64,000 bases of DNA from Bryum argenteum (taxonomy: Eukaryota; Streptophyta; Bryopsida; Bryales; Bryaceae). The notes under the pieces are model-generated. The model was not told where the DNA came from. It made no database searches and saw only the letters and a list, made by a program, of their open reading frames with translations. This document shows, piece by piece, positions 1 to 64,000 of this stretch (position 1 is the first letter of the stretch; each line of letters begins with the position of its first letter). The stretch is taken from positions 17,587,001-17,651,000 of the forward strand of contig CM073325.1 in assembly GCA_037043015.1 (NCBI GenBank). The letters are read 5' to 3'. The translations under genes and the position numbers were made by a program.

Positions 1-2058
1 GGATTACAATATAAATGAATGAAAAGTGATATTATTTAATAGAAAAAATGTACATTTTGTGTGAAAATGTACATTTGTAGAAATGTAAATTTGTTTGATC
101 GAGCCTATCTTTGGAAGTCTGAGCCTAAGAGTTTGCACTACATTTGCTAATAGATTAGCTGGTTCTTAACTTGACAATAGAATTTCTTGAGCAATTTGTT
201 CATTTTAGTCACCTTACGTTTCCATGTGCAAGTAGTTTGAGAAGCCCTTGCAATGAGCTAATGGATATACAAAATTTGGGATGTAATATATTTCTCACTT
301 CCTTTGTAAATCCATGGAGGTGGGCACACGAGCACGTCGCTTACCAGATATATAATGCCTAGCCTTTACCCTTCGTCCATGTATGCACCAATAATGAGGA
401 GTTTAAATTGAATCTGCAACAAAATAACTCGGTATTATAAAAAATGAAATAATTATATGTAAAAAATGTAATATTGTAGTCAATTAAAAATCTTTGCTAG
501 TATGCATGATGTAAATGTATTATAATATTGTACTTGTTGTTTATATTTAAATATTATAATAAAATCATACTTGTCCTTTATATCTAAATATTATAATAAC
601 ATCATACTTGCCGTTCGTATTTAAATAAGGTCATGTTGAATTGTAATTTCGAAGTTGGATTTCAAGAGGTCTACATTATGTCATATATTTTACACTAAAT
701 ACGACTTGACAATTGTCACATTTTGTATTAAGTAAGAATATGTACAAAACGTAGGGTTGTACGATTATTTATTGCCTTGATAGAAATGGACTGTTTTAAT
801 ATATAATTCCTTGTGTTGTTTGCACTCATTGTGTCATATTTCATATATAAGATAATTTTGTATGGAACATTTTATGTCTACTCTTGCGCAAAACAAGTTG
901 CATTAAGATTGAAGACTTGAGATGTGACATTAACATTTATGATAATGACATTTTTTGTTTTACAAGCACTTCTTGTTTAAACCATAAATAGTTCCTCTTT
1001 TTTTTATGTATAAGATTTATTATCATTTAAACAGTGACATCTTATATATGGGTGGTGCATTCATTGTTCCCTTGACAACAATCTTTAACATTGAGTGGTC
1101 GGTACCCAAAAAAATTTAGGATAAAAAGAGACTCATTTTGTGCCTCAAAGTGAGAAATCTAGTCATGCCTCATCACGAAGAATGAAATAATAGGCTTGTG
1201 CACATCGGTTGGCTTGCATCGAGTGCAACCAACTACAGCTTTTATTTACTTGTCATTTCCTTCTAGTGTTAAAACACAAACCGGACAAGATTTTTCAAAG
1301 GCCGTTGTTAGGCACGGATTTCAACCAATTAGAATTTATTTTGAGGACCAACTCTATTTGCTCACCGTAAAAGAAATCTACAAGTTAGGGCAAGTAACAC
1401 TTCCAATTCTCATTAGAATAGGCCTCCGTCAAACATGGCGTTCTTTAAGGGGCATTTTAACTTTGTTTAATGTGGATTTGTAGAACGTGGCTAAATTTGC
1501 ATTTATGTCACCATTCTATAATGACTTTAACACGGTCGTAAATGTATGCTTCAAATTAATTTTATCAACGTTAGTTAGCTCGAATAATTGAAAATTACCA
1601 TGGATTAATAACTCGAGGGAGCTATTTACTTGCCTTGTGATCATTCCCGTTCTTTGGTCCACGTCTCTCTAATTTGGAACTTGCACCAATCTACATATGC
1701 CCTTGCCCTTCATCAGTAGAGTTACACTTCTTCTTCCCTTTTATGAAGCCTTTCGTACATTTAGTTGCGTGCAACCTTCTACAACTAATCCAAGACATTT
1801 TCTTTTAAATGTGTTTTACTTAGTGATAATTCAACCAAGTCCAAAGGGTTGCTTGGGGTAACAAAAATCAAACTATACAATAATTTATAACTACTAATTT
1901 GGTTCCTCATCATTAAATAAAAGAGCTTTTTTGACTAATAAAAAGAGGACGGACAAAGAGACACTAGAACATACCAAAGTCAAAGACAATGTAAATTAGT
2001 GTGGAAATGGGATCCACTTGAACATAGCGCACATCAAAAATTTTAACGCACGAACATC
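1..2058. other. AT-rich intergenic DNA
   Basis: No convincing gene is visible. One open frame of 95 codons at 1196-1483 (plus) has no recognised motif. Around 1665-1745 there is a degraded stretch resembling the antisense of the hypothetical gene at 39628-40119: the shared wording runs from TCTCTAATTT through CTTGCAC and ATCTGCAT-like text. It may be an old partial copy of that gene. Confidence 0.5.
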
Positions 2059-2215
2059 AATCATAAATGTGTGCATCAAATGAAATAAAAGTCGAACGCT
2101 GAGAAAAACCTCTACGTTAAACATACGTTTAAAAACCAATCATAAAGTTGTGCATCAAAAGAAATAAAAGTGGAACGCTGAGAAAAACCTCTACGTTAAA
2201 CATACGTTTAAAATA
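2059..2215. repeat. Two-copy tandem repeat, about 79-bp unit
   Basis: Two adjacent near-identical units carry the shared text GAACGCTGAGAAAAACCTC followed by TACGTTAAACATACGTTTAA. They differ at only a few positions, so the duplication looks fairly recent. No coding frame spans it. Confidence 0.8.
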
Positions 2216-2924
2216 ACAAGATCACGTCAAATTAAATGTCAGCATCTTTGAAAGTCAGTTACTTTTGCACGTTCTTTTTTCCTCAAGGTAGTTTTAATAT
2301 GACTAAATATAGAAAGTTTTTGAGTCTGTGCATTTCATATAACACAAAGATCATTAATGATAACATGTGCCGCATTTAAATGTGTTTCAACAAATGTACT
2401 AAGAAGTCTGACGTGGAAAGTGTACGGTGACGGTGAATGCTTTGTTGATGAATAGGTTGACATGGAAGGTAGGTCCTAACTTACTCAAAGGATATTTCAG
2501 AACCTAAAGGTTGTCAGTAACAGTGTTTCTCTTCACAAGAAGTACGTTTAAGTGTATTACAAAAACGTGGAATGCATGAGGTAACATGGATTTTATGCAT
2601 GGATATACTTGCTAATGTGGACTATAAATTTCGACTTAATTTTATTTAAGATTCAAGGATGGTTGTCAACACCGACGAGCGTGTTTGATGGGTTGTTGTG
2701 GTGTTACAAAAAATGTAAGAGCGTATTTGACGTAGAATGATAGAGTGGTGTAATTGTATGACTTGGAAGTTTGGATTTCAAAACATTAAGAGTACTAACT
2801 GTAACACCCACATTTCTGATAACAGGTGCGACATTAACAACTGTTAAACATTGTACTGACGGCTACACTAAATGGAACGTGGAGAGAGAATACGTCCGTG
2901 TGTCGCCATTTCTAGGGTCATGGC

Positions 2925-3353
<429 letters not shown>

Positions 3354-3366
3354 TCATGCGCATGTT

Positions 3367-3830
3367 TTAGAAAGACCAATCTCTATAGATAATTGCCTTA
3401 CTATTAGAGGAATTGCCTATAAAGATGACGTCATCCTCATCATTTGCATCTGTTGATGCTGGCTCGTCCTTCTGCTTCTCCACAAAAGAGTGAAAAGACC
3501 TATTCTTATGAACTTTAAATGTGCACGATCTCTTCTGAGCATCCATGTGTTGATTGTTTGTAATGAAACCGGACACGAGTATTGTGCTTCTACATCGTCA
3601 TATTCTTCAGCACAGACACAACCTCCACAGCTGCCTCGAACTTTCGCCTTCTGCACCACTTTCCACGGCCCCTTATAGTGACAAAAAACACTTGCTGAAT
3701 ATGAATGGGGAACGCAAAAGAGTTGGGACTTAAACGTAATTTGCAATTTAATATGATTTGCAAAATTTGTAAAAAGAAATCCATGTTCATCTGTGTCTTT
3801 ATTATATAATCCTAGAGTTTTTTCTTGCAA
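3367..3830 (-). other. Possible coding remnant, unrecognised
   Basis: Two overlapping minus-strand frames (137 and 69 codons) look more protein-like than the surrounding AT-rich DNA. One has a Cys-rich patch (GSCGGCVCAEEYDD) and the other an acidic stretch (ASTDANDEDDVIFIGN). Neither matches a family I recognise. A frame change between them would suggest a broken gene fragment, perhaps carried by a transposon. This could also be chance. Confidence 0.2.
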
Positions 3831-4637
3831 TGTATAACCTTAAGCGTATGTCTACTAAGCAAGTTCTATATTGCCAAATTCTAGACCATGGTCGAAACTT
3901 GCAATTCATAAATATCCCGTGAAATGTCAGAAGTAACATTCGGAATTAATTATCAACGTTAGCGGTCATTTGCAGGTATCTATTGGGACGCTAGGTAAGT
4001 GAAGACGATGTCAAGGTTTCAGAGGGCGTGAACATCTACATAAACATCTGCATAAATGTATGCATGGACGTGAATGATCATCCACAATAGACATGGATGA
4101 TAGCTTTATTCATATTCATTGAGCCTTTAAAAAAAGTCCCTAATACTCTTATACTATTTCTTTCTCTCCTCTTTATCTAAATTGCAGCAAGCATTGTGAG
4201 CAAATTTGCGATGATACTAAGCCACACTACCTTCATACTTCTTGATCTTTCGAGCATACACCCACCCTTTAAAAAGTTTCTTCATTATCATTTTCAATAT
4301 TGTTTTGCAAATGGAAACACACAACCCAAACCGCCGTCACCAAAATTAACTACATTCAAGAGCTTTTAAGAGAGTATATCATCAATGAATGAATAAAGTA
4401 TGGGATTAACTCCACCATTTCTTACCCTACGTGATTGTAGTTTTTGAGAGTCTCTTACATACAAGTTAGCTTTCCATAGAGGTAGTACATTGAATTAGTA
4501 GCTTTTGAGTGCTATTGACACTCTTTTTGGTCAAGGTAGGTCTTTTGTCTTCGAATTTTGAAGGTCTAACTTCTACTAACTATAGAGTTTTGTGTTTTAG
4601 TTCCTGATACTTATAATTTGACATACTTGTAACATGT
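3831..4637. other. Intergenic, nothing recognised
   Basis: AT-rich sequence with no sustained open frame, repeat or RNA-like structure that I could see. It ends at the TGT target duplication of the adjacent CACTA element. Confidence 0.5.
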
Positions 4638-4640
4638 TGT

Positions 4641-7144
4641 CACTAGAGGAAAACAGTGATTTGTCCCGCGTTATTTCGAGTCAAAAGTGACGTTTACCCA
4701 GACTAGTCGAAATTAGTGTGGGTAACTTGACCACAATGACTTTTTGCATGTTAATCAATTTAACATACTTCCGTCACTATTGACTATGGTTTAACAGCGA
4801 GTGTCATAGTAACACTCATGGATTTTGGAAGAACAGAACCGCGTTAAAACGAACAGAACCACGTCAACGTTGACATGTACGCCCCCGGGGGGGTAAACTT
4901 TAGCACTTCATTTTTTACCCTCTAGTAATATTTAAATGATTAAATATATTCATGATCCACGTCAGCACGTTTCTTTTAACATTGATGACGTTTAAAGTGA
5001 TATGGGCGACGTTCAGTGTGTTACTTTTGACATATTCATAAATCCTACGTGGAATGCCCTGGTGATGTGGAAGGCTTATGTGCAGGATAGGGATGACTAG
5101 GACAAGTTGGTGTTTGTCCCACGTGGATGTCGATAGTGACGTTGGCGTTTAATTTGACGCACAATTGTGTCACCGTGTGTTTAAGGAAACGTAATGATAT
5201 AGCTAACGTGTCAAGTGCATTTATGGTAGGGTGACTTGGCACTTCGGGTTTGACTTGGTCAATGATCCTAGAGAGTTTCAATGGTGACGTAAATGTCAAA
5301 AGTAACATATATTATTTTAAACTGTGTTTTAGGGTTAGGGTTTGACCTGCGGCGGCTAGGGGTTGACCTGCGTCAAAATTGACGCACGTGTCTAAAAAGA
5401 CATCGGATGTGTTAAACACTGATCCTAAAGATGTCATCATGCATGCGTATCTATTGACGCATGGTTAACGCCAGCGAGTCATTACTGAAGTCGTGTTACT
5501 TGTATAACGTGAACGTGTCACTTTTGACATGATCACATCAACACAAGCATGTGAAGAAAGACGTCTACTATGACGTCTAGAATAACGTACTCTAGTCCAT
5601 CCAGAAGGATGACTTTCATCGGGGTGGATGACAGAGGCGGCTAGGGTTAGCCACCATAGTTAGGTCATGGTACTTTTAGGAAAGATATAATCTAGAATCT
5701 CACTCTTGATTTCATTTCTACACATTTTGTGTTGGAGTTCTACAGTTTTAGAGATTAACATGTTAGATTGTTAAAGTATGAGTTGTAGAGGTGTTGGAGT
5801 TTTACAAGTTTGTCTTCTTTTTTTGCAATTCCTAGGTTGTTCAAGAGTTGCATCGTGATGATCTCCATCACAGTTTGATTGCATGATGTGCCTTATTAAA
5901 CTCAGCGTGTCCGTGGTAATGTGTGTTGTGCATATCAAGAAAAATCGAGCATGAGGAAACCCAGAAAGTCACTCTACGGCGGCTAGGGTTTCTGCATCAA
6001 AAGTGACGCGCCTGTCAAAAGTGACATAGGTTGTATTAAACACTGTTTTTAGAGACGTCATCATATAGAGTACTTGAATGCGTCACTATTGACGCAGGTT
6101 TAACGCTAGCGCGTCACTTTTGACGTAGTGTAACGCAAGGAGTACCCTAGCACATAGCACATATATTTAGCCTTTATGCTTTATGCTACTCAATACTTGC
6201 AACATTGTACCAATGGCTAATTTTCCATCTAATACAGGGAAAGCAGTGACCAGCTTTATGTTGCACTCCTTTTCGTGTATGCTTCTGTCAGAGTGCGTTA
6301 TGTTTGACGTTGCATTTACGTTATCGAATGTGTCATGTAACGTCACTTTTAACGTTTTCATTTCCGTCATATTGTGTCATGTTGTGTTTCTTTTGACACA
6401 CGTTTGCCATCGAATTGCGTCGAATGGATGACGTGGCGAACGTCATCCTACATCTTGTCTCTTTACTCGAAACACGCTAAAACAAGTGACATTCGTGTTT
6501 AAGTGCGTCAACTTTGACACAAGGCCCTGTTTCTTTTCACACATAACTTGATAACGTGAATGTCACCCTACGTCTAAAGACACATCCAAAACGCATTAAA
6601 ACAAACGACATTTGTGTTTAACAATATTAAACAACGTCTGAAGATGTTTTGGAAATCGCGTTAAAACAGAGGACACAAGTGTTCCCCAACGTCAATGTAG
6701 ACACTATCTCCTGTTTCTTTTGACACAAACTCCGAACTTCTTTCACATTCCAGAATGTAGCCATGTGTCACGACCTCAGCCACCGAAATTTAAATGCCAT
6801 GTCAGATTTTCGATGCCAAATCAGATCAGATTTCATCCATCACAAGGATGAAAACTTGTCCCACGTGGCATGTACAAACGCGGGAAAAGCTGACGTGGAA
6901 AGTAATTTACTTACCAAGTTACTGACCCTCGGTAACTTACCCAACTGGAAAAATGTCATTTTAACACTGCGTTATAAATCATTTGTCCCCGTTAACATTT
7001 TTTAACACTACACGTAAAACTCAAAAGACGTCCGTGACATTTTCGATCTATTTGCGTCACTTTTTCTGTCCGCGTTAAACCACGTTAAACCGCGTTAAAA
7101 ACAGCGTTAAAAACAGTGTCCAAGGACCTTCTTTTCCTCTAGTG
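4641..7144. mobile_element. Non-autonomous CACTA (En/Spm) DNA transposon
   Basis: The left end reads CACTAGAGGAAAACAG. The right end, reverse-complemented, reads CACTAGAGGAAAAGAAGG, giving a 13-bp perfect terminal inverted repeat that starts with the diagnostic CACTA. A 3-bp direct repeat, TGT, flanks it (4638-4640 and 7145-7147), as this superfamily makes. No transposase is encoded. The 2.5-kb interior is filled with dozens of degenerate short motifs in both orientations (GTCACTTTTGACG, TGACG, CGCGTTAAA, GTTAAACAC). They resemble the subterminal transposase-binding arrays of CACTA elements, spread here over most of the length. Confidence 0.85.
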
Positions 7145-7147
7145 TGT

Positions 7148-8634
7148 ATTAGCTTCCCGATAACATATATTTTGTTCAATTCTAACACCGTAAGAAGCCT
7201 TAGTGTTAAATCAAAATATGAGGATTATAAAAATCATCGTTTATTAAAAACTAACAAAGGGTCTACCAAGTGTACAAGTAAGAGAATGGTATCTAGAGCA
7301 ATGTATCAAAGAGGTCAGGGTAGTAAAGGGTAGGACGACTAAAGGTTAAGGATAATCAGAAGTAATTACCTTAATCATGTTTGTTTTACTCTAACCATGA
7401 TCATTTAACTTTAACTTTGTTTAATTAATCTAATCAAGGTTAAAGACTAATCAAGATCATAAGTTTAATCAGTCTCTTGATTAATTACATATAGTTAATT
7501 AAGCTAACCTTTTTTCCATTTTGATTATTTCCCCATTGGCGTGACCTATAATTGTACCTATTGCTGACCTTTTCAGACCCATAGCTAACTGTTGTGAATT
7601 ATTGGGTGTACATTAAAGCGTGCTTTACTGCCGATTGGTTGGAAATAGATGTTGTATGTCATGGTGTAAAATGCAAGGGCCAGCATTTTTTTCCTCTACT
7701 GGTAGTTCTTGCTTATCCACAACTTGGAATTTTGAACCACAGTGGGATGTTTTTCATTTCCCCCTTTAATTTTTATAGGAACTATCTTTCTTGGTTTTAA
7801 GTCGCTACCGGACAACAAACACTTCAGTGGTGGTCATTTTTAGCTCTACCTATGGACAAGCATATAAGTATGTTCATTTTGTACTTTGAAATATTCTTAT
7901 AAATTCAGGCTCGTCACAAAACCTCATCTCTCAAAGCAAATATTTTTCACTCCCAATTGCTAATCTGTAGATATTTTTTTCAAGCTTCCTTGGTGGTTGT
8001 AACCAACCATATTTGCTTACTAGGACGGTTATGGGTGTCGCTACCTTAGTACTTTTGGTGACTTCAACTATTAACACCTACATGACCAAGGCCTTGAAAA
8101 TAAGGTCTACAGGTGCATTCGGTCCTTTGTCGGTTATAAAACACGGGCAAGCTTACACCCACAAATAGTAGGAGCGAGTAGGCAGATGCAATCCCCCAAC
8201 TGAGCCAACATCACTTGGCCACAATCAACGCCCAAAAGGTTTGTGATCCAATCTTATAATCTTGAAGAACAAATTCAACTTGAAGAGTTTCAGATAGAAT
8301 GATCAGAGTTTGATTGATTGCGAAGTTAACTTGAAGAGTTTCAGATTGAATGATCAGGATCATGGAAGAGTTTTTCAACGAATCAAAAATCTGACAGTAG
8401 GAATTTCATCCTTGTTGAGTGAGTTTCTGGAAGGAGTATTCCAAAGTTTTAAAATCTACGGATGTAATTAATAGATCATAGACAAACTTGCATCCTCCAA
8501 ACACCCAGAAAGGCATCTTTAACGCGATAATGCTATATCTATTCACAATCGGTTTAAAATCCAGGTTTGCTTTTCACCCAAGCTTCATAAGGGCATAATA
8601 TTCCATGGCTATCACTGCATATGATGAGAACAAG
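7148..8634. other. Intergenic region downstream of the carboxypeptidase gene
   Basis: No gene is recognised. A small imperfect tandem repeat (unit about 52 bp, core AACTTGAAGAGTTTCAGAT) lies near 8276-8380. The part nearest 8634 probably holds the 3' UTR of the minus-strand gene that ends at 8635. Confidence 0.45.
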
Positions 8635-11600
8635 CTAAGGCTTACAGCTTGAGATAGAAAATTGATGCTGCGCATAAAAGGTATGGAGGCTGTGGTCATC
8701 TCCAACATATCGCCAATGCCATGGCTCATACATAATACCTTGTACGTTGTCCTTTGGAAATGACAACTCAAAATGAAACCTGCCACCATTACCAACACGT
8801 CTGATCAACATTTGCATCAAAGTTTAATACGGCAACCCATCGAAGTTCTTATATTGGCATAATGTAACTCAAACGCACATCTGAGAAGCTCGTCTAATAC
8901 AACAACCGCACTCAATAGCAGCAGAGATGAATTTGTGTTTTGAAGCATTCAGACTCTCATGTGATAGTTACGCTATCCAGTATAGTACTGTTGTTGACAC
9001 TCCAGAAAATTACGTCTTTCAGCAATTGTATGGCTTCATCCTTCTCTACATTCGTAGATACGTACAATTGCTAAAGAGATCATGCACATGGCACTCTCCT
9101 GTAGGAAATTATTGCAGTTTACAACCCTGAGCAGTGAGTGAAGCAAGAATGAAAGATTTTAGTCAACCAGTAAACAATCCGTCAAAGCTCGTCCTCCATA
9201 TTACTCATGTCCCTATTGATAGATAGATGAATGGTGGCAAACACGTGAAGAAGGTATGCAGTACCTAGCCGCATTCTGTTGAAGCCACCTGTATGCTGCT
9301 ACCTCCTCAAAACCTGTCAGAAAACCACAGGTTTAGCTACAACATCATGCAACTCGTTGCTGATTCATGATCGATTGATTGAGGATGGGACTCGACATTT
9401 CAATCTTCGAATTACGCTTACTTAAAAGATACAACACTTAATGGGACAGAAAAGGTGACTACCTTGTTGAAAATCAGTCGCGGGGTTTGTTGCATCGCCA
9501 ATGTCGAGTGCATAGCCAGTGTGATGCTCGCTGTAGCCTGGGGGTGCAGATACCTACTCGTAAAACAAGCCGAGGCATCGGTGAGCTTAAATCATGTGAA
9601 TGATGAGGCTAAAGCAGCTTGTTAAAATTCGGATCTATCTGGGTTGCAGGATCCAATACGAAATCAGAAAGGTATGTGCTTTGCCGAGATAATACATGCT
9701 CAAGTGTAGGAGGTATCCATTTTCAGCTTGATGATGAGAAAAGAATAAAAAGAACATAACTATGAAAAGAAATCTGAACGTAAGAACTCCAAACGCGTGT
9801 AAATACAGGACATACCTTAGCACGCTCGGTGGCAGATTGATTACGCTCTGCTTTTACATCAAAAAATGTTTCATGTTGTATTTTGATCGAACGGAATCTG
9901 TACAAGTGAAAAGTCAACACTTAAGTGCACTGTGCCTTTTTGAGGTCCAACAACAAAAACTAAAACACATACAGATCACTTAATTCCAATTAATTCCATC
10001 TTAAAAAGGAAAAAGAACAGAAAAAAAACCTAATCAAACAGTGAAACAACCAATTCGTGTTATGTTTGGAAAAAAAAGGAACCATTCGCAAATAAGTTGT
10101 GCTTGATCCCTTGTGATTGATCACATATATGATTACCAAACGGGGAAAAACAAATAAAGACATATAGATTGACTGTATCATGAACGTAAAACTGCAAAGA
10201 AGTGGAGCTTGAAAATTGGCAAGCTCGATTGAATATCCAAAGAACAAAGAGCACTTTTTGGAGTGCAGAAACGAAACTGACAAATCCAGAGTTGTCTTCA
10301 AAGGGCGACCACCAGTAGCCGAAGAAGAAGACAACGCTGAACAAATCATGGATAATATGATATGTTTCTAATTCGAAGTTGAGATACTGTCCATCTTTTT
10401 CTGATCCAATAGGTATTGTGATTATTGTGTTATTCATGGATAGGGCCACACACCCAGAGAGAGGGATCAACCAGATGCCTTCTGCTCTAGCTGCATCCTG
10501 CATTCTGAGGAAGGCATCGGCAGCCGCAGTCCTCAATGTCACACTGCATGCCACAACAAGACTGTTTAAACCGCTAAAAACAAATTAATCCTAAGCGAAC
10601 TTTTACTACAAAATTATGCCAATTTAATCATTTCTCAAACCAAAAACTCTACACAAGCATAACACTAAGTCCTCTCTGCTATTTCTGATCAAGAAGACTG
10701 AAATTTCAAACACTACACTACAATCAATCTCATACAAACCAAGCTATCAAACAAAAGAAAGAGATGTTTCTGAGGGAAGATATGATCAAGTGCAAAGTCA
10801 AAACTACCTTCCATCAGCAAGGACAGCTTTGACATCAGACGCAGGAGCCTCCTCAGCTCGAAAGTGTCCCAGTAACTGAACCACAACATTGTCCTATTAG
10901 TCAAAATGCCGATACAGGTAATATTCCAAAACAACAGACTGAAATTATGGAGCCTCATGAAAACCTATAGAAAATTATTCATTGGCATCAAAGCTACGAA
11001 GATCAATGATGAAATTAGTCTTTTATAGTGAAAAAACATCGGATGATATGCACTCACCTACCTGCTCTGGGTAAGAACTTGATACAGTTCCAGATGGCGC
11101 CACCCTTGATTCTACAATGGCTGTGGCAGCAATCGAGGCATTAATTTACAGACAACAGAATTAAGGTATCAATCTAATGAAAGAGATGCATTAACGAGAT
11201 GAAACGAAGCGAACCAGGTTTGTTTCGTGAGAATAAACCGCCTCGAAATTGTGCTAAAGCCACTCCTGCAGCAAAGGCAACCGCCATGGTTGCAGCAGTG
11301 ACTGCCCAGGAGGGAAGTCTGACTTCTCGCTCTTGCATTTCCAGCTCTGGATGCTGTGAAGGAGGAGGCTTCATCTGCCATCACAATCAACTCGCACTCT
11401 CGGTACTTTCTCTTATCAACATACAGATGGAATTAACATTCGCTAATTAGCACTTTACTCAGTACTTTAAAATGCATAAAATCATATATACTACCAACTA
11501 TCACTTGTTCTGCATACAGCACTGCCTCATTCACTAACAAGCTACGCACGATTCCTTAACTCCAAGCTTGAGACTCAACGATCAATAGCTTCCTTCTAGC

Positions 11601-12195
11601 ATGCTATAACGAGATTTTGAATCTTTTTGCTTGTATTACATTTAAGTGTTTAAAAATCGAATCGATTGAGTACTGAGAGCGTTCAGCCATGTAAGACTTG
11701 GAGGTGTACATAGAGTGTTAAGAAATGAGATTGGTGTCCAGAAAACCCTAATTTGCAAGGATACTCACCGCGCTATTATACTTCAATTCTTCGATGATAC
11801 TCTTCAATTGAGCTTCACGTCGGAGGCGATGCAGAACTTCTTTGGCAGGAAGGAACGTGGGCGTGATAGGAAGTCCATCATTGGCGCTCTGATACCGCTC
11901 TTTACCGCCATTCTGCGAAATCTCGATACTCACGAACCTCAGCAACCAAGACAAGGCTTCCAAGGAAAGAAGGAAAAAGTAGCAATGTACTGACCGGAGT
12001 GGTGGAATCTGGGGGTGGTGGTAAGTCGGAATCAGAGCCGTCATCGTGGCTGGAAGATGATGAAGCGGATCCATTCAAGGAGCTCCGGAGGCGGAATCGC
12101 ACTGTGGTAAAATGCGTGTTAGTTCTGGAAATGGGGAAATGTTCAGTGCTCCTCCGTAACCAGCATGGCGTTGAAATGCGCGTGATAGCTTCCAT
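8635..12195 (-). CDS. Plastid-targeted D-alanyl-D-alanine carboxypeptidase, VanY-like (peptidase M15B)
   Basis: This gene encodes a zinc DD-carboxypeptidase that would trim the terminal D-Ala of peptidoglycan peptides. Ten exons join in phase (minus strand): 12195-11995, 11912-11769, 11374 to about 11215 (or 11239), 11120-11062, 10893-10808, 10543-10454, 9897-9816, 9553-9463, 9313-9265, 8779-8635. They total 1107 nt, about 368 residues. The first 67 residues are Ser/Arg/Thr-rich, like a chloroplast transit peptide. A membrane segment (AVTAATMAVAFAAGVAL) follows near residue 140. The catalytic part reads SGFRS, FFDVKAERNQSATERAK, then SEHHTGYALDIGD (the SxHxxGxAxD zinc motif) and YEPWHWRYVG near the C-terminus with catalytic Glu and zinc His. 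All key residues are present. The third exon's donor is ambiguous; both choices keep the frame. The ATG at 12195 was chosen because it begins the transit-like peptide. Plastid location is inferred. Confidence 0.88.
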
Positions 12196-12502
12196 CGATC
12201 GCGAATCTGAACCAGCGCATCTGCCTGCACATGAAAAAGATTGACGGATTCTGCGTAAACCCACTGAAGTGAGCGATCGATGTACGCGCCGTCGATCTTG
12301 GAATCTTGTGAAATTTTCAAGCGCGGTCACAGGGCTCTATTGAGATTCGGAATTCGGGTTTTAGGTTTCGGATTGTCGAGGAAGTCTCCGTGGGTTTGAA
12401 CGTGGTGCATTGTTATTTTACGGCCCGCTTGGCCTTGGATCCATTTGAAGTGGGCCTTAATTCAAGTCCTAATTTACAAATTGGATCATGAAATTCGTCT
12501 TG

Positions 12503-12586
12503 TAATATAAAGTTCGTAGGCGCACTTGGAAAGCCCATTTTACTCTGAGATGGGCCTCCCAAATGCGCCTAAGTGACTTTATATTA
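12503..12586. repeat. 84-bp foldback hairpin
   Basis: The arms begin TAATATAAAGT and continue through TAGGCGCA(C/T)TTGG to GCCCAT, with an 11-nt loop (TTTACTCTGAG). The right arm is the near-perfect reverse complement. The size and a few internal mismatches fit a tiny MITE or a small-RNA precursor. It lies upstream of the carboxypeptidase gene. Confidence 0.7.
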
Positions 12587-12589
12587 GGG

Positions 12590-13680
12590 CCCATTTCTTA
12601 CGTGGTTGGATTCTCTTGCTTTTCTCCTATATCTAAAATCAGGTCAATTTTGTAATTTCAGATGATTTGGAGGCCATAATTACTTGCAAATTCAATATCT
12701 TGAGATTCAATGACTCGTTTTGGAATCTGATCATTTTCCACAATTCTACAAAAAAATCCACTTCCAACAACACCTCATGCATCCCATCTCGATTGGCAAT
12801 TCCCAATATCATAGTATCACTCTCAAATCGAATCAAAACCAAACAAATGACCTACCTCAAATACTAAACTACTATGGTTGGGAATTGCCAAGAATTGTGA
12901 CATTTTTGTAATGTCTAGTCATTGAGGGGTCATCAATACTTCAAAATTCAATATCTCGGAACCCGTCGACCCCTTGCGATCCGATTTTTTTTAATGACTC
13001 TACAAAAATACTTGCTAATAACAACATCTCAATGCGGCCCGATCCGATGGGCACTCCCCTCGGACAAAATGTCACTCGCAATCAAAACAAAACAAACTAC
13101 CTACCTTAAATAATAAATTACAATGTAGTAGTGGATCTTAGTTGGAGCTTATCACCAATAAGAAATTTGGTTGAACTTTTCATTTTTCGTAAGACGTTTC
13201 TACCCACCATGTTTACTATTTTCACTTGTTGCATGTATTTTGACCAATTATACTAAATTTTTGTATCTTATTTCACTCATGAGAGTTAAGGTGCAAAAGA
13301 GATTGTCCTGTCTCTTGAAAATTCATTTGAAGCAATTCTTGAAGCATTTCAAGCTTTCTTTGACTAGAGAAGTTGTTTGTTTATTCCATACGCCCCAAAT
13401 GTTGACATCTTGGATAACAAGTAGTAGAGTTTGAAGAGCCATAAGTCTCTATGTGAAGTCTTTTTTGATGAAATTTATTTGGTCAAATTCCAAATCCAAA
13501 CTAAAATTCAAGATTAAAATCACACATCTATCTCATATGGTATGAATTTATGACATGCATTTTCTATATATATAAAAGAACACGATTACCTGCTAGCGAT
13601 CCTGTGCAGGTTGCCCGACCTGATGCAGCCGGTTTTCTCTGTTTGCCCTTGGTGATCCTTCCCGGTAGTAGGGTGGTTTG
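12590..13680. other. Intergenic, no gene recognised
   Basis: Two diverged phrases around 12660-12850 and 12940-13110 share wording (AATTCAATATCT near the start and AAAACAAAACAAA-like text near the end), suggesting an old duplication. No convincing open frame is present. Confidence 0.4.
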
Positions 13681-13689
13681 CCCATGAGA

Positions 13690-14765
13690 GTATACAAGGT
13701 ATGAAGAGTTTTAAAGATTTTGAAGGATTTCCGTAGGTGGAACTTGATTGTTATTAAGAATTTATTAAATCTCATTACCATAACAAGAGTCGAAGGGACA
13801 AGGAATGTGGAACATGTAAAATGGAGCAAAGTAAGGAGTAAAGAGGAGATCAAGGGAACATGGAACAAGAACTAGGAATTGGGCACGGAGAATGGGAACA
13901 AAAACAAATAATGAGAACCATGAATGTATGATAGGAACTGAGAACAAATTATGGAAATCGGGAACAAATGATGAAACCAAGAAGGGAAATTGGGGGATGG
14001 CCGGATGGGGGAGCCGGAATCGGGAACAAAGGATGGAAACCACGAATGGGAAATTAGAGGTTGGGGGTGATTAGTAAAGAAAATGAGAATGGGGAACCAG
14101 AATAGAATAGAGGACAGCTGGGAAGTAGGGATCCATGGAATGAAGGATATCATAAAATTCTTATAAAGCAAGGAGATACAATCAACGAGAGAATCAAGGA
14201 TGGGGGTCAGTTTTTGAGGAGCACCAAATAAAAAGCTCATCCATCGGGATGAGGGGGAGAAATTAATCAAAGACATGCATGGTCATAGCCATCATCAGTT
14301 GGTTATTTATACACAACATGAAGAGTAACTGTTCTAAAGATTTTGAAGAGTTCTCTAAATGGTATGTGGTTGTTATTAAGAGTTTATTAGATCCCAATAA
14401 TAAAAATACAAGGAGTTAAAGAGACAAGGAATATGGAACATAAAAATGGGAGCAAAGAAAGAGTCACTTGAGGGGAGATCAAGGGAACATTGGAGGGGAA
14501 CCATGAATCGAGATTAAAGAATAAGAATTACGAAAGGAGGATGAGAACTACTAACAAATAATGAGAACCAAGAACGAATGATGGGAACTACATACAAATG
14601 ATGGAAACTAGGAACAAATGACGGAAACCAAAAAGGAAAGTTGTTGAAACACAAGAGAAATGCTGAGAACGGGGAACGGGCCAAAGCATGGGTAACCTAG
14701 AAAAAGGGAACGTAGGACATGCTATAAATCTTAAAAAGTAGGAAGACCATGGACTAGGACATCAA
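13690..14765. repeat. Purine-rich diverged duplication with GGAAC repeats
   Basis: Two diverged copies (about 13690-14280 and 14318-14765) share the order: AAAGATTTTGAAG, GTTATTAAGA(A/G)TTTATTA, GACAAGGAAT(G/A)TGGAACAT, GAGATCAAGGGAACAT. Each then runs into a degenerate minisatellite built on GGAACAAATGATG and GAGAACCA. The strand asymmetry (purines on plus) creates long open frames on minus that look spurious. Confidence 0.7.
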
Positions 14766-14769
14766 AAAG

Positions 14770-16640
14770 GGCCGATCAATTTTTTTTTTAAAACACGTAA
14801 AAAACTAAAAATTTAAACTCAGGTATAAAAAGAAATACGTAGTTGGAGGATTCTCAATAGGGTATAATTATTTTTTATACCTAGGTCTGGATTTTTTACA
14901 TGTTTTCATAAATTTCAATCTTACCTTTTTGATGTCCGTGTGCGGAGGACACGGGTTAGGACTTGTTGTAAATGAAACTTTGGTTTTAAGATTTCGAGGA
15001 AAACATGACATTTATTTTCTGTGCAAAGGGTATAGTTCTTGGATCTTTTTTCTTTTTTAGTTTTAAGGCAATTATCAACCATTGTAAGGTTATTACTTCA
15101 TCAAGCAAAAATTTATTTATAGAATATTTCTTCGTACAAAAGTGTTTATTCAACTCAATCTTATGGCATCTTCATTATTGACCGCCAATGAAAGAGACTC
15201 TCTAAAGCATCAATTAGCACACGGACTTGAAAAGATTTCTAATTTGCCAATATGGTGTGGTCCATTGTTACTTTACAAACTAACTCACCAAATTGATACT
15301 ATGATATTTTTGGAATATGCTAAGAACGGTACGTGTGGATTTTAGAGTAATTAAGAGTCGGACCTCTTTGCTTGTTACATTGCAATCTTTGACTAAACCA
15401 CTTCTCCCTAACGTCTTTTATCATAAACCCAAAATATTTAAAGAAAAAAACTCGTGTACCCATCATAACATAAGAGCGCTTTTAATGAGAGCATGGTGAA
15501 GTAGTGACAAATCGGAACACACTTTGGAGTAGCCGGTCAAAACTCTTTTGGAGGCAAGTGTGCAACAAAGGACACCATAGTCTTAGACCTTGGAACATAT
15601 TGTTCTGCCCTAGATTAGCTAACAAAAGTTGCAACACATTTAGATATTTATGCTTGGAAGTTGTAATCGAATGATATGTACCGACCCTATGTTCACTCAT
15701 TTTTATATTTATGGACTTACGTATTCTCTCAAATGCGCAATTGTTCATTTTTTATGACTGACTTGTGCTACCTTCAATTGGCTCTTTGGTGTTGTGACAT
15801 TCTTTGTTGGTGGTGGTGCAATTCTACAAATCGGGTAGCAACACAACAATAAGTGTTTGGTTTGCAGTAGTTGAGGCCTCCAAGTGCTATATTCTCAATT
15901 TGGTTTGATATAGTTGAGGCCTCCAAATGCTATATTATCAACCCCAACTGTAGTAGTTGAGGCTCTCAAATTATGTGGCGTGGGACCCAAATGGTGGAGC
16001 TTGGGCCCAATTACAATAGTTAAGGCCATGACTTTTTTACTCTGAATAGATTCAAGCACACTTTACATTGCAATACGGTAGTATAAAAAAATGCAATTGA
16101 GATATTTAATTAGATACAAATACAAATTCACATGTGCACCATATTTTCCAAGATTAGGCAAAGTCATCATTATCGTTTCGAATTTTCAACAATTTCTGAA
16201 AATTTGTTCTAATTTCAAACTAATTTGAATTTGATAAATTCATGTCATATCTAACATGTACTAATAAATCACTGATTTATTCATAGACTTACTTACCCAT
16301 CCGCGGATTGTACTCGCGGCTATTCCACCGTTGCCTCGTTCGCAGCTCCCACACCGAAGCTCCAGCTCAGGGAAAACCACAATCCTCTAACGCGTCATCG
16401 CGAGAGTGGTCGCATCGACGAGCTCTTGAGCAAATTTCACAGTTGAGTGGAATCCAAGTTTAGACTTTCCCCCATACATGTCGTACGCTGATTGAACGTT
16501 ACTAAGTCTTGGATTCCATCAGTGGGCCCATTCGTAAAATTTGAAAAGGAAGCGACTACTGTAGATTCATAGCTAGGGCCTGAAACTTCCCTCACTAAAC
16601 CCTAAAAGTGGGGAGATCAAAAGGAATCTGACATTTTTCT
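14770..16640. other. Intergenic region upstream of the WD40 gene
   Basis: No gene is recognised. Three short copies of AGTTGAGGCCTCCAA(A/G)TGCTATATT-like text lie at about 15862-15975. Open frames near 15142-15500 lack recognisable motifs. The last few hundred bases are richer in GC and may hold the promoter of the gene starting at 17690. Confidence 0.4.
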
Positions 16641-17689
16641 GTAATTGGGTGCGCATCGAGTGCAGCTCCTGCGGAGTTTTCTCCATTGCCAATGTTCTAG
16701 ACACACACACACACAGAGACTCTCCAGCTTAGTCACTCACTTTTGTCTTGTTGTTTGCGACAGTGGTCTTTGCCGCGTAGTCGAGCCCTATCCTCATCTT
16801 CTCGGGCTGCTTCCATGCAAGCTTAAGCTTAGCTGTTTCTCATATTCCGGTGTTCTCTCATCAATTGCACGAGCCTCGGTTATTGTGGCAAACAACCTAC
16901 TTATCCCGGCACATTATTTTTGTGTGTGTCTGGAGCTTAGGGAAACGAATCTTGAGCGATTCAGCTGCTCATTCAATGTTTTTGAGACAAGTAATCGTTT
17001 GAATTCTGTGTAACATCGAATAAGTCCTTGAGGATTTTAGGGTTTGGTGTCTAGGTTTTGGTGTCTCGCCATCTCCCATAGCTCCCGAACAGAAACTTAC
17101 TGTTTAAGTTACTCTCTCAATCGAAGATTTCGATTCGAGAGCCGATTGTTCGTCTGAGGGTTTTGTTGTTGCCTTGACTTGCAAGCAAATTCTGCATTGT
17201 CAGGGAGCAATTTGAGACTGAGTTCTCGACAAGTGATTGCCGGAAGTGGTGAAAGCAGAAGCGTACAGATTCTAGGTTTAGTGAAGGATTGAAGTGGAAT
17301 CAAGGCATCTGCAGATGTTTTAAAGGAGGAGTATGAACAGATAACAAAGCTGGTGTTGATTTATTTAGGTCTTGCGAATTTGAAGTCACCTTTTTGAGAC
17401 TTTCAAAGGGAGAAGCAAGAGCTAGGCTAAGTTGTTGTCGTGTGTTCGATACATCTCGTAGTGTCAAGGGTTTTAGAAGCTTTACCCCTTTACGAGTTTG
17501 AGGTTCGCCCAAACAGTTGCTCAACTTGTTTTGAGGTGGCTCATTTCATAGTGTACACATTACTACGATCAAGGGTCTTGGTTTTGTAAAAATTCAACGC
17601 AACTAATTTCTTCGGAAGCGTTCTTTCGCTGTCGGTATAGCGATCTCTCCTGCACATAGTGTGTGTGTGTCGGTAGCTCCTGCTCAGCA
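16641..17689 (+). promoter_or_regulatory. Probable promoter and long 5' leader of the STRAP-like gene
   Basis: The sequence is GC-richer than the upstream DNA, with a short CA microsatellite at about 16701-16715 and GT-rich text just before the start codon. Upstream ATGs with short open frames (for example 16645-17013, 122 codons) show no motif. I take this as untranslated leader and promoter; the transcription start cannot be placed. Confidence 0.35.
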
Positions 17690-19825
17690 ATGGAGAAGAG
17701 GAAAGCGCAGATCCCTCTTGTGTGCCACGGCCATTCTCGTCCCATTGTAGATCTTTCTTACAGCCCTATCACCCCAGATGGCTTCTTTTTGGTCAGCGCC
17801 AGCAAAGGTAGGCGCTATCGACTCCGTAGTTCGCTAATTTCTGTGCAATTTACTGCTGCCTTACCTGCTTTTTAGATGTCCTTTGAAGGATGTGCTCATC
17901 GCTAAATTAGTGGTTGCTTGCAGCATTGCAGTTGAGATTTTCCGTCGCTAATGTATGTGTTGTTGGTCTTGGCTTCAGTCATATCTCGAAATGTTTCGCT
18001 AAATTATGAACCATTTTGTGTGCAGATGGGAAGCCCATGCTCCGGAACGGGGAGACAGGCGATTGGATTGGAACGTTTGAGGGCCACAAAGGAGCTGTGT
18101 GGGCAGCCTGCCTTGATACTCCTGCAATGCGTTGCGCCACTGCATCTGCTGACTTCAGCGCGTAAGTCATTCTCTTGCCTTTGTTGGTGTAAACTGCTAG
18201 TTCTATTCTCTTGCCTTTGTTGGTGTAAACTGCTAATTTTATTCGTCAAGAATAGAGTGTACATATGTCACTTGGGAGACATAAAGGCGGCTATAGTGCA
18301 AGTATAATCTGCTGTAACGAGGTGTTAATACGTGGAACTGGACCTGGGTTTCAGGAGAGTGTGGGATGCTTTGACAGGAGACGAGCTTTGCTCCTTTGAG
18401 CATAAGCATATCGTTCGAACTTGTGCATTCTCCGAGGTCTGCCATTTTACCATGCTCCTCGCACCTGGATCATCTTTTATGGGTTTCCGTGGGCATCGGA
18501 CTTACCTTCTTAAATCGTGACATAGTCCTGGTCTGTCTTTAGTATATATGGTTATATAGATGTATCTCTAATATCTGATTGAGGCGTTATCGGCGTTGTT
18601 TCAGAGCACAACCCACTTGCTGACAGGGGGTGCAGAGAAAGTGCTGCGGATTTTCGATTTGGGTAGGCCAGATGCACCGCCCACGCTGTTGGAAAGTTCT
18701 CCTGAAACCCCAATTCGAGCAGCAGTTTGGCATCACAGCGACCAGACCATTTTGAGCTCTTCGAATGACCTTGGAGGTGTAAGGTAAGTCATGTGCCGTT
18801 CTTCCCGTTCTAAAGCCATTCTATATCTACCCTGAGAATTATAAAGCCGAATACTGACTGCACCATCAAGGGTCCGAATCCTACTGATCAGGACACGAGT
18901 ATCTCTGTTGAGGGGTAAATGTAGGACTCGATCGACTCGTAGAGGTACTGCCGTTTCGTCTAATCACGTCTCTTTGTGTTACTCTGAGCAGAGTGTGGGA
19001 CGTGCGAACCAAGTCTGTGGTGAGGACTTTGGATACGAAATCCGCTTGCACCAGCGTGGAAGTGAGCAGAGATGGTCGGTACATCACCACAGCTGACGGC
19101 AACAATGTGAAGTTCTGGGACGCTAATCAGTAAGTTATTCAAGATTGGGGCACGGCAAGTGCGTACTTCGAGCTTCTAATCACAGCTACCACGTAATTCT
19201 ACAAATGATTGTTGGCTCTTTTATCAAGTTGCAAGAAGCTCAGGCAGAAGATTTGACAAAGCCAAATGTATGCTTCTGTGCAGCTTTGGATTGGTGAAGA
19301 GCTACACAATGCCGAGGCCAGTGGAATCAGCGTCACTCTTTCCCTCTCGTGGCAAGTTTATTGCAGGCGGTGATGACATGTGGGTCCGTCTTTTTGACTT
19401 CGACACGGGCAACGAAATTGGTAAGTCCCTTGGCACTGCTCTTAGATTCAACCTTTTTCTTATTGCACCTTTAGAATATGATGCACATGATAATGGTTTT
19501 ACTCTTTATATGAGCAGGACTGAAAGGAATACGTATTCTGGTATCCAGGCTGATTTGATTTTGCTATTGTATGTGTACAGAATGCAACAAAGGGCACCAC
19601 GGTCCTGTGCATTGTGTTCGATTCTCGCCAGGGGGTGAGTCTTACGCATCAGGCTCTGAGGACGGCACCATTCGCATCTGGAAGACAGTGAATGGAACTG
19701 AGGAGGCGGAGGTGGGAGGGTTTGCTGAAGCAGGAGGGAATCAGATCAAGGTCCGAGTGGACGAGGTGGTCAGGAAGGTTCAAGGTTTCCACATCGCTCA
19801 AGAAGATCAAGGCTCACACCTCTGA
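17690..19825 (+). CDS. STRAP: WD40-repeat protein, STRAP family (serine-threonine kinase receptor-associated protein-like)
   Basis: Seven exons (17690-17807, 18026-18161, 18355-18436, 18605-18783, 18992-19129, 19284-19420, 19581-19825) join in phase with GT/AG borders to give 344 residues, typical for the family. The protein opens with [18 protein letters not shown] and contains repeated WD-type blades, including [54 protein letters not shown] and [11 protein letters not shown]. Animal STRAP acts in the SMN complex that builds snRNPs and also in TGF-beta signalling; plant homologues are annotated as STRAP-like scaffolds. If the SMN-related role holds in plants, its place beside spliceosomal snRNA genes is a curious coincidence and not evidence of co-regulation. 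The ATG is followed at once by a conserved start ([10 protein letters not shown]). Confidence 0.93.
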
Positions 19826-20398
19826 TCGATCACCAGCTTCAGTCCCTCTTGTTCTTGTTTGAGAGGCTCCTCCTGGGGAAGGAAAGGTTATATGGGAGGT
19901 CATCATCTAGGTCGTCCTTGTTGCATGTACCAGTAATTCGTTAGAGTAATTGATACATGTCGAGAATGACGACCTGATTTGCGAGCTCTTTGTATTCAGT
20001 CGATACGTGGAAATACAAGATCTTCCGATGACCCTCAAGAATTGGACTTGTGCAATTGTGACATGCGAACCTGTTGTCGAATGGTGTACAGATAATATAT
20101 GAAATGCCTTTCAGTAGTACAACAAATTTTATCAGGTGTATCAGCGAATACTGAAGTGAAATCATTCAGACTGAAGTACTTTTCTTGTTTAATCCACGCC
20201 ACCACGTCTCTACTCAAACATTTGATGGTGCCGGGAGTCGAACTACTTTCAATGGCCTCTTTACTTTTATCAGAACAATTCAATCTCAAGATTAATTTGC
20301 ACATCATTTTCATGATAAGTTCTCATTGAAGTGCGCCAAATTCAGGCAGGACCAAGTCGATTGCTATGGAGGAATCCGAATTTTTGGGTTAAGTTGAT
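19826..20398. other. 3' flank of STRAP-like gene and start of duplicated snRNA block
   Basis: This probably holds the 3' UTR. From about 20160 the sequence also appears near 28615, as the outer flank of the snRNA segmental duplication. No separate gene is seen. Confidence 0.5.
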
Positions 20399-20520
20399 GG
20401 GCCCCGGTAAGGGGGCAGTCCAAAAAATGGGGTATGCCGGTAAGTGTACCCAGCGCACGGTATTCTTTAGTAAAAGGCGAAAGAATAGTTCGCTCTGTGC
20501 TGAGCACCCGGCTCCGTGAC
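20399..20520 (-). ncRNA. U5: U5 spliceosomal snRNA, copy 1
   Basis: On the minus strand the invariant loop I sequence CGCCTTTTACTAAAG sits at the tip of a stem (CTTT with AAAG, extended by ATT/AAT). Loop I holds the exons together during splicing. Enclosing stems pair in nested order (GTG/CAC, then CCGG/CCGG). An Sm-protein site, ATTTTTTGG, follows, and a 3' hairpin of CCCC and GGGG closes the RNA. The length of about 120 nt matches U5. The 5' end is set about 25 nt downstream of a TATA-like box. This copy has the best Sm site of the three. Its partner U1 gene lies about 490 bp upstream on the same strand. Confidence 0.93.
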
Positions 20521-20542
20521 CTGAATTTCTTCGGTGCGGGTT

Positions 20543-20590
20543 GTTATACGCAGTCAATGTAAGTGGAAGCGGCAATAACTATGGGGTATG
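20543..20590 (-). promoter_or_regulatory. snRNA promoter of U5 copy 1 (USE and TATA-like box)
   Basis: Reading the minus strand, a USE-like element (TACCCCATAGT, compared with the plant consensus RTCCCACATCG) lies near 20590-20580. TATAAC follows at 20548-20543, about 31 bp downstream. That spacing is the one plants use for RNA polymerase II snRNA genes; Pol III genes have about one helical turn less. Confidence 0.6.
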
Positions 20591-21005
20591 CAGTAACCGA
20601 CTTCCTTGTGTAATGTACTCTTTGTCCTTCCCAGCATTGTCTGTTTCATCGCCTTCCTAACGCAGCGCAAAGTTACCATCACTTCGAGCCTGACGCAGCT
20701 TTAGCATCTTCCCACTTCTCTCAACGCTTCGCAACATCTGCCTCTTGTCAGCGCTCCCAAGGTATTGCACGTGCCATTAATGTATCAATGTATCAATTAA
20801 CATGAACAGAAGCGAACGTCTGCTTGGCAATGAGAGATTGCTAGGTTGCCGTTGCACTCACTGACGAAGCGCGAGCTTGAGGCACGAGGTAGTAATTGCT
20901 TTCACCTTGTCTCGGAGCACTTACCTACGGTATGAGATCTCACAAACTGCAGACTGGACTTGGATTTTGTTTCGAAACTCCCCTATCTCCAGTTTATGTT
21001 TCGTC

Positions 21006-21167
21006 TGGGTAGAGGCCGCGCGAACGCGAGCCCCTGCTGCCACAAATTATGACGTGTGTGCCTCCCGTAGGAAGACCCTAGAGTTGTCCGGCCCGGAGTG
21101 CAATGGGGCAGACTTCTCTAGGCCATCCACCTTCCTGATCATGGATCGACCCCGCCCAGGTAAGTGA
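21006..21167 (-). ncRNA. U1: U1 spliceosomal snRNA, copy 1
   Basis: The minus strand begins with ACTTACCTGG, which pairs with 5' splice sites. Next come a stem-loop I with GATCAGGAAGG (the U1-70K site), a stem-loop II loop ATTGCACTCC (the U1A site), an Sm site ATAATTTGTGG, and a 3' hairpin with CGCG-TTCG-CGCG at its tip. The 162-nt length is right for U1. The two bases before ACTTACC read TC where AT is usual, so the exact 5' end is uncertain. One base of the terminal stem differs from copies 2 and 3 and leaves a G-U pair. Confidence 0.94.
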
Positions 21168-21186
21168 GGAACACATTGCAATTCGG

Positions 21187-21237
21187 GCTATTTGAATGCT
21201 TGAGACAATCCATGATCAACCAATTGTTGTGGGACAT
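21187..21237 (-). promoter_or_regulatory. snRNA promoter of U1 copy 1
   Basis: On the minus strand GTCCCACAACA (nine of eleven matches to the plant USE) lies at about 21235-21226. A weak TATA-like TCAAATAG lies near 21195-21188, about 30 bp downstream and 20-25 bp before the RNA. This is a Pol II-type arrangement. The USE core is conserved in the duplicate at about 29787. Confidence 0.6.
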
Positions 21238-21903
21238 TGTTATGATCCAATCTTTATATGCTTATGCTCGAAATCCGACAGCTTATGAAGCAAAACCACT
21301 CATGTGGTGACATCGGAGCAGAGATCAGCGACTATTGATAAGTTTAGTGCACATTTAGGATGTTTGTTTGTGTTGATTGAACTGAAAAATCAATACAATT
21401 GCTGTCCTTGAGTTAGAAGAGCAAACGGTTGTCCTTGTGTTGCTCTTCCGTATTGCACTTTCGTGTTTTTCTCTCTAGTATATTGAGACAAGAGTTTCTC
21501 TGATTTCTCGACTTCGAGAAATCCCAACAAGGCCTCATTGCCACAAAGGACACCGCCCTTTAAGCTTCGGTGACACTCGTTGCTGCAACTTCAGGCAATT
21601 GCTGTGACACGACTGGGCCCTGGAGCTCGCGCCACCGCCAACCTCCACACCTCACCATATCAGCACCCATCGTCGTTCTGGAGGAACTTGGAGAATCATA
21701 AGACAAGAATCTATTATAATTTCAGAGCATGAACTGCATTGAGCATTTTCCTGAAAGGAGCAAAACCTCGTCTATTTCTCGGTTCAAATGATGAGATACC
21801 TGAGACTTTTCAACACCTGAGATTGATAAATATCTGCGAACATGTGGGGACCGAATACGTGGAAATCTATAGTTCGATGGAGATTGCTCTAAAGAGTTAT
21901 ATT

Positions 21904-22025
21904 GATGGCCCCGGTGAGAAGTTAGTCCAGAAAATGGGGTATGCCGGAAGGTGTATCCAGCGCACGGTATTTTTTTTGGTAGAAGGCGAAAAAATAGTCT
22001 GCTCTGTACTGAATATTTAGCTGCG
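21904..22025 (-). pseudogene. U5 snRNA relic
   Basis: It is a recognisable U5 body, but loop I reads CGCCTTCTACC where CGCCTTTTACT is expected, and the Sm site has a C inside the T run. The 5' third is diverged. The stem beside loop I has changed C-G to T-A on both sides and so kept its pairing. It is probably non-functional, although a divergent expressed variant cannot be excluded. Confidence 0.8.
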
Positions 22026-22181
22026 TATCGATTAAAGGGGAGCGTGTTGGTTGATATACACCCGTCGATGTAAGTGAATGCGGCTATGAGAATGGGATAA
22101 ACAGCTACCGAGACTCTCCTGTAAAGGATGAGGTCCTCGCAAGCCATTTGTGCAACTGACTCACACATGTACTGTACAGTA

Positions 22182-22722
22182 CAGTGGGGTACAAAAATAA
22201 TTTGAACTCCATTTGAAGGCAGTTTTTAAAAAAAGTTTGAAATAAGCATGGGCTCAAGTATCTAAAGAACAACTTTAAGCACTTATATCAATTTTGCAAG
22301 TGAAAATGAACATTGTAATTGAAGCACAAAGTGACAATGGTCAATTGTGGATGGAGCATGTAGATATTTAGTTCTTTGAACAATTTAACCAAAAAAAACC
22401 TTTTTCCTCCACTTATATTATAAAAAAATCCGATGTGGTTTCAACGTTTTTTACAAATTGCAATTCAGATTACAGTGGTACCTGGATAAGATCAACCTCG
22501 TTAAGATCAACGACTAGTTAAGAGCGTTGTCCCAGTCTCTTTATTATGCAAAGAGACTTTGTTTCGTCATGGTCAACGCTTGGATAAGATCAACCTTTTT
22601 GTCTGCCCAAAAACATTAATCTAATCCAAGCACCACTGTATTATTGAGAACACAACCACATTTCAAAATTTAAAAAAAAAACTAAGTTCAATTGCAGTTC
22701 GAATTATTTCCCTACCCCACTG
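22182..22722. mobile_element. Tc1/mariner-type MITE
   Basis: The terminal inverted repeats begin CAGTGGGGTA and continue through AAATAATT(T/C)GAAC on both ends. Such CAGTGGGG termini are typical of Tc1/mariner elements. A TA precedes the left end; the right side reads AT, so the duplication is imperfect. The 541-bp element encodes no transposase and is interrupted by another MITE. Confidence 0.75.
22473..22638. mobile_element. pogo/Tigger-like MITE nested in the mariner-type MITE
   Basis: The 166-bp element has terminal repeats CAGTGGT(A/G)C(C/T)TGGAT flanked on both sides by TA. Internal repeats include GATAAGATCAACC twice and a short hairpin (GTCTCTTT with AAAGAGAC). It is clean at both ends, so it inserted after the outer element. 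Confidence 0.8.
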
Positions 22723-24681
22723 ATTGTGGCTTTGATATAAATTTGTCAAAAAGTTTGTAAGTCGGCTAGGTGAGACTGAGCTATTTGAGCAGTCAAAGAT
22801 TAATTAGTACTTACATTGGTTAGCAGGCAAGCCAACCCAACTTTCTGGAATAAAATAAAGAGTCAACTCCATTATGGTAGGCAGTCCTAAAAGCGCTCTG
22901 TACCCAAAAGCGATCTGTACCTCATTTGTAGATTGTGAAAATACAGAAGTACCTCATTTGTATATAACGCATTTGGATCAAATCTTACTTAGCACTTTGG
23001 AATTTTGTATAAAATTCACAAATGCGAATTACATGTTGCAAATTTTTGCAATCCTCCCGAAAACCTATTTCGAATGAGGTCATAATTTTATTTTGAATTT
23101 AGTAGTGCTAAAAATAGGTCAGATCTCTTAAAGTGGTGCTTTTAGGACAGTCTACCTTAGTACACATGCCAAAGCTTTACTCATATTCTAAAACTTGTCC
23201 GTAGGATAGTAGGTCTGCGAGCCATTTGAGGTGTCCTGGACTTGCGGATGGAGCATGTGGACAGGTCACAAAGCCATTCGAGCAGCCCTTCAATGTTCCA
23301 CAAAAATATTCACACATACCATTTTAGAAATCAGAGACTTGCCAACAATTAAGCTCGTCGGTGAGTGTCCTTGAGCAAAAAGTAATTCTACTCGTCTATG
23401 ACTTGCCAATAGGTTAGCTTCAAGTTGTAACTAATTCAGGGTTTTTTAATCTAAGATTGGCATAACGTTTATCAAAAAGGGCTTTTCGATCCATTCTATG
23501 AACATCATGGCCTTATCAAGAAACATACTAGGCAACAAGTGAATGTACTCTACATCGACACTTGACTGAAGTCCATGAGGACTATCCTTAAAAAATATTA
23601 CCACAATATAACTCAATATTACAAACGCAATCTCCTATACTTGCTCAGCCTAGAAACAATTGCTCAGATTTCATTACATAAATTTATGGGTAACTACTGT
23701 GATTACTTTGTAGCTTACCTAGACATTCAACTTTCACATAATATCAATAAAAGATACATATTCTGATATTCCTTCCAAACCGAATAACCCATCGACCTCA
23801 TATCGGTGAAATAGACTTCAGTTTGTTCATAATTCAATACACACTGAGTGGTGAATGAGTTACACTAAAGCGGCAGGCCATGGGGTAGTCCTGAGAGGGG
23901 GAGTTGAGGCAGGGTCGCATCAAACAAGGTACTGTTCACAGCCGCTGTCAACACGCAACTTAAGGCCCTGCTGTGGTCGATGGAGGCCGGGCAGACCTGC
24001 AGGCCATGATCGGTACAAAATCCTACCTCGATCTGCCTTTCTCTCGCACCTTCACCACGTCTACCTCAATTGCATCCGTTTGCTCCTCTGAACTCACTTG
24101 CTTGCCCTGCTGGGTAGCTCTCCTCCCCGACTCTTCTTCCGGACTCTTGCTGCTTTCCTATTCAGAGGGGATTTTGTGAGATGGGCACCGACTTCTGTGA
24201 AATCGACACCGAATTCTTCGTGCTCCTGCTCCGTTTCTTGCTATGTGGAGGAAGTTCTTGTTGCGAGCGTAGTGTATTTGACGAGGTGAATCTTTCTTGC
24301 CGTTTTGTTCATTTCAGACGCTCTGTGGGTTTTTCGTGCTCTGGGGTCTTTGGAGTTTCAGTGCGATCGGTACGCTCGCTAGACACTGGATCAGAATCAC
24401 TACGCAGCCATGGTTCTGGATCGCGACGCTGGCGCGACACCGTCTTCTTTCTCAGCATGGCCATTCCATGCTCCCGACCGTGCACCGCATTCCATGGCTG
24501 CCAGGGGCCTTTGATTCCACCACACCAGAGATCGTAATGATTCTGAGTTTAACATATCGCGCGTTCAGCGCCAACCCTACCCGGCTACGATCGGAGTCCC
24601 ATCACTACATCGGCTGCTTGGAAAACTAGTGTTACCCCTGTCGCACCTTATTTCACTAACCCTGGCCGACTTGCTACGAGC
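22723..24681. other. Intergenic; possible 5' region of the AP2-like gene at its right end
   Basis: AT-rich and gene-free to about 23850. From there to 24680 it is GC-richer with several overlapping plus-strand frames but no motif I recognise. This could be a leader or promoter for the AP2-domain gene that follows. Confidence 0.35.
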
Positions 24682-27049
24682 TTGAATGCAGCCTACAAGC
24701 ATGGCCGCCTGGCAGAGGTTTCGTGCATTTCTTCTGCCACCAACAACACCATGGTTATTCCCGTATTGACCATTAGTGAAACGACCATGGACCTTGAGTA
24801 TCATAAAGCCTCGGATGGCGAGAGTGACTGCTACGAGATTACCAACTCAGCCGCGACTGCAGTAAAGGTGAGCCGAACCTTACCATGCAGGGTCATATTC
24901 CTGTTTTGAGATTATGTGCAAGTTAACATAGCTCTAGAAATTGGACATCGTATTGATTAACCCTTGATGATACAGGATGGGTCCGCAAGTGGGAAAGCCA
25001 AAGCAAGAGGCAGTCCAAAGTGTCCAATGTCGAAGTGCAAGGATACATTGGCTCAGCCAAACGGGCTGCCACTGAGGCCCCCGATGTGGTCGGAGCATAC
25101 GATGGAGTTGGAGAATCCCATCTGAAAGGAACGAGAGGCGGCATTCCATTCCACCTTCAAGTTCCGCACCAGGCAATGCATACCGACTGACCCCTGCAAA
25201 TTATCCTGTTTGGACTTTATCAAGACCCCGATGCCGGAGGCTCTGTATGCGGACTCATTGGGAGCTCGATATATCGATAAGGAACATCCTCCGGTTCTGA
25301 AGAACATGAGTGCACCAGATGTTGCTCGCATGAAGCACTCTCGCTATGGTCCAAATTTCGAAGCTCCTAGTATCGAGTTGTCACGTTCTACAAGACGACC
25401 GGAAAGTGGGAGGCACACATCTGGCACCATGCCACACTTGCTCTATAATTCCACGTACACTGCTTTTTCTGGCTGGATCGATACAACAGCTATGTCGACA
25501 ACCAGATATATCCATGCATACTGATATACGGTCGGTCTGTGACAGACTCTAACTTGATTAGTGCCTTGGAAGGATCAACTCAGCCTTCAAGGCATGTAGT
25601 TGCATGTGCAATATTTCTAAGATTATTGGTCGTTGTTGCAGGCATGACCATGGCCAAGTCTACCTTGGTAAGAGCTTGGTATCTTTCCCGAAATACTTTC
25701 TTTTTTCTGGAAGCGACAACATTTACACTTGTAGGTTTTTGAGGTTTTGAATATTAGCGAATGATCATTTCATTCAGCAATCTATTCTTGATTAGAAAGT
25801 AATAAGTTGTTTCAGGGCATGGATTTCATATGTAGGGGCATCTACAACAAAAGAAGAAGCAGCCTGGTCAGTTCTGAAAACCCTTACTGATTGAGCTTTA
25901 TACATATTGAAATGCTGATTCTTTCATGTATGCATGATTGTTGCTTACAGAAAGCTAGACTCCTGGTTACAGAACTGATTGCTGAACATGTTGATTGTAA
26001 GCATATAACAGAGTGCTTGTTGCTACCTTTGCAGGGCGTACGACAATGTTGCGCTTATGTTGAGTGGGAAACATGTGGACATCAACTTCAAACCATAAGA
26101 CTATCAAATGGAAATTTCTCATGTACTATATTGCTCACTTGCACACTGATCACTTTTAAAATATGAATACTTTACAGTCTGTTAACAAACATGAGTAGAT
26201 GGCAGCATCCTTGAAGGTTCATATGTTATTGCTACATGATACAGAAGTAGGACTATTGCGAATCGGACTGATCAGGTTAAATACTTCATCTTTCAGTTTT
26301 ACATGTCAAACCTATTTATGAAAAAAGGTAGCTATTTTGAAGTGAGCAGGGTAGTAATGGTACCAGTTTGTACTTTTCTGGAAAATAAAAAGTGATAAAG
26401 TTACAATAATATTGACCAAATTTGCTCCCTACCCACATGCTAAAGGAATTCTTGAGAAAGGGCGAGCAAAAAAAGAACCAAGTTTGGGTCATTTTTGAGT
26501 GAATTTTACCCAAAAGCAATTACAGCACTTTGACCGTGAATATCTCCATGATTGATAGAATTCCACCAACATTATCAATGTGCATTTGAAGGCTTTATAC
26601 ATGTATTTACATAATTGATGTGTGAATTTGTACTATCCCCCCTTATAAAACATAAACTTTGTACTTTTGTGTTTTTTTGGGAGACTGTAACATACTGTGA
26701 AAAAGGTGTAAAAGTACAAATTTAGAAGTGTTGCCTATATTCTTTGAAGTGAAGTACAATGGATTTATAATATTCATAAGTAATGTCATCATCGGCCCTA
26801 AAAAAATTAGTACTTTAGGATTGAGATCACTTCTAAACCGGGCTTGAAGTTGGTTACTCCCTGAAAAAACAGATTGTGACGTACTAAGTGTTCCACCCTA
26901 GCATGCTTTTGCCCTTAAGCTGAAAGATAACTCTATTATCATCTACGATCTTGATTGACTTGCGGGAGTCTGAAGTGGGCAGTGAACTCTACATATGCTT
27001 GAAGGGAGATTATCTTGGGGCCTACCCTACTGAAGACGATGCAGCCAGG
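24682..27049 (+). pseudogene. AP2/ERF-domain gene, diverged or decayed
   Basis: Scattered plus-strand exons carry pieces of AP2 DNA-binding domains. At 25371 YRVVTFYKTTGKWEAHIW matches the first half of an AP2 repeat. At about 25829 YVGASTTKEEAAW, spliced to an exon at 26035 that begins AYDNVALMLSGKHVDINF, gives the second half. At about 26958-27048 GSELYICLKGDYLGAYP then TEDDAAR looks like part of another repeat, ending at a GT donor. Possible upstream exons are 24682-24868 and from 24976. The exon borders are plausible, but no full in-phase model could be built and several frames stop early. It is either a pseudogene or a fast-evolving relative of AINTEGUMENTA-type regulators. Confidence 0.5.
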
Positions 27050-28498
27050 TACACAGCCGACATACTGTAACTTGAAAATTAATTTCTTTGCTACTATCAT
27101 TCACTGTATCATTCTTTTCTCATATCATAATGATGATCACAAGTCGACAATGCACCTCGCCGCCAATTCTATCAACAATTCAGCATGCAAGCTTTTGTAT
27201 TTTACTTTATATCTATAAGGAATCATGTATAAGGAAATGGATACCTTCATGCATTATTATTGGTTCCATTGAGCCTTGCCCGTGATGGGAGGGTTTTGCA
27301 AGTTCCTTTCAAGTTAAAACTAAGAATTAATGGCCAAGGAGTTTCCTTCCCTTATCATACTTAGAGCACTATGCCAAAATTTCTATCATTGGCCCTTCAA
27401 ATTGGCCATGTTGTTGCCATTAAATGCCTTCAGTTGGTTGAGTCGTTGAGAGGAAAGGGTGGCATTGAGCTAGCTATTCAACTTAAGTTGGGCACCTTTC
27501 GTTAGTGAGGCAAGCCTCACTATTAGAGTTGGTGACTATCCTTCAATTAGTGTAAAATACTATGATTGACCCCACAATCTACGTTAGAAATTATCTCAAA
27601 AACATTAATTTTATATTTATACCCTAAATAATCAACTTTATGAGAAAAGCCGTGAAGTTTGACCATGAGTACTTTTGGAGTATTTTGCTAGGCTCTGATT
27701 TTTACACCGTGGTGTACTTTTATCCTTACACATTTTTGACAGTTTTTGACCTTTAAGAGGTAGCGAGGGCAAAAATTTCTAACCCACATTTCAAAAATAT
27801 TGTGGTTTTGAATGACTATTGAAGAATATTTGGTTGAAGACAAATTCTTTTCAACCACCGTTCAAGAACATCTGAATGTTTTTGAGTTCATGTTGAGAAA
27901 TATTTGCCCCTCATTGCATTTCATAGGTCGAAAATTGTGAGAGATCTATGTTACTTACGGCTTCTTGAACACCCCAGAATGTGCTATTTTAGCGGAATAA
28001 TGCCTTTATATCGAATTTCAAGTTTCTTCTTGTGTGTTAGGAAATTGATATGAATCTTTTTTTTTAAGTAACAATCAATTATTAATAGATTGTTGCATAT
28101 ATTATCCTTATTGTACTTATATGTGGTGGATTTTTAAGTTTTACAATGTAGAGAAGCTTCAAAATATTTCGAAGAGATGAAGAAAAATGAAAAATACTTG
28201 ACAAGGTGATCTTCACGAGTGTTCTTTGAGTGTACACTCAGGCATGTGAGGGGTAAGCATTTGTAGCAGCTACCAAGGAGCTTTGAGGAGGGGTACAGTA
28301 GCCCCATAGTTTTAAAGTTCCGGTTTAAATTGCCAAAGAGTATGGGGTATGCCCTTAGAGTAATTTTTATTATCAACATCTTGTCCTCTTTGTCAAGACA
28401 TGATGCAGTTGTCCTATGTGTGAGATGTGGTCACAAGGGTTCGAACCTTTCAAGCTAACAAATGTTGTCAATTTCAACATGGATCAATCTTGGTATTC
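27050..28498. other. Intergenic, no gene recognised
   Basis: AT-rich sequence. Wording near 28390-28500 (CATGATGCAGTTGTCCTATGT) recurs in diverged form near 37640-37760, so a dispersed repeat is present. Nothing else was recognised. Confidence 0.45.
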
Positions 28499-28612
28499 GA
28501 GACACTTCTTAGCATCTTCTAATGGGTTCAATTCTTTTTGGCCAAGTTTTACAAGGAGACACTTCTTAGCATCTTCTAATGAGTTCAATTCTTTTTGGCC
28601 AATTTTTACAAG
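28499..28612. repeat. Two-copy tandem repeat, 57-bp unit
   Basis: Two adjacent units beginning GAGACACTTCTTAGCATC are nearly identical. They lie just left of snRNA duplication copy B. Confidence 0.85.
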
Positions 28613-28909
28613 TGTACTTTTCTTGTTTAATCCAAGCCCCTATGTCTCTCCTCAGGAGTCAGGCTTCCAAATACTTTCTCTGGCCTCTTTACTTATCTCA
28701 GAAGAATGCAATCTCGAGATAAATTTGGACATCATTTTCATTCCATATCAGAAGAATGCAATCTCAGGATTATTTCGCACATTATTTTCATGACATTCTT
28801 GTTGGGATGGGGATGTGTCTGTTCAATTTACCGGTCCCTGTTAACTCACAACAACCAGGCACTATAAAATCATCTACTATGGAGGAATCCGAATTTAGGG
28901 GATAGGTTG

Positions 28910-29032
28910 ATGGGCCCCGGTAAGGGGGCAGTCCAAAGAATGGGGTATGCCGGTGAGTGTACCCAGCGCACGGTATTCTTTAGTAAAAGGCGAAAGAATA
29001 GTTCGCTCTGTGCTGAGCACCCGGCTCCGTGA
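28910..29032 (-). ncRNA. U5: U5 spliceosomal snRNA, copy 2
   Basis: Loop I (CGCCTTTTACTAAAG) and its stems match copy 1, and the 3' hairpin is intact. The Sm site reads ATTCTTTGG, with a C inside the uridine run, which may weaken Sm binding. Expression therefore seems less certain than for copy 1. The upstream TATA-like box and USE-like element are retained. Confidence 0.87.
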
Positions 29033-29054
29033 TCTGAAATTTCTTCGGTGCGGG

Positions 29055-29104
29055 TTGTTATACGCAGTCAATGTAAGTGGAAGCGGCAATAACTATGGGG
29101 TATG
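29055..29104 (-). promoter_or_regulatory. snRNA promoter of U5 copy 2
   Basis: The same arrangement as copy 1: TACCCCATAGT near 29103-29093 and TATAAC near 29062-29056 on the minus strand. The region is nearly identical to copy 1. Confidence 0.58.
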
Positions 29105-29558
29105 CAGTAACCGACTTCCTTGTGTAATGTACTCTTTGTCCTTCCCAGCATTGTCTGTTCCATCGCCTTCCTAACGCAGCGCAAAGTTACCATCACTTCA
29201 GCCTGACGCAGCTTTAGCATCTTCCCACTTCTCTCAACACTTCGCAAAATCTGCCTCTTGTCAGCGCTCCCAAGGTATTGCACATGCCATTAAATTGTTT
29301 CTTTTGTTGACCCGATCAATGTATCAATTAACATGAACAGAAGCGAACGTCTGCTTGGCAATGAGAGATTGCTAGATTGCCGTTGCACTCACTGACGAAG
29401 CACGAGCTCAAGGTAGTAATTACTTTTCCCTTCTCTCGAATCATTTCCCTACGGTTTGAACTTCACCAATTGGAAGCTTAACCTCAACTTATGTTCACTT
29501 CTAGTTACTCCACTTTATGTTTCTGTTCACCTCTAGTTACTCCACTTTATGTTTCGAT

Positions 29559-29720
29559 TGGGTAGGGGCCGCGCGAACGCGAGCCCCCACTGCCACAAAT
29601 TATGACGTGTGTGCCTCCCGTAGGAAGACACTAGAGTTGTCCGGCCCGGAGTGCAATGGGGCAGACTCCTCTAGGCCATTCACCTTCCTGATCGTGGATC
29701 GACCCCGCCCAGGTAAGTGA
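29559..29720 (-). ncRNA. U1: U1 spliceosomal snRNA, copy 2
   Basis: All U1 landmarks are present on the minus strand: ACTTACCTGG at the 5' end, GATCAGGAAGG in loop I, ATTGCACTCC in loop II, Sm site ATAATTTGTGG, and the fully paired GGGGC-stem 3' hairpin. The length is 162 nt. As in copy 1, the first two bases read TC and not AT. Confidence 0.94.
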
Positions 29721-29784
29721 GATCTGTAACGCACGTCGGGCTCTTTCAATGCCTGAGACAATCCATGATCAGCCAATCGTTGTG

Positions 29785-29796
29785 GGACATTGTTAT
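29785..29796 (-). promoter_or_regulatory. USE-like element of U1 copy 2
   Basis: GTCCCACAACG-like sequence on the minus strand is at the same distance from U1 as in copy 1. The TATA-like box is poorer here (TTGAAAGAG). Confidence 0.5.
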
Positions 29797-30356
29797 GATC
29801 CAATCTTTATATGCTTGTGCTCGAAATCCGACAGCTTATGAAGTAAAACCACTCATTCAGAGCAGAGATCAGCGACTATTGATAAGACGTTTTGCAATTC
29901 CGTGTTTTTCTCTCTTGTGTATGTTGATCATAGTTTCTCTGATTTCTTGACTTCGAATTCCAACTCAGTCTCATACCAGCAAGGATACCGCCCTGTAAGC
30001 TTCGGTGACACTGGTTGCTGCAACTTCAGGTAATTGCTGTGACACGACTGGGCCCTGGAGCTCGCGCCACCGCAAACCTCCACACCGCACCATATCAGCA
30101 CCCATCGTCGTTCTGGAGGAACTTGGAGAATCATAAGACAAGAATCTTTTAAAATTACAGAGCATGAACATGAACTGCACTGACAGAGGATTTACCCCAA
30201 AGGAGCAAAAGCTAGTCTATTTCTCAGTCCTAATGATGAATGTCACAGAGAATTCTCAGTACCTGAGATTGATGCATATGTGCGAACAAGTGGGGACCGA
30301 ACATGAGGAATGCTTTAGTTCGATGCAGATTGCTCTAAATTATGAGTTATATTAAT

Positions 30357-30400
30357 GAGCCCCTTCACCGGCGGCATGCCGGTAGGTGCATAAGCTAGAT
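30357..30400 (-). pseudogene. Short U5 snRNA 3' relic
   Basis: About 40 bp corresponding to the 3' hairpin and the GCCGG stem side of the U5 relic in copy A. The rest has been lost. It marks the right edge of the duplicated block. Confidence 0.6.
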
Positions 30401-32091
30401 AGTTAGGCTAATAATAAGCTTTGGTTTCCCCTAATTGGATGTGATAGATTGAAATGTCCGATTCGTGATTTGCTTAAGATGGATGACAATCGATAGTTCG
30501 ACCATACACACTTTATTCCTTGGATTAGATCAAAACGGCTATTTCCTTGAAACAAAAATTATTTATTTTCTAATGAAATAATGAGAATGAAGTTTTGAAA
30601 TCAATAGAATTGTACCGTTTTATTATTAGTATTTGAGATTTAATATAATTTAATTGGCTAAAATCAAATGTTATATGGTTAAATTAGAAAAAGACCACTA
30701 ATCATTTAAGAATAATTATTGCCAATACTAGCAGAGAGGGCTCACAATAGGCTGATAAGCCCTTCATGAGCCCTCCCTCAGCCTCATGCATGTGCACGGT
30801 CTATCATCCTTAATTCAGTATAAGATGACCATTGGACTTTGACACAATGGAATTTTTTTTGTAGAGTAGTTTGTTACATACAATTATTGGATTTTAACCC
30901 TAAGCGCATCTTGTGCTAAATAATCACACATTAGATGAAACTTTGGAATAGCCATAGATTTTTCATTTAGAGTTTGGATGAAAGTTGTTGAGGTGGACCC
31001 TTGATCATGTCTAGTTCAAATAGAATATGCAAATTCATCCAAATTGTTATGGATTTATGGCATGTATTCCCTTCAAGGAAAGTTGTTATTGAGGTTTTGT
31101 AACATGAGGCATGTTTGACCATTGCAAGCCAATTATTCAAAAACAAACTAGTTAATTTTGTATCTTTTTAATACGATTTTGGTTCTTTTTACACACTTAA
31201 GATCTTATGATGAAGCTCAACAACTCTTTAGTAAAAAATTCTTCAATTGGATATTTATATTTTAGTATAATAGATTTTGGATAAGCAATGGTACTCAAAT
31301 GCTCTGTTCAGACCTTGTGATAAATGTATAAAACATGTCAATGATTGGGCACATTCAAAAAACAAACTAGATAAATAAACCTTTGTATAACACACATGTG
31401 AGAATGTTTTTTTGGATTCATGAAAAAATTATCCAAAGTTAGTGAGGGAAATTTGAGCTATCCTTCAATCTCAATATTTAGTTCGTTCTTGACCAAACAA
31501 AGTAGAAGTTTAAGCTTTCGTATGCTTGTAGGCAATAAATAATCTAATTTCATTGCTTTGCATTTTTGCCTTTGGACAACCTATGCCTTCATTGCCTTGT
31601 TTGTGAATATTTTCTATGTTCTATATCTATATAATAAAAGAATATAAGATCCACTGTGCTTGAGGGGCGCAACTATAGGGTTTACAATGATAGGACTCAT
31701 GGGTAATCTTATAGAGAGGAATGGGTGTTATATTACAGAGGATTGGGTTTAAAAACGGGTAGTGTTATTTCCAAATACCTCTTCCTAATTTTTTTGTCCT
31801 GCCGAACTGATAGGTTCCTCAGATGATAAGGTGAATAGGTGATTAAGTGATTAGGTGATTATTTAAGAGTCAACTTTACTTTTTCTAATATTAATACGAT
31901 TTTAAAGATTCAGGCACTTGATTTTTTTTACTAAAAGTTTGTGACTCTTCACACATCATACATTTTAAATTATATTCTTGTGATAAAATCCTTCATCAAA
32001 CTTTACATATGCATTAAGAGAATTAAGGATCACTATAAAATACAGTTCTAAGTTCTCGAATCCTCAAGAAGCATGTACAGTTGATTTTAAT
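30401..32091. other. Intergenic, AT-rich
   Basis: No gene is recognised. The phrase GGATGTGATAGATTGAAATG at about 30439 recurs (with two changes) near 39682. Text near 30950-31200 resembles the interior of the TTAA-flanked element at 37764-38736, so an old relative of that element may lie here. Confidence 0.4.
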
Positions 32092-32540
32092 CAGGTAGCA
32101 ATCGATTGATATTCGAAGTTTGAAATATCAGACTGTGATGAAGAAGACAAACTCCAGCAACTTCCTACCCAACACCTGCACACTCTTTCGGAGCACGAAA
32201 CAAGCCCCCATTCGAAGAGAGTCAGTCTAACTGCAAGTGGTGTGGAAGTGGTGTACAGCTTCACCTTCCATGGTTTCACAATCGCTCACTTCAAGAGGTG
32301 CTGGAGTGGAATTTCAGCATCTGAAATGAGGATGATCTTGAGATTGCATGGCATGGCTCATCTCTTCACACACATTCAAAAGCCGTCTTAATAATATCTA
32401 AAGTTTTCAAACCTCAGGTTGTGATCAAGGAGGAGTTTTTCAGCAAGTGCGTGCCAGACACCTGCACGAGTGTTTGGAGCACATTAAAACCCCTGTGTGA
32501 AGAAAGAGTCGGCGTGATTGAGCTGCGTACTGGTGCTTGA
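32092..32540. repeat. Diverged duplicated segment
   Basis: Two diverged stretches (about 32150-32260 and 32440-32535) share GACACCTGCAC / CAACACCTGCAC, TTTGGAGCAC / TTCGGAGCAC, and AAGA(G/A)AGTC wording. This is an old local duplication. No protein was recognised. Confidence 0.5.
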
Positions 32541-32717
32541 TCAGAATGCACCGGAGGAGGCTACTCTAACTCTGACACGAGCGGTGGGTCAAACGGGCGA
32601 ATGATTTTCTTGCATGGCTGCATTCGCAGAGTGCTCCCCCTCCTCACCATATCCCTCCTCCCTCTCATCTCTCTTCCTCTCTCATGATCGACTCCTGTAA
32701 GTCCAACACCATTACAG

Positions 32718-32992
32718 CTTGCTCGCACTTCTCTGTCTCTCCCTCTCACCACACCGATTATTTTGCCTAAGTAAGACCAACACAACATAATTTTCTCGTG
32801 CCGTGCTCGCGTCTCTCTCCCTCTCACACACCAATTTTCACGGTCTCTTATTACCTTTTACCCAAGTCAGACGAGCAGCACTATTTTCTTGCACTTGCGC
32901 TCCTCCTGTCTCTCTTCCTCTCACCTATTTGCACAATTCAGACTAGCACAGCACAACTGGCGATGCACTCCTCCCGTCTTTCTTGCAACTGA
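32718..32992. repeat. Degenerate tandem repeat, about 90-bp unit, three copies
   Basis: Each unit has TCTCTCTCCCTCTCAC-like pyrimidine text followed by CCAAGTCAGAC / TAAGTAAGACC and CAGCAC(T/A)A-like wording. It may be a low-complexity leader of the candidate gene that follows. Confidence 0.55.
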
Positions 32993-33550
32993 CCATGTAA
33001 CTTACAGCTTGACAACTTCCTCTTGCTCAGGAGGAGCAATCGGTAAGTCGATTAACTTCTGGGCTGTGTTGATTTACGAATCGTGTAGCTAGGATGATCT
33101 CACAGTTGCCTTTTCTGCCCAACTTGATGGCAATACCTCTGCTCAAGAAGAAGAAACTAGTCTGGTTGAGGTTAGTAGTGTCTTCCGCGATGACACTGTT
33201 GGTAATCTAGTTTGGAGATGACTCTGTCGATCACCGTCTGAGAATCACCGTCTGAAATCTCCCTCGAGGGTTTCGTTAAGTTTTTCAAGCATTCTATTTT
33301 TTCGACGGATCGTCTGAAAATGGTCGGTGTAGAAGGTCTGGCCGAACTCTAGATCGAAGCATTCGTAGAAGATGATGTATTTGTGTGTGATCTTTCCATT
33401 TGTTGTACATTGTATTTGTTGGACTGAGCACAGTTTGTGTTGTATAATCCCGAGAGATGGGAGGGTTTCCTTCGATCACTGTCACACGAACGACTCAACA
33501 GGTTGGTTTCCGGTGGTGGCTTGCTGAGTTTGTAGAGTCCGTTTTTGCAG

Positions 33551-35152
33551 GTACAGGGCTCTAAGCCTGTAAGTTTCGAGGTGAACGAAAACTCTCGTAA
33601 ACTGCACGAAGCAGAAATGGTGCACGATTCTCCAAGCGAGTCCAACGTGCACGTGCAAGAATTCCTTAGCACCAAAAGTGAGGGACTTGGATCACGTAAG
33701 TTCCTCTTCATACTACAATTCGGTCTTTTCTTGTTCAGGCTCTGAAAGGTGATTGAATTACATGATGAGCACTAAGAGTTCTGATTCAAGCTTGTCCAGA
33801 GAGCAGATCGATCACCCTCAAACTTCCGTCTGATGTTAAACTGTGGGAACACATTCATGTTGTGACTGCTTTCAGTGATCCAACACTTCCAGAAAGGCAC
33901 AGGCGTTTATACTGCGGTAAGTTCATCTCTTGTATTCTACGATTCCCGAACTACCCATTGATTGTCTAGACTAAACAATGGGATGTTGTCTTCATTGTTT
34001 CTCTGGACGTTTGAAACTTGGATTTGTTTGAACGTTCGAGGCTCAGTTTGTTTGACGGTCAATACTCAATTTGTGTGAACTTTTTAAACATTAGCCATCC
34101 TCAATCGCTGATAGTGAAATCAGAAAGTCTGCAGTTAACGTTTCTCAACGTACATATCACCAGGTATGAAAGAAGGACGAGAAGATTCATGCACACAGTC
34201 CACGATCCCAACGAGCTTAAAAACGGAGGCTAATGTGGGTAGGATGCAGCCACCCAGCAAAGGCAAGGTCAGGCGGACGTGTACGCAAGATCACATTGCT
34301 GAAAGCTCCAGGCGCCTAACACGCTCTGTTGCCCATTAGCGAGCACATTCTGAAACCACGACAAACCGTCCAAGCAATCAGATTCCTGTTGCAGCTCCCA
34401 AGAATGTGCCGCCGACTACGCTTCTGCAAGCTCGTAAGGTGTCGCGGCTCAATGAACGCGCCACTCCGCAAGCTCCCAAGGTGCTCAAACAGACTGCCCC
34501 ACGGATTCAGCAGGCTCAAACGACTAACCTGCCGAGCAGCACAATTCCTGTGGCAGCTCCCAAGAGAGTGCAGCGGACTACTCTTCAGCACGCTCCTAAT
34601 TAGGTGCAGCTGCTCAACGAGGTCGCCATTCCGCAAGCTTCCAAGGTGCTCCAGAAGACTCCCCAATCGATTCGGCAAGCTCCCAAGGTTGGTCAGACCA
34701 GTGAGGAACCCGTTCGGCAAGCTCCCAAGTTTCGGCAGCCTAAACAGCGAGCCATTCGGCAGGTTCCTGTGTTCCAGCAATTGATTGAGGAAGCCATCCG
34801 CCAAAAGCAACTTTCTCAAGAATGCTCAACCTCAGCGAATCAGTTGGAGATTCATCCAGTATCGCAGTCACAGATCAATCTGGCTGCTGCCACAGCTGCC
34901 TTGGACGAGTTTGGTACTGCAATGTCTGAGGTTCATCGTGCATCCTATTTGCAGAACTCCAGGAACGAAGAGCCTGGTTGCTCCTGCCCCTGAAGCTATT
35001 CCGGCCCCTGAAGCTGCTGTTGAAGCTGTTCCGGCCCCTGAAGCTGCTGTTGCGGCCCCTGAAGCTGCCCCTGCTGAGCCTTGCAACAAGAAGAAGAAGC
35101 TCCTCGATTCGAATCAGGAGCTGGGTGATTCAAGCACTAAGTCGTGTAAAGG
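33551..35152 (+). other. Candidate multi-exon gene or pseudogene with Pro/Ala-rich repeats
   Basis: Several open stretches bounded by good splice-like sites suggest exons: 33551-33695 (VQGSKPVSFEVNE...), 33876-33916, a long stretch from about 34166, and an end at 35152 with a strong GTAAGT donor. The long stretch contains spaced repeats of RQAPK / PQAPKVL type, and near its end PAPEAAV repeats and a basic KKKK. Read as one frame, the long stretch meets two amber codons (near 34337 and 34601) and one frame change. No family is recognised. It could be a decaying gene or a set of misread exons. Confidence 0.3.
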
Positions 35153-35786
35153 GTAAGTAACTCAATCTACTTGGACTGGTTTAGCAAAAAGCAAATCTCA
35201 GTTGCATTTAAGCTCCATGTTCGGTCTGCTCAGCAGTCTTTGTTATGCTCTGTGATTTGAATTCGTCTCTTGTTGATGAACATATTGCCTCAAGTGCAGA
35301 GACCGTGAAGTCGAGGAGGGTGCTAAGACACTCGTTCTCCTCAAAGGAGCGATCAGGTCGGACTGCTTGAAGATAGGAACAATTAGATGTAAAGATATTG
35401 GATAAATCTCATGCAATGTGTAACCTTCCAGTTAGTTGTGACCAAGGTGACCTCTGTAGATGGTTTGGTGCCAAGTGACATATTGTATGTAAGAATCGTA
35501 TGTGCAATAAAGTTTTTGTATGCATCTTCAATAGGTTATGGGTGCCACCTTACGCTACGTATTAAAGTAATTGGTTAGTAATACGTCTCCAAACAATTGT
35601 TCTTGGTTTGCAGGCTTTGAGCCTATTCCACAAGGCTCGTGGAATGTTTTACTTAGTCGCAGATGATCAAGAGTTATATGTTTGAGGTATTGGTGATATC
35701 TTAGTTACTTCAATCCTACGTGGTCGTACTTGATATCTATGAATCTTATTTGTCATTTTGTAAATTCTTCCAAGAACCATAGTGGG
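35153..35786. other. Intergenic
   Basis: No gene or structure recognised. It ends at the TTAA target duplication of the next element. Confidence 0.45.
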
Positions 35787-35790
35787 TTAA

Positions 35791-36217
35791 CCCTTAAGTG
35801 CCCACAGTGTCGTTTTTCGACATTCTGGATGTGAGGCTCCGTCTTTGGTGCACAACCCCGTTTTCATGCCATCGATTTTTCATCCGCCGTTTTTTTTGCC
35901 CAACTCTTCGGTGGGTTTACTCTACTCCCTCCTTGGGTAAATAGTAAAAACCTTGATCCTCAATTTGTGAGAGTGGGCGAAAGAGATTTTGCATGAAAGT
36001 TTTGGTGGTGTGATCTTCACCCCTTTTTTGCATGGATCTTGAAATCCATAGCTCCAAATGGCATGCAACTTGACGGTCATACTAATTGCTATGCTCCAAA
36101 GAAGATCCTACGGTTGGATTTTCCATTTTTATCTTTTATTTGTTTTTACGCAGTTTTGGAAAAATCAGCGGTATTACCAACTTTTAGGAGCTTTACCCCC
36201 CCTTGGGCGTTTAGGGG
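35791..36217. mobile_element. Non-autonomous TTAA-flanked element, copy 1 (piggyBac-like)
   Basis: The 427-bp element is flanked by TTAA on both sides (35787-35790 and 36218-36221). The left end reads CCCTTAAGTGCCCA; the reversed right end reads CCCCTAAACGCCCA. TTAA duplications with ends starting CCC are the hallmark of piggyBac transposons. The left subterminal text (GTGTCGTTTTTCGACATTCT) is shared with copy 2. No transposase is present. Confidence 0.72.
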
Positions 36218-36221
36218 TTAA

Positions 36222-37759
36222 GTTAGTTCCTCAAAGTCTTGGTTCCTTATTGAACACATTAAGAAACAAGTAAAGATTTATCTATAGTTTTCTATAACTA
36301 GCTCTAAATATATTCAATTGGAACTTCCTCGCAATAATATTGCAAGTAGCAAATTTGTGTAAACACTTTTCAATAAGTGATAAGCTACTATTACCAAAAC
36401 AAGAAATTTATTGGTACTTTGAAAAATCTTTGCTATCGTGAGTAGTTTGGACTTTGGAGAGACGGAGACCAATAAGAATTCAAGAAACCCAAAATTTATG
36501 AAAAAAATCAATAGTTCAAACTCTTTTAATTTATTGAAACAATTCAAGTTATAAAAAGTAGCTCTAGAGAGAGATAAAAGAATACAATCAAAGAATGATC
36601 TACCTTCTTTTTTTAAGATAAATGCATGTATTCTTATTATAATTTTGGCTTATCACAATCAATCTTGTAATTGTAAGCCACAAAATTGGCCAATGATGGA
36701 GTTCTCAAACTTGTACATATCTATTATTACAATTAACACAAAGTCACAAACAAGGAGTCAAGGATGATAATTACGATTCAAACTTACGAAAATTATCTAA
36801 AGTTTATTATTTTTGAAATCTCCAAGAGACAATCACTTTTTCTAATTTTTACCTTTCAAACTAAAATCTTACATCAAATTGAACATGACAAATATACTTC
36901 TAGGATGTAAAGAGGTTGGGAGGTCATATGAGCACCGAAACCCCAATTTAAAGCTCAAATAGATCTATTGTTTTTACCTTTCAATCTCATATCTTCTAAT
37001 TTACAACTCCAATGCTTAATCTTATTTTATTTTTAAGTCTCAAAGGTTAATGTTAGTGAAACGAGGCCTACTATATTTTTTTTATTGGATTGAGATATTT
37101 ATCATATGTCGGATGAAAAGATTCAAAAAGTAGGGATGAAAAGTTTTGATTACTTTTATTACAATTACTTCTTATATCCAAATTACACATTCTTTGTTAA
37201 TTAAGTTTATACACTATACACTTCATCAATTTAGTTTTTTAAAATTATTGATCTAAAACTTTTATAATTTTGTAAGTCTTCTATCGAAGATTGTGCAATT
37301 TAGAATAAAATAAATGTTACTTTTTCAAAAAATAGTAAGTGTGATATAAACTCAATAGAATTAATTGAACTTCTAACTTCTGCATCTAATAACTCCCAAT
37401 GTCAACATGAGCTGGCTTTAACAAGGTCGATTTGACTCTAGCTCTCAACTACTATAACTTGAAATCAGTGCCTAACAACGGCGTTTTAAAAAATCTTGCC
37501 TTGTCTAATCTTGCCTAATAGGAAATATCAAGTAACTAAAGGCAGAAATGACGGCAATTCGTTAAATGATGCATAGAAAGTGTTTCAAATGACAAAGAAG
37601 CTCCGTGTCATTTGCATCATGCCATTACCAACATCTTATCATTTTTGTCAAGCCATGATCCAATTATCCTATGTGTGAAAGGTAGTCACAAGTTTGGACC
37701 TTTTGAGCTCTCATAAACGTCTTGATTTTCAACATCAATCTTGTCAATTAAAACACTTC
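36222..37759. other. Intergenic, very AT-rich
   Basis: No gene is recognised. The last 150 bp carry the dispersed phrase also found near 28390-28500. Confidence 0.45.
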
Positions 37760-37763
37760 TTAA

Positions 37764-38736
37764 CCCCTAAACGTCCCTAGTGTCAAAAAACGACATTTTG
37801 GATGAAGGGCAGAAACTTTGAAGAGCCATAACTTCTTCATCCAAACTCCGTTTTTGACGAAATCACTTGGGTTAGGTCACAAATCAAGTCTAGTTTATGT
37901 GGTGAAAATTGCATACTTATAAAATGAAGTATGAATAAATGGCATGGATTTTAGTGAAGGCAGCTTTTGTTTTTGGGTTTTCAAACATTTGGCATGTTTT
38001 ACCATTGCAAGCCAATTATGTGAAATCTAAAATAGTTCTTCATGAATTTTTTTTCATATGTTTGATATTTTGATGCATCCCAACAACTTTGTAGTTGGAA
38101 GTTTTTTGATCTAGATAACTTTGGTATTGGCTTTGCTATGATGTTTCTACAATGAAAAAAGTGTAGAAATGGATGATTTTTGAAGAGCTAGATCTCCTTC
38201 ATCCACCGTTAGATTTTGACTTTATTTTTTGGGATGGATTCCAATTAAAGTCTATTTTTAGTGGTAGAAACCTTGACCCAATTGAGGATATATTGAAGAA
38301 AAGGCATGGATTTGAGTGCGAGGGGTCTAGTTTTGGACTATTTTTTCTTTGTAAATTTTTTGGCAGTTTTCACGACTACAAGGCTACTATTTGAGCCAAG
38401 ATTTTTTTTTTGATGAATGTTTTTGGTACAAGAGTGTCTTTGAGATGAAAATGAACAACTTTCTAGTTGCTGATTTTTTGATTGCAAATTTCATGTTGGT
38501 AGTATTTTCACTTCAAAGTGGAAATGATGGTATTTTGTAGCTTGTTTTGCGCACTAATATGTTATGATCTTGCAATCTATGAGGTCCCATGAGTCAAGTT
38601 TTGATCCACATGATCTACTACAAGTCTATTACAAGTTTGTACGGTTGAGATCTGAATAGCTTATCTTTATTTTCATCTATATCACTTTTTTTGAAAATGA
38701 GTTTTTGGCTAAAAATACCCCAAGGACGTTTAGGGG
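37764..38736. mobile_element. Non-autonomous TTAA-flanked element, copy 2 (piggyBac-like)
   Basis: The 973-bp element has ends CCCCTAAACGTCC and GGACGTTTAGGGG, perfect inverted repeats of 13 bp, between TTAA duplications (37760-37763 and 38737-38740). The interior contains two diverged copies of one phrase (centred on TTCATCCA, then GGCATGGATTT), so it grew by internal duplication. It has no coding capacity. Copy 1 shares the ends and the left subterminal palindrome. Confidence 0.8.
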
Positions 38737-38740
38737 TTAA

Positions 38741-39627
38741 AATTGATTTTTGGCAAATTTCTACTAGTGTAAGACTTACAAAAAAACTAACTATCTAAAT
38801 TGCATGTAACTCTTGACTCACAAAGTTTTCAATTAAACATTTATTAGTTTTAAATCATTTGCTATTATTAGTTGTGACAATTCTTATACTCTAATTATAT
38901 AAGTTACCCTCTTATCATATGCTATTTATAGATGTAAAAACTACTCAAAATATGCTATGAGAAATGTAGAAGATCTATGTTTCATAAAATAGACTTCTTT
39001 GAGATTCCCTTTCCAAATGGACTCTTTGTTTGAAAAGAAACCCTTAGCTTTTAAGAAATAAGACAATTTATCACTGCATGACTAAGGTTGCTGACACAAA
39101 CATGCTATGGATTTTTAATATTTCATGATGCACATGTATATATGTTTCACCCATTATCTACAAGGTAATAAAAATATCAAATATTGCATTAACTACAATG
39201 TGAAGACTTAGGAACGCTTTAGATGGGAAGTCAATGTGTTCATGGGGCTCAAAAAAGACAATTATCCTTGTCATGTGATTGATTCATTAAAGATATTCTA
39301 AAAAATGAACCAATGACATGAGAATATGATCTCTCTCTTTAGGCCCCAAGATTAGCTTAACGCTCGATGTGAAGCGTTTGTTAAGGGCCTACTCATTGGT
39401 GCCTTACAAGAAAGACTTTAGAAAAGAGTCATAAGCCTTGCCAACATAAAAAAATGAACCACCACAAGCTAAATGGGGAAAAGATTGTTGAATAACATGT
39501 GGTATATCAAACATTTGTTTGTAGATTAAAATGGTAAGCCCATGAAGGTGCTTCCAAATTATTGAATAGCAAGATGTAAACTTCCATGAGTCCATGGCAG
39601 GATCTCTAAAGTGCATGCATAAATCTC
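38741..39627. other. Intergenic
   Basis: AT-rich; no gene is recognised. The right end may hold the 3' part of the minus-strand hypothetical gene. Confidence 0.4.
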
Positions 39628-40119
39628 CTAAAATCTATCATACAAAGGCGAAAATGAGATACTGATTGAATTTTCCATAGTTGGATGTGATACATCGAAA
39701 TGTCCGTCCTCATGGATGACCGCAGGAAGTTCATCTATCGCACGTTCATCCAAAATGGCCGTCTCTCTAATTTTTGAACTTGCACTAATCTGCATCTGCC
39801 CTCGGCCTTCACCACCGGAGCCTTCGCTTCCCTTCTCTTCTCTTCTGGAAGCTTGTGCTTCTCTCGCGGCCTCTTGTTCCTCCGGGTTCACTTCTCTATC
39901 ACACTCGCTACTCAATGTATAGGTGATCTCTGCCACTTCGGGAGATCCGGTTCCCAATTTTGGAGCACCACTGTGCAGGGAGAACGACGGTGGAAGTTTC
40001 TGGAAGCGCTCGGGCAGGGTCGGTCCGCCGGTCGGTTGAAGCCGGCGATGAATTAGAGTGCATGCCCTAGAGGAGGTCCTGGGGGTTGGAATGTAATTAT
40101 GTGGCGAGGAGTGTCGCAT
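39628..40119 (-). CDS. Hypothetical protein, Glu/Arg-rich middle
   Basis: A 163-residue open frame with good codon character: an N-terminal Arg/Pro/Ser-rich part, then GTGSPEVAEITYTLSSE, a charged EEQEAAREAQASRREEKGSE helix-like stretch, and ILDERAIDELPAVIHEDGHF near the end. No family is recognised. The N-terminus could be a transit peptide, or the true start may lie further in. The frame may be only the first exon. It is divergent from the RING gene with 220 bp between start codons. A decayed sequence near 1665-1745 resembles part of it. Confidence 0.45.
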   Translation of the reverse strand: MRHSSPHNYIPTPRTSSRACTLIHRRLQPTGGPTLPERFQKLPPSFSLHSGAPKLGTGSPEVAEITYTLSSECDREVNPEEQEAAREAQASRREEKGSEGSGGEGRGQMQISASSKIRETAILDERAIDELPAVIHEDGHFDVSHPTMENSISISFSPLYDRF

Positions 40120-40339
40120 GCCCGACTGCAGCAGCCGGCAGCATATTCCTGGCGCAGGAGTGCTCCTTGTGATTGAGGAGCCCCTTGCTAGGCTGCGGTG
40201 TTTGAATTTCTGTGTTGTTATAGAATTGAGGCCATTAGGGTTTGAAATCTATGCGTCACTGGTATCGACGGGATCCGGCAGCAGAAGTGGTTAGGGTTTC
40301 GGATATTGCTCCGTAGAATTGGAGTTGCGGTGCGATCAG
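40120..40339. promoter_or_regulatory. Probable shared (bidirectional) promoter region
   Basis: Only 220 bp separate the two outward-facing start codons at 40119 (minus) and 40340 (plus), so the two genes probably share regulatory DNA. No classical TATA box stands out. Leaders may overlap, since an in-frame upstream ATG for the RING gene lies at 40319. Confidence 0.4.
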
Positions 40340-41659
40340 ATGACGTCTGTGGAAGGAACGTATTGGTGTCATCAGTGCAATCGGACTGTGAGGCCGACGA
40401 GTCGGGATGAATTGATCTGCCCGACGTGCAGCGGGGGTTTTTTGGAGGAGATCGATAGCTCCACTGCGAACGATTTCCCAGGAGCAGGTGTGCACGATGC
40501 GTTCGGATTCGGGGGCGGTGACGTGGATGGAGGCGATCGGTACGATGCACCAGGGGGTGTGTCAGCAGGATTTCGGCGATATCAACCGGAGGCGAGAGGA
40601 ACACGGGGCTATCCGGGTCGGAGCGGACAGGGCCACCCGGCGGTGCTTCAGGTGCTAGAGGCGATGTCGGCGGTGCTACAGCAAATCCAGCCTCCTCAAG
40701 GTGGGCAGGGACAGGAACAGGAGGGTGGCGAGGGGGACCCGAGCGGTGACGGGACGCGGGGAAGGGCGGGACGAGAAGGAGTTGGAGGTATGGGAGGGGA
40801 GGGGGGGTTCAATCCGATGATGATGCTGCAAGGGCAGATGCAGAACTTTCTGGGAGGAGGAGGAAACGTGGAGGTCTTCTTCGACAATGGGACGGGGAAT
40901 CCGAGGCGACTGCCTGGAAATTTCGGAGACTATTTTCTGGGGCCAGGGCTGGATCAGCTGATCCAACAGCTGGCGGAGAACGACCCGAACAGGTACGGGG
41001 CTCCTCCGGCGTCGAAGAGCGCGGTGGAGGCTTTGCCGAGGATCAAGATATCGGAGGAACATTCGGGGACAGACGCGGCACAGTGCGCAGTGTGCAAGGA
41101 CGAGTTTGAGATGGGAGCTACAGTGCGGCAGATGCCATGTAAGCACATGTACCACGACGATTGCATACTGCCATGGCTGGAGCAGCACAATACATGTCCA
41201 GTGTGTCGATACGAGATGCCAACGGACGATCAGGACTACAATCAGAGGCGGGCAGCAGGGTCTCAGGGTGCGAGCACCGGTACGGCGGCATCGAGTGCAG
41301 CCCCCGCGGCAAATAGCGCGGGAGCTGGTGCGGAGGCAGGAGGCACGTCCGGGGGGTTCACGTTCTGGGGCTCACCGGCAGGGTTCGGGTTGGTGCCTGC
41401 AGAGGCTGTTGGAGTTGGCAATCGTGATGCGGGATCGAGCGGGCCGGCGAGCGGGTCTCAGACGAGCAGTGCAGCTCCAGCAGCAGCAGCGAGTGGTGGC
41501 ATTGGGAGACGGTTTTCGATCCATCTACCATGGTTTCGGTCGTCGGTACCTCCGGCGCCAGCGCCTCCTCCAGGACCGGGTCCGTCAGAAGGTGGTGGAG
41601 CAGCAGGGAATCAGAGCCCTAGCAACAGTAGAGATGAGCCGCACCCGGAATCGGAATAG
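40340..41659 (+). CDS. RING-H2 E3 ubiquitin ligase with N-terminal zinc ribbon (BTL/RDUF type)
   Basis: An intronless gene of 439 residues. The start MTSVEGTYWCHQCNR was preferred over an in-frame ATG seven codons upstream, because the family begins just before this motif. Residues 8-35 form a zinc ribbon (WCHQCNR ... CPTCSGGFLEEID). The middle is Gly/Gln-rich. The RING-H2 domain (about residues 236-285) has CAVCKDEFEMG, CKHMYHDDCILPWL and TCPVCR, so all eight ligands are present, and the Trp that contacts E2 enzymes is there. The Ala/Gly/Ser-rich tail ends with a short FSIHLPWF motif and a Pro-rich stretch, resembling the C-terminal region of RDUF1/RDUF2-like ligases. The expected role is transfer of ubiquitin from an E2 to substrates, often in stress or ABA responses. 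The substrate cannot be inferred. Confidence 0.93.
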   Translation: MTSVEGTYWCHQCNRTVRPTSRDELICPTCSGGFLEEIDSSTANDFPGAGVHDAFGFGGGDVDGGDRYDAPGGVSAGFRRYQPEARGTRGYPGRSGQGHPAVLQVLEAMSAVLQQIQPPQGGQGQEQEGGEGDPSGDGTRGRAGREGVGGMGGEGGFNPMMMLQGQMQNFLGGGGNVEVFFDNGTGNPRRLPGNFGDYFLGPGLDQLIQQLAENDPNRYGAPPASKSAVEALPRIKISEEHSGTDAAQCAVCKDEFEMGATVRQMPCKHMYHDDCILPWLEQHNTCPVCRYEMPTDDQDYNQRRAAGSQGASTGTAASSAAPAANSAGAGAEAGGTSGGFTFWGSPAGFGLVPAEAVGVGNRDAGSSGPASGSQTSSAAPAAAASGGIGRRFSIHLPWFRSSVPPAPAPPPGPGPSEGGGAAGNQSPSNSRDEPHPESE

Positions 41660-43913
41660 CACGGTTGTGCTTTCGAGTTCTTTGGATGTGAGTAGCGTTT
41701 CCTTGGGGATGCCAAGCTTTTCCGTTTTCTTCCAGAGAATGGGTTTGGTTTGTGCAAGGAGGGGCATTGTGCGCTACTTCTGTCTCTGTGTTAGGTAGTT
41801 AGTCATCCAGGTTCTGTTCATGGCTAGATGGTTGCATTGCGTTTGATCTGTTTATAATCCATTGTTCCGATCAGGGAATGCTTGTAGCTTTAGTGGCCGT
41901 AGTTTTAGTTCTCTGTATTAATAGCGAGAATTTACTGCATGTGTTACATCATTCCTTTTCGTAGCCGCACACCCGGCAGATATGTATGAAACTAAAGCAT
42001 CATAAACATCGTTGCGGTTATGCAATTCAGTTCTCATTGATCTCCTTCAGTTTGGTTGGTGGAAAGTAAGTGCAGGAAGTCTGTTCCACGTGTACCAGGT
42101 GATAGAGCAGGTGTAGTTGCTGTACCAGTGGATGTTCTGGAGATGCATCATGCTTGGATATGTTCCGATGCTCGGATTTGTTTCACTCTGTCCACTGAAA
42201 CCTGAAAATGTGAGGACCAGTTCACATGTATTATTGTTGATACTGGGGCATGTCAGTGATTCCATATGTGTGCACGTTCTGTGAGCAAGCTTTCACTTCT
42301 CAAAAGACTTTGATTTGACGAGTGGCAATATGGGGTGAAGATCGTTAACCGTGACGATGCAACTGCAGGTTTAGGTGACCACGTGGTACTCCTTGAATGA
42401 TACTGGGTGAGTGAAGACCGGAATATGTATAGGACGCTCAAGACAGTATCTTTCACATTGCATTGGTATTTGAGATGCAGTTGTGAGTAGCATTTGTAGT
42501 ATCCATATGGTGCACTGTGCATGCAAGTTGATGGTAGTCTGGTTGAGTACTGACAGTACTCAGTCTGGTTGAGTACTGATCAATGACATGTATCTTATGA
42601 TCGGAGTGCAGAGCAGCGTGACGAGCTATTGCTCTTTGTCGGGGGGCATTCGTATGTTTTGGGGCTGCCCTTAGAGAGGAGGAGGTCGCCTGAAGTTTCT
42701 TCATGCGCAGCGAATGACTTGCAGGTGTTGGGGATGTTTGGAGATCTTTGGCTGTGAGTGAGGCTGAGGTTTTGGCCTAGAGCGTACTGCTGAGGTGCAG
42801 CTTTGCGAGTTAGCGTCTGTCATCTCTCCTCGAGCTCTGGCCGTAAAAAGTTCTTCAAGTAATCGTGCCATTACTTCAGTGAGTTTGGGCTGGACTTGAC
42901 AATTGAGTGTAACTGAGCATTGTTAACAGGATACCTTAGGTGGAAACCTATGGCTCATCCCGCTTTTTTGTAGCTGAGACTCACAGATTGAAAAAAATAA
43001 AGCTAGAATGAAAGGAGACAATTTGTTCATGTATCTCACAGGTCAAGGTTCCTTCGTACAGGTGGTAAATTGTCAGTTGTATATACTGGTTACGAATCAT
43101 GCTGCTGGCCGAAGCTAGTGCCCTGGATATCATACGAATCATGCTTCTTTGGGGGTATATCCATGGAGATGGATACAATTGCGGCATCGATTGCAGTATT
43201 CGTCTATTGAAATTGACTAGAACGTGTTGTGCGAGTTTGTTTATCCTGTAGTTTTTTCGTACGTGTCCACCTGGCTAGAATGGGAATGGATGCTATGAAC
43301 TTTCTCGTGGCCTCTGCCATCAGGTAGGTCATAATCAGTACGCGCTGGAAGCTGCTGCGCACTGCACAGGAGCATTCTAGCCGCCACGAAGCCGCACTGG
43401 CAGTGAAGTTGAGTTGGAGAATTCAGAAAGACATGCAATGATCCGTCATGCTTCGTACAGCATTCCTGTGCCTGTGGTTGCTTTGGACGGACTTGCCGAT
43501 GGTTTTGGTTTTGTTGCTGGCTGCCACACCCTTACACATGCAGTCCATCACTTGTTGAGTGTCGTTAGTGTTGCTGAAGAAGATGCTCTATATTTGCTAT
43601 ATTTACCAGTGTTGGTTTTTTATATATACTGAACCTGGGTCTCAACGAGCTCGATCAGCTTGTGTGAATGGAGACAAGGTCCTCTAGATCTTCGAGAACT
43701 CATAACGCAATGAAACTCTAATCAAAGTGAATGTAAATAACAAAGATGATATTTCTCAGAGAGAGCACTGCGTTCTCCTCAGTTTCCCGGAACGGAGGCA
43801 TTAATAATTGTTAGAGTGAGTGCGAAGAGATAAGCATAGAAAGCCTGTCGGGATTCAGAGGATGTACTGAACTACTGATCGCAGTGGCCATATCCGATTT
43901 CGGGATCAGATTG
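41660..43913. other. 3' flank of the RING gene and intergenic DNA
   Basis: The first 300-400 bp are likely 3' UTR. A short direct repeat (GGTTGAGTACTGA) lies near 42540-42580. Open frames near 43414-43632 lack motifs. Nothing else was recognised. Confidence 0.4.
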
Positions 43914-44035
43914 ATGGGCCCCGGTGAGGGGCAGTCCAGAAATTGGGGTATGCCGGAAAGTGTAACCAGCGCACGGTATTCTTTAGTAAAAGGCGAAAGA
44001 ACAGTTCGCTCTGAGCTGATCACCCGGCTCTGCAT
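43914..44035 (-). ncRNA. U5: U5 spliceosomal snRNA, copy 3
   Basis: Loop I (CGCCTTTTACTAAAG) is intact on the minus strand. The Sm site reads AATTTCTGG, with one C in the uridine run. Two stem positions (in the AAAGAACA and GAGCTG segments) no longer pair, with no compensating change on the other side. The 3' hairpin is shorter but present. It is probably a weak or inactive copy. Confidence 0.82.
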
Positions 44036-44057
44036 TCGACTTTTAATTGGTGCAGGT

Positions 44058-44105
44058 TCTTATACGCAGTCAATTTAAGTGAAAGCAGCAACCAGCATGG
44101 GATAA
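44058..44105 (-). promoter_or_regulatory. snRNA promoter of U5 copy 3
   Basis: On the minus strand TATAAG lies near 44063-44058. A USE-like ATCCCATGCTG lies about 30 bp further upstream, near 44103-44093. The Pol II-type spacing is kept. Confidence 0.5.
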
Positions 44106-44305
44106 AAGTCACCGAGTCTCTTGTGTGAATTACTCGTTCTTCTTCACAGCATTGCATTTTTCATCACCTTCCCGACACTCCGAGCCTGACGCAGCTTGAG
44201 CATCCCCTCTTGACACTTGCAACATCTGGTTCTCTGTCAGCGCTATCCTGGCGGCACTCGCTGTTCAGTCCACTCAAGAAGTATAAGCATATATCGTACG
44301 TTCTT

Positions 44306-44570
44306 GCGACGTGATGCAGGTAACACTCTCAATTTAAATTTCTCGAGACAGCTCAAGACGAATGAAAATGCCACTGGACGATTTATACCCAGGGAATATG
44401 CGCAGTATTAATCACGAGTCTGCAGTGGCTCCAACTGGTATGTTTCGTTGGGTAGGGGCGCGACGTGATGCTGGTAACACTCAATTTAGATGTCTCGAGA
44501 CAGCTCACGATTTTTGAGTCTGCAGTAGCTCCAAGTTGTGTTTCGCTGGGTAGGGGCCGCGCGAACGCGA
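44306..44570. repeat. Tandem duplication at the 3' end of U1 copy 3
   Basis: The text GCGACGTGATGC(A/T)GGTAACACT, then CTCGAGACAGCTCA, then GAGTCTGCAGT, occurs twice. The first unit ends in a stub of the U1 3' hairpin (GGGTAGGGGCG near 44450) and the second runs into the complete U1 gene. It is a short duplication of the gene's 3' flank. Confidence 0.75.
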
Positions 44571-44708
44571 GCCCCTGCTGCCACAAATTATGACGTGTAT
44601 GCCTCCCATAGGAAGATACTACACTCACCCGGCCCGTAGTGCAATGGGGCAGATTCATGTAGGCCATCCACCTTTCTGATCATGGATTGACCCCGCCCAG
44701 GTAAGTAC
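44547..44708 (-). ncRNA. U1: U1 spliceosomal snRNA, copy 3
   Basis: All U1 landmarks are present. The 5' end reads GTACTTACCTGG, closer to the usual ATACTTACCTGG than copies 1 and 2. Loop II is ATTGCACTAC, a natural-looking variant of the U1A site. The Sm site ATAATTTGTGG and the 3' hairpin are intact. It is diverged from copies 1 and 2 in stem regions, which makes it the oldest branch of the three. Confidence 0.93.
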
Positions 44709-45880
44709 TGGTAGGATCGCAATCGGGACATTTTGAATGCCATTGACAACTCGCGGTCCGCCGAAAGATATGGGGCATTTACAAGAACGGGTTGTTCTGC
44801 ACATTTCAACACCCAAAAACTCAGCGGAAGAGAGCATATACTTCGGCAGTTTGTAGCATCTGGAGGGCTTTTAACTACTTGCGGATCATGCCTATCGTGC
44901 ACATCAATGCCCTTGCCTATCAAGTCAGCCATCGAGGCTTTGATGCAGAACCAGATGTATCTGTATCTGATGTCATTTCTTTTCTTGAATATCTTCGTAG
45001 AGGAAATTCACTGTGTCGATTTCAGTTCCAGTGTAAGACCCGTAAAGCAAACAACACGATGTCCGTAGTTTTTAAGAGAACACAAACCGACTTCAGATCA
45101 GCAACCATGACAGCCACTTGGACTATTCCACCAATGTTGTGCGTGTGAAAATGACTTCCAGTCGGTTTCTCCGACTCTCACTAACTGAAGGTTGTGATCC
45201 TCAAACGTATGTCGGACTTTTGTTCCGTTAAGTGTTTAATGGCCCCTGTCACATTTGTAAGAGAAGACTCTTCATCATCTAAACTGTTGGAACTCCAGCT
45301 TGACAAACTGGAAAATTAAGAATAGTTCATGCTTCGCTAAAATATACTGACAAAGCAGAGCCATGCTCTGTTTCTAGAGTAGGGTCAGGACACAAGCGGA
45401 GTCCTGTTCTTGAGGGCTGATTTCAAGATGAATTGCAGCTGCTCAAAGGTTGGGTTACGACTAAGGGCCGGATACCACTGTGGTGGAAAAGTCCACCCGG
45501 TCAAGATACAAGGAAATTTCGGAATGTGATTGGTTGAAAGTGAGACTTTTGAAATGGAAAATATAATCTTTGACGGACTCCATACCTTCTCTACTATAGT
45601 AGGAACTTAGTTAACTATGTAGAATCTTAGTTTTTGGTGAAATTTTAAAGCTTTTTGGAGCTAATTCATTTTGAGCAAATTTCCCATATACTGCAATTTT
45701 GGGCACAACATCATATTGGTTAAATTGGCCAATCCCTATTATTTTGGCCGCTTGAAATAGTGTGTGTACCACAAATGAAAACAATGCCATGTAGATAATT
45801 ACATTAAAATCAACATGCATTGAGATAACTTAAATAAATATTAAATATATTTTCCCATTTAAGAAATATTTTACTCATTT
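44709..45880. other. Upstream flank of U1 copy 3 and intergenic DNA
   Basis: A USE-like ATGCCCCATATC lies on the minus strand near 44783-44772. Beyond it no gene, repeat or RNA is recognised. Confidence 0.4.
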
Positions 45881-45889
45881 TTGATACCT

Positions 45890-46450
45890 TGTTAAATTTA
45901 CTGTACAATTTCTTTACAAAAAGTAGATTTCTTACATTATACGTATTATTCTTTACAATAAAAGTAAAACTCTTTACAAGTAGTGTATATTTCTTTACAC
46001 TTATTGTAAATTTCTTTACAAGTAGTGTATATTTCTTTACACTTATTGTACATTTCTTTAAAAGTATTGAATACTTCTTTACAATCATTCCAGTACGAAT
46101 ACTGGTATTTCTTTACAAATACTATGTATTTCAATTATCGTATTCTACACTAATCGTATGATTCTTTACAAGTATACAATATTTCTTTACTATTAGGGTA
46201 TATTCGTATATTCCTGTACAAGTACTCCATATACCGTATAAATCTTTACATATACGAGTACTGCATATTTACTTACAAATACTATGTATTTCTTTATTTG
46301 TATTGTACAATAACCGTATAAATCTTTACAAATATGCAGTATTTCTTTACGATTAATGTATTAACTCTTTACATTAACCGTATAATTCTTTACACCATGT
46401 GTATATTTCTTTTTGTACATTTCTTTACAATAAGCGTAAATTTTTTCACA
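45890..46450. repeat. AT-rich minisatellite, about 22-bp unit
   Basis: More than twenty degenerate units of the type TATTTCTTTACAAGTAGTG, with GTATAATTCTTTACA and GTAAATTTCTTTACA variants. The best order is at 45960-46080. The open frames across it are by-products. Confidence 0.85.
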
Positions 46451-47384
46451 CCTACTATATATTTAGCGAACATTACTCTAAAGTTCTTAACGATTAGTCT
46501 GGATAACCTGAATCAAGTTAAAATGGCAACAATCCGATAACATGGCACAATTTTAGGGTGAAAAATTGAGAAAAATATGTAGAGATATACGTGAAATGGG
46601 GACATTGTGGGGATTACATGGAAAAAGGCGTAATCTGGCGAGAATTTGTGAAGCAAAAACCATGAAACTTGGCAAGAATCGCCAAAGTGACCAAGATTCA
46701 TATAGTTTCTAAGCAATGTGCATTCATAAATTTTCTCATAAAGATACACTTTCAAGATTTTATTTCCTAATATAAGTGGTACTAGTTACACCTCTATTGG
46801 AATTTGTGAATCCAACAATGTGTATCGCAAAGACAAGGTCATTTCCAACACATTCTTGAGAATCACTTCATCACCATCGTTTTGGTCCTCAAACATGATT
46901 ACACGACACATGAACTTTCAAGTTTTATTTCGTAATATAAGTGCCACTACATCTGCCGATCTTCCCTCCACGAAATATATCTTGTAATCCTAGATAGAAG
47001 GACGTTCTCTCATAAAACAACTATGAATGATCACGGATGTCAAAGTGCATTGCTTGCAAAAGATCGTTCGCCCTTGCGAAGAGTGCACTTGGACAAATGG
47101 ATACAGCACAGGTATTGAAAGTAGGAACCTCCTTGTGACTAATCTACCCTAAACCATTCTTGCCTATCGAGTGATAGATGGAGGGGATCTAAAGGATGCT
47201 TCTCGCTAGAGCAAGAGCAAAGTGAGAGGATCTGAAGACAAATACTATGCAACCTCCTAGGCTCGCAATGAATCTTTATTATCCGAGACTCGTACGTGAG
47301 CCTTTTGTTTACACAACCCATGTTTCAGCCTGCTGGAAAAAACGCAAGAGTGATACAACAGATGAATCTCCTTTATCCCCTTAG
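46451..47384. other. Intergenic
   Basis: No gene is recognised. Two similar phrases (TTTC(A)AGATTTTATTTCCTAATATAAG near 46750 and AGTTTTATTTCGTAATATAAG near 46920) indicate a small diverged direct repeat. Confidence 0.4.
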
Positions 47385-47732
47385 TTTCATAGGTGGGTTC
47401 CCCCACATCTGTGTATCGCTTCATCGTTCCCGGCTCCGTTAGTCCGTGCTCCTCGACGAACTTCGCCCCGTTGCGCTTCTTCCTGAAAGTGTTGGGGCAG
47501 AAATTCGATGCGTGGAATGCGAAAATAATCCCCAAATCCCCAAAAAATTGGTTTCAAGATACCTCCGCTTTCTCTTCAACATGTCGAGCCTTCTCCATCA
47601 TGGCCAAATTTATGATGCAATTCGCCTGCTGTGAGAACTATGATGAGGATTGTGACGGCTTCAGTTGCATCTGTCCTTAGTATTATATTGATTGCTTGCG
47701 TCCACTTCCAGTGCCCCTTTCAAGAAGTTCTA

Positions 47733-47965
47733 TTTTTATTTCCCCTTCAATTCATACAATCTCCTCTCCACACATGGCATGCGGAGAGGAATGAAACGAA
47801 GGGGAAATAAAAGTAGAGAGTCGAGGCCATGGTACAGACAAAATATGTTCTGGAGTTATCTCTTGGGATGTATAAAATTCATTGATTCATGCACCGAAAG
47901 AGATGACTCAAGAGCATTGTGTTTGTTCCATGGCCTCGGCTCTCTACTTATATTCCCCCCTCGCT
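47733..47965. repeat. Compound foldback, copy 1
   Basis: TTTTATTTCCCCTTC is followed 60 bp on by GAAGGGGAAATAAAA. Next, GTAGAGAGTCGAGGCCATGG is mirrored 100 bp later by CCATGGCCTCGGCTCTCTAC. The middle segment can pair with either side. A duplicate lies at 48550-48785. Confidence 0.75.
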
Positions 47966-48549
47966 CCATACCGCTGCGTTTTCATGTTGAGCAATTTCTG
48001 ATCCCACAACCCACGTTTCCGCCCGGTGGACCGACGCAAGAGAGATACCACAGATGAACCTGTCTGGTGGAAGCCCTTTTTCTTTTTCTCCTTCGTTTCA
48101 TTTGCGAGCTCCTCCACATCTGCGTAACGCATCATTGATCCCATCCTCGTCGTTCCGTACTCCTCGACGAAGTTCGCCAATTGCTATCCTTCCCGCAAGT
48201 GTCGGAGCGGAAATCGAATGCGTGGTTCAATGCGAAAATAATCCACTTGACAGGGCAAAGAGAATCGACATATTGCTCGAAACCCCATTGTAGTTTTGTG
48301 CCTGCAAGCAAATCCTGTTTACATGAAATAATACTGTTCAACCTTTTCGCATTTTCGCTCGTTCTCCGGCTTGCGTCATTTTTATTTCCCCTTCGTTTCA
48401 TTGGTGGGTTCCCGTACATCTGCATCCCTCTTCATCAATCCCGGCCTCGTCAGTCCAAAACTCCTCGAGGAACTTCGCTCCCCTGCTCTTCTTGCCGTAA
48501 GTGTTGCAGCAGAAATCCAATGCGTGGAATGCGAAAATAATCCACTACC

Positions 48550-48785
48550 TGTTTTTATTTCCCCTTCGATTCATACAATTTGCTCTCCACACATGACATG
48601 CGGAGAGGAATGAAACGAAGGGGAAATAAAAGTAGAAAGTCGGGGCCATGGTACAAACCAAATATGTTCTGAAGCTATCTCTTGGGATGTATATAACTAA
48701 GTGATTCATGCACCGAAAGAGATGACTCAAGAGCATTGTGTTTGTTCCATGGCCCTAGCTCTCTACTTATATTCCCCCCTCGCTC
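48550..48785. repeat. Compound foldback, copy 2
   Basis: It has the same layout as 47733-47965 with scattered substitutions. Pairing in the second hairpin is weaker here (GTAGAAAGTCGGGGCCATGG against CCATGGCCCTAGCTCTCTAC). Confidence 0.72.
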
Positions 48786-50954
48786 CATACCGCTGCGCTT
48801 TCATGTCAAGCAATTTCTGTCCTTCATCCGGTGAGCTACTAATACTGTTCAGTCTTTTCGCATTTTCGCTCGTTCTCCATACTGCCACATTTTTATTTCC
48901 CCTTCATTTCATTGGTGAGTTCCCCCGCATCAACATCCAGAGAGCTACTGAACGAGCTCCATAGTCTCCCTTTTTTTCCCTTAGTTTCATTGAATGGCTT
49001 TGCGCTCTCCAACCGAGTAGTCTTGTTTTTTTCCCTGAGTTTCGTTCCTCTCAAAGCATCAATCGGGGGGTGGAGAGCAAGCGAAAAACATCCACGCTCC
49101 GACAAGTATACAGGTGTGCTTGTTCTCGTTCTCCAGCCTGTGTCATTTTTATTTCCCCTTCGTTTCATTGGTTCTCCGTCAGTCTGCATCAATGTTGGAC
49201 GAGTTCCATATCTCCACGACGTATCAAGCGTTCTCCCTATACCATCGTTCAAAACCTCCACCTTAACATCCTGCCGGGCCTTAGTCAGATTCGTATCTCC
49301 TGAACAATTTTGACATTCCTTCAAACATCCTCAAACATCCTTCTTCATGAAGTTGAAGCGAGACTCACAGTAATGCTAGTTTACGGTCATACCGGACCCC
49401 GGATCTGAACGACGGATTTGAACGTGAATCATGAAAATTCAGCAAATCAATGGTACCGATGCACCAACAACTCGTCGTCAGACATGATTTTTTTTTTCCC
49501 TTAGTTTCATTCAAGTCGTAAAACTTCTCTACATCCATCGCCAGGGTCCAATAAACTACATAGGTGGATAAAAATGGCTTCGAGTGGACTCCCGTCAATG
49601 TTGCTTTCCTTGGGGTGCTTCAGCTTGGTGGTCCACCGCACAACTGTCGACGTATCGAATCCCCTCCCCGGAAGATCTTAGGGACATAGCGAACGTTGTT
49701 ACCGCCACCGGTTCGTTCCTTTGCCATCTTGGATCCATCCGAAAGCCAATCCCACATGAAATTAGACTGGCATCGAATTGAACAAACGAGACTCAAATGT
49801 ACGGGGGACCAATGCTTGGTAAATTCCAAAGTAATCCACCACCAGGTCCAAAGACATCGCTCGCATTGACTCCATCTCCGCTGCCTCTTAAGTCCACCGA
49901 TCCTATTTTGAACCTCTGTTGATCACATATTTATTTTCGTGGATGAGAAAATATGCATCTCCACTGTACTTCAAAATCTTGTGCTGGACGGACTGCTAAT
50001 TTATGGTCGTCCCGGACCGTGGCACCCCAAACTTCTGGACGACCATCGAGAACCATCTAAGTCAGCTGGGATGAATCTTCGGGGCACGCTAGTTTAGGGT
50101 CGTCTCGGACCATAGCACTCTGGCTTCCAAACAACCGTCGATAATCACGCAAGTCGATCAGGAAGGCGTGCTAGTTTAGGGTCGTCCCGGACCAAGACAC
50201 GAGCAGTACCATGTTGCTCATACAGTATTATTCACAAGCATGCAACTGAATAAATGAAGGGCCGCACTAAAAAATCAAAACAAGACTCGGAGTAGTGTGG
50301 CACAGAAGCGAGGTAAAGGGAGACTAAAGACCAATATGCAAAAAACTCTACCCCTTCTGTGAGGGAGGAGACCCCATTTATTAAAAAATATCAAGTCCAA
50401 CTTCAGTGAAGTGATTGGGACTACGCAAACAAACCTATGAACTATTGACTAGAAGTAAACTGCTTCAGTGAAGTCCGAGCATTCACTTTCTGTAACTGAG
50501 TATTGTCGCCGTCGGAATCCTCAACTACAGGAACACGTACACACTCGCTTGAATTCTTGTGGGTGCCGGGCCATGAGATCCGTCCACAAGCATGAAGAAG
50601 CACCTTGAGAACCACCTTGGGAACCACCTTTTGAACCATCTCCTCAAATTAATATCATCTCCAAATCGTGGAGGACTTCGGTATAGTCTTCATCTCCTTT
50701 GCAATTCCTGCAACATCACAACTTCACAACAAGTGGCCACGAACGGTGGTTTTTTTAAAACGGAAGGCTGGTGGCAATTGAGATACACCGCCTCGGCCCA
50801 TATTTACGAACAGTAGTTCGTAAATGTTTACGGCCTTCAAATTTCTGTACGAATCATGTAACAGATACGATGTGCAGCAGTGCAGGTATCCTAGTTTAGG
50901 GTCGATCCGGACCAAACATGCATTCATCGGCTCATCCATCCAGTAATTTCCTCC

Positions 50955-51205
50955 TAAGTCTCCAGTCGCTCACGAACAAGCTTTCGTAACAATGTAATAT
51001 GAAGCTGATGGACGGCAGACATCCTAACGGTCAGCAGGAAGTGCATTTTAGAGCACTCACGAGTATTGTGCATATCAGTACTCGAAAATGCCATTCAAAA
51101 TGGGGTGCCCGAAAATACTCTTCGTGCTCAACGTCACGATGATTGCAGACGATCAATTTCATATCACACCGTTATGAAAGCTGATTCGTGAGCGACTGAA
51201 GACTT
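50955..51205. repeat. Long foldback HP1
   Basis: The left arm from AAGTCTCCAGTCGCTCACGA pairs with the right arm ending TTCGTGAGCGACTGAAGACTT. Pairing extends inward through GCTTTCGTAAC / GTTATGAAAGC and ATATGAAGCTGATGGACGG. Arms are about 70 bp with mismatches. Part of it (GAGCGAC...GAGAC) recurs near 52040. Confidence 0.7.
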
Positions 51206-51231
51206 TGAAACCCAGTTCAAATTCTCTCATG

Positions 51232-51428
51232 ATTCCTCGTCTTTGTTATGTTTACTCGTACGATATTCTCCCAGCAACTCAAGGTACAAAACGATGAGGG
51301 CCATATTTGGACAAAGTTCCAATCAATTCTTAACTCACGCCATGATTCTACTTCGTAGTAGCATTACTTCAAAGTAGCCCGAGTTGTCAGGAGAATATGA
51401 TACGAGCAAGCAAAACTAAGAGGAGAAA
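51232..51428. repeat. Long foldback HP2
   Basis: The left arm CCTCGTCTTTGTTATGTTTA, then CTCGTACGATATTCTCC, is mirrored at 51378-51428 by GGAGAATATGATACGAG, then CAAGCAAAACTAAGAGGAG. Arms are about 50 bp with a roughly 95-bp loop. Confidence 0.7.
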
Positions 51429-51670
51429 CAATACTTCTTTCACTCCCTTGCCACAACTCTATCTCAATACGAACAAGTCTCCGGGCTCCAAATCATATGC
51501 TCTAAATCAGATACTCAGTCTCCACTGCGCTTTATACGTAATGGGTTGACAATGAAGCTTACAATTTGGCCTTTTGTAACCATGTAATGCCCACTTTATC
51601 CAAGGCAATCAACTTAACGCGAAACATGAAAAGCATCTTCCAGCATTTGCTGGATCTGAGGCGAGAGGAG

Positions 51671-51949
51671 GCTTGGTAGTAGAGAATAGACTTGGGTGTC
51701 TGCTTCTTCCAGCTCTTGCTCAGTACTTAAACCCAACGAATTTCAAGCTTCTCTGTCGGAATTCTCCAAGTGTCGAGCACTTGGATTACAATATCAGTAG
51801 AATTGAACACTGTTCAGTGCTACTGATTCTGTAATCCAAGTGCCAGTCAACGAGAGAATAGCGAGAGAGAAACCTGTAATTCATTTGATGTAAGTACGGG
51901 GTAAGAGCGGAAAGTAGCAGACATACGAGTCTATTCTCTACCACAAAAC
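51671..51949. repeat. Long foldback HP3, small-RNA-precursor-like
   Basis: The inner arms GCACTTGGATTACAATATCA (from 51777) and TGATTCTGTAATCCAAGTGC (to 51843) are nearly complementary with a tiny loop. The outer arms also pair: GTAGAGAATAGACTTGGGTG near 51677 with the mirror of CGAGTCTATTCTCTACCAC near 51945. The whole is a stem of about 140 bp with spaced mismatches, typical of a MITE or a young plant microRNA precursor. Confidence 0.75.
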
Positions 51950-52692
51950 TAGCAAATGCCGGAAAATGCTCTTCAAGTTTAGCGTCACGATTATTGCTTT
52001 GGATGAACTCGACATCAAATGGTTAGAAAAGGCGAAATTGTGAGCGACAGGAGACTGTCAACCATTTACATATAAGGGGCAAAGGAGATCGAGTAGCAAA
52101 GGGAGGCATGAATTAGAGACCTGAAGGTTGCACATATTGGGAAAGAGGGGCACATCTGCTAGTTTAGGGTCATTCTGGACCATGTCTCAACGCTTCGAAC
52201 AACCATGGGGAGTACCAAGGACTAGTACTCCTATTTGATTCACTGCTTACGAACGGCCGTTCGTATAATCAAGTAAACAACATTTTAAATACCAGCGTGA
52301 TTCATGAAGATAGCCAACTGCGGCCACGTAATTACATCTGTATGGTAACTGTCAACCGTCATGGACATGCTTATTGCATTACACACTAAGAAATAACTGT
52401 CTAATTTAATCAACATCTAAGTCAATGTGACTTCCTTTCTAAGAATGTAAAGTGAAGGGGGGAAGCCCAAAATAATTTGTAAGCGGGAGATGTATCGAAC
52501 AATACATTTGATGTCAATTAACATACTACGTTCTCCCAAGTTTATTTTTCTGTATTCATTTTTAACTGTTTGGCATTCACTTGGGAATATATAACATTAT
52601 GCTACTTTCTTATGTTAGGCATTTCAGATAGGTTGACATTATTTTTTTTGAAATCTTTACATGTAACTCATGGACGTGGGCTTCATTCATAA

Positions 52693-55600
52693 TTATTCCG
52701 GGCAGGAACCGGAGTCCGCATCGTCCTCATACGCACGCGGAGTACCAGAGGAGTCGCTAACGGAAACCACCATCGGATACTCCGGACATTCGATAGGCTC
52801 CATGTCCTTGCGTTTTACACCATGACAACTGCCGTAATGCATTTGTCCGACAGTCCAAAGGTCATGTATTTTTTGCGTGGCATTGCTGTGGAGATAGGGA
52901 ACCTGAATATACAACATGTGCAACTCGAAGTATGAGCCCAGGTCGGAAAAACGTGTTCATGGTTTCATTAATTCCTTTGATCAATCTGTACAATGCTTAA
53001 CAAGTATGGTTGCTCCACTCCCTCGGGTAATCTGAATGGTATGGACAGTTTTGGATTTGCTGAGGGAGAGGGACAACCCTGCTATAGGGGAAAAAGAAAC
53101 AAAATCTGTGATAGGGAAAAATGCGTCACCCTATCGAATGGCTAAAAACCCACGCTGACTAACTATTAACAACTGGAACTACCCAAATGGGTTTCCAGCC
53201 CCAATATAATATCTATGGATTGCCAGCAGCAGCAGAGTCTTCCCCCGCAGTATCCACATGGGCGGGGACAAATATCCTGGATTGTACCTGTTTAGAAGAA
53301 ACAGATAACATCAACAACCTTACCATACATGGGAACATCTATGTCTTGGTTATTCATGTAAGGTACTGAGAGTTCGTTCGACATACACGGAAAATCTTAG
53401 TTCTGAGGACTTACCATTGGGACTGTAGAATCCGGCTCCGTGACGGTGGGCGGATCCGAGAGCGCAACGATGGATGGAGAAGCAGCGTTAGAGACCCCGG
53501 ATTGTATTTCGGACCGGAAGCCAGGAATAGATTCCTGGTTAACGATTGGGAACGTAATCTTCCCCGTTTCAAGGTCCTTGTACACCCTCTGGAGGACCTC
53601 CTCCCTTATCTTCTTCTCCAGCCTCTCAGTCACCTCTTGAAGCTCGGCTTTGCGCTTCCGTGACTCTGCCTCGATTCTCTCCGTCTTCACATCCTACAGC
53701 TCTTGACCTGTCTGCTGGGATGAGGCAGCTCCTGAAGGGATGTCATTCTCCTCCTCCGCCGGATCGGGCTTCTTGGCTTCGACCGGGACCCGAACATGGC
53801 TGATTCCTGCTCGATTAATGGCAAAGTTCCCCTTGGGAGGAAGCACGCACTGGAAGCGTTGGAACAGCCTTCCTCTGACTCGCTCATCCTCCTCATCATC
53901 AGAAGAGTCACTGTTGAGGATTATACGGTCCGGGGCTGGTCTCGAGAACTTCTTCGCAAAGACCTCGTTGTCCAGTTCGATCTCTTTGGCCCTTTCCTCC
54001 CTCCGTCTCCTTGCAACCTCTTCTTTGGCCCGCCACGCCAGTTCTGCTTCCTTGGCAATCCGCCTTGCCATGGCCTCCTCGTCCTCTACGTCCATGCCTT
54101 CGCCCTCAACCGCCGCGGGGGTCACCACAGGGGTTGCCTCCAAGAAAGCTGAATCTTGCTGAAGTGACGTTGACGCACTTCCCTCTGCGACAGCCTTCCC
54201 CTTCGACGCCATCTCTGCCTCGGCCATCTCCATCATTCCCTTCGCTGCGTCACCCTTCTCCATCGAGGCATTTTCTGCCTCATGCTCAGCCAACTCACTC
54301 GAGGCTTTCAGCTCAGCCATGGCCTTCTCCTTTGCAACGGCCAACTCTGTCGGAGCCTTCGCCTCAGCCTCGGCCCTCTCGACCGAGGCCTTCGCCTCTG
54401 CCTCGGCCAACTCTCTCTTGGCCTTCGCCTCAGCCTCGGCCAACTCTCTCCCGGCCTTTGCCTCAGCCTCGGCCAACTCTCTCGCAGCCTTCGCCTCAGC
54501 CTCGGCCCTCTCGACCTCAGCCTTGGCATGTGCCACCGCCGAGGCCTTCTTCTCTGCCTCGGCCAACTCTTCCCTCTCCATGGAAGCCATCGCCTCTGCA
54601 TCCACGCTCTCCGTCGTGGGCATCTCATCCTCGGCCCTTGCGAGGTCCGCCGCTGTGGCGTCCTCGCTCTCTGCACTTACGAACGGCCGTTCGTAAGTAC
54701 AAGGTATCACAGCCCATTGGGAATCCACGTCCCCCAAGTCAATCGTGCGCTGCTCGGGACTTAGCAATATCTGTGCCAGTCTGCTCGTTAGGACATCCGC
54801 AGAATCCTCTGCGATCCTAGCTATTCGATACTGAGAATGCGCATGGACGTCCTCGACCTCCACTTCAGTATCGACTTGGGCCTCCGCGAAATTGCTGCTT
54901 GTGTCCTCCTGTTGCACATTCGCAGGCACTTCGTCGACCGAATTCACATGCTGCTCTTCCACCCTTGGTTCAGGACCCCCGCTGGACACCGAATCATCCA
55001 CCTTCGATCCCGGAGACCTTTCCGATTCTCCCGAATCACCGGATCGCGAATCTACATCGTCCTTGTCTCGGGATCCTGACTTCAAGGAGAGGACTTCATC
55101 CTCTGCTGTAGGACTGATCGGATCAGCAACGCCTGGCGATGTCTCTACGTCTGGCAGAACTTCGTCATTCTCGTCGGGGCGTTGAGAACTCTGCGTAGAT
55201 ATCCCAGCTCCAACACTTGATTGTGACTGGTGAACAAAGTCGTCCCTGTCCTCAGGGTAAAATGCACCCGGCCTCAGACCTGCCACGACCTCGTAATTTA
55301 CAAGCGGGTAGACGACCCTGAAATCATACGAGTCAATTAGATCCCCGATCATTAGTTCCTTCTTCGGAAGGAAGTATATCGGCCACATCGAAGGACCCTC
55401 CGACACCGCCTTGAAGGACAAGGATACATTCCTATGCCGAAACGTTTCAATGCAGATTGTGTTCCTCTCCATCATCTGATACACAACAATGCCACAACTA
55501 ATTAGTAAGGTCGAAAAACTTACGAACGGCCGTTCGTGAAATGCACTGAAATATGAGGTTTACGAACTGCCGTTCGTAACCAAACACCAACAGAATCTTA

Positions 55601-58600
55601 CCCGGCAAGCGCGCAGGGCTTTAGTGCCGGCAAAAGCCAGAATGATGTTGTCGTTCTTCTCCGTGTGGCGGGAAAGGAACCGCAAATACGTCTCCATTTG
55701 CAATTCGTCACTGTAGATGAAGTCCTTGTGCTCGGCCCGATAGAAATCTTGCTTCTCGAAGTGCTTCCCGAGCAATGTCTCTTCAGCAATGTCATCGGAG
55801 AAGTAGCGCTCGTTGCCGTCAGGATAGGTGAACTTCTTCTCCAGGTACGTGATGGAATCGACCTGCGCTCTCTTTGCCTTCGCCATTGGCTCGCCCGGCA
55901 TGTACCTGTACTGGACATGCTTACAACGGTACTCCGTGAAGAAGTTTGCATGAAGCATGTCCACGTAGCTCTGGCGGTCCACGGGGGCAATAATCATCCA
56001 CGCCTTGACGTTGGCGCAACCAATTTTCTCGGTCCTTTTCTTGATGTTGACCATCATCATCTGCCAGCTGGTTGTAATCTCGGCAGCCGTCGACACCGGG
56101 AGGGAAATGGCGGAGATCAAGAATGCCGGCGGTAAGTTTCTTCGACTTGAATGGCCTGGTTACATTCTTGTCCAGCAGACCAGCTGGACCGAACTCTGCA
56201 GTCCCGTTCGATAGCCTGTTCTCCGTAGGCTTCCACGCAATAAATACAGACCAGTTGCCCGAGCGGACAGCATCTGTTCGATACTCGTTCACCAAGGCTT
56301 GGTCAATTCTCTTCCGGCATTGCTTGGGGGGAAACTCTGGGGTCTTCTTGTTGACCGCAATGGTATCCTTGATGAAGCTTTCCATCCCCTCACTGAAGTA
56401 GATTGCTTGCATGATGCAAGAAGAAAACATAGTCTTCTTCTTCCATTCCTTCCATGCTCCGGATTTTACCTGCTGGTTCTCGTCGAAGAAGGGATTAAGA
56501 TCCTTCTCCACGTACGAAATACGATCCCCAATGGTTTTGAGGATGACGTCCTTCCACTTCCTCCGCTCGCAGTGCTTCTCCAATAAAAGAGCCCGAGTCC
56601 AATTCCGAGGGGCCTTTCCAAGATAAATACGCGGGGGGTTCGCGAGGATGTAGTCCGCAGCCTCCTCAACTTGAGCCGTCGTTAAGCTCGCGAGTCCACG
56701 GAGGGATGTTCCGGAGATGAGACTCAGGTTTGTCAGCTCTTTACAATTCGCTGAATGCTTCACCTCTTTCCCCGTATCCAGGTCGATCAAATCACCGGAC
56801 TCGAAGTTCTTGAGGACTTTCTCCCATTTCTCCCACACGTTGTCGGGTGCCATAATTATCTGGCGTTCACCCCTCTTCTCCCACTCGACAGTAATTGGTC
56901 GATTGGGATTCTCCTGTTTGATGGTATGGCTCAGGGATTGGATTGCTCTCTCGCGGAACGACTGCGGCACAAAAAAGTTCAGCGGTTAGAAATTGTACGC
57001 ACGGCCGTTTGTAAACTACTTGCTCTGCGTACCGTGATGTGAAATTCTTCTATGACTTTGCTACTCTAATATGAAGTTGTCCTTAGTTTACGAACTGCAG
57101 TTCGTAAAATGAATGATATTTTTTCTTGCTTGGTTTTACGAACTGCAGTTCGTAAAATAAACGATATTTTATCTGCTTGGTTTTACGAACTGCAGTTCGT
57201 AAAACTACTGATATTCTATCTTGCTCGTTTGAAATGATGACTGCTTCACTAAAGAAGTTCAGCGGTTAGATGTTCGGATACGCACGACTGTTCGTTTACT
57301 TCGCTGTGCATTTTGAGATCTCATGTGCATCCCTATCGTTGTGAGACAAGACTATCAAGAAGCAGTCCACAGTTTACGAACTGCAGTTCGTAAATTAACT
57401 CTTACATGCAATCCTGCTTGTATTAAAAGAAGAGAAGGTAATTACCTCATATTTCTGTTTTAGGATCGGATCCACCTTGTCATCCTCCACCGCCTCTTTC
57501 TTCTTTCGAGTCACGGCATTCTTCCTAACAAGTGGAGGTTTCCCCTCTTGCTCATACAGCACGCGACAGTGCAAAATAGCGCGGAGAAGTGACGTCAGGT
57601 GCCTCGCCTCGTTCTGGCCCTCGTTGCACTTGAAAGATAGGGCGTGCAAGTGGTGCACCTTGTCCGTCCAGACGACCTGCACGTCCCAAACCTTCAGCTC
57701 TTCCACTCGGTGGCAGCTCCTACGCATTGTCTCGTCTCCGAGGATGGACTTGGCGGCATGCCAAGTGTGTTGCCCGTTGATGATCTTGAACGTTCCGGCT
57801 TTGACACATTCCATCCAGTCCGTTGGCCTCCTCGAAAGATTCGGCATCACCGTCAGAATTGGCTTCGTGAAGTTGTGCACGAGCAGGCTGCGCTTGATCT
57901 CTTCCGCCCCAGAAGCTTCGTAGTCGCGATAAATTTTCCCACAACGGTGATCACTGGGCTCCATGTGTCCGATGGCGAGCTCGAAAAGCTGGTCGCGACC
58001 AAATATATACATGTAATCCGAGTCTTTGATGAATTTCTCATTGAGCTCGGCCTTCCTGCGTAGCAAGACATCCTTGTCTTCGTTCTTCGGATGTCCCGTC
58101 GTGGAAACTTGGGTCTCCAGGTGATATGGGATCTCCAAGGTTGCATCAAATGGTCTGGCCGCCGGATAGGAAGACCAAGTGTCCACAGTAAGCAACGTAA
58201 CCTTCGCTGGCTTCGCCTGCGGAAGGTTAATGATGTTCCGGATGTCGTCTACGCGTCCGGATGGTGCACTGCCTTGCACGGGGTTGTGCCCGGTCTGTGT
58301 AGGCGCCGCGGCAAGGATTGCGCCAGTGATGTTTCGAACCGGAGAACTCAGTCCGGAACTGCGGGTGCTTCGCGTCGATGGTATTCTCTCCGTTTGGACT
58401 GCTGCCTCCGGATCTGGAGAAAATTCGCCATGCACAGATGCGGATGCACTCCGCTCGCGTGCAAGCAATCGGAACTCCCGATCCTTCTCCTCTCTGCTTT
58501 TTGAGCTTGGGTACTCTCCGCGACATGGGTTACTTGCCGAGGTCTCTGCACATGACTACCACGGCGCGGTTCGGCGGTACTTGGACGAACCCCCTTGTTG

Positions 58601-58780
58601 GTGCGGAACGTCGCTTTCGATCGCCATCACGACCTCGGTGCCCTTCGTGCTCGTTCTCGCATCCGGCTTCTTTGTGCGCTTCGGGGCTTGGCTCTGTCTT
58701 CGCTTTGGTCGCCCATGGTGATCGGCTCTCGCCTCGCTCCCGAGTTTAGTCTGCAGATCTGAGACTTCCTCAATCGACAT
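52693..58780 (-). CDS. Large multi-exon gene with a ParB-like N-terminal domain, function unknown
   Basis: Exon A runs from MSIEEVSDL at 58780 to a GTAATT donor at 57446. It contains IKRSLLVHNFTKPILTV and FKIINGQHTWHAAKSIL, which match the ParB/Srx fold pattern (PI-V-strand, then II-GxHR-xxAA). Exon B (56961-55602) is a charged, helical domain I do not recognise. Exon C (55475-53415) starts at MMERNTICIETF and is acidic, then has about 12-residue Ala/Glu repeats (RELAEAEAKA) forming a likely coiled coil, and ends in a charged helix. A last exon (52902-52693) is possible; exons between 53413 and 52902 are unclear. A-B and B-C junctions are in phase. The model carries two in-frame amber codons and one frame change, so it is either recently broken, mis-modelled or edited. 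A basic PKRRQSQAPKRTKK stretch near the N-terminus could be a nuclear signal. An origin by transfer or from a selfish element is possible but unproven. Confidence 0.55.
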
Positions 58781-58899
58781 GCAACAAGGCCTTCTATTTG
58801 CTTCATCAAGCGGTTCCAAACATTTGCTATATCGTAGGATCCATGTTGATACGAAAGCCAAGGTCCTAGGTTGTTGAATATAAGCATCTTCCATGGATC

Positions 58900-59480
58900 G
58901 TCTAGTCTAGCGGTTTCGTTCAAGCAGTATTGAATATCGAACGGATGGTTGTCATCTAGACGTATAATAAGTTTACCAATCATCATATTTGACACCAATG
59001 TAAGTATCATTACGCCCGGGGAACTATTTAAACCATGTACTGAAATACCACGGAACGCCTTTCAGCGGTACTGGTTATTGGCCATGGGTTTTCCCACTGC
59101 CAGTTTGAATATGACATTGTGATCCATGGTTGTTGCCTCCGGGGCTATGGACCACGCAGAATTGCTAACCCCGTTAAGGGTTACTGCAGTCTCCGACTCC
59201 AGTACTTCACTTCTTTCCCATTCAGTAAGATCTGACGATTGTAATTCTGTGATGCAGGGGGACAAATTCGACGTCTGCGACATGAACCTATTATCGTCCA
59301 TCCCTGAGATTTCAGACAGGTAGGAGTTGTAAGCGGTCCGATATCACCACAAGGTATGTCACTTGCATATCATGGTTTACGGACGCTCGGTCATAGTTTA
59401 CTACACTGACATACAGAAGACGTTCTATCCGTCCTAAGAGGGGTTTCGATTCAGTTATGATTCATCCTTGTAAGCAGGGA
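58900..59480. other. 5' flank of the ParB-like gene
   Basis: No independent gene is seen. Short minus-strand frames (for example 59062-59301) have no motif and could be leader exons. The palindrome cluster begins at its right edge. Confidence 0.4.
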
Positions 59481-59689
59481 ATAATTTTACAAACTGCCGT
59501 TCATAAGTTTACTTCACTCGAGACGTGACTGACTCGACCTTGCACCTTATGAACGGCCTAGTACTGCGACCAAACTGCCGTCATTTCACTAACGCCCATG
59601 TTTTAGTTACTGAGGTCGTGACTCCTCAGCTTACGAACTGCCGTTTGTAATTGAGGAAAAGTCGACCTAACACGTAGCACGCGACCAAA

Positions 59690-60365
59690 TTTGACGAACG
59701 GCCGTTCGTTAATATCACGCCTACTGCCAAGCAGCCGTTACTAGACCTAACTGCGAATCTAATTGCCTACCTTGCAACCTACCTAACTGTCTACCTAACT
59801 TGCCACCTCATTTTACGAACGGCCGTTCGTAAGTTACTGAGATTGCAAACACTCAGCTTACGAACGGCCGTTCGTTTCATGATTTATATTTCCAGTATAC
59901 GAACGGCCGTTCGTTTTATTTTTCGTAGTGTCCCATTGCTAACTTACGAACGGCAGTTCGTAAACTCTAACACATGTGCTGACGTGTCAGTATCTCCAAG
60001 TGCTTTTGCAACTGCTGTAAGATAGGACCTCAAGTTAGAAAAATTGGACCTCGAAATTTACGAACTGCCGTTCGTAACTATCACACTTACTGCCAACCAT
60101 CCGTTACTGGACATAACTGAGAATCTGATTCCGTACCTTGCTACCTTACAAACTGTCTACCTAACTCGCAACCTTATTTTACGAACGGCCGTTCGTAAGT
60201 TACTGAGGTTGCAAACACTCAGTTTACGAACGGCCGTTCGTTTTCTTATTTGTACTTCCATTATACGAACGGCCGTTCGTTTTCTTTTTTGTAATGTCCG
60301 ATGTAGAACTTACGAAAGGCCGTTCGTAAACTCTGGAACACGTGCTGACGTGTCAGTATTTCCAA
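59690..60365. repeat. Tandem duplication, about 366-bp period, carrying palindromes
   Basis: Two units share the same order: CGTTACT(A/G)GAC, CTGTCTACCTAACT, palindrome, GTTACTGAG(A/G)TTGCAAAC, palindrome, palindrome, palindrome, CTGACGTGTCAGTAT. Each unit carries matching palindromes at matching positions, so the array grew partly by duplication of a larger block. Confidence 0.85.
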
Positions 60366-60369
60366 CTAC

Positions 60370-61039
60370 AATAAGATAGTGGCTCAAAACTGTGAACACA
60401 AAAGTCACCACTATGACACTGAAATCAATGTAATAGTTTTTGTTTTGTACCTTCAGTGATTGTAAGTAATCACAGAAATTTCGTTTTAACGTGCAATCCA
60501 CGAGCGACTTCCACAAAAACCAGTAACCAATTACCTTCACAGCACAACGCACTTCTTCATCACATTCATAACAAACACTAAAAAAAAGCGCAATGTAGGT
60601 CCACAAACATGCATTCTCTGAACTCAAAAGCAATGCAAAGTAAAACAAAAACTAAAGAGAATGCAGAACACAAAGCACTACAAATTAATCACACATTTCC
60701 TAAAACTTATACCAAAGCAAATTCGCAATGCAAGTAATGTAGTTTTCAACAAATTAAAACCTGTGAAATTGCGATTTCCAAAAAGCAGTGAAGCATGCTT
60801 CTTACCTCCTGTCTCGCAAGCTCCAAATCGAAATCGACGCAGTGGTCACCTCCTCGCTGAGCTACGCATCCAAAATAAGAAAACAAAATAAACCTCACGG
60901 CTATGGTGCGCACAATACACACAAAAAAAATAAATGAATAGCAGAGTGAGCTGCGGCGTAGAGCTCCAACGCGCAAAAACAAGCAAAAAACAACGACAAC
61001 GAAAAAGCAAATGCGCACAACTGCGGCGCAGTAAACTAA
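60370..61039. other. Intergenic, no gene recognised
   Basis: AT-rich sequence with short, unrecognised frames on both strands. It separates the palindrome cluster from GC-rich repeats. Confidence 0.4.
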
Positions 61040-61330
61040 TCGACAAAACTAACCTGGGCTGAAGCGCAGAGGTGCGACGCAAAAAAAATCAGAAAGCCAA
61101 GTAAGTGGGCGCGGCGCATACAACACAGAAACATAGAGATTGCAAAAAACAAACAAACGGAGCAGGAGATGGGCGCGTCGCAGAGTGCAGACACAGAAAC
61201 GACGAAGATAATGCGGGGAAGAGCGGTAGCTGCGGCGCACAGAGCATGCACAAAAACGACGAAGATGCTGCGCGGAAGGGCGGTAGCTGCAGCGCGAAAA
61301 TCGAGGAGAAAAAGTTCGAATGAGCTGTGG
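61040..61330. repeat. Degenerate GC-rich tandem repeat, about 62-bp unit
   Basis: The phrase AAACGACGAAGAT, then GC(G)GGGAAG / GCGGAAGG, then GCGGTAGCTGCGGCGC, occurs twice well (from 61198 and 61257), with older traces upstream (GCGGCGCA). Frames on both strands are Ala/Ser/Arg-rich by-products. Confidence 0.65.
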
Positions 61331-61514
61331 CGGAGGGGGGGGCGCGGGGAGGAAGACGGACAGCCGCCAAAACGGGGCACTTTAAGTCCCGTCATCATGC
61401 GGCCCCCATAACGTGCAATCATTGCACAGCCATGGGCACCGAAGCGCTCGGTCATGGGCCCTCGGCCATATTTTTTTTGATTTTTTATTGCTTTGTGCGG
61501 TTATAAAACCTGCG

Positions 61515-64000
61515 CAAAAAAGAACTCAAAGAATCCGGAAAGTTAACCCGAAGGAAAAAGCTCACCACCAACTGAGTTCTTTTAAGTCTTTTACATACAA
61601 AGAAAACCTCAAAATAGACAAAAAAGAACCTTAAAGAATCCGGAAAGTTAACCCGAAGGAAAAAGCTGACCACCAACTGAGTTCTTTTAAGTCTTTTACA
61701 TACAAAGAAAACCTCAGAATAGACAAAAAAGAACTCAAAGAATCCGGAAAGTTAACCCGAAGGAAAAAGCTCACCACCAAGTGAGTTCGTTTAAGTCATT
61801 TCCATACAAAGGAAACCTCAAAATAGACGAGAAAGAACTCAAAGAATCCGGAAAGCTAACCCGAAGGAGAAAGCTGACCACCAACTGAGTTCTTTTAAGT
61901 CTTTTACATACAAAGTAAACCTCAAAATAGACAAAAAAGAACTCAAAGAATCTGGAAAGTTAACCCGAAGGAAAAAGCTGACCACCAACTGAGTTCTTTT
62001 AAGTCTTTTACATACAAAGAAAACCTCAAAATAGACCAAAAAGAACTCAAAGAATCCGGAAAGTTAACCCGAAGGAAAAAGCTCACCACCAACTGAGTTC
62101 TTTTAAGTCTTTTACATACAAAGAAAACCTCAAAATAGACAAAAAAGAACTCAAAGAATCCGGAAAGTTAACCCGAAGGAAAAAGTGACCACCAACCGAA
62201 GTTCTTTTAAGTCTTTTACATACAAAGAAAACCTCAAAATAGACAAAAAAGAACTCAAAGAATCCGGAAAGTTAACCCGAAGGCAAAAGCTGACCACCAA
62301 CTGAGTTCTTTTTAGTCTTTTACATACAAAGAGAACCTCAAAATAGAGAAAAAAGAACTCAAAGAATCCGGAAAGTTAACCCGAAGGAAAAAGCTGACCA
62401 CCAACTGCGTTCTTTTAAGTCTTTTACATACAAAGCAAACCTCAAAATAGACAAAAAAGAACCTTAAAGAATCCTGAAAGTTAACCCGAAGGAAAAAGCT
62501 GACCACCAACTGAGTTCTTTTAAGTCTTTTACATACAAAGGAAACCTCAAAATAGACGAGAAAGAACTCAAAGAATCCGGAAAGTTAACCCGAACGAAAA
62601 GCTCACCACCAACTCAATTCTTTTAAGTCTTTTACATACAAAGAAAACCTCAAAATAGACAAAAAAGAACTCAAAGAATCCGGAAAGTTAACCCGAAGGA
62701 AAAAGCTCACCACCAACTGAGTTCTTTTTAGACTTTTACATACAAAGAAAACCTCAAAATAGACAAAAAAGAACTCAAAGAATCCGGAAAGTTAACCCGA
62801 AGGAAAAAGCTGACCACCAACAGAGTTCTTTTAAGTCTTTTACATACAAAGAAAACCTCAAAATAGACAAAAAAGAACTCAAAGAATCTGGAAAGTTAAC
62901 CCGAAGGAAAATGCTGACCACCAACTGAGTTCTTTTAAGTCATTTACATACAAAGAAAACCTCAAAATAGACAAAAAAGAACTCAAAGAATCCGGAAAGT
63001 TAACCCGAAGGAAAAAGCTGACCACCAACTGAGTTCTTTTAAGTCATTTACATACAAAGAAAACCTCAAAATAGACAAAAAGAACTCAAAGAATCCGGAA
63101 AGTTAATCCGAAGGAAAAAGTCGACCACCAACCGAGTTCTTTTAAGTCATTTACATACAAAGAAAACCTCAAAATAGACAAAAAGAACTCAAAGAATCCG
63201 GAAAGTTAACCCGAAGGAAAAAGCTCACCACCAACCGAGTTCTTTTTAGTCTTTTACATACAAAGAAAACCTCAAAATAGACAAAAAGAACTCAAAGAAT
63301 CCGGAAAGTTAACCCGAACCCTGAAAAAGCTCACCACCAACCGAGTTCTTTTAAGTCTTTTACATACAAAGAAAACCTCAAAATAGACAAAAAGAACTCA
63401 AAGAATCCGGAAAGTTAACCCGAAGGAAAAAGCTGACCACCAACTGAGTTCTTTTAAGTCTTTTACATACAAAGAAAACCTCAAAATAGACAAAAAAGAA
63501 CCTTAAAGAATCCGGAAAGTTAACCCGAAGGAAAAAGCTGACCACCAACTGCGTTCTTTTAAGTCTTTTACATACAAAGAAAACCTCAAAATAGACAAAA
63601 AAGAACTCAAAGAATCCGGAAAGTTAACCCGAAGGAAAAAGCTCACCACCAAGTGAGTTCGTTTAGGTCATTTACATACAAAGGAAACCTCAAAATAGAC
63701 GAGAAAGAACTCAAAGAATCCGGAAAGCTAACCCGAAGGAAAAGCTGACCACCAACTGAGTTCTTTTAAGTCTTTAACATACAAAGAAAACCTCAAAATA
63801 GACAAAAAAGAACTCAAAGAATCTGGAAAGTTAACCCGAAGGAAAAAGCTGACCACCAACTAAGTTCTTTTAAGTCTTTTACATACAAAGAAATCCTCAA
63901 AATAGACAAAAAAGAACTCAAAGAATCCGAAAAGTTAACCCGAAGGAAAAAGCTGACCACCAACTGAGTTCTTTTAAGTCTTTTACATACAAAGAAATCC
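61515..64000. repeat. Satellite array, about 104-bp unit, about 24 copies, continues past window
   Basis: Units follow the pattern GAACTCAAAGAATCCGGAAA, GTTAACCCGAAGGAAAAAGC, T(C/G)ACCACCAACTGAGTTCTT, TTAAGTCTTTTACATACAAA, GAAAACCTCAAAATAGACAA. Successive GTTAACCCG starts are 104-105 bp apart. Copies are about 95% alike, with sub-patterns suggesting a higher-order unit (variants CTTAAAG, GACGAGAAAG and AAGTGAGTTCG recur at intervals). The 104-bp length is not a multiple of three and units differ by indels, so this is not coding. It could be a pericentromeric, centromeric or other heterochromatic satellite. Confidence 0.95.

Follow-up and report, generated by a model that had tools for sequence, protein, structure and literature searches.

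A 20-bp palindrome, TTACGAACNGCNGTTCGTAA, is found 22 times, with three mismatches or fewer, between positions 50,804 and 60,329 of a 64,000-nucleotide stretch of the moss Bryum argenteum (hereafter the window), where it surrounds and interrupts a spliced minus-strand gene. Judging from their sequence, these palindromes look like selected protein-binding sites, and the first exon of the gene shows weak support for a ParB-like domain. The explanation that we favour, with somewhat less than even confidence, is that the locus is a selfish, transposon-like unit whose own ParB/Srx-like protein may bind the palindromes in order to regulate or de-silence itself.

Palindrome array and gene model

The whole window was scanned for the 20-mer. 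Stretches with up to five mismatches number 24, every one of them inside the same interval; the two weakest, at 50,970 (four mismatches) and 57,278 (five), were left out of the 22, ten of which are exact matches. The 16-bp core ACGAACNGCNGTTCGT is present 17 times, with an expectation of 0.00, and none of 100 dinucleotide shuffles reached that count. All 22 copies lie within 9.5 kb near the gene and none in the remainder of the window. The preliminary description, which had counted about 22 sites, only in and around the gene, was therefore accurate on both points as far as the 64 kb extend. It had also placed a string, KPILTV...FKIINGQHTWHAAKSIL, in a first exon on the minus strand, and this string does belong to an open frame, exon A (57,446-58,555), which ends with what looks like a good 5' splice site and carries the ParB/Srx-like stretch at about 57,656-57,904.

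The remainder of the gene model, also on the minus strand, consists of intron 1 (56,962-57,445; GAG/GTAATT ... CAG/TCG), exon B (56,164-56,961), with no match to a known domain, exon C (55,602-56,060), intron 2 (55,476-55,601; CGG/GTAAGA ... CAG/ATG) and exon D (53,694-55,475), which begins after CAG/ATGATGG and stops with a TAG at 53,694-53,696. The product of exon D has an acidic region and repeats of 11 residues in tandem, the latter encoded by a 33-bp tandem array at 54,338-54,507. Exons B and C do not share a frame. A possible phase-0 intron of 103 nt (56,061-56,163; AAT/GTAACC ... CAG/ATG) would reconcile the two, and a genuine frameshift is equally possible because the GC content of this putative intron is 0.56. 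Past the in-frame TAG, an open frame of 98 codons (53,397-53,693, minus strand), coiled-coil-like by eye, probably belongs to the ancestral last exon, since its GC3 is coding-like (0.65). This TAG, with coding-like sequence beyond it, is the main sign of decay. The frame change between exons B and C was dropped as a further sign because the 103-nt intron could explain it. The TAG at 58,556 and the TGA at 59,062 are less sure signs; both may fall outside exons.

The palindromes, to which no strand is assigned, lie around and within this gene. Palindromes 1 (50,804-50,823) and 2 (52,247-52,266) lie downstream of it. Palindrome 3 (54,677-54,696), in exon D, is the sole one within a modelled exon, and reads in frame, flanking bases included, as TYERPFVS. 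Intron 2 contains palindromes 4 and 5 (55,520-55,539 and 55,560-55,579), and intron 1 contains palindromes 6 to 10 (56,995-57,393; starts at 56,995, 57,088, 57,136, 57,183 and 57,374), three of which sit in a 47-bp tandem array at 57,087-57,225. The upstream cluster (59,487-60,329) comprises palindromes 11 to 22, starting at 59,487, 59,631, 59,692, 59,813, 59,858, 59,897, 59,944, 60,058, 60,179, 60,224, 60,263 and 60,310.

Signs of selection on the palindromes

Two forms of the palindrome were distinguished, TTACGAACGGCCGTTCGTAA and a CTGCAG form. At the left variable position, 13 copies have G, 8 have T and 1 has A. Changes at the centre had been described as keeping the dyad symmetry. The point is weaker than described, as it holds for 16 of the 22 palindromes (12 G..C and 4 T..A) but not for the other six, with Fisher p = 0.047 for the 21 palindromes with G or T as left centre base; moreover, the four T..A cases are all in one intron, three of them within the tandem array. 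The information content is 1.56-2.0 bits at positions 3-5 and 16-18, and 0.98-1.73 bits at positions 1, 2, 19 and 20.

This composition bears on a first alternative, in which the palindromes are operator sites of a host transcription factor such as a MYB protein. AACNG is the MYB core; it is present in 20 of the 22 left arms and, as CNGTT, in 21 of the right arms, the variable central base is mainly G or T, and 12 palindromes are upstream of the gene. Conservation nevertheless reaches outward past the core, to positions 3-5 and 16-18, further than a MYB core would need. Off-site AACGG and AACTG show no strong concentration in the interval (16 against 9.1 expected and 20 against 17.5 expected, respectively), and a host factor does not readily account for the intronic and downstream palindromes. 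We regard this alternative as unlikely, if worth keeping in mind.

When palindromes with a flank identity above 40% were linked, 11 groups resulted. The 210 between-group pairs have a median flank identity of 0.28, equal to that of random places, while 13 of all 231 pairs exceed 40% (1.5% of random pairs do so), some of them outside the two site-bearing duplications. The palindrome is thus a discrete site unit of about 20 bp, occurring in 11 groups with unrelated flanks. Such discrete units, of about 20-24 bp and with one copy in frame in an exon, could also be expected if no protein bound the palindromes and they were either small units that move or form hairpins, or a by-product left by recombination. 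We consider this improbable in view of the following distribution, and of the lack of any copy elsewhere in the 64 kb.

A spaced tandem duplication of 366 bp (59,688-60,353; copies at 59,688-59,987 and 60,054-60,353, 85% identical) carries five palindromes per copy, all five positions being occupied in both copies. Between the copies, the palindromes differ at 5 of 100 positions and the sequence outside them at 39 of 200 (p = 5e-4, from five site pairs), so that the sites are conserved beyond their flanks; gene conversion could be an alternative cause. The palindromes also avoid exons, which make up half (50%) of the interval and contain only one of the 22 copies (p = 5e-6), or one of the 11 groups (p = 0.006). 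These statistical tests were devised once the sites had been seen. The earlier view of the palindrome as a bound site retains, on this basis, a dyad site that, in one duplication, varies less than the sequence around it and that is kept out of exons; that the encoded protein is what binds it is something that we infer.

The palindrome was also found in other DNA, namely in four viral contigs with near-identical flanks and in six prokaryote stretches from three genomes. These matches were judged unrelated to the locus. Neither of the two records from which L001 and L004 derive contained the PHROG 723 profile discussed below, which was found in 9 of 14 control genomes. Neither of the two 16-bp forms of the palindrome had a match in the literature text searched. 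The string TTACGAACGG does occur in eight published papers.

The ParB-like region and the search for relatives

The resemblance of exon A to ParB/Srx proteins, proposed in the preliminary description, was recovered with one profile and not with others. Exon A matches PHROG 723 (ParB-like) with E = 6.6e-4 for the core, 0.0012 for a longer piece and 0.0035 for the whole frame, whereas four decoys gave 0.11 or worse. This match is not far above noise, because PHROG 25295, an unrelated family of unknown function, also matches the N-terminal part of the same protein at E = 0.0053. Three pieces of exon A gave no match to the Pfam ParB family up to E = 10, NCBIfam returned no ParB match, and the sole match of a PDB sequence search is not ParB. 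In Pfam, DUF5038 was matched at E = 0.0041, under its family cut-off, and further matches were weaker. Two single-sequence AlphaFold models of exon A pieces (pLDDT 34.5 and 44.8) were too poor for a fold test; with the second, low-confidence model as query, the best Foldseek match was a tyrosine phosphatase (E = 0.37), and neither ParB nor sulfiredoxin was among the 50 matches listed. A ParB-like domain in exon A is therefore weakly supported.

ParB partition CTPases carry the motif GERRxRA for CTP and phosphate binding, and canonical bacterial parS sites are usually present in few copies. The locus could be a true eukaryotic ParB/parS-like module, in which a CTP-dependent clamp would load on the palindromes and spread, nucleating chromatin or aiding the segregation of a selfish locus. 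The ParB-like signal of exon A and the palindromic sites clustered beside the gene are shared with the bacterial systems, but the place of GERRxRA reads GQHTWHA (by eye), the gene is spliced and eukaryotic, and the palindromes are unlike canonical parS and more numerous. No ParA partner was found by Pfam in 15 distinct frames from the 48.8-59.4 kb region, and no DNA-binding family, helix-turn-helix included, reached its cut-off in the scanned frames of exons A, B, C and D, where the weak matches under the cut-off are to families other than helix-turn-helix. The suggested membership in ParB/parS partition is not supported, and a clamp of this type is, in our opinion, quite improbable.

More distant still is the possibility that the locus is an integrated viral or plasmid-like replicon with the palindromes as origin iterons. 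Clustered repeats do adjoin a gene with a ParB-like signal, but the gene model is spliced, no replication protein was recognised in the Pfam-scanned frames and no relatives were found among viral contigs or phages. In detail, exon A (299 residues) gave six pattern stretches in viral contigs and 45 in prokaryote species genomes, none of which was confirmed; these scans were seeded by exact 8-residue words, so that only close relatives were reachable. It had no match in phages up to E = 1, and exon B gave one stretch in viral contigs, also unconfirmed. A degenerate INGQHTW pattern occurred in eight viral contigs, six of which, by eye, have a Cys-containing protein (ECxKCxAVWINGQHTW) in common and two another; these were rejected as relatives, the best tblastn match having E = 0.008 in a small database, with a stop within the alignment.

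The same 15 frames contained no transposase detectable by Pfam, and no second copy of the locus is visible within the window. To look for terminal inverted repeats, 44-50.9 kb was compared with 60.25-61.6 kb, using exact 8-base matches as seeds. This gave six candidates, of which the longest (13 bp) is without target duplication and a 9-bp pair at 47,047 and 60,636 has a 5-bp duplication; none is convincing and all were taken as chance. Among the matches listed in a search of the literature on ParB in bryophytes, algae and transposons, no description of a plant ParB-like locus of such design was found.

Comparison with transposon self-recognition

The VANDAL transposons of Arabidopsis encode anti-silencing proteins, VANC, that act with short motifs, those of VANC21 being 9 bp long (YAGTATTAY) and in a single orientation; transposase, motif binding and methylation loss have all been demonstrated there (PMC5735166; PMC10398659). 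As far as the available parts of these reports describe them, VANDAL elements resemble the present locus in the density of a short, element-specific motif in introns, intergenic and terminal noncoding DNA, and in evolution by tandem duplication. Here, 21 of the 22 palindromes lie outside modelled exons and the 47-bp and 366-bp duplications bear sites, the status of an element being presumed. Both systems encode a protein with tandem peptide repeats (PMC5735166), so that the site-bearing local duplications and the repeats of the protein would parallel VANC targets and VANC proteins. The differences are the 20-bp palindrome in place of a 9-bp motif in one orientation, and the lack of any transposase found here; the likeness is one of layout. 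No VANC-type match was obtained by Pfam in the frames scanned.

Two other eukaryotic cases involve ParB-like domains. Algal transposons, for example Sola1-1 of Ectocarpus, have an accessory protein combining ParB-like and DNA methyltransferase domains, for which binding to its own element was proposed, with function given only as a possibility (PMC12477816). Both are eukaryotic genes with a ParB-like domain, but the frames scanned here had no Pfam match to a methyltransferase domain or a transposase, and the portion of that article available mentions no site array for Sola1-1. A plant ParB-DCD protein has likewise been reported to contain a ParB domain (PMC1182354, in the part available), whereas the exon frames here gave no Pfam match to DCD. 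By analogy, the nearest working model is the self-recognition of transposons, as in VANC/VANDAL, rather than plasmid partition.

Under our favoured explanation, the locus would be a selfish gene unit resembling a transposon, perhaps a copy in decay, whose multi-exon protein begins with a ParB/Srx-like domain and continues into a long tail rich in repeats. The array of at least 22 palindromic sites would serve a dimeric DNA-binding protein, most likely this same one, which would act in cis and also, in trans, on sister copies. Dense binding upstream, in introns and downstream might allow this protein to control its own transcription, and the bound protein might protect the unit from being silenced by the host, as VANC does on VANDAL elements. 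Binding and dimerisation of the encoded protein, anti-silencing, mobility, sister copies and decay are all points that we infer. It is conceivable, though we would not expect it, that a nuclear selfish element of a land plant has captured a ParB/Srx-type protein and uses it with its own 20-bp palindromes for anti-silencing self-recognition, perhaps nucleating and spreading like bacterial ParB. Such a system would be ParB/parS invented anew in a eukaryote and turned to anti-silencing, which is a similarly long shot.

To our knowledge, sequence-specific anti-silencing by mobile elements has been worked out in detail for VANDAL elements only. If the proposed explanation is true, a second type of protein with a precise palindromic target would point to the repeated evolution of self-recognition arrays, and a compact, testable DNA-binding domain with its site would become available as a means to tether proteins in plant chromatin. 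The same outcome would hint at a role for the ParB-like proteins described, in the part of the report available, in algal transposons (PMC12477816).

Recurrence and placement of the palindrome

A scan of the full window for the 20-bp palindrome TTACGAACNGCNGTTCGTAA returned 22 copies with at most three mismatches, all located between positions 50,804 and 60,329, in agreement with the roughly 22 repeats around the gene announced in the preliminary description. Two weaker matches in the same interval (four and five mismatches) were left out of the 22. Ten of the copies are exact, and the 16-bp core occurs 17 times, versus none in 100 dinucleotide shuffles. The exact 20-base pattern was retrieved from four contigs of the viral collection (viral_contigs), with near-identical flanks, and from six stretches of three genomes in the prokaryote collection (genome_contigs); it is therefore no common background word in either. 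The Candidatus Aenigmatarchaeota genome CP066684.1 carries a double-hairpin motif four times (L013 2050, L016 811, L017 1228 and L018 7635), one half of which matches the palindrome pattern exactly while the other reads TTTGCGAA...TTCGCAAA or its reverse complement. This is an archaeal dispersed hairpin whose likeness to the palindrome is presumably coincidental.

The gene itself is a minus-strand model whose exon borders are predictions read from the sequence. The open frame of exon A (57,446-58,555) ends at GAG/GTAATT, exon B starts after the CAG at 56,961, exon C runs as far as 55,602 (CGG/GTAAGA) and exon D starts after the CAG at 55,475. The longest frame in 53,397-58,774 reaches 621 codons, a few of them in intron 2, versus at most 262 in 200 shuffles, and the GC3 of exons A-D is 0.63-0.76. 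The frame changes from exon B to exon C, which reflects either a real frameshift or a 103-nt intron. Exon D contains a 33-bp tandem array (54,338-54,507) encoding 11-residue Ala/Glu-rich repeats. Since coding-like sequence continues for 98 codons past a TAG at 53,694, decay of the gene is suggested.

The palindromes avoid the exons of this model. Placement was tested with an exon set (57,446-58,774, 55,604-56,961 and 53,397-55,484) covering 50% of the interval; the final intron-2 borders lie up to 9 bases off this set, and no site changes class. Intron 1 contains five sites and intron 2 another two; twelve lie upstream, two downstream and a single one in exon D (1/22 exonic, binomial p = 5e-6). 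The bias persists after merging the two main duplications (1/15, p = 5e-4) and when groups of sites are counted (1/11, p = 0.006). These groups derive from a comparison of the two 25-base flanks of each site over all 231 site pairs, whose median identity was 0.30, versus 0.28 at random positions of the interval. Flank identity exceeded 0.40, a level reached by 1.5% of random pairs, in 13 pairs. Intron 1 has a tandem array of 47 bp and the upstream region a spaced duplication of 366 bp, and these two account for most of the 13; the few others, within intron 1 or among the upstream sites, indicate additional and older rounds of local duplication. Linking the pairs above 0.40 yielded 11 groups, and the 210 between-group pairs have a median flank identity of 0.28. 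Thus, no fewer than 11 unrelated contexts share one site of about 20 bp.

Conservation and symmetry of the sites

The palindromes are more conserved than their surroundings. In the five site pairs of the 366-bp duplication, differences affect 5 of 100 positions within the sites versus 39 of 200 outside them (Fisher p = 0.0005). Selection of well-conserved sites is an unlikely cause of this difference, because the scan, which admitted up to five mismatches, gave no site with four or five mismatches in this stretch. Gene conversion could also have preserved the sites, but would need tracts as short as about 20 bp. All 22 sites agree at positions 3, 4, 7, 10, 13-15 and 18. Alternatively, the sites may be read by a host factor, for example a MYB protein, but the conservation reaches outward to TACG/CGTA, which speaks against a plain MYB core. 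The outer CpGs are kept in 40 of 44 cases and all four losses are CG to TG or CA, as methylation decay would give.

Changes at the centre had been described as keeping the dyad symmetry. The centre pairs are G..C (12), T..A (4), T..C (4), A..A (1) and G..A (1), and their coupling is weak (p = 0.047), with the T..A part contributed by sites of one intron; the compensation argument is for these reasons thin, and conservation and placement are better arguments for the sites.

The ParB-like signal of exon A

Exon A has a 170-residue core that hits PHROG 723, 'ParB-like partition protein', with E = 6.6e-4, versus a best E of 0.11 among the decoys of this core (the reverse and three shuffles). The signal is nevertheless modest, because the whole 386-residue frame gives E = 0.0035 with an unrelated family close by at 0.0053. 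Searches of Pfam and NCBIfam gave no ParB match, the sole match of the PDB sequence search (E = 0.57) is not ParB, and both AlphaFold models fall below usable confidence. The position of GERRxRA, the CTPase motif of ParB, reads GQHTWHA. The earlier reading of the first exon as ParB-like is accordingly kept in a weaker form, and the putative domain is labelled ParB/Srx-like rather than ParB.

Genomic setting and possible self-recognition

Three U1 and four U5 spliceosomal RNA matches mark the window as nuclear DNA of a eukaryote. These form three paired U1-U5 units (20,399-22,022, 28,912-29,720 and 43,916-44,708) plus a weaker fourth U5, all on the minus strand; such linkage suggests a plant, perhaps a moss, in line with the plant nucleus of the preliminary description. 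A plus-strand open frame of 454 codons (40,295-41,659) resembles a RING-H2 ubiquitin ligase by its motif. Six copies of CTAGTTTAGGGTCGTCCCGGACCA (0-4 mismatches, all plus strand) lie within 2.8 kb (49,376-52,182) and overlap the palindrome region at its downstream end; this motif contains TTTAGGG, the plant telomere unit. Two MITE-like fold-back structures (50,956-51,205 and 51,557-52,045) have a 71% repeat in common, one with 101-nt arms at 77%, the other with 137-nt arms that are separated by 1 nt and lie inside a pair of 105-nt arms; located beside the gene, they are possible sources of hairpin RNA. A 104-bp satellite of about 24 copies (94% matches; 61,515-63,997) adjoins the palindrome locus, reaches the window end and contains no palindrome within five mismatches.

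Discrete, constrained, locally multiplied and placed in the noncoding parts of a single unit, the palindromes surround a gene with a DNA-partition-like domain, and in this the locus fits a self-recognition system. The closest worked example is VANC, from the Arabidopsis VANDAL anti-silencing system: the VANC motif is described there as dense only in VANDAL21, its regions as changing tandem repeats, the protein as located at introns, intergenic and terminal noncoding regions, and VANC proteins as carrying tandem peptide motifs (PMC5735166). A second source describes an Ectocarpus transposon accessory protein with a ParB-like domain, proposed to bind its own element, and reports similar proteins from green as well as red algae (PMC12477816). 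No transposase turned up in the selected frames that were scanned, and a limited search within the window revealed neither terminal repeats nor a second copy. Joining VANC-type self-recognition with a ParB-like transposon accessory protein, we infer, as a tentative first choice, a selfish transposon-like locus whose own ParB/Srx-like protein reads the palindromes. The encoded protein would bind the palindromes, dimerise and counter the silencing of a locus that may be mobile.
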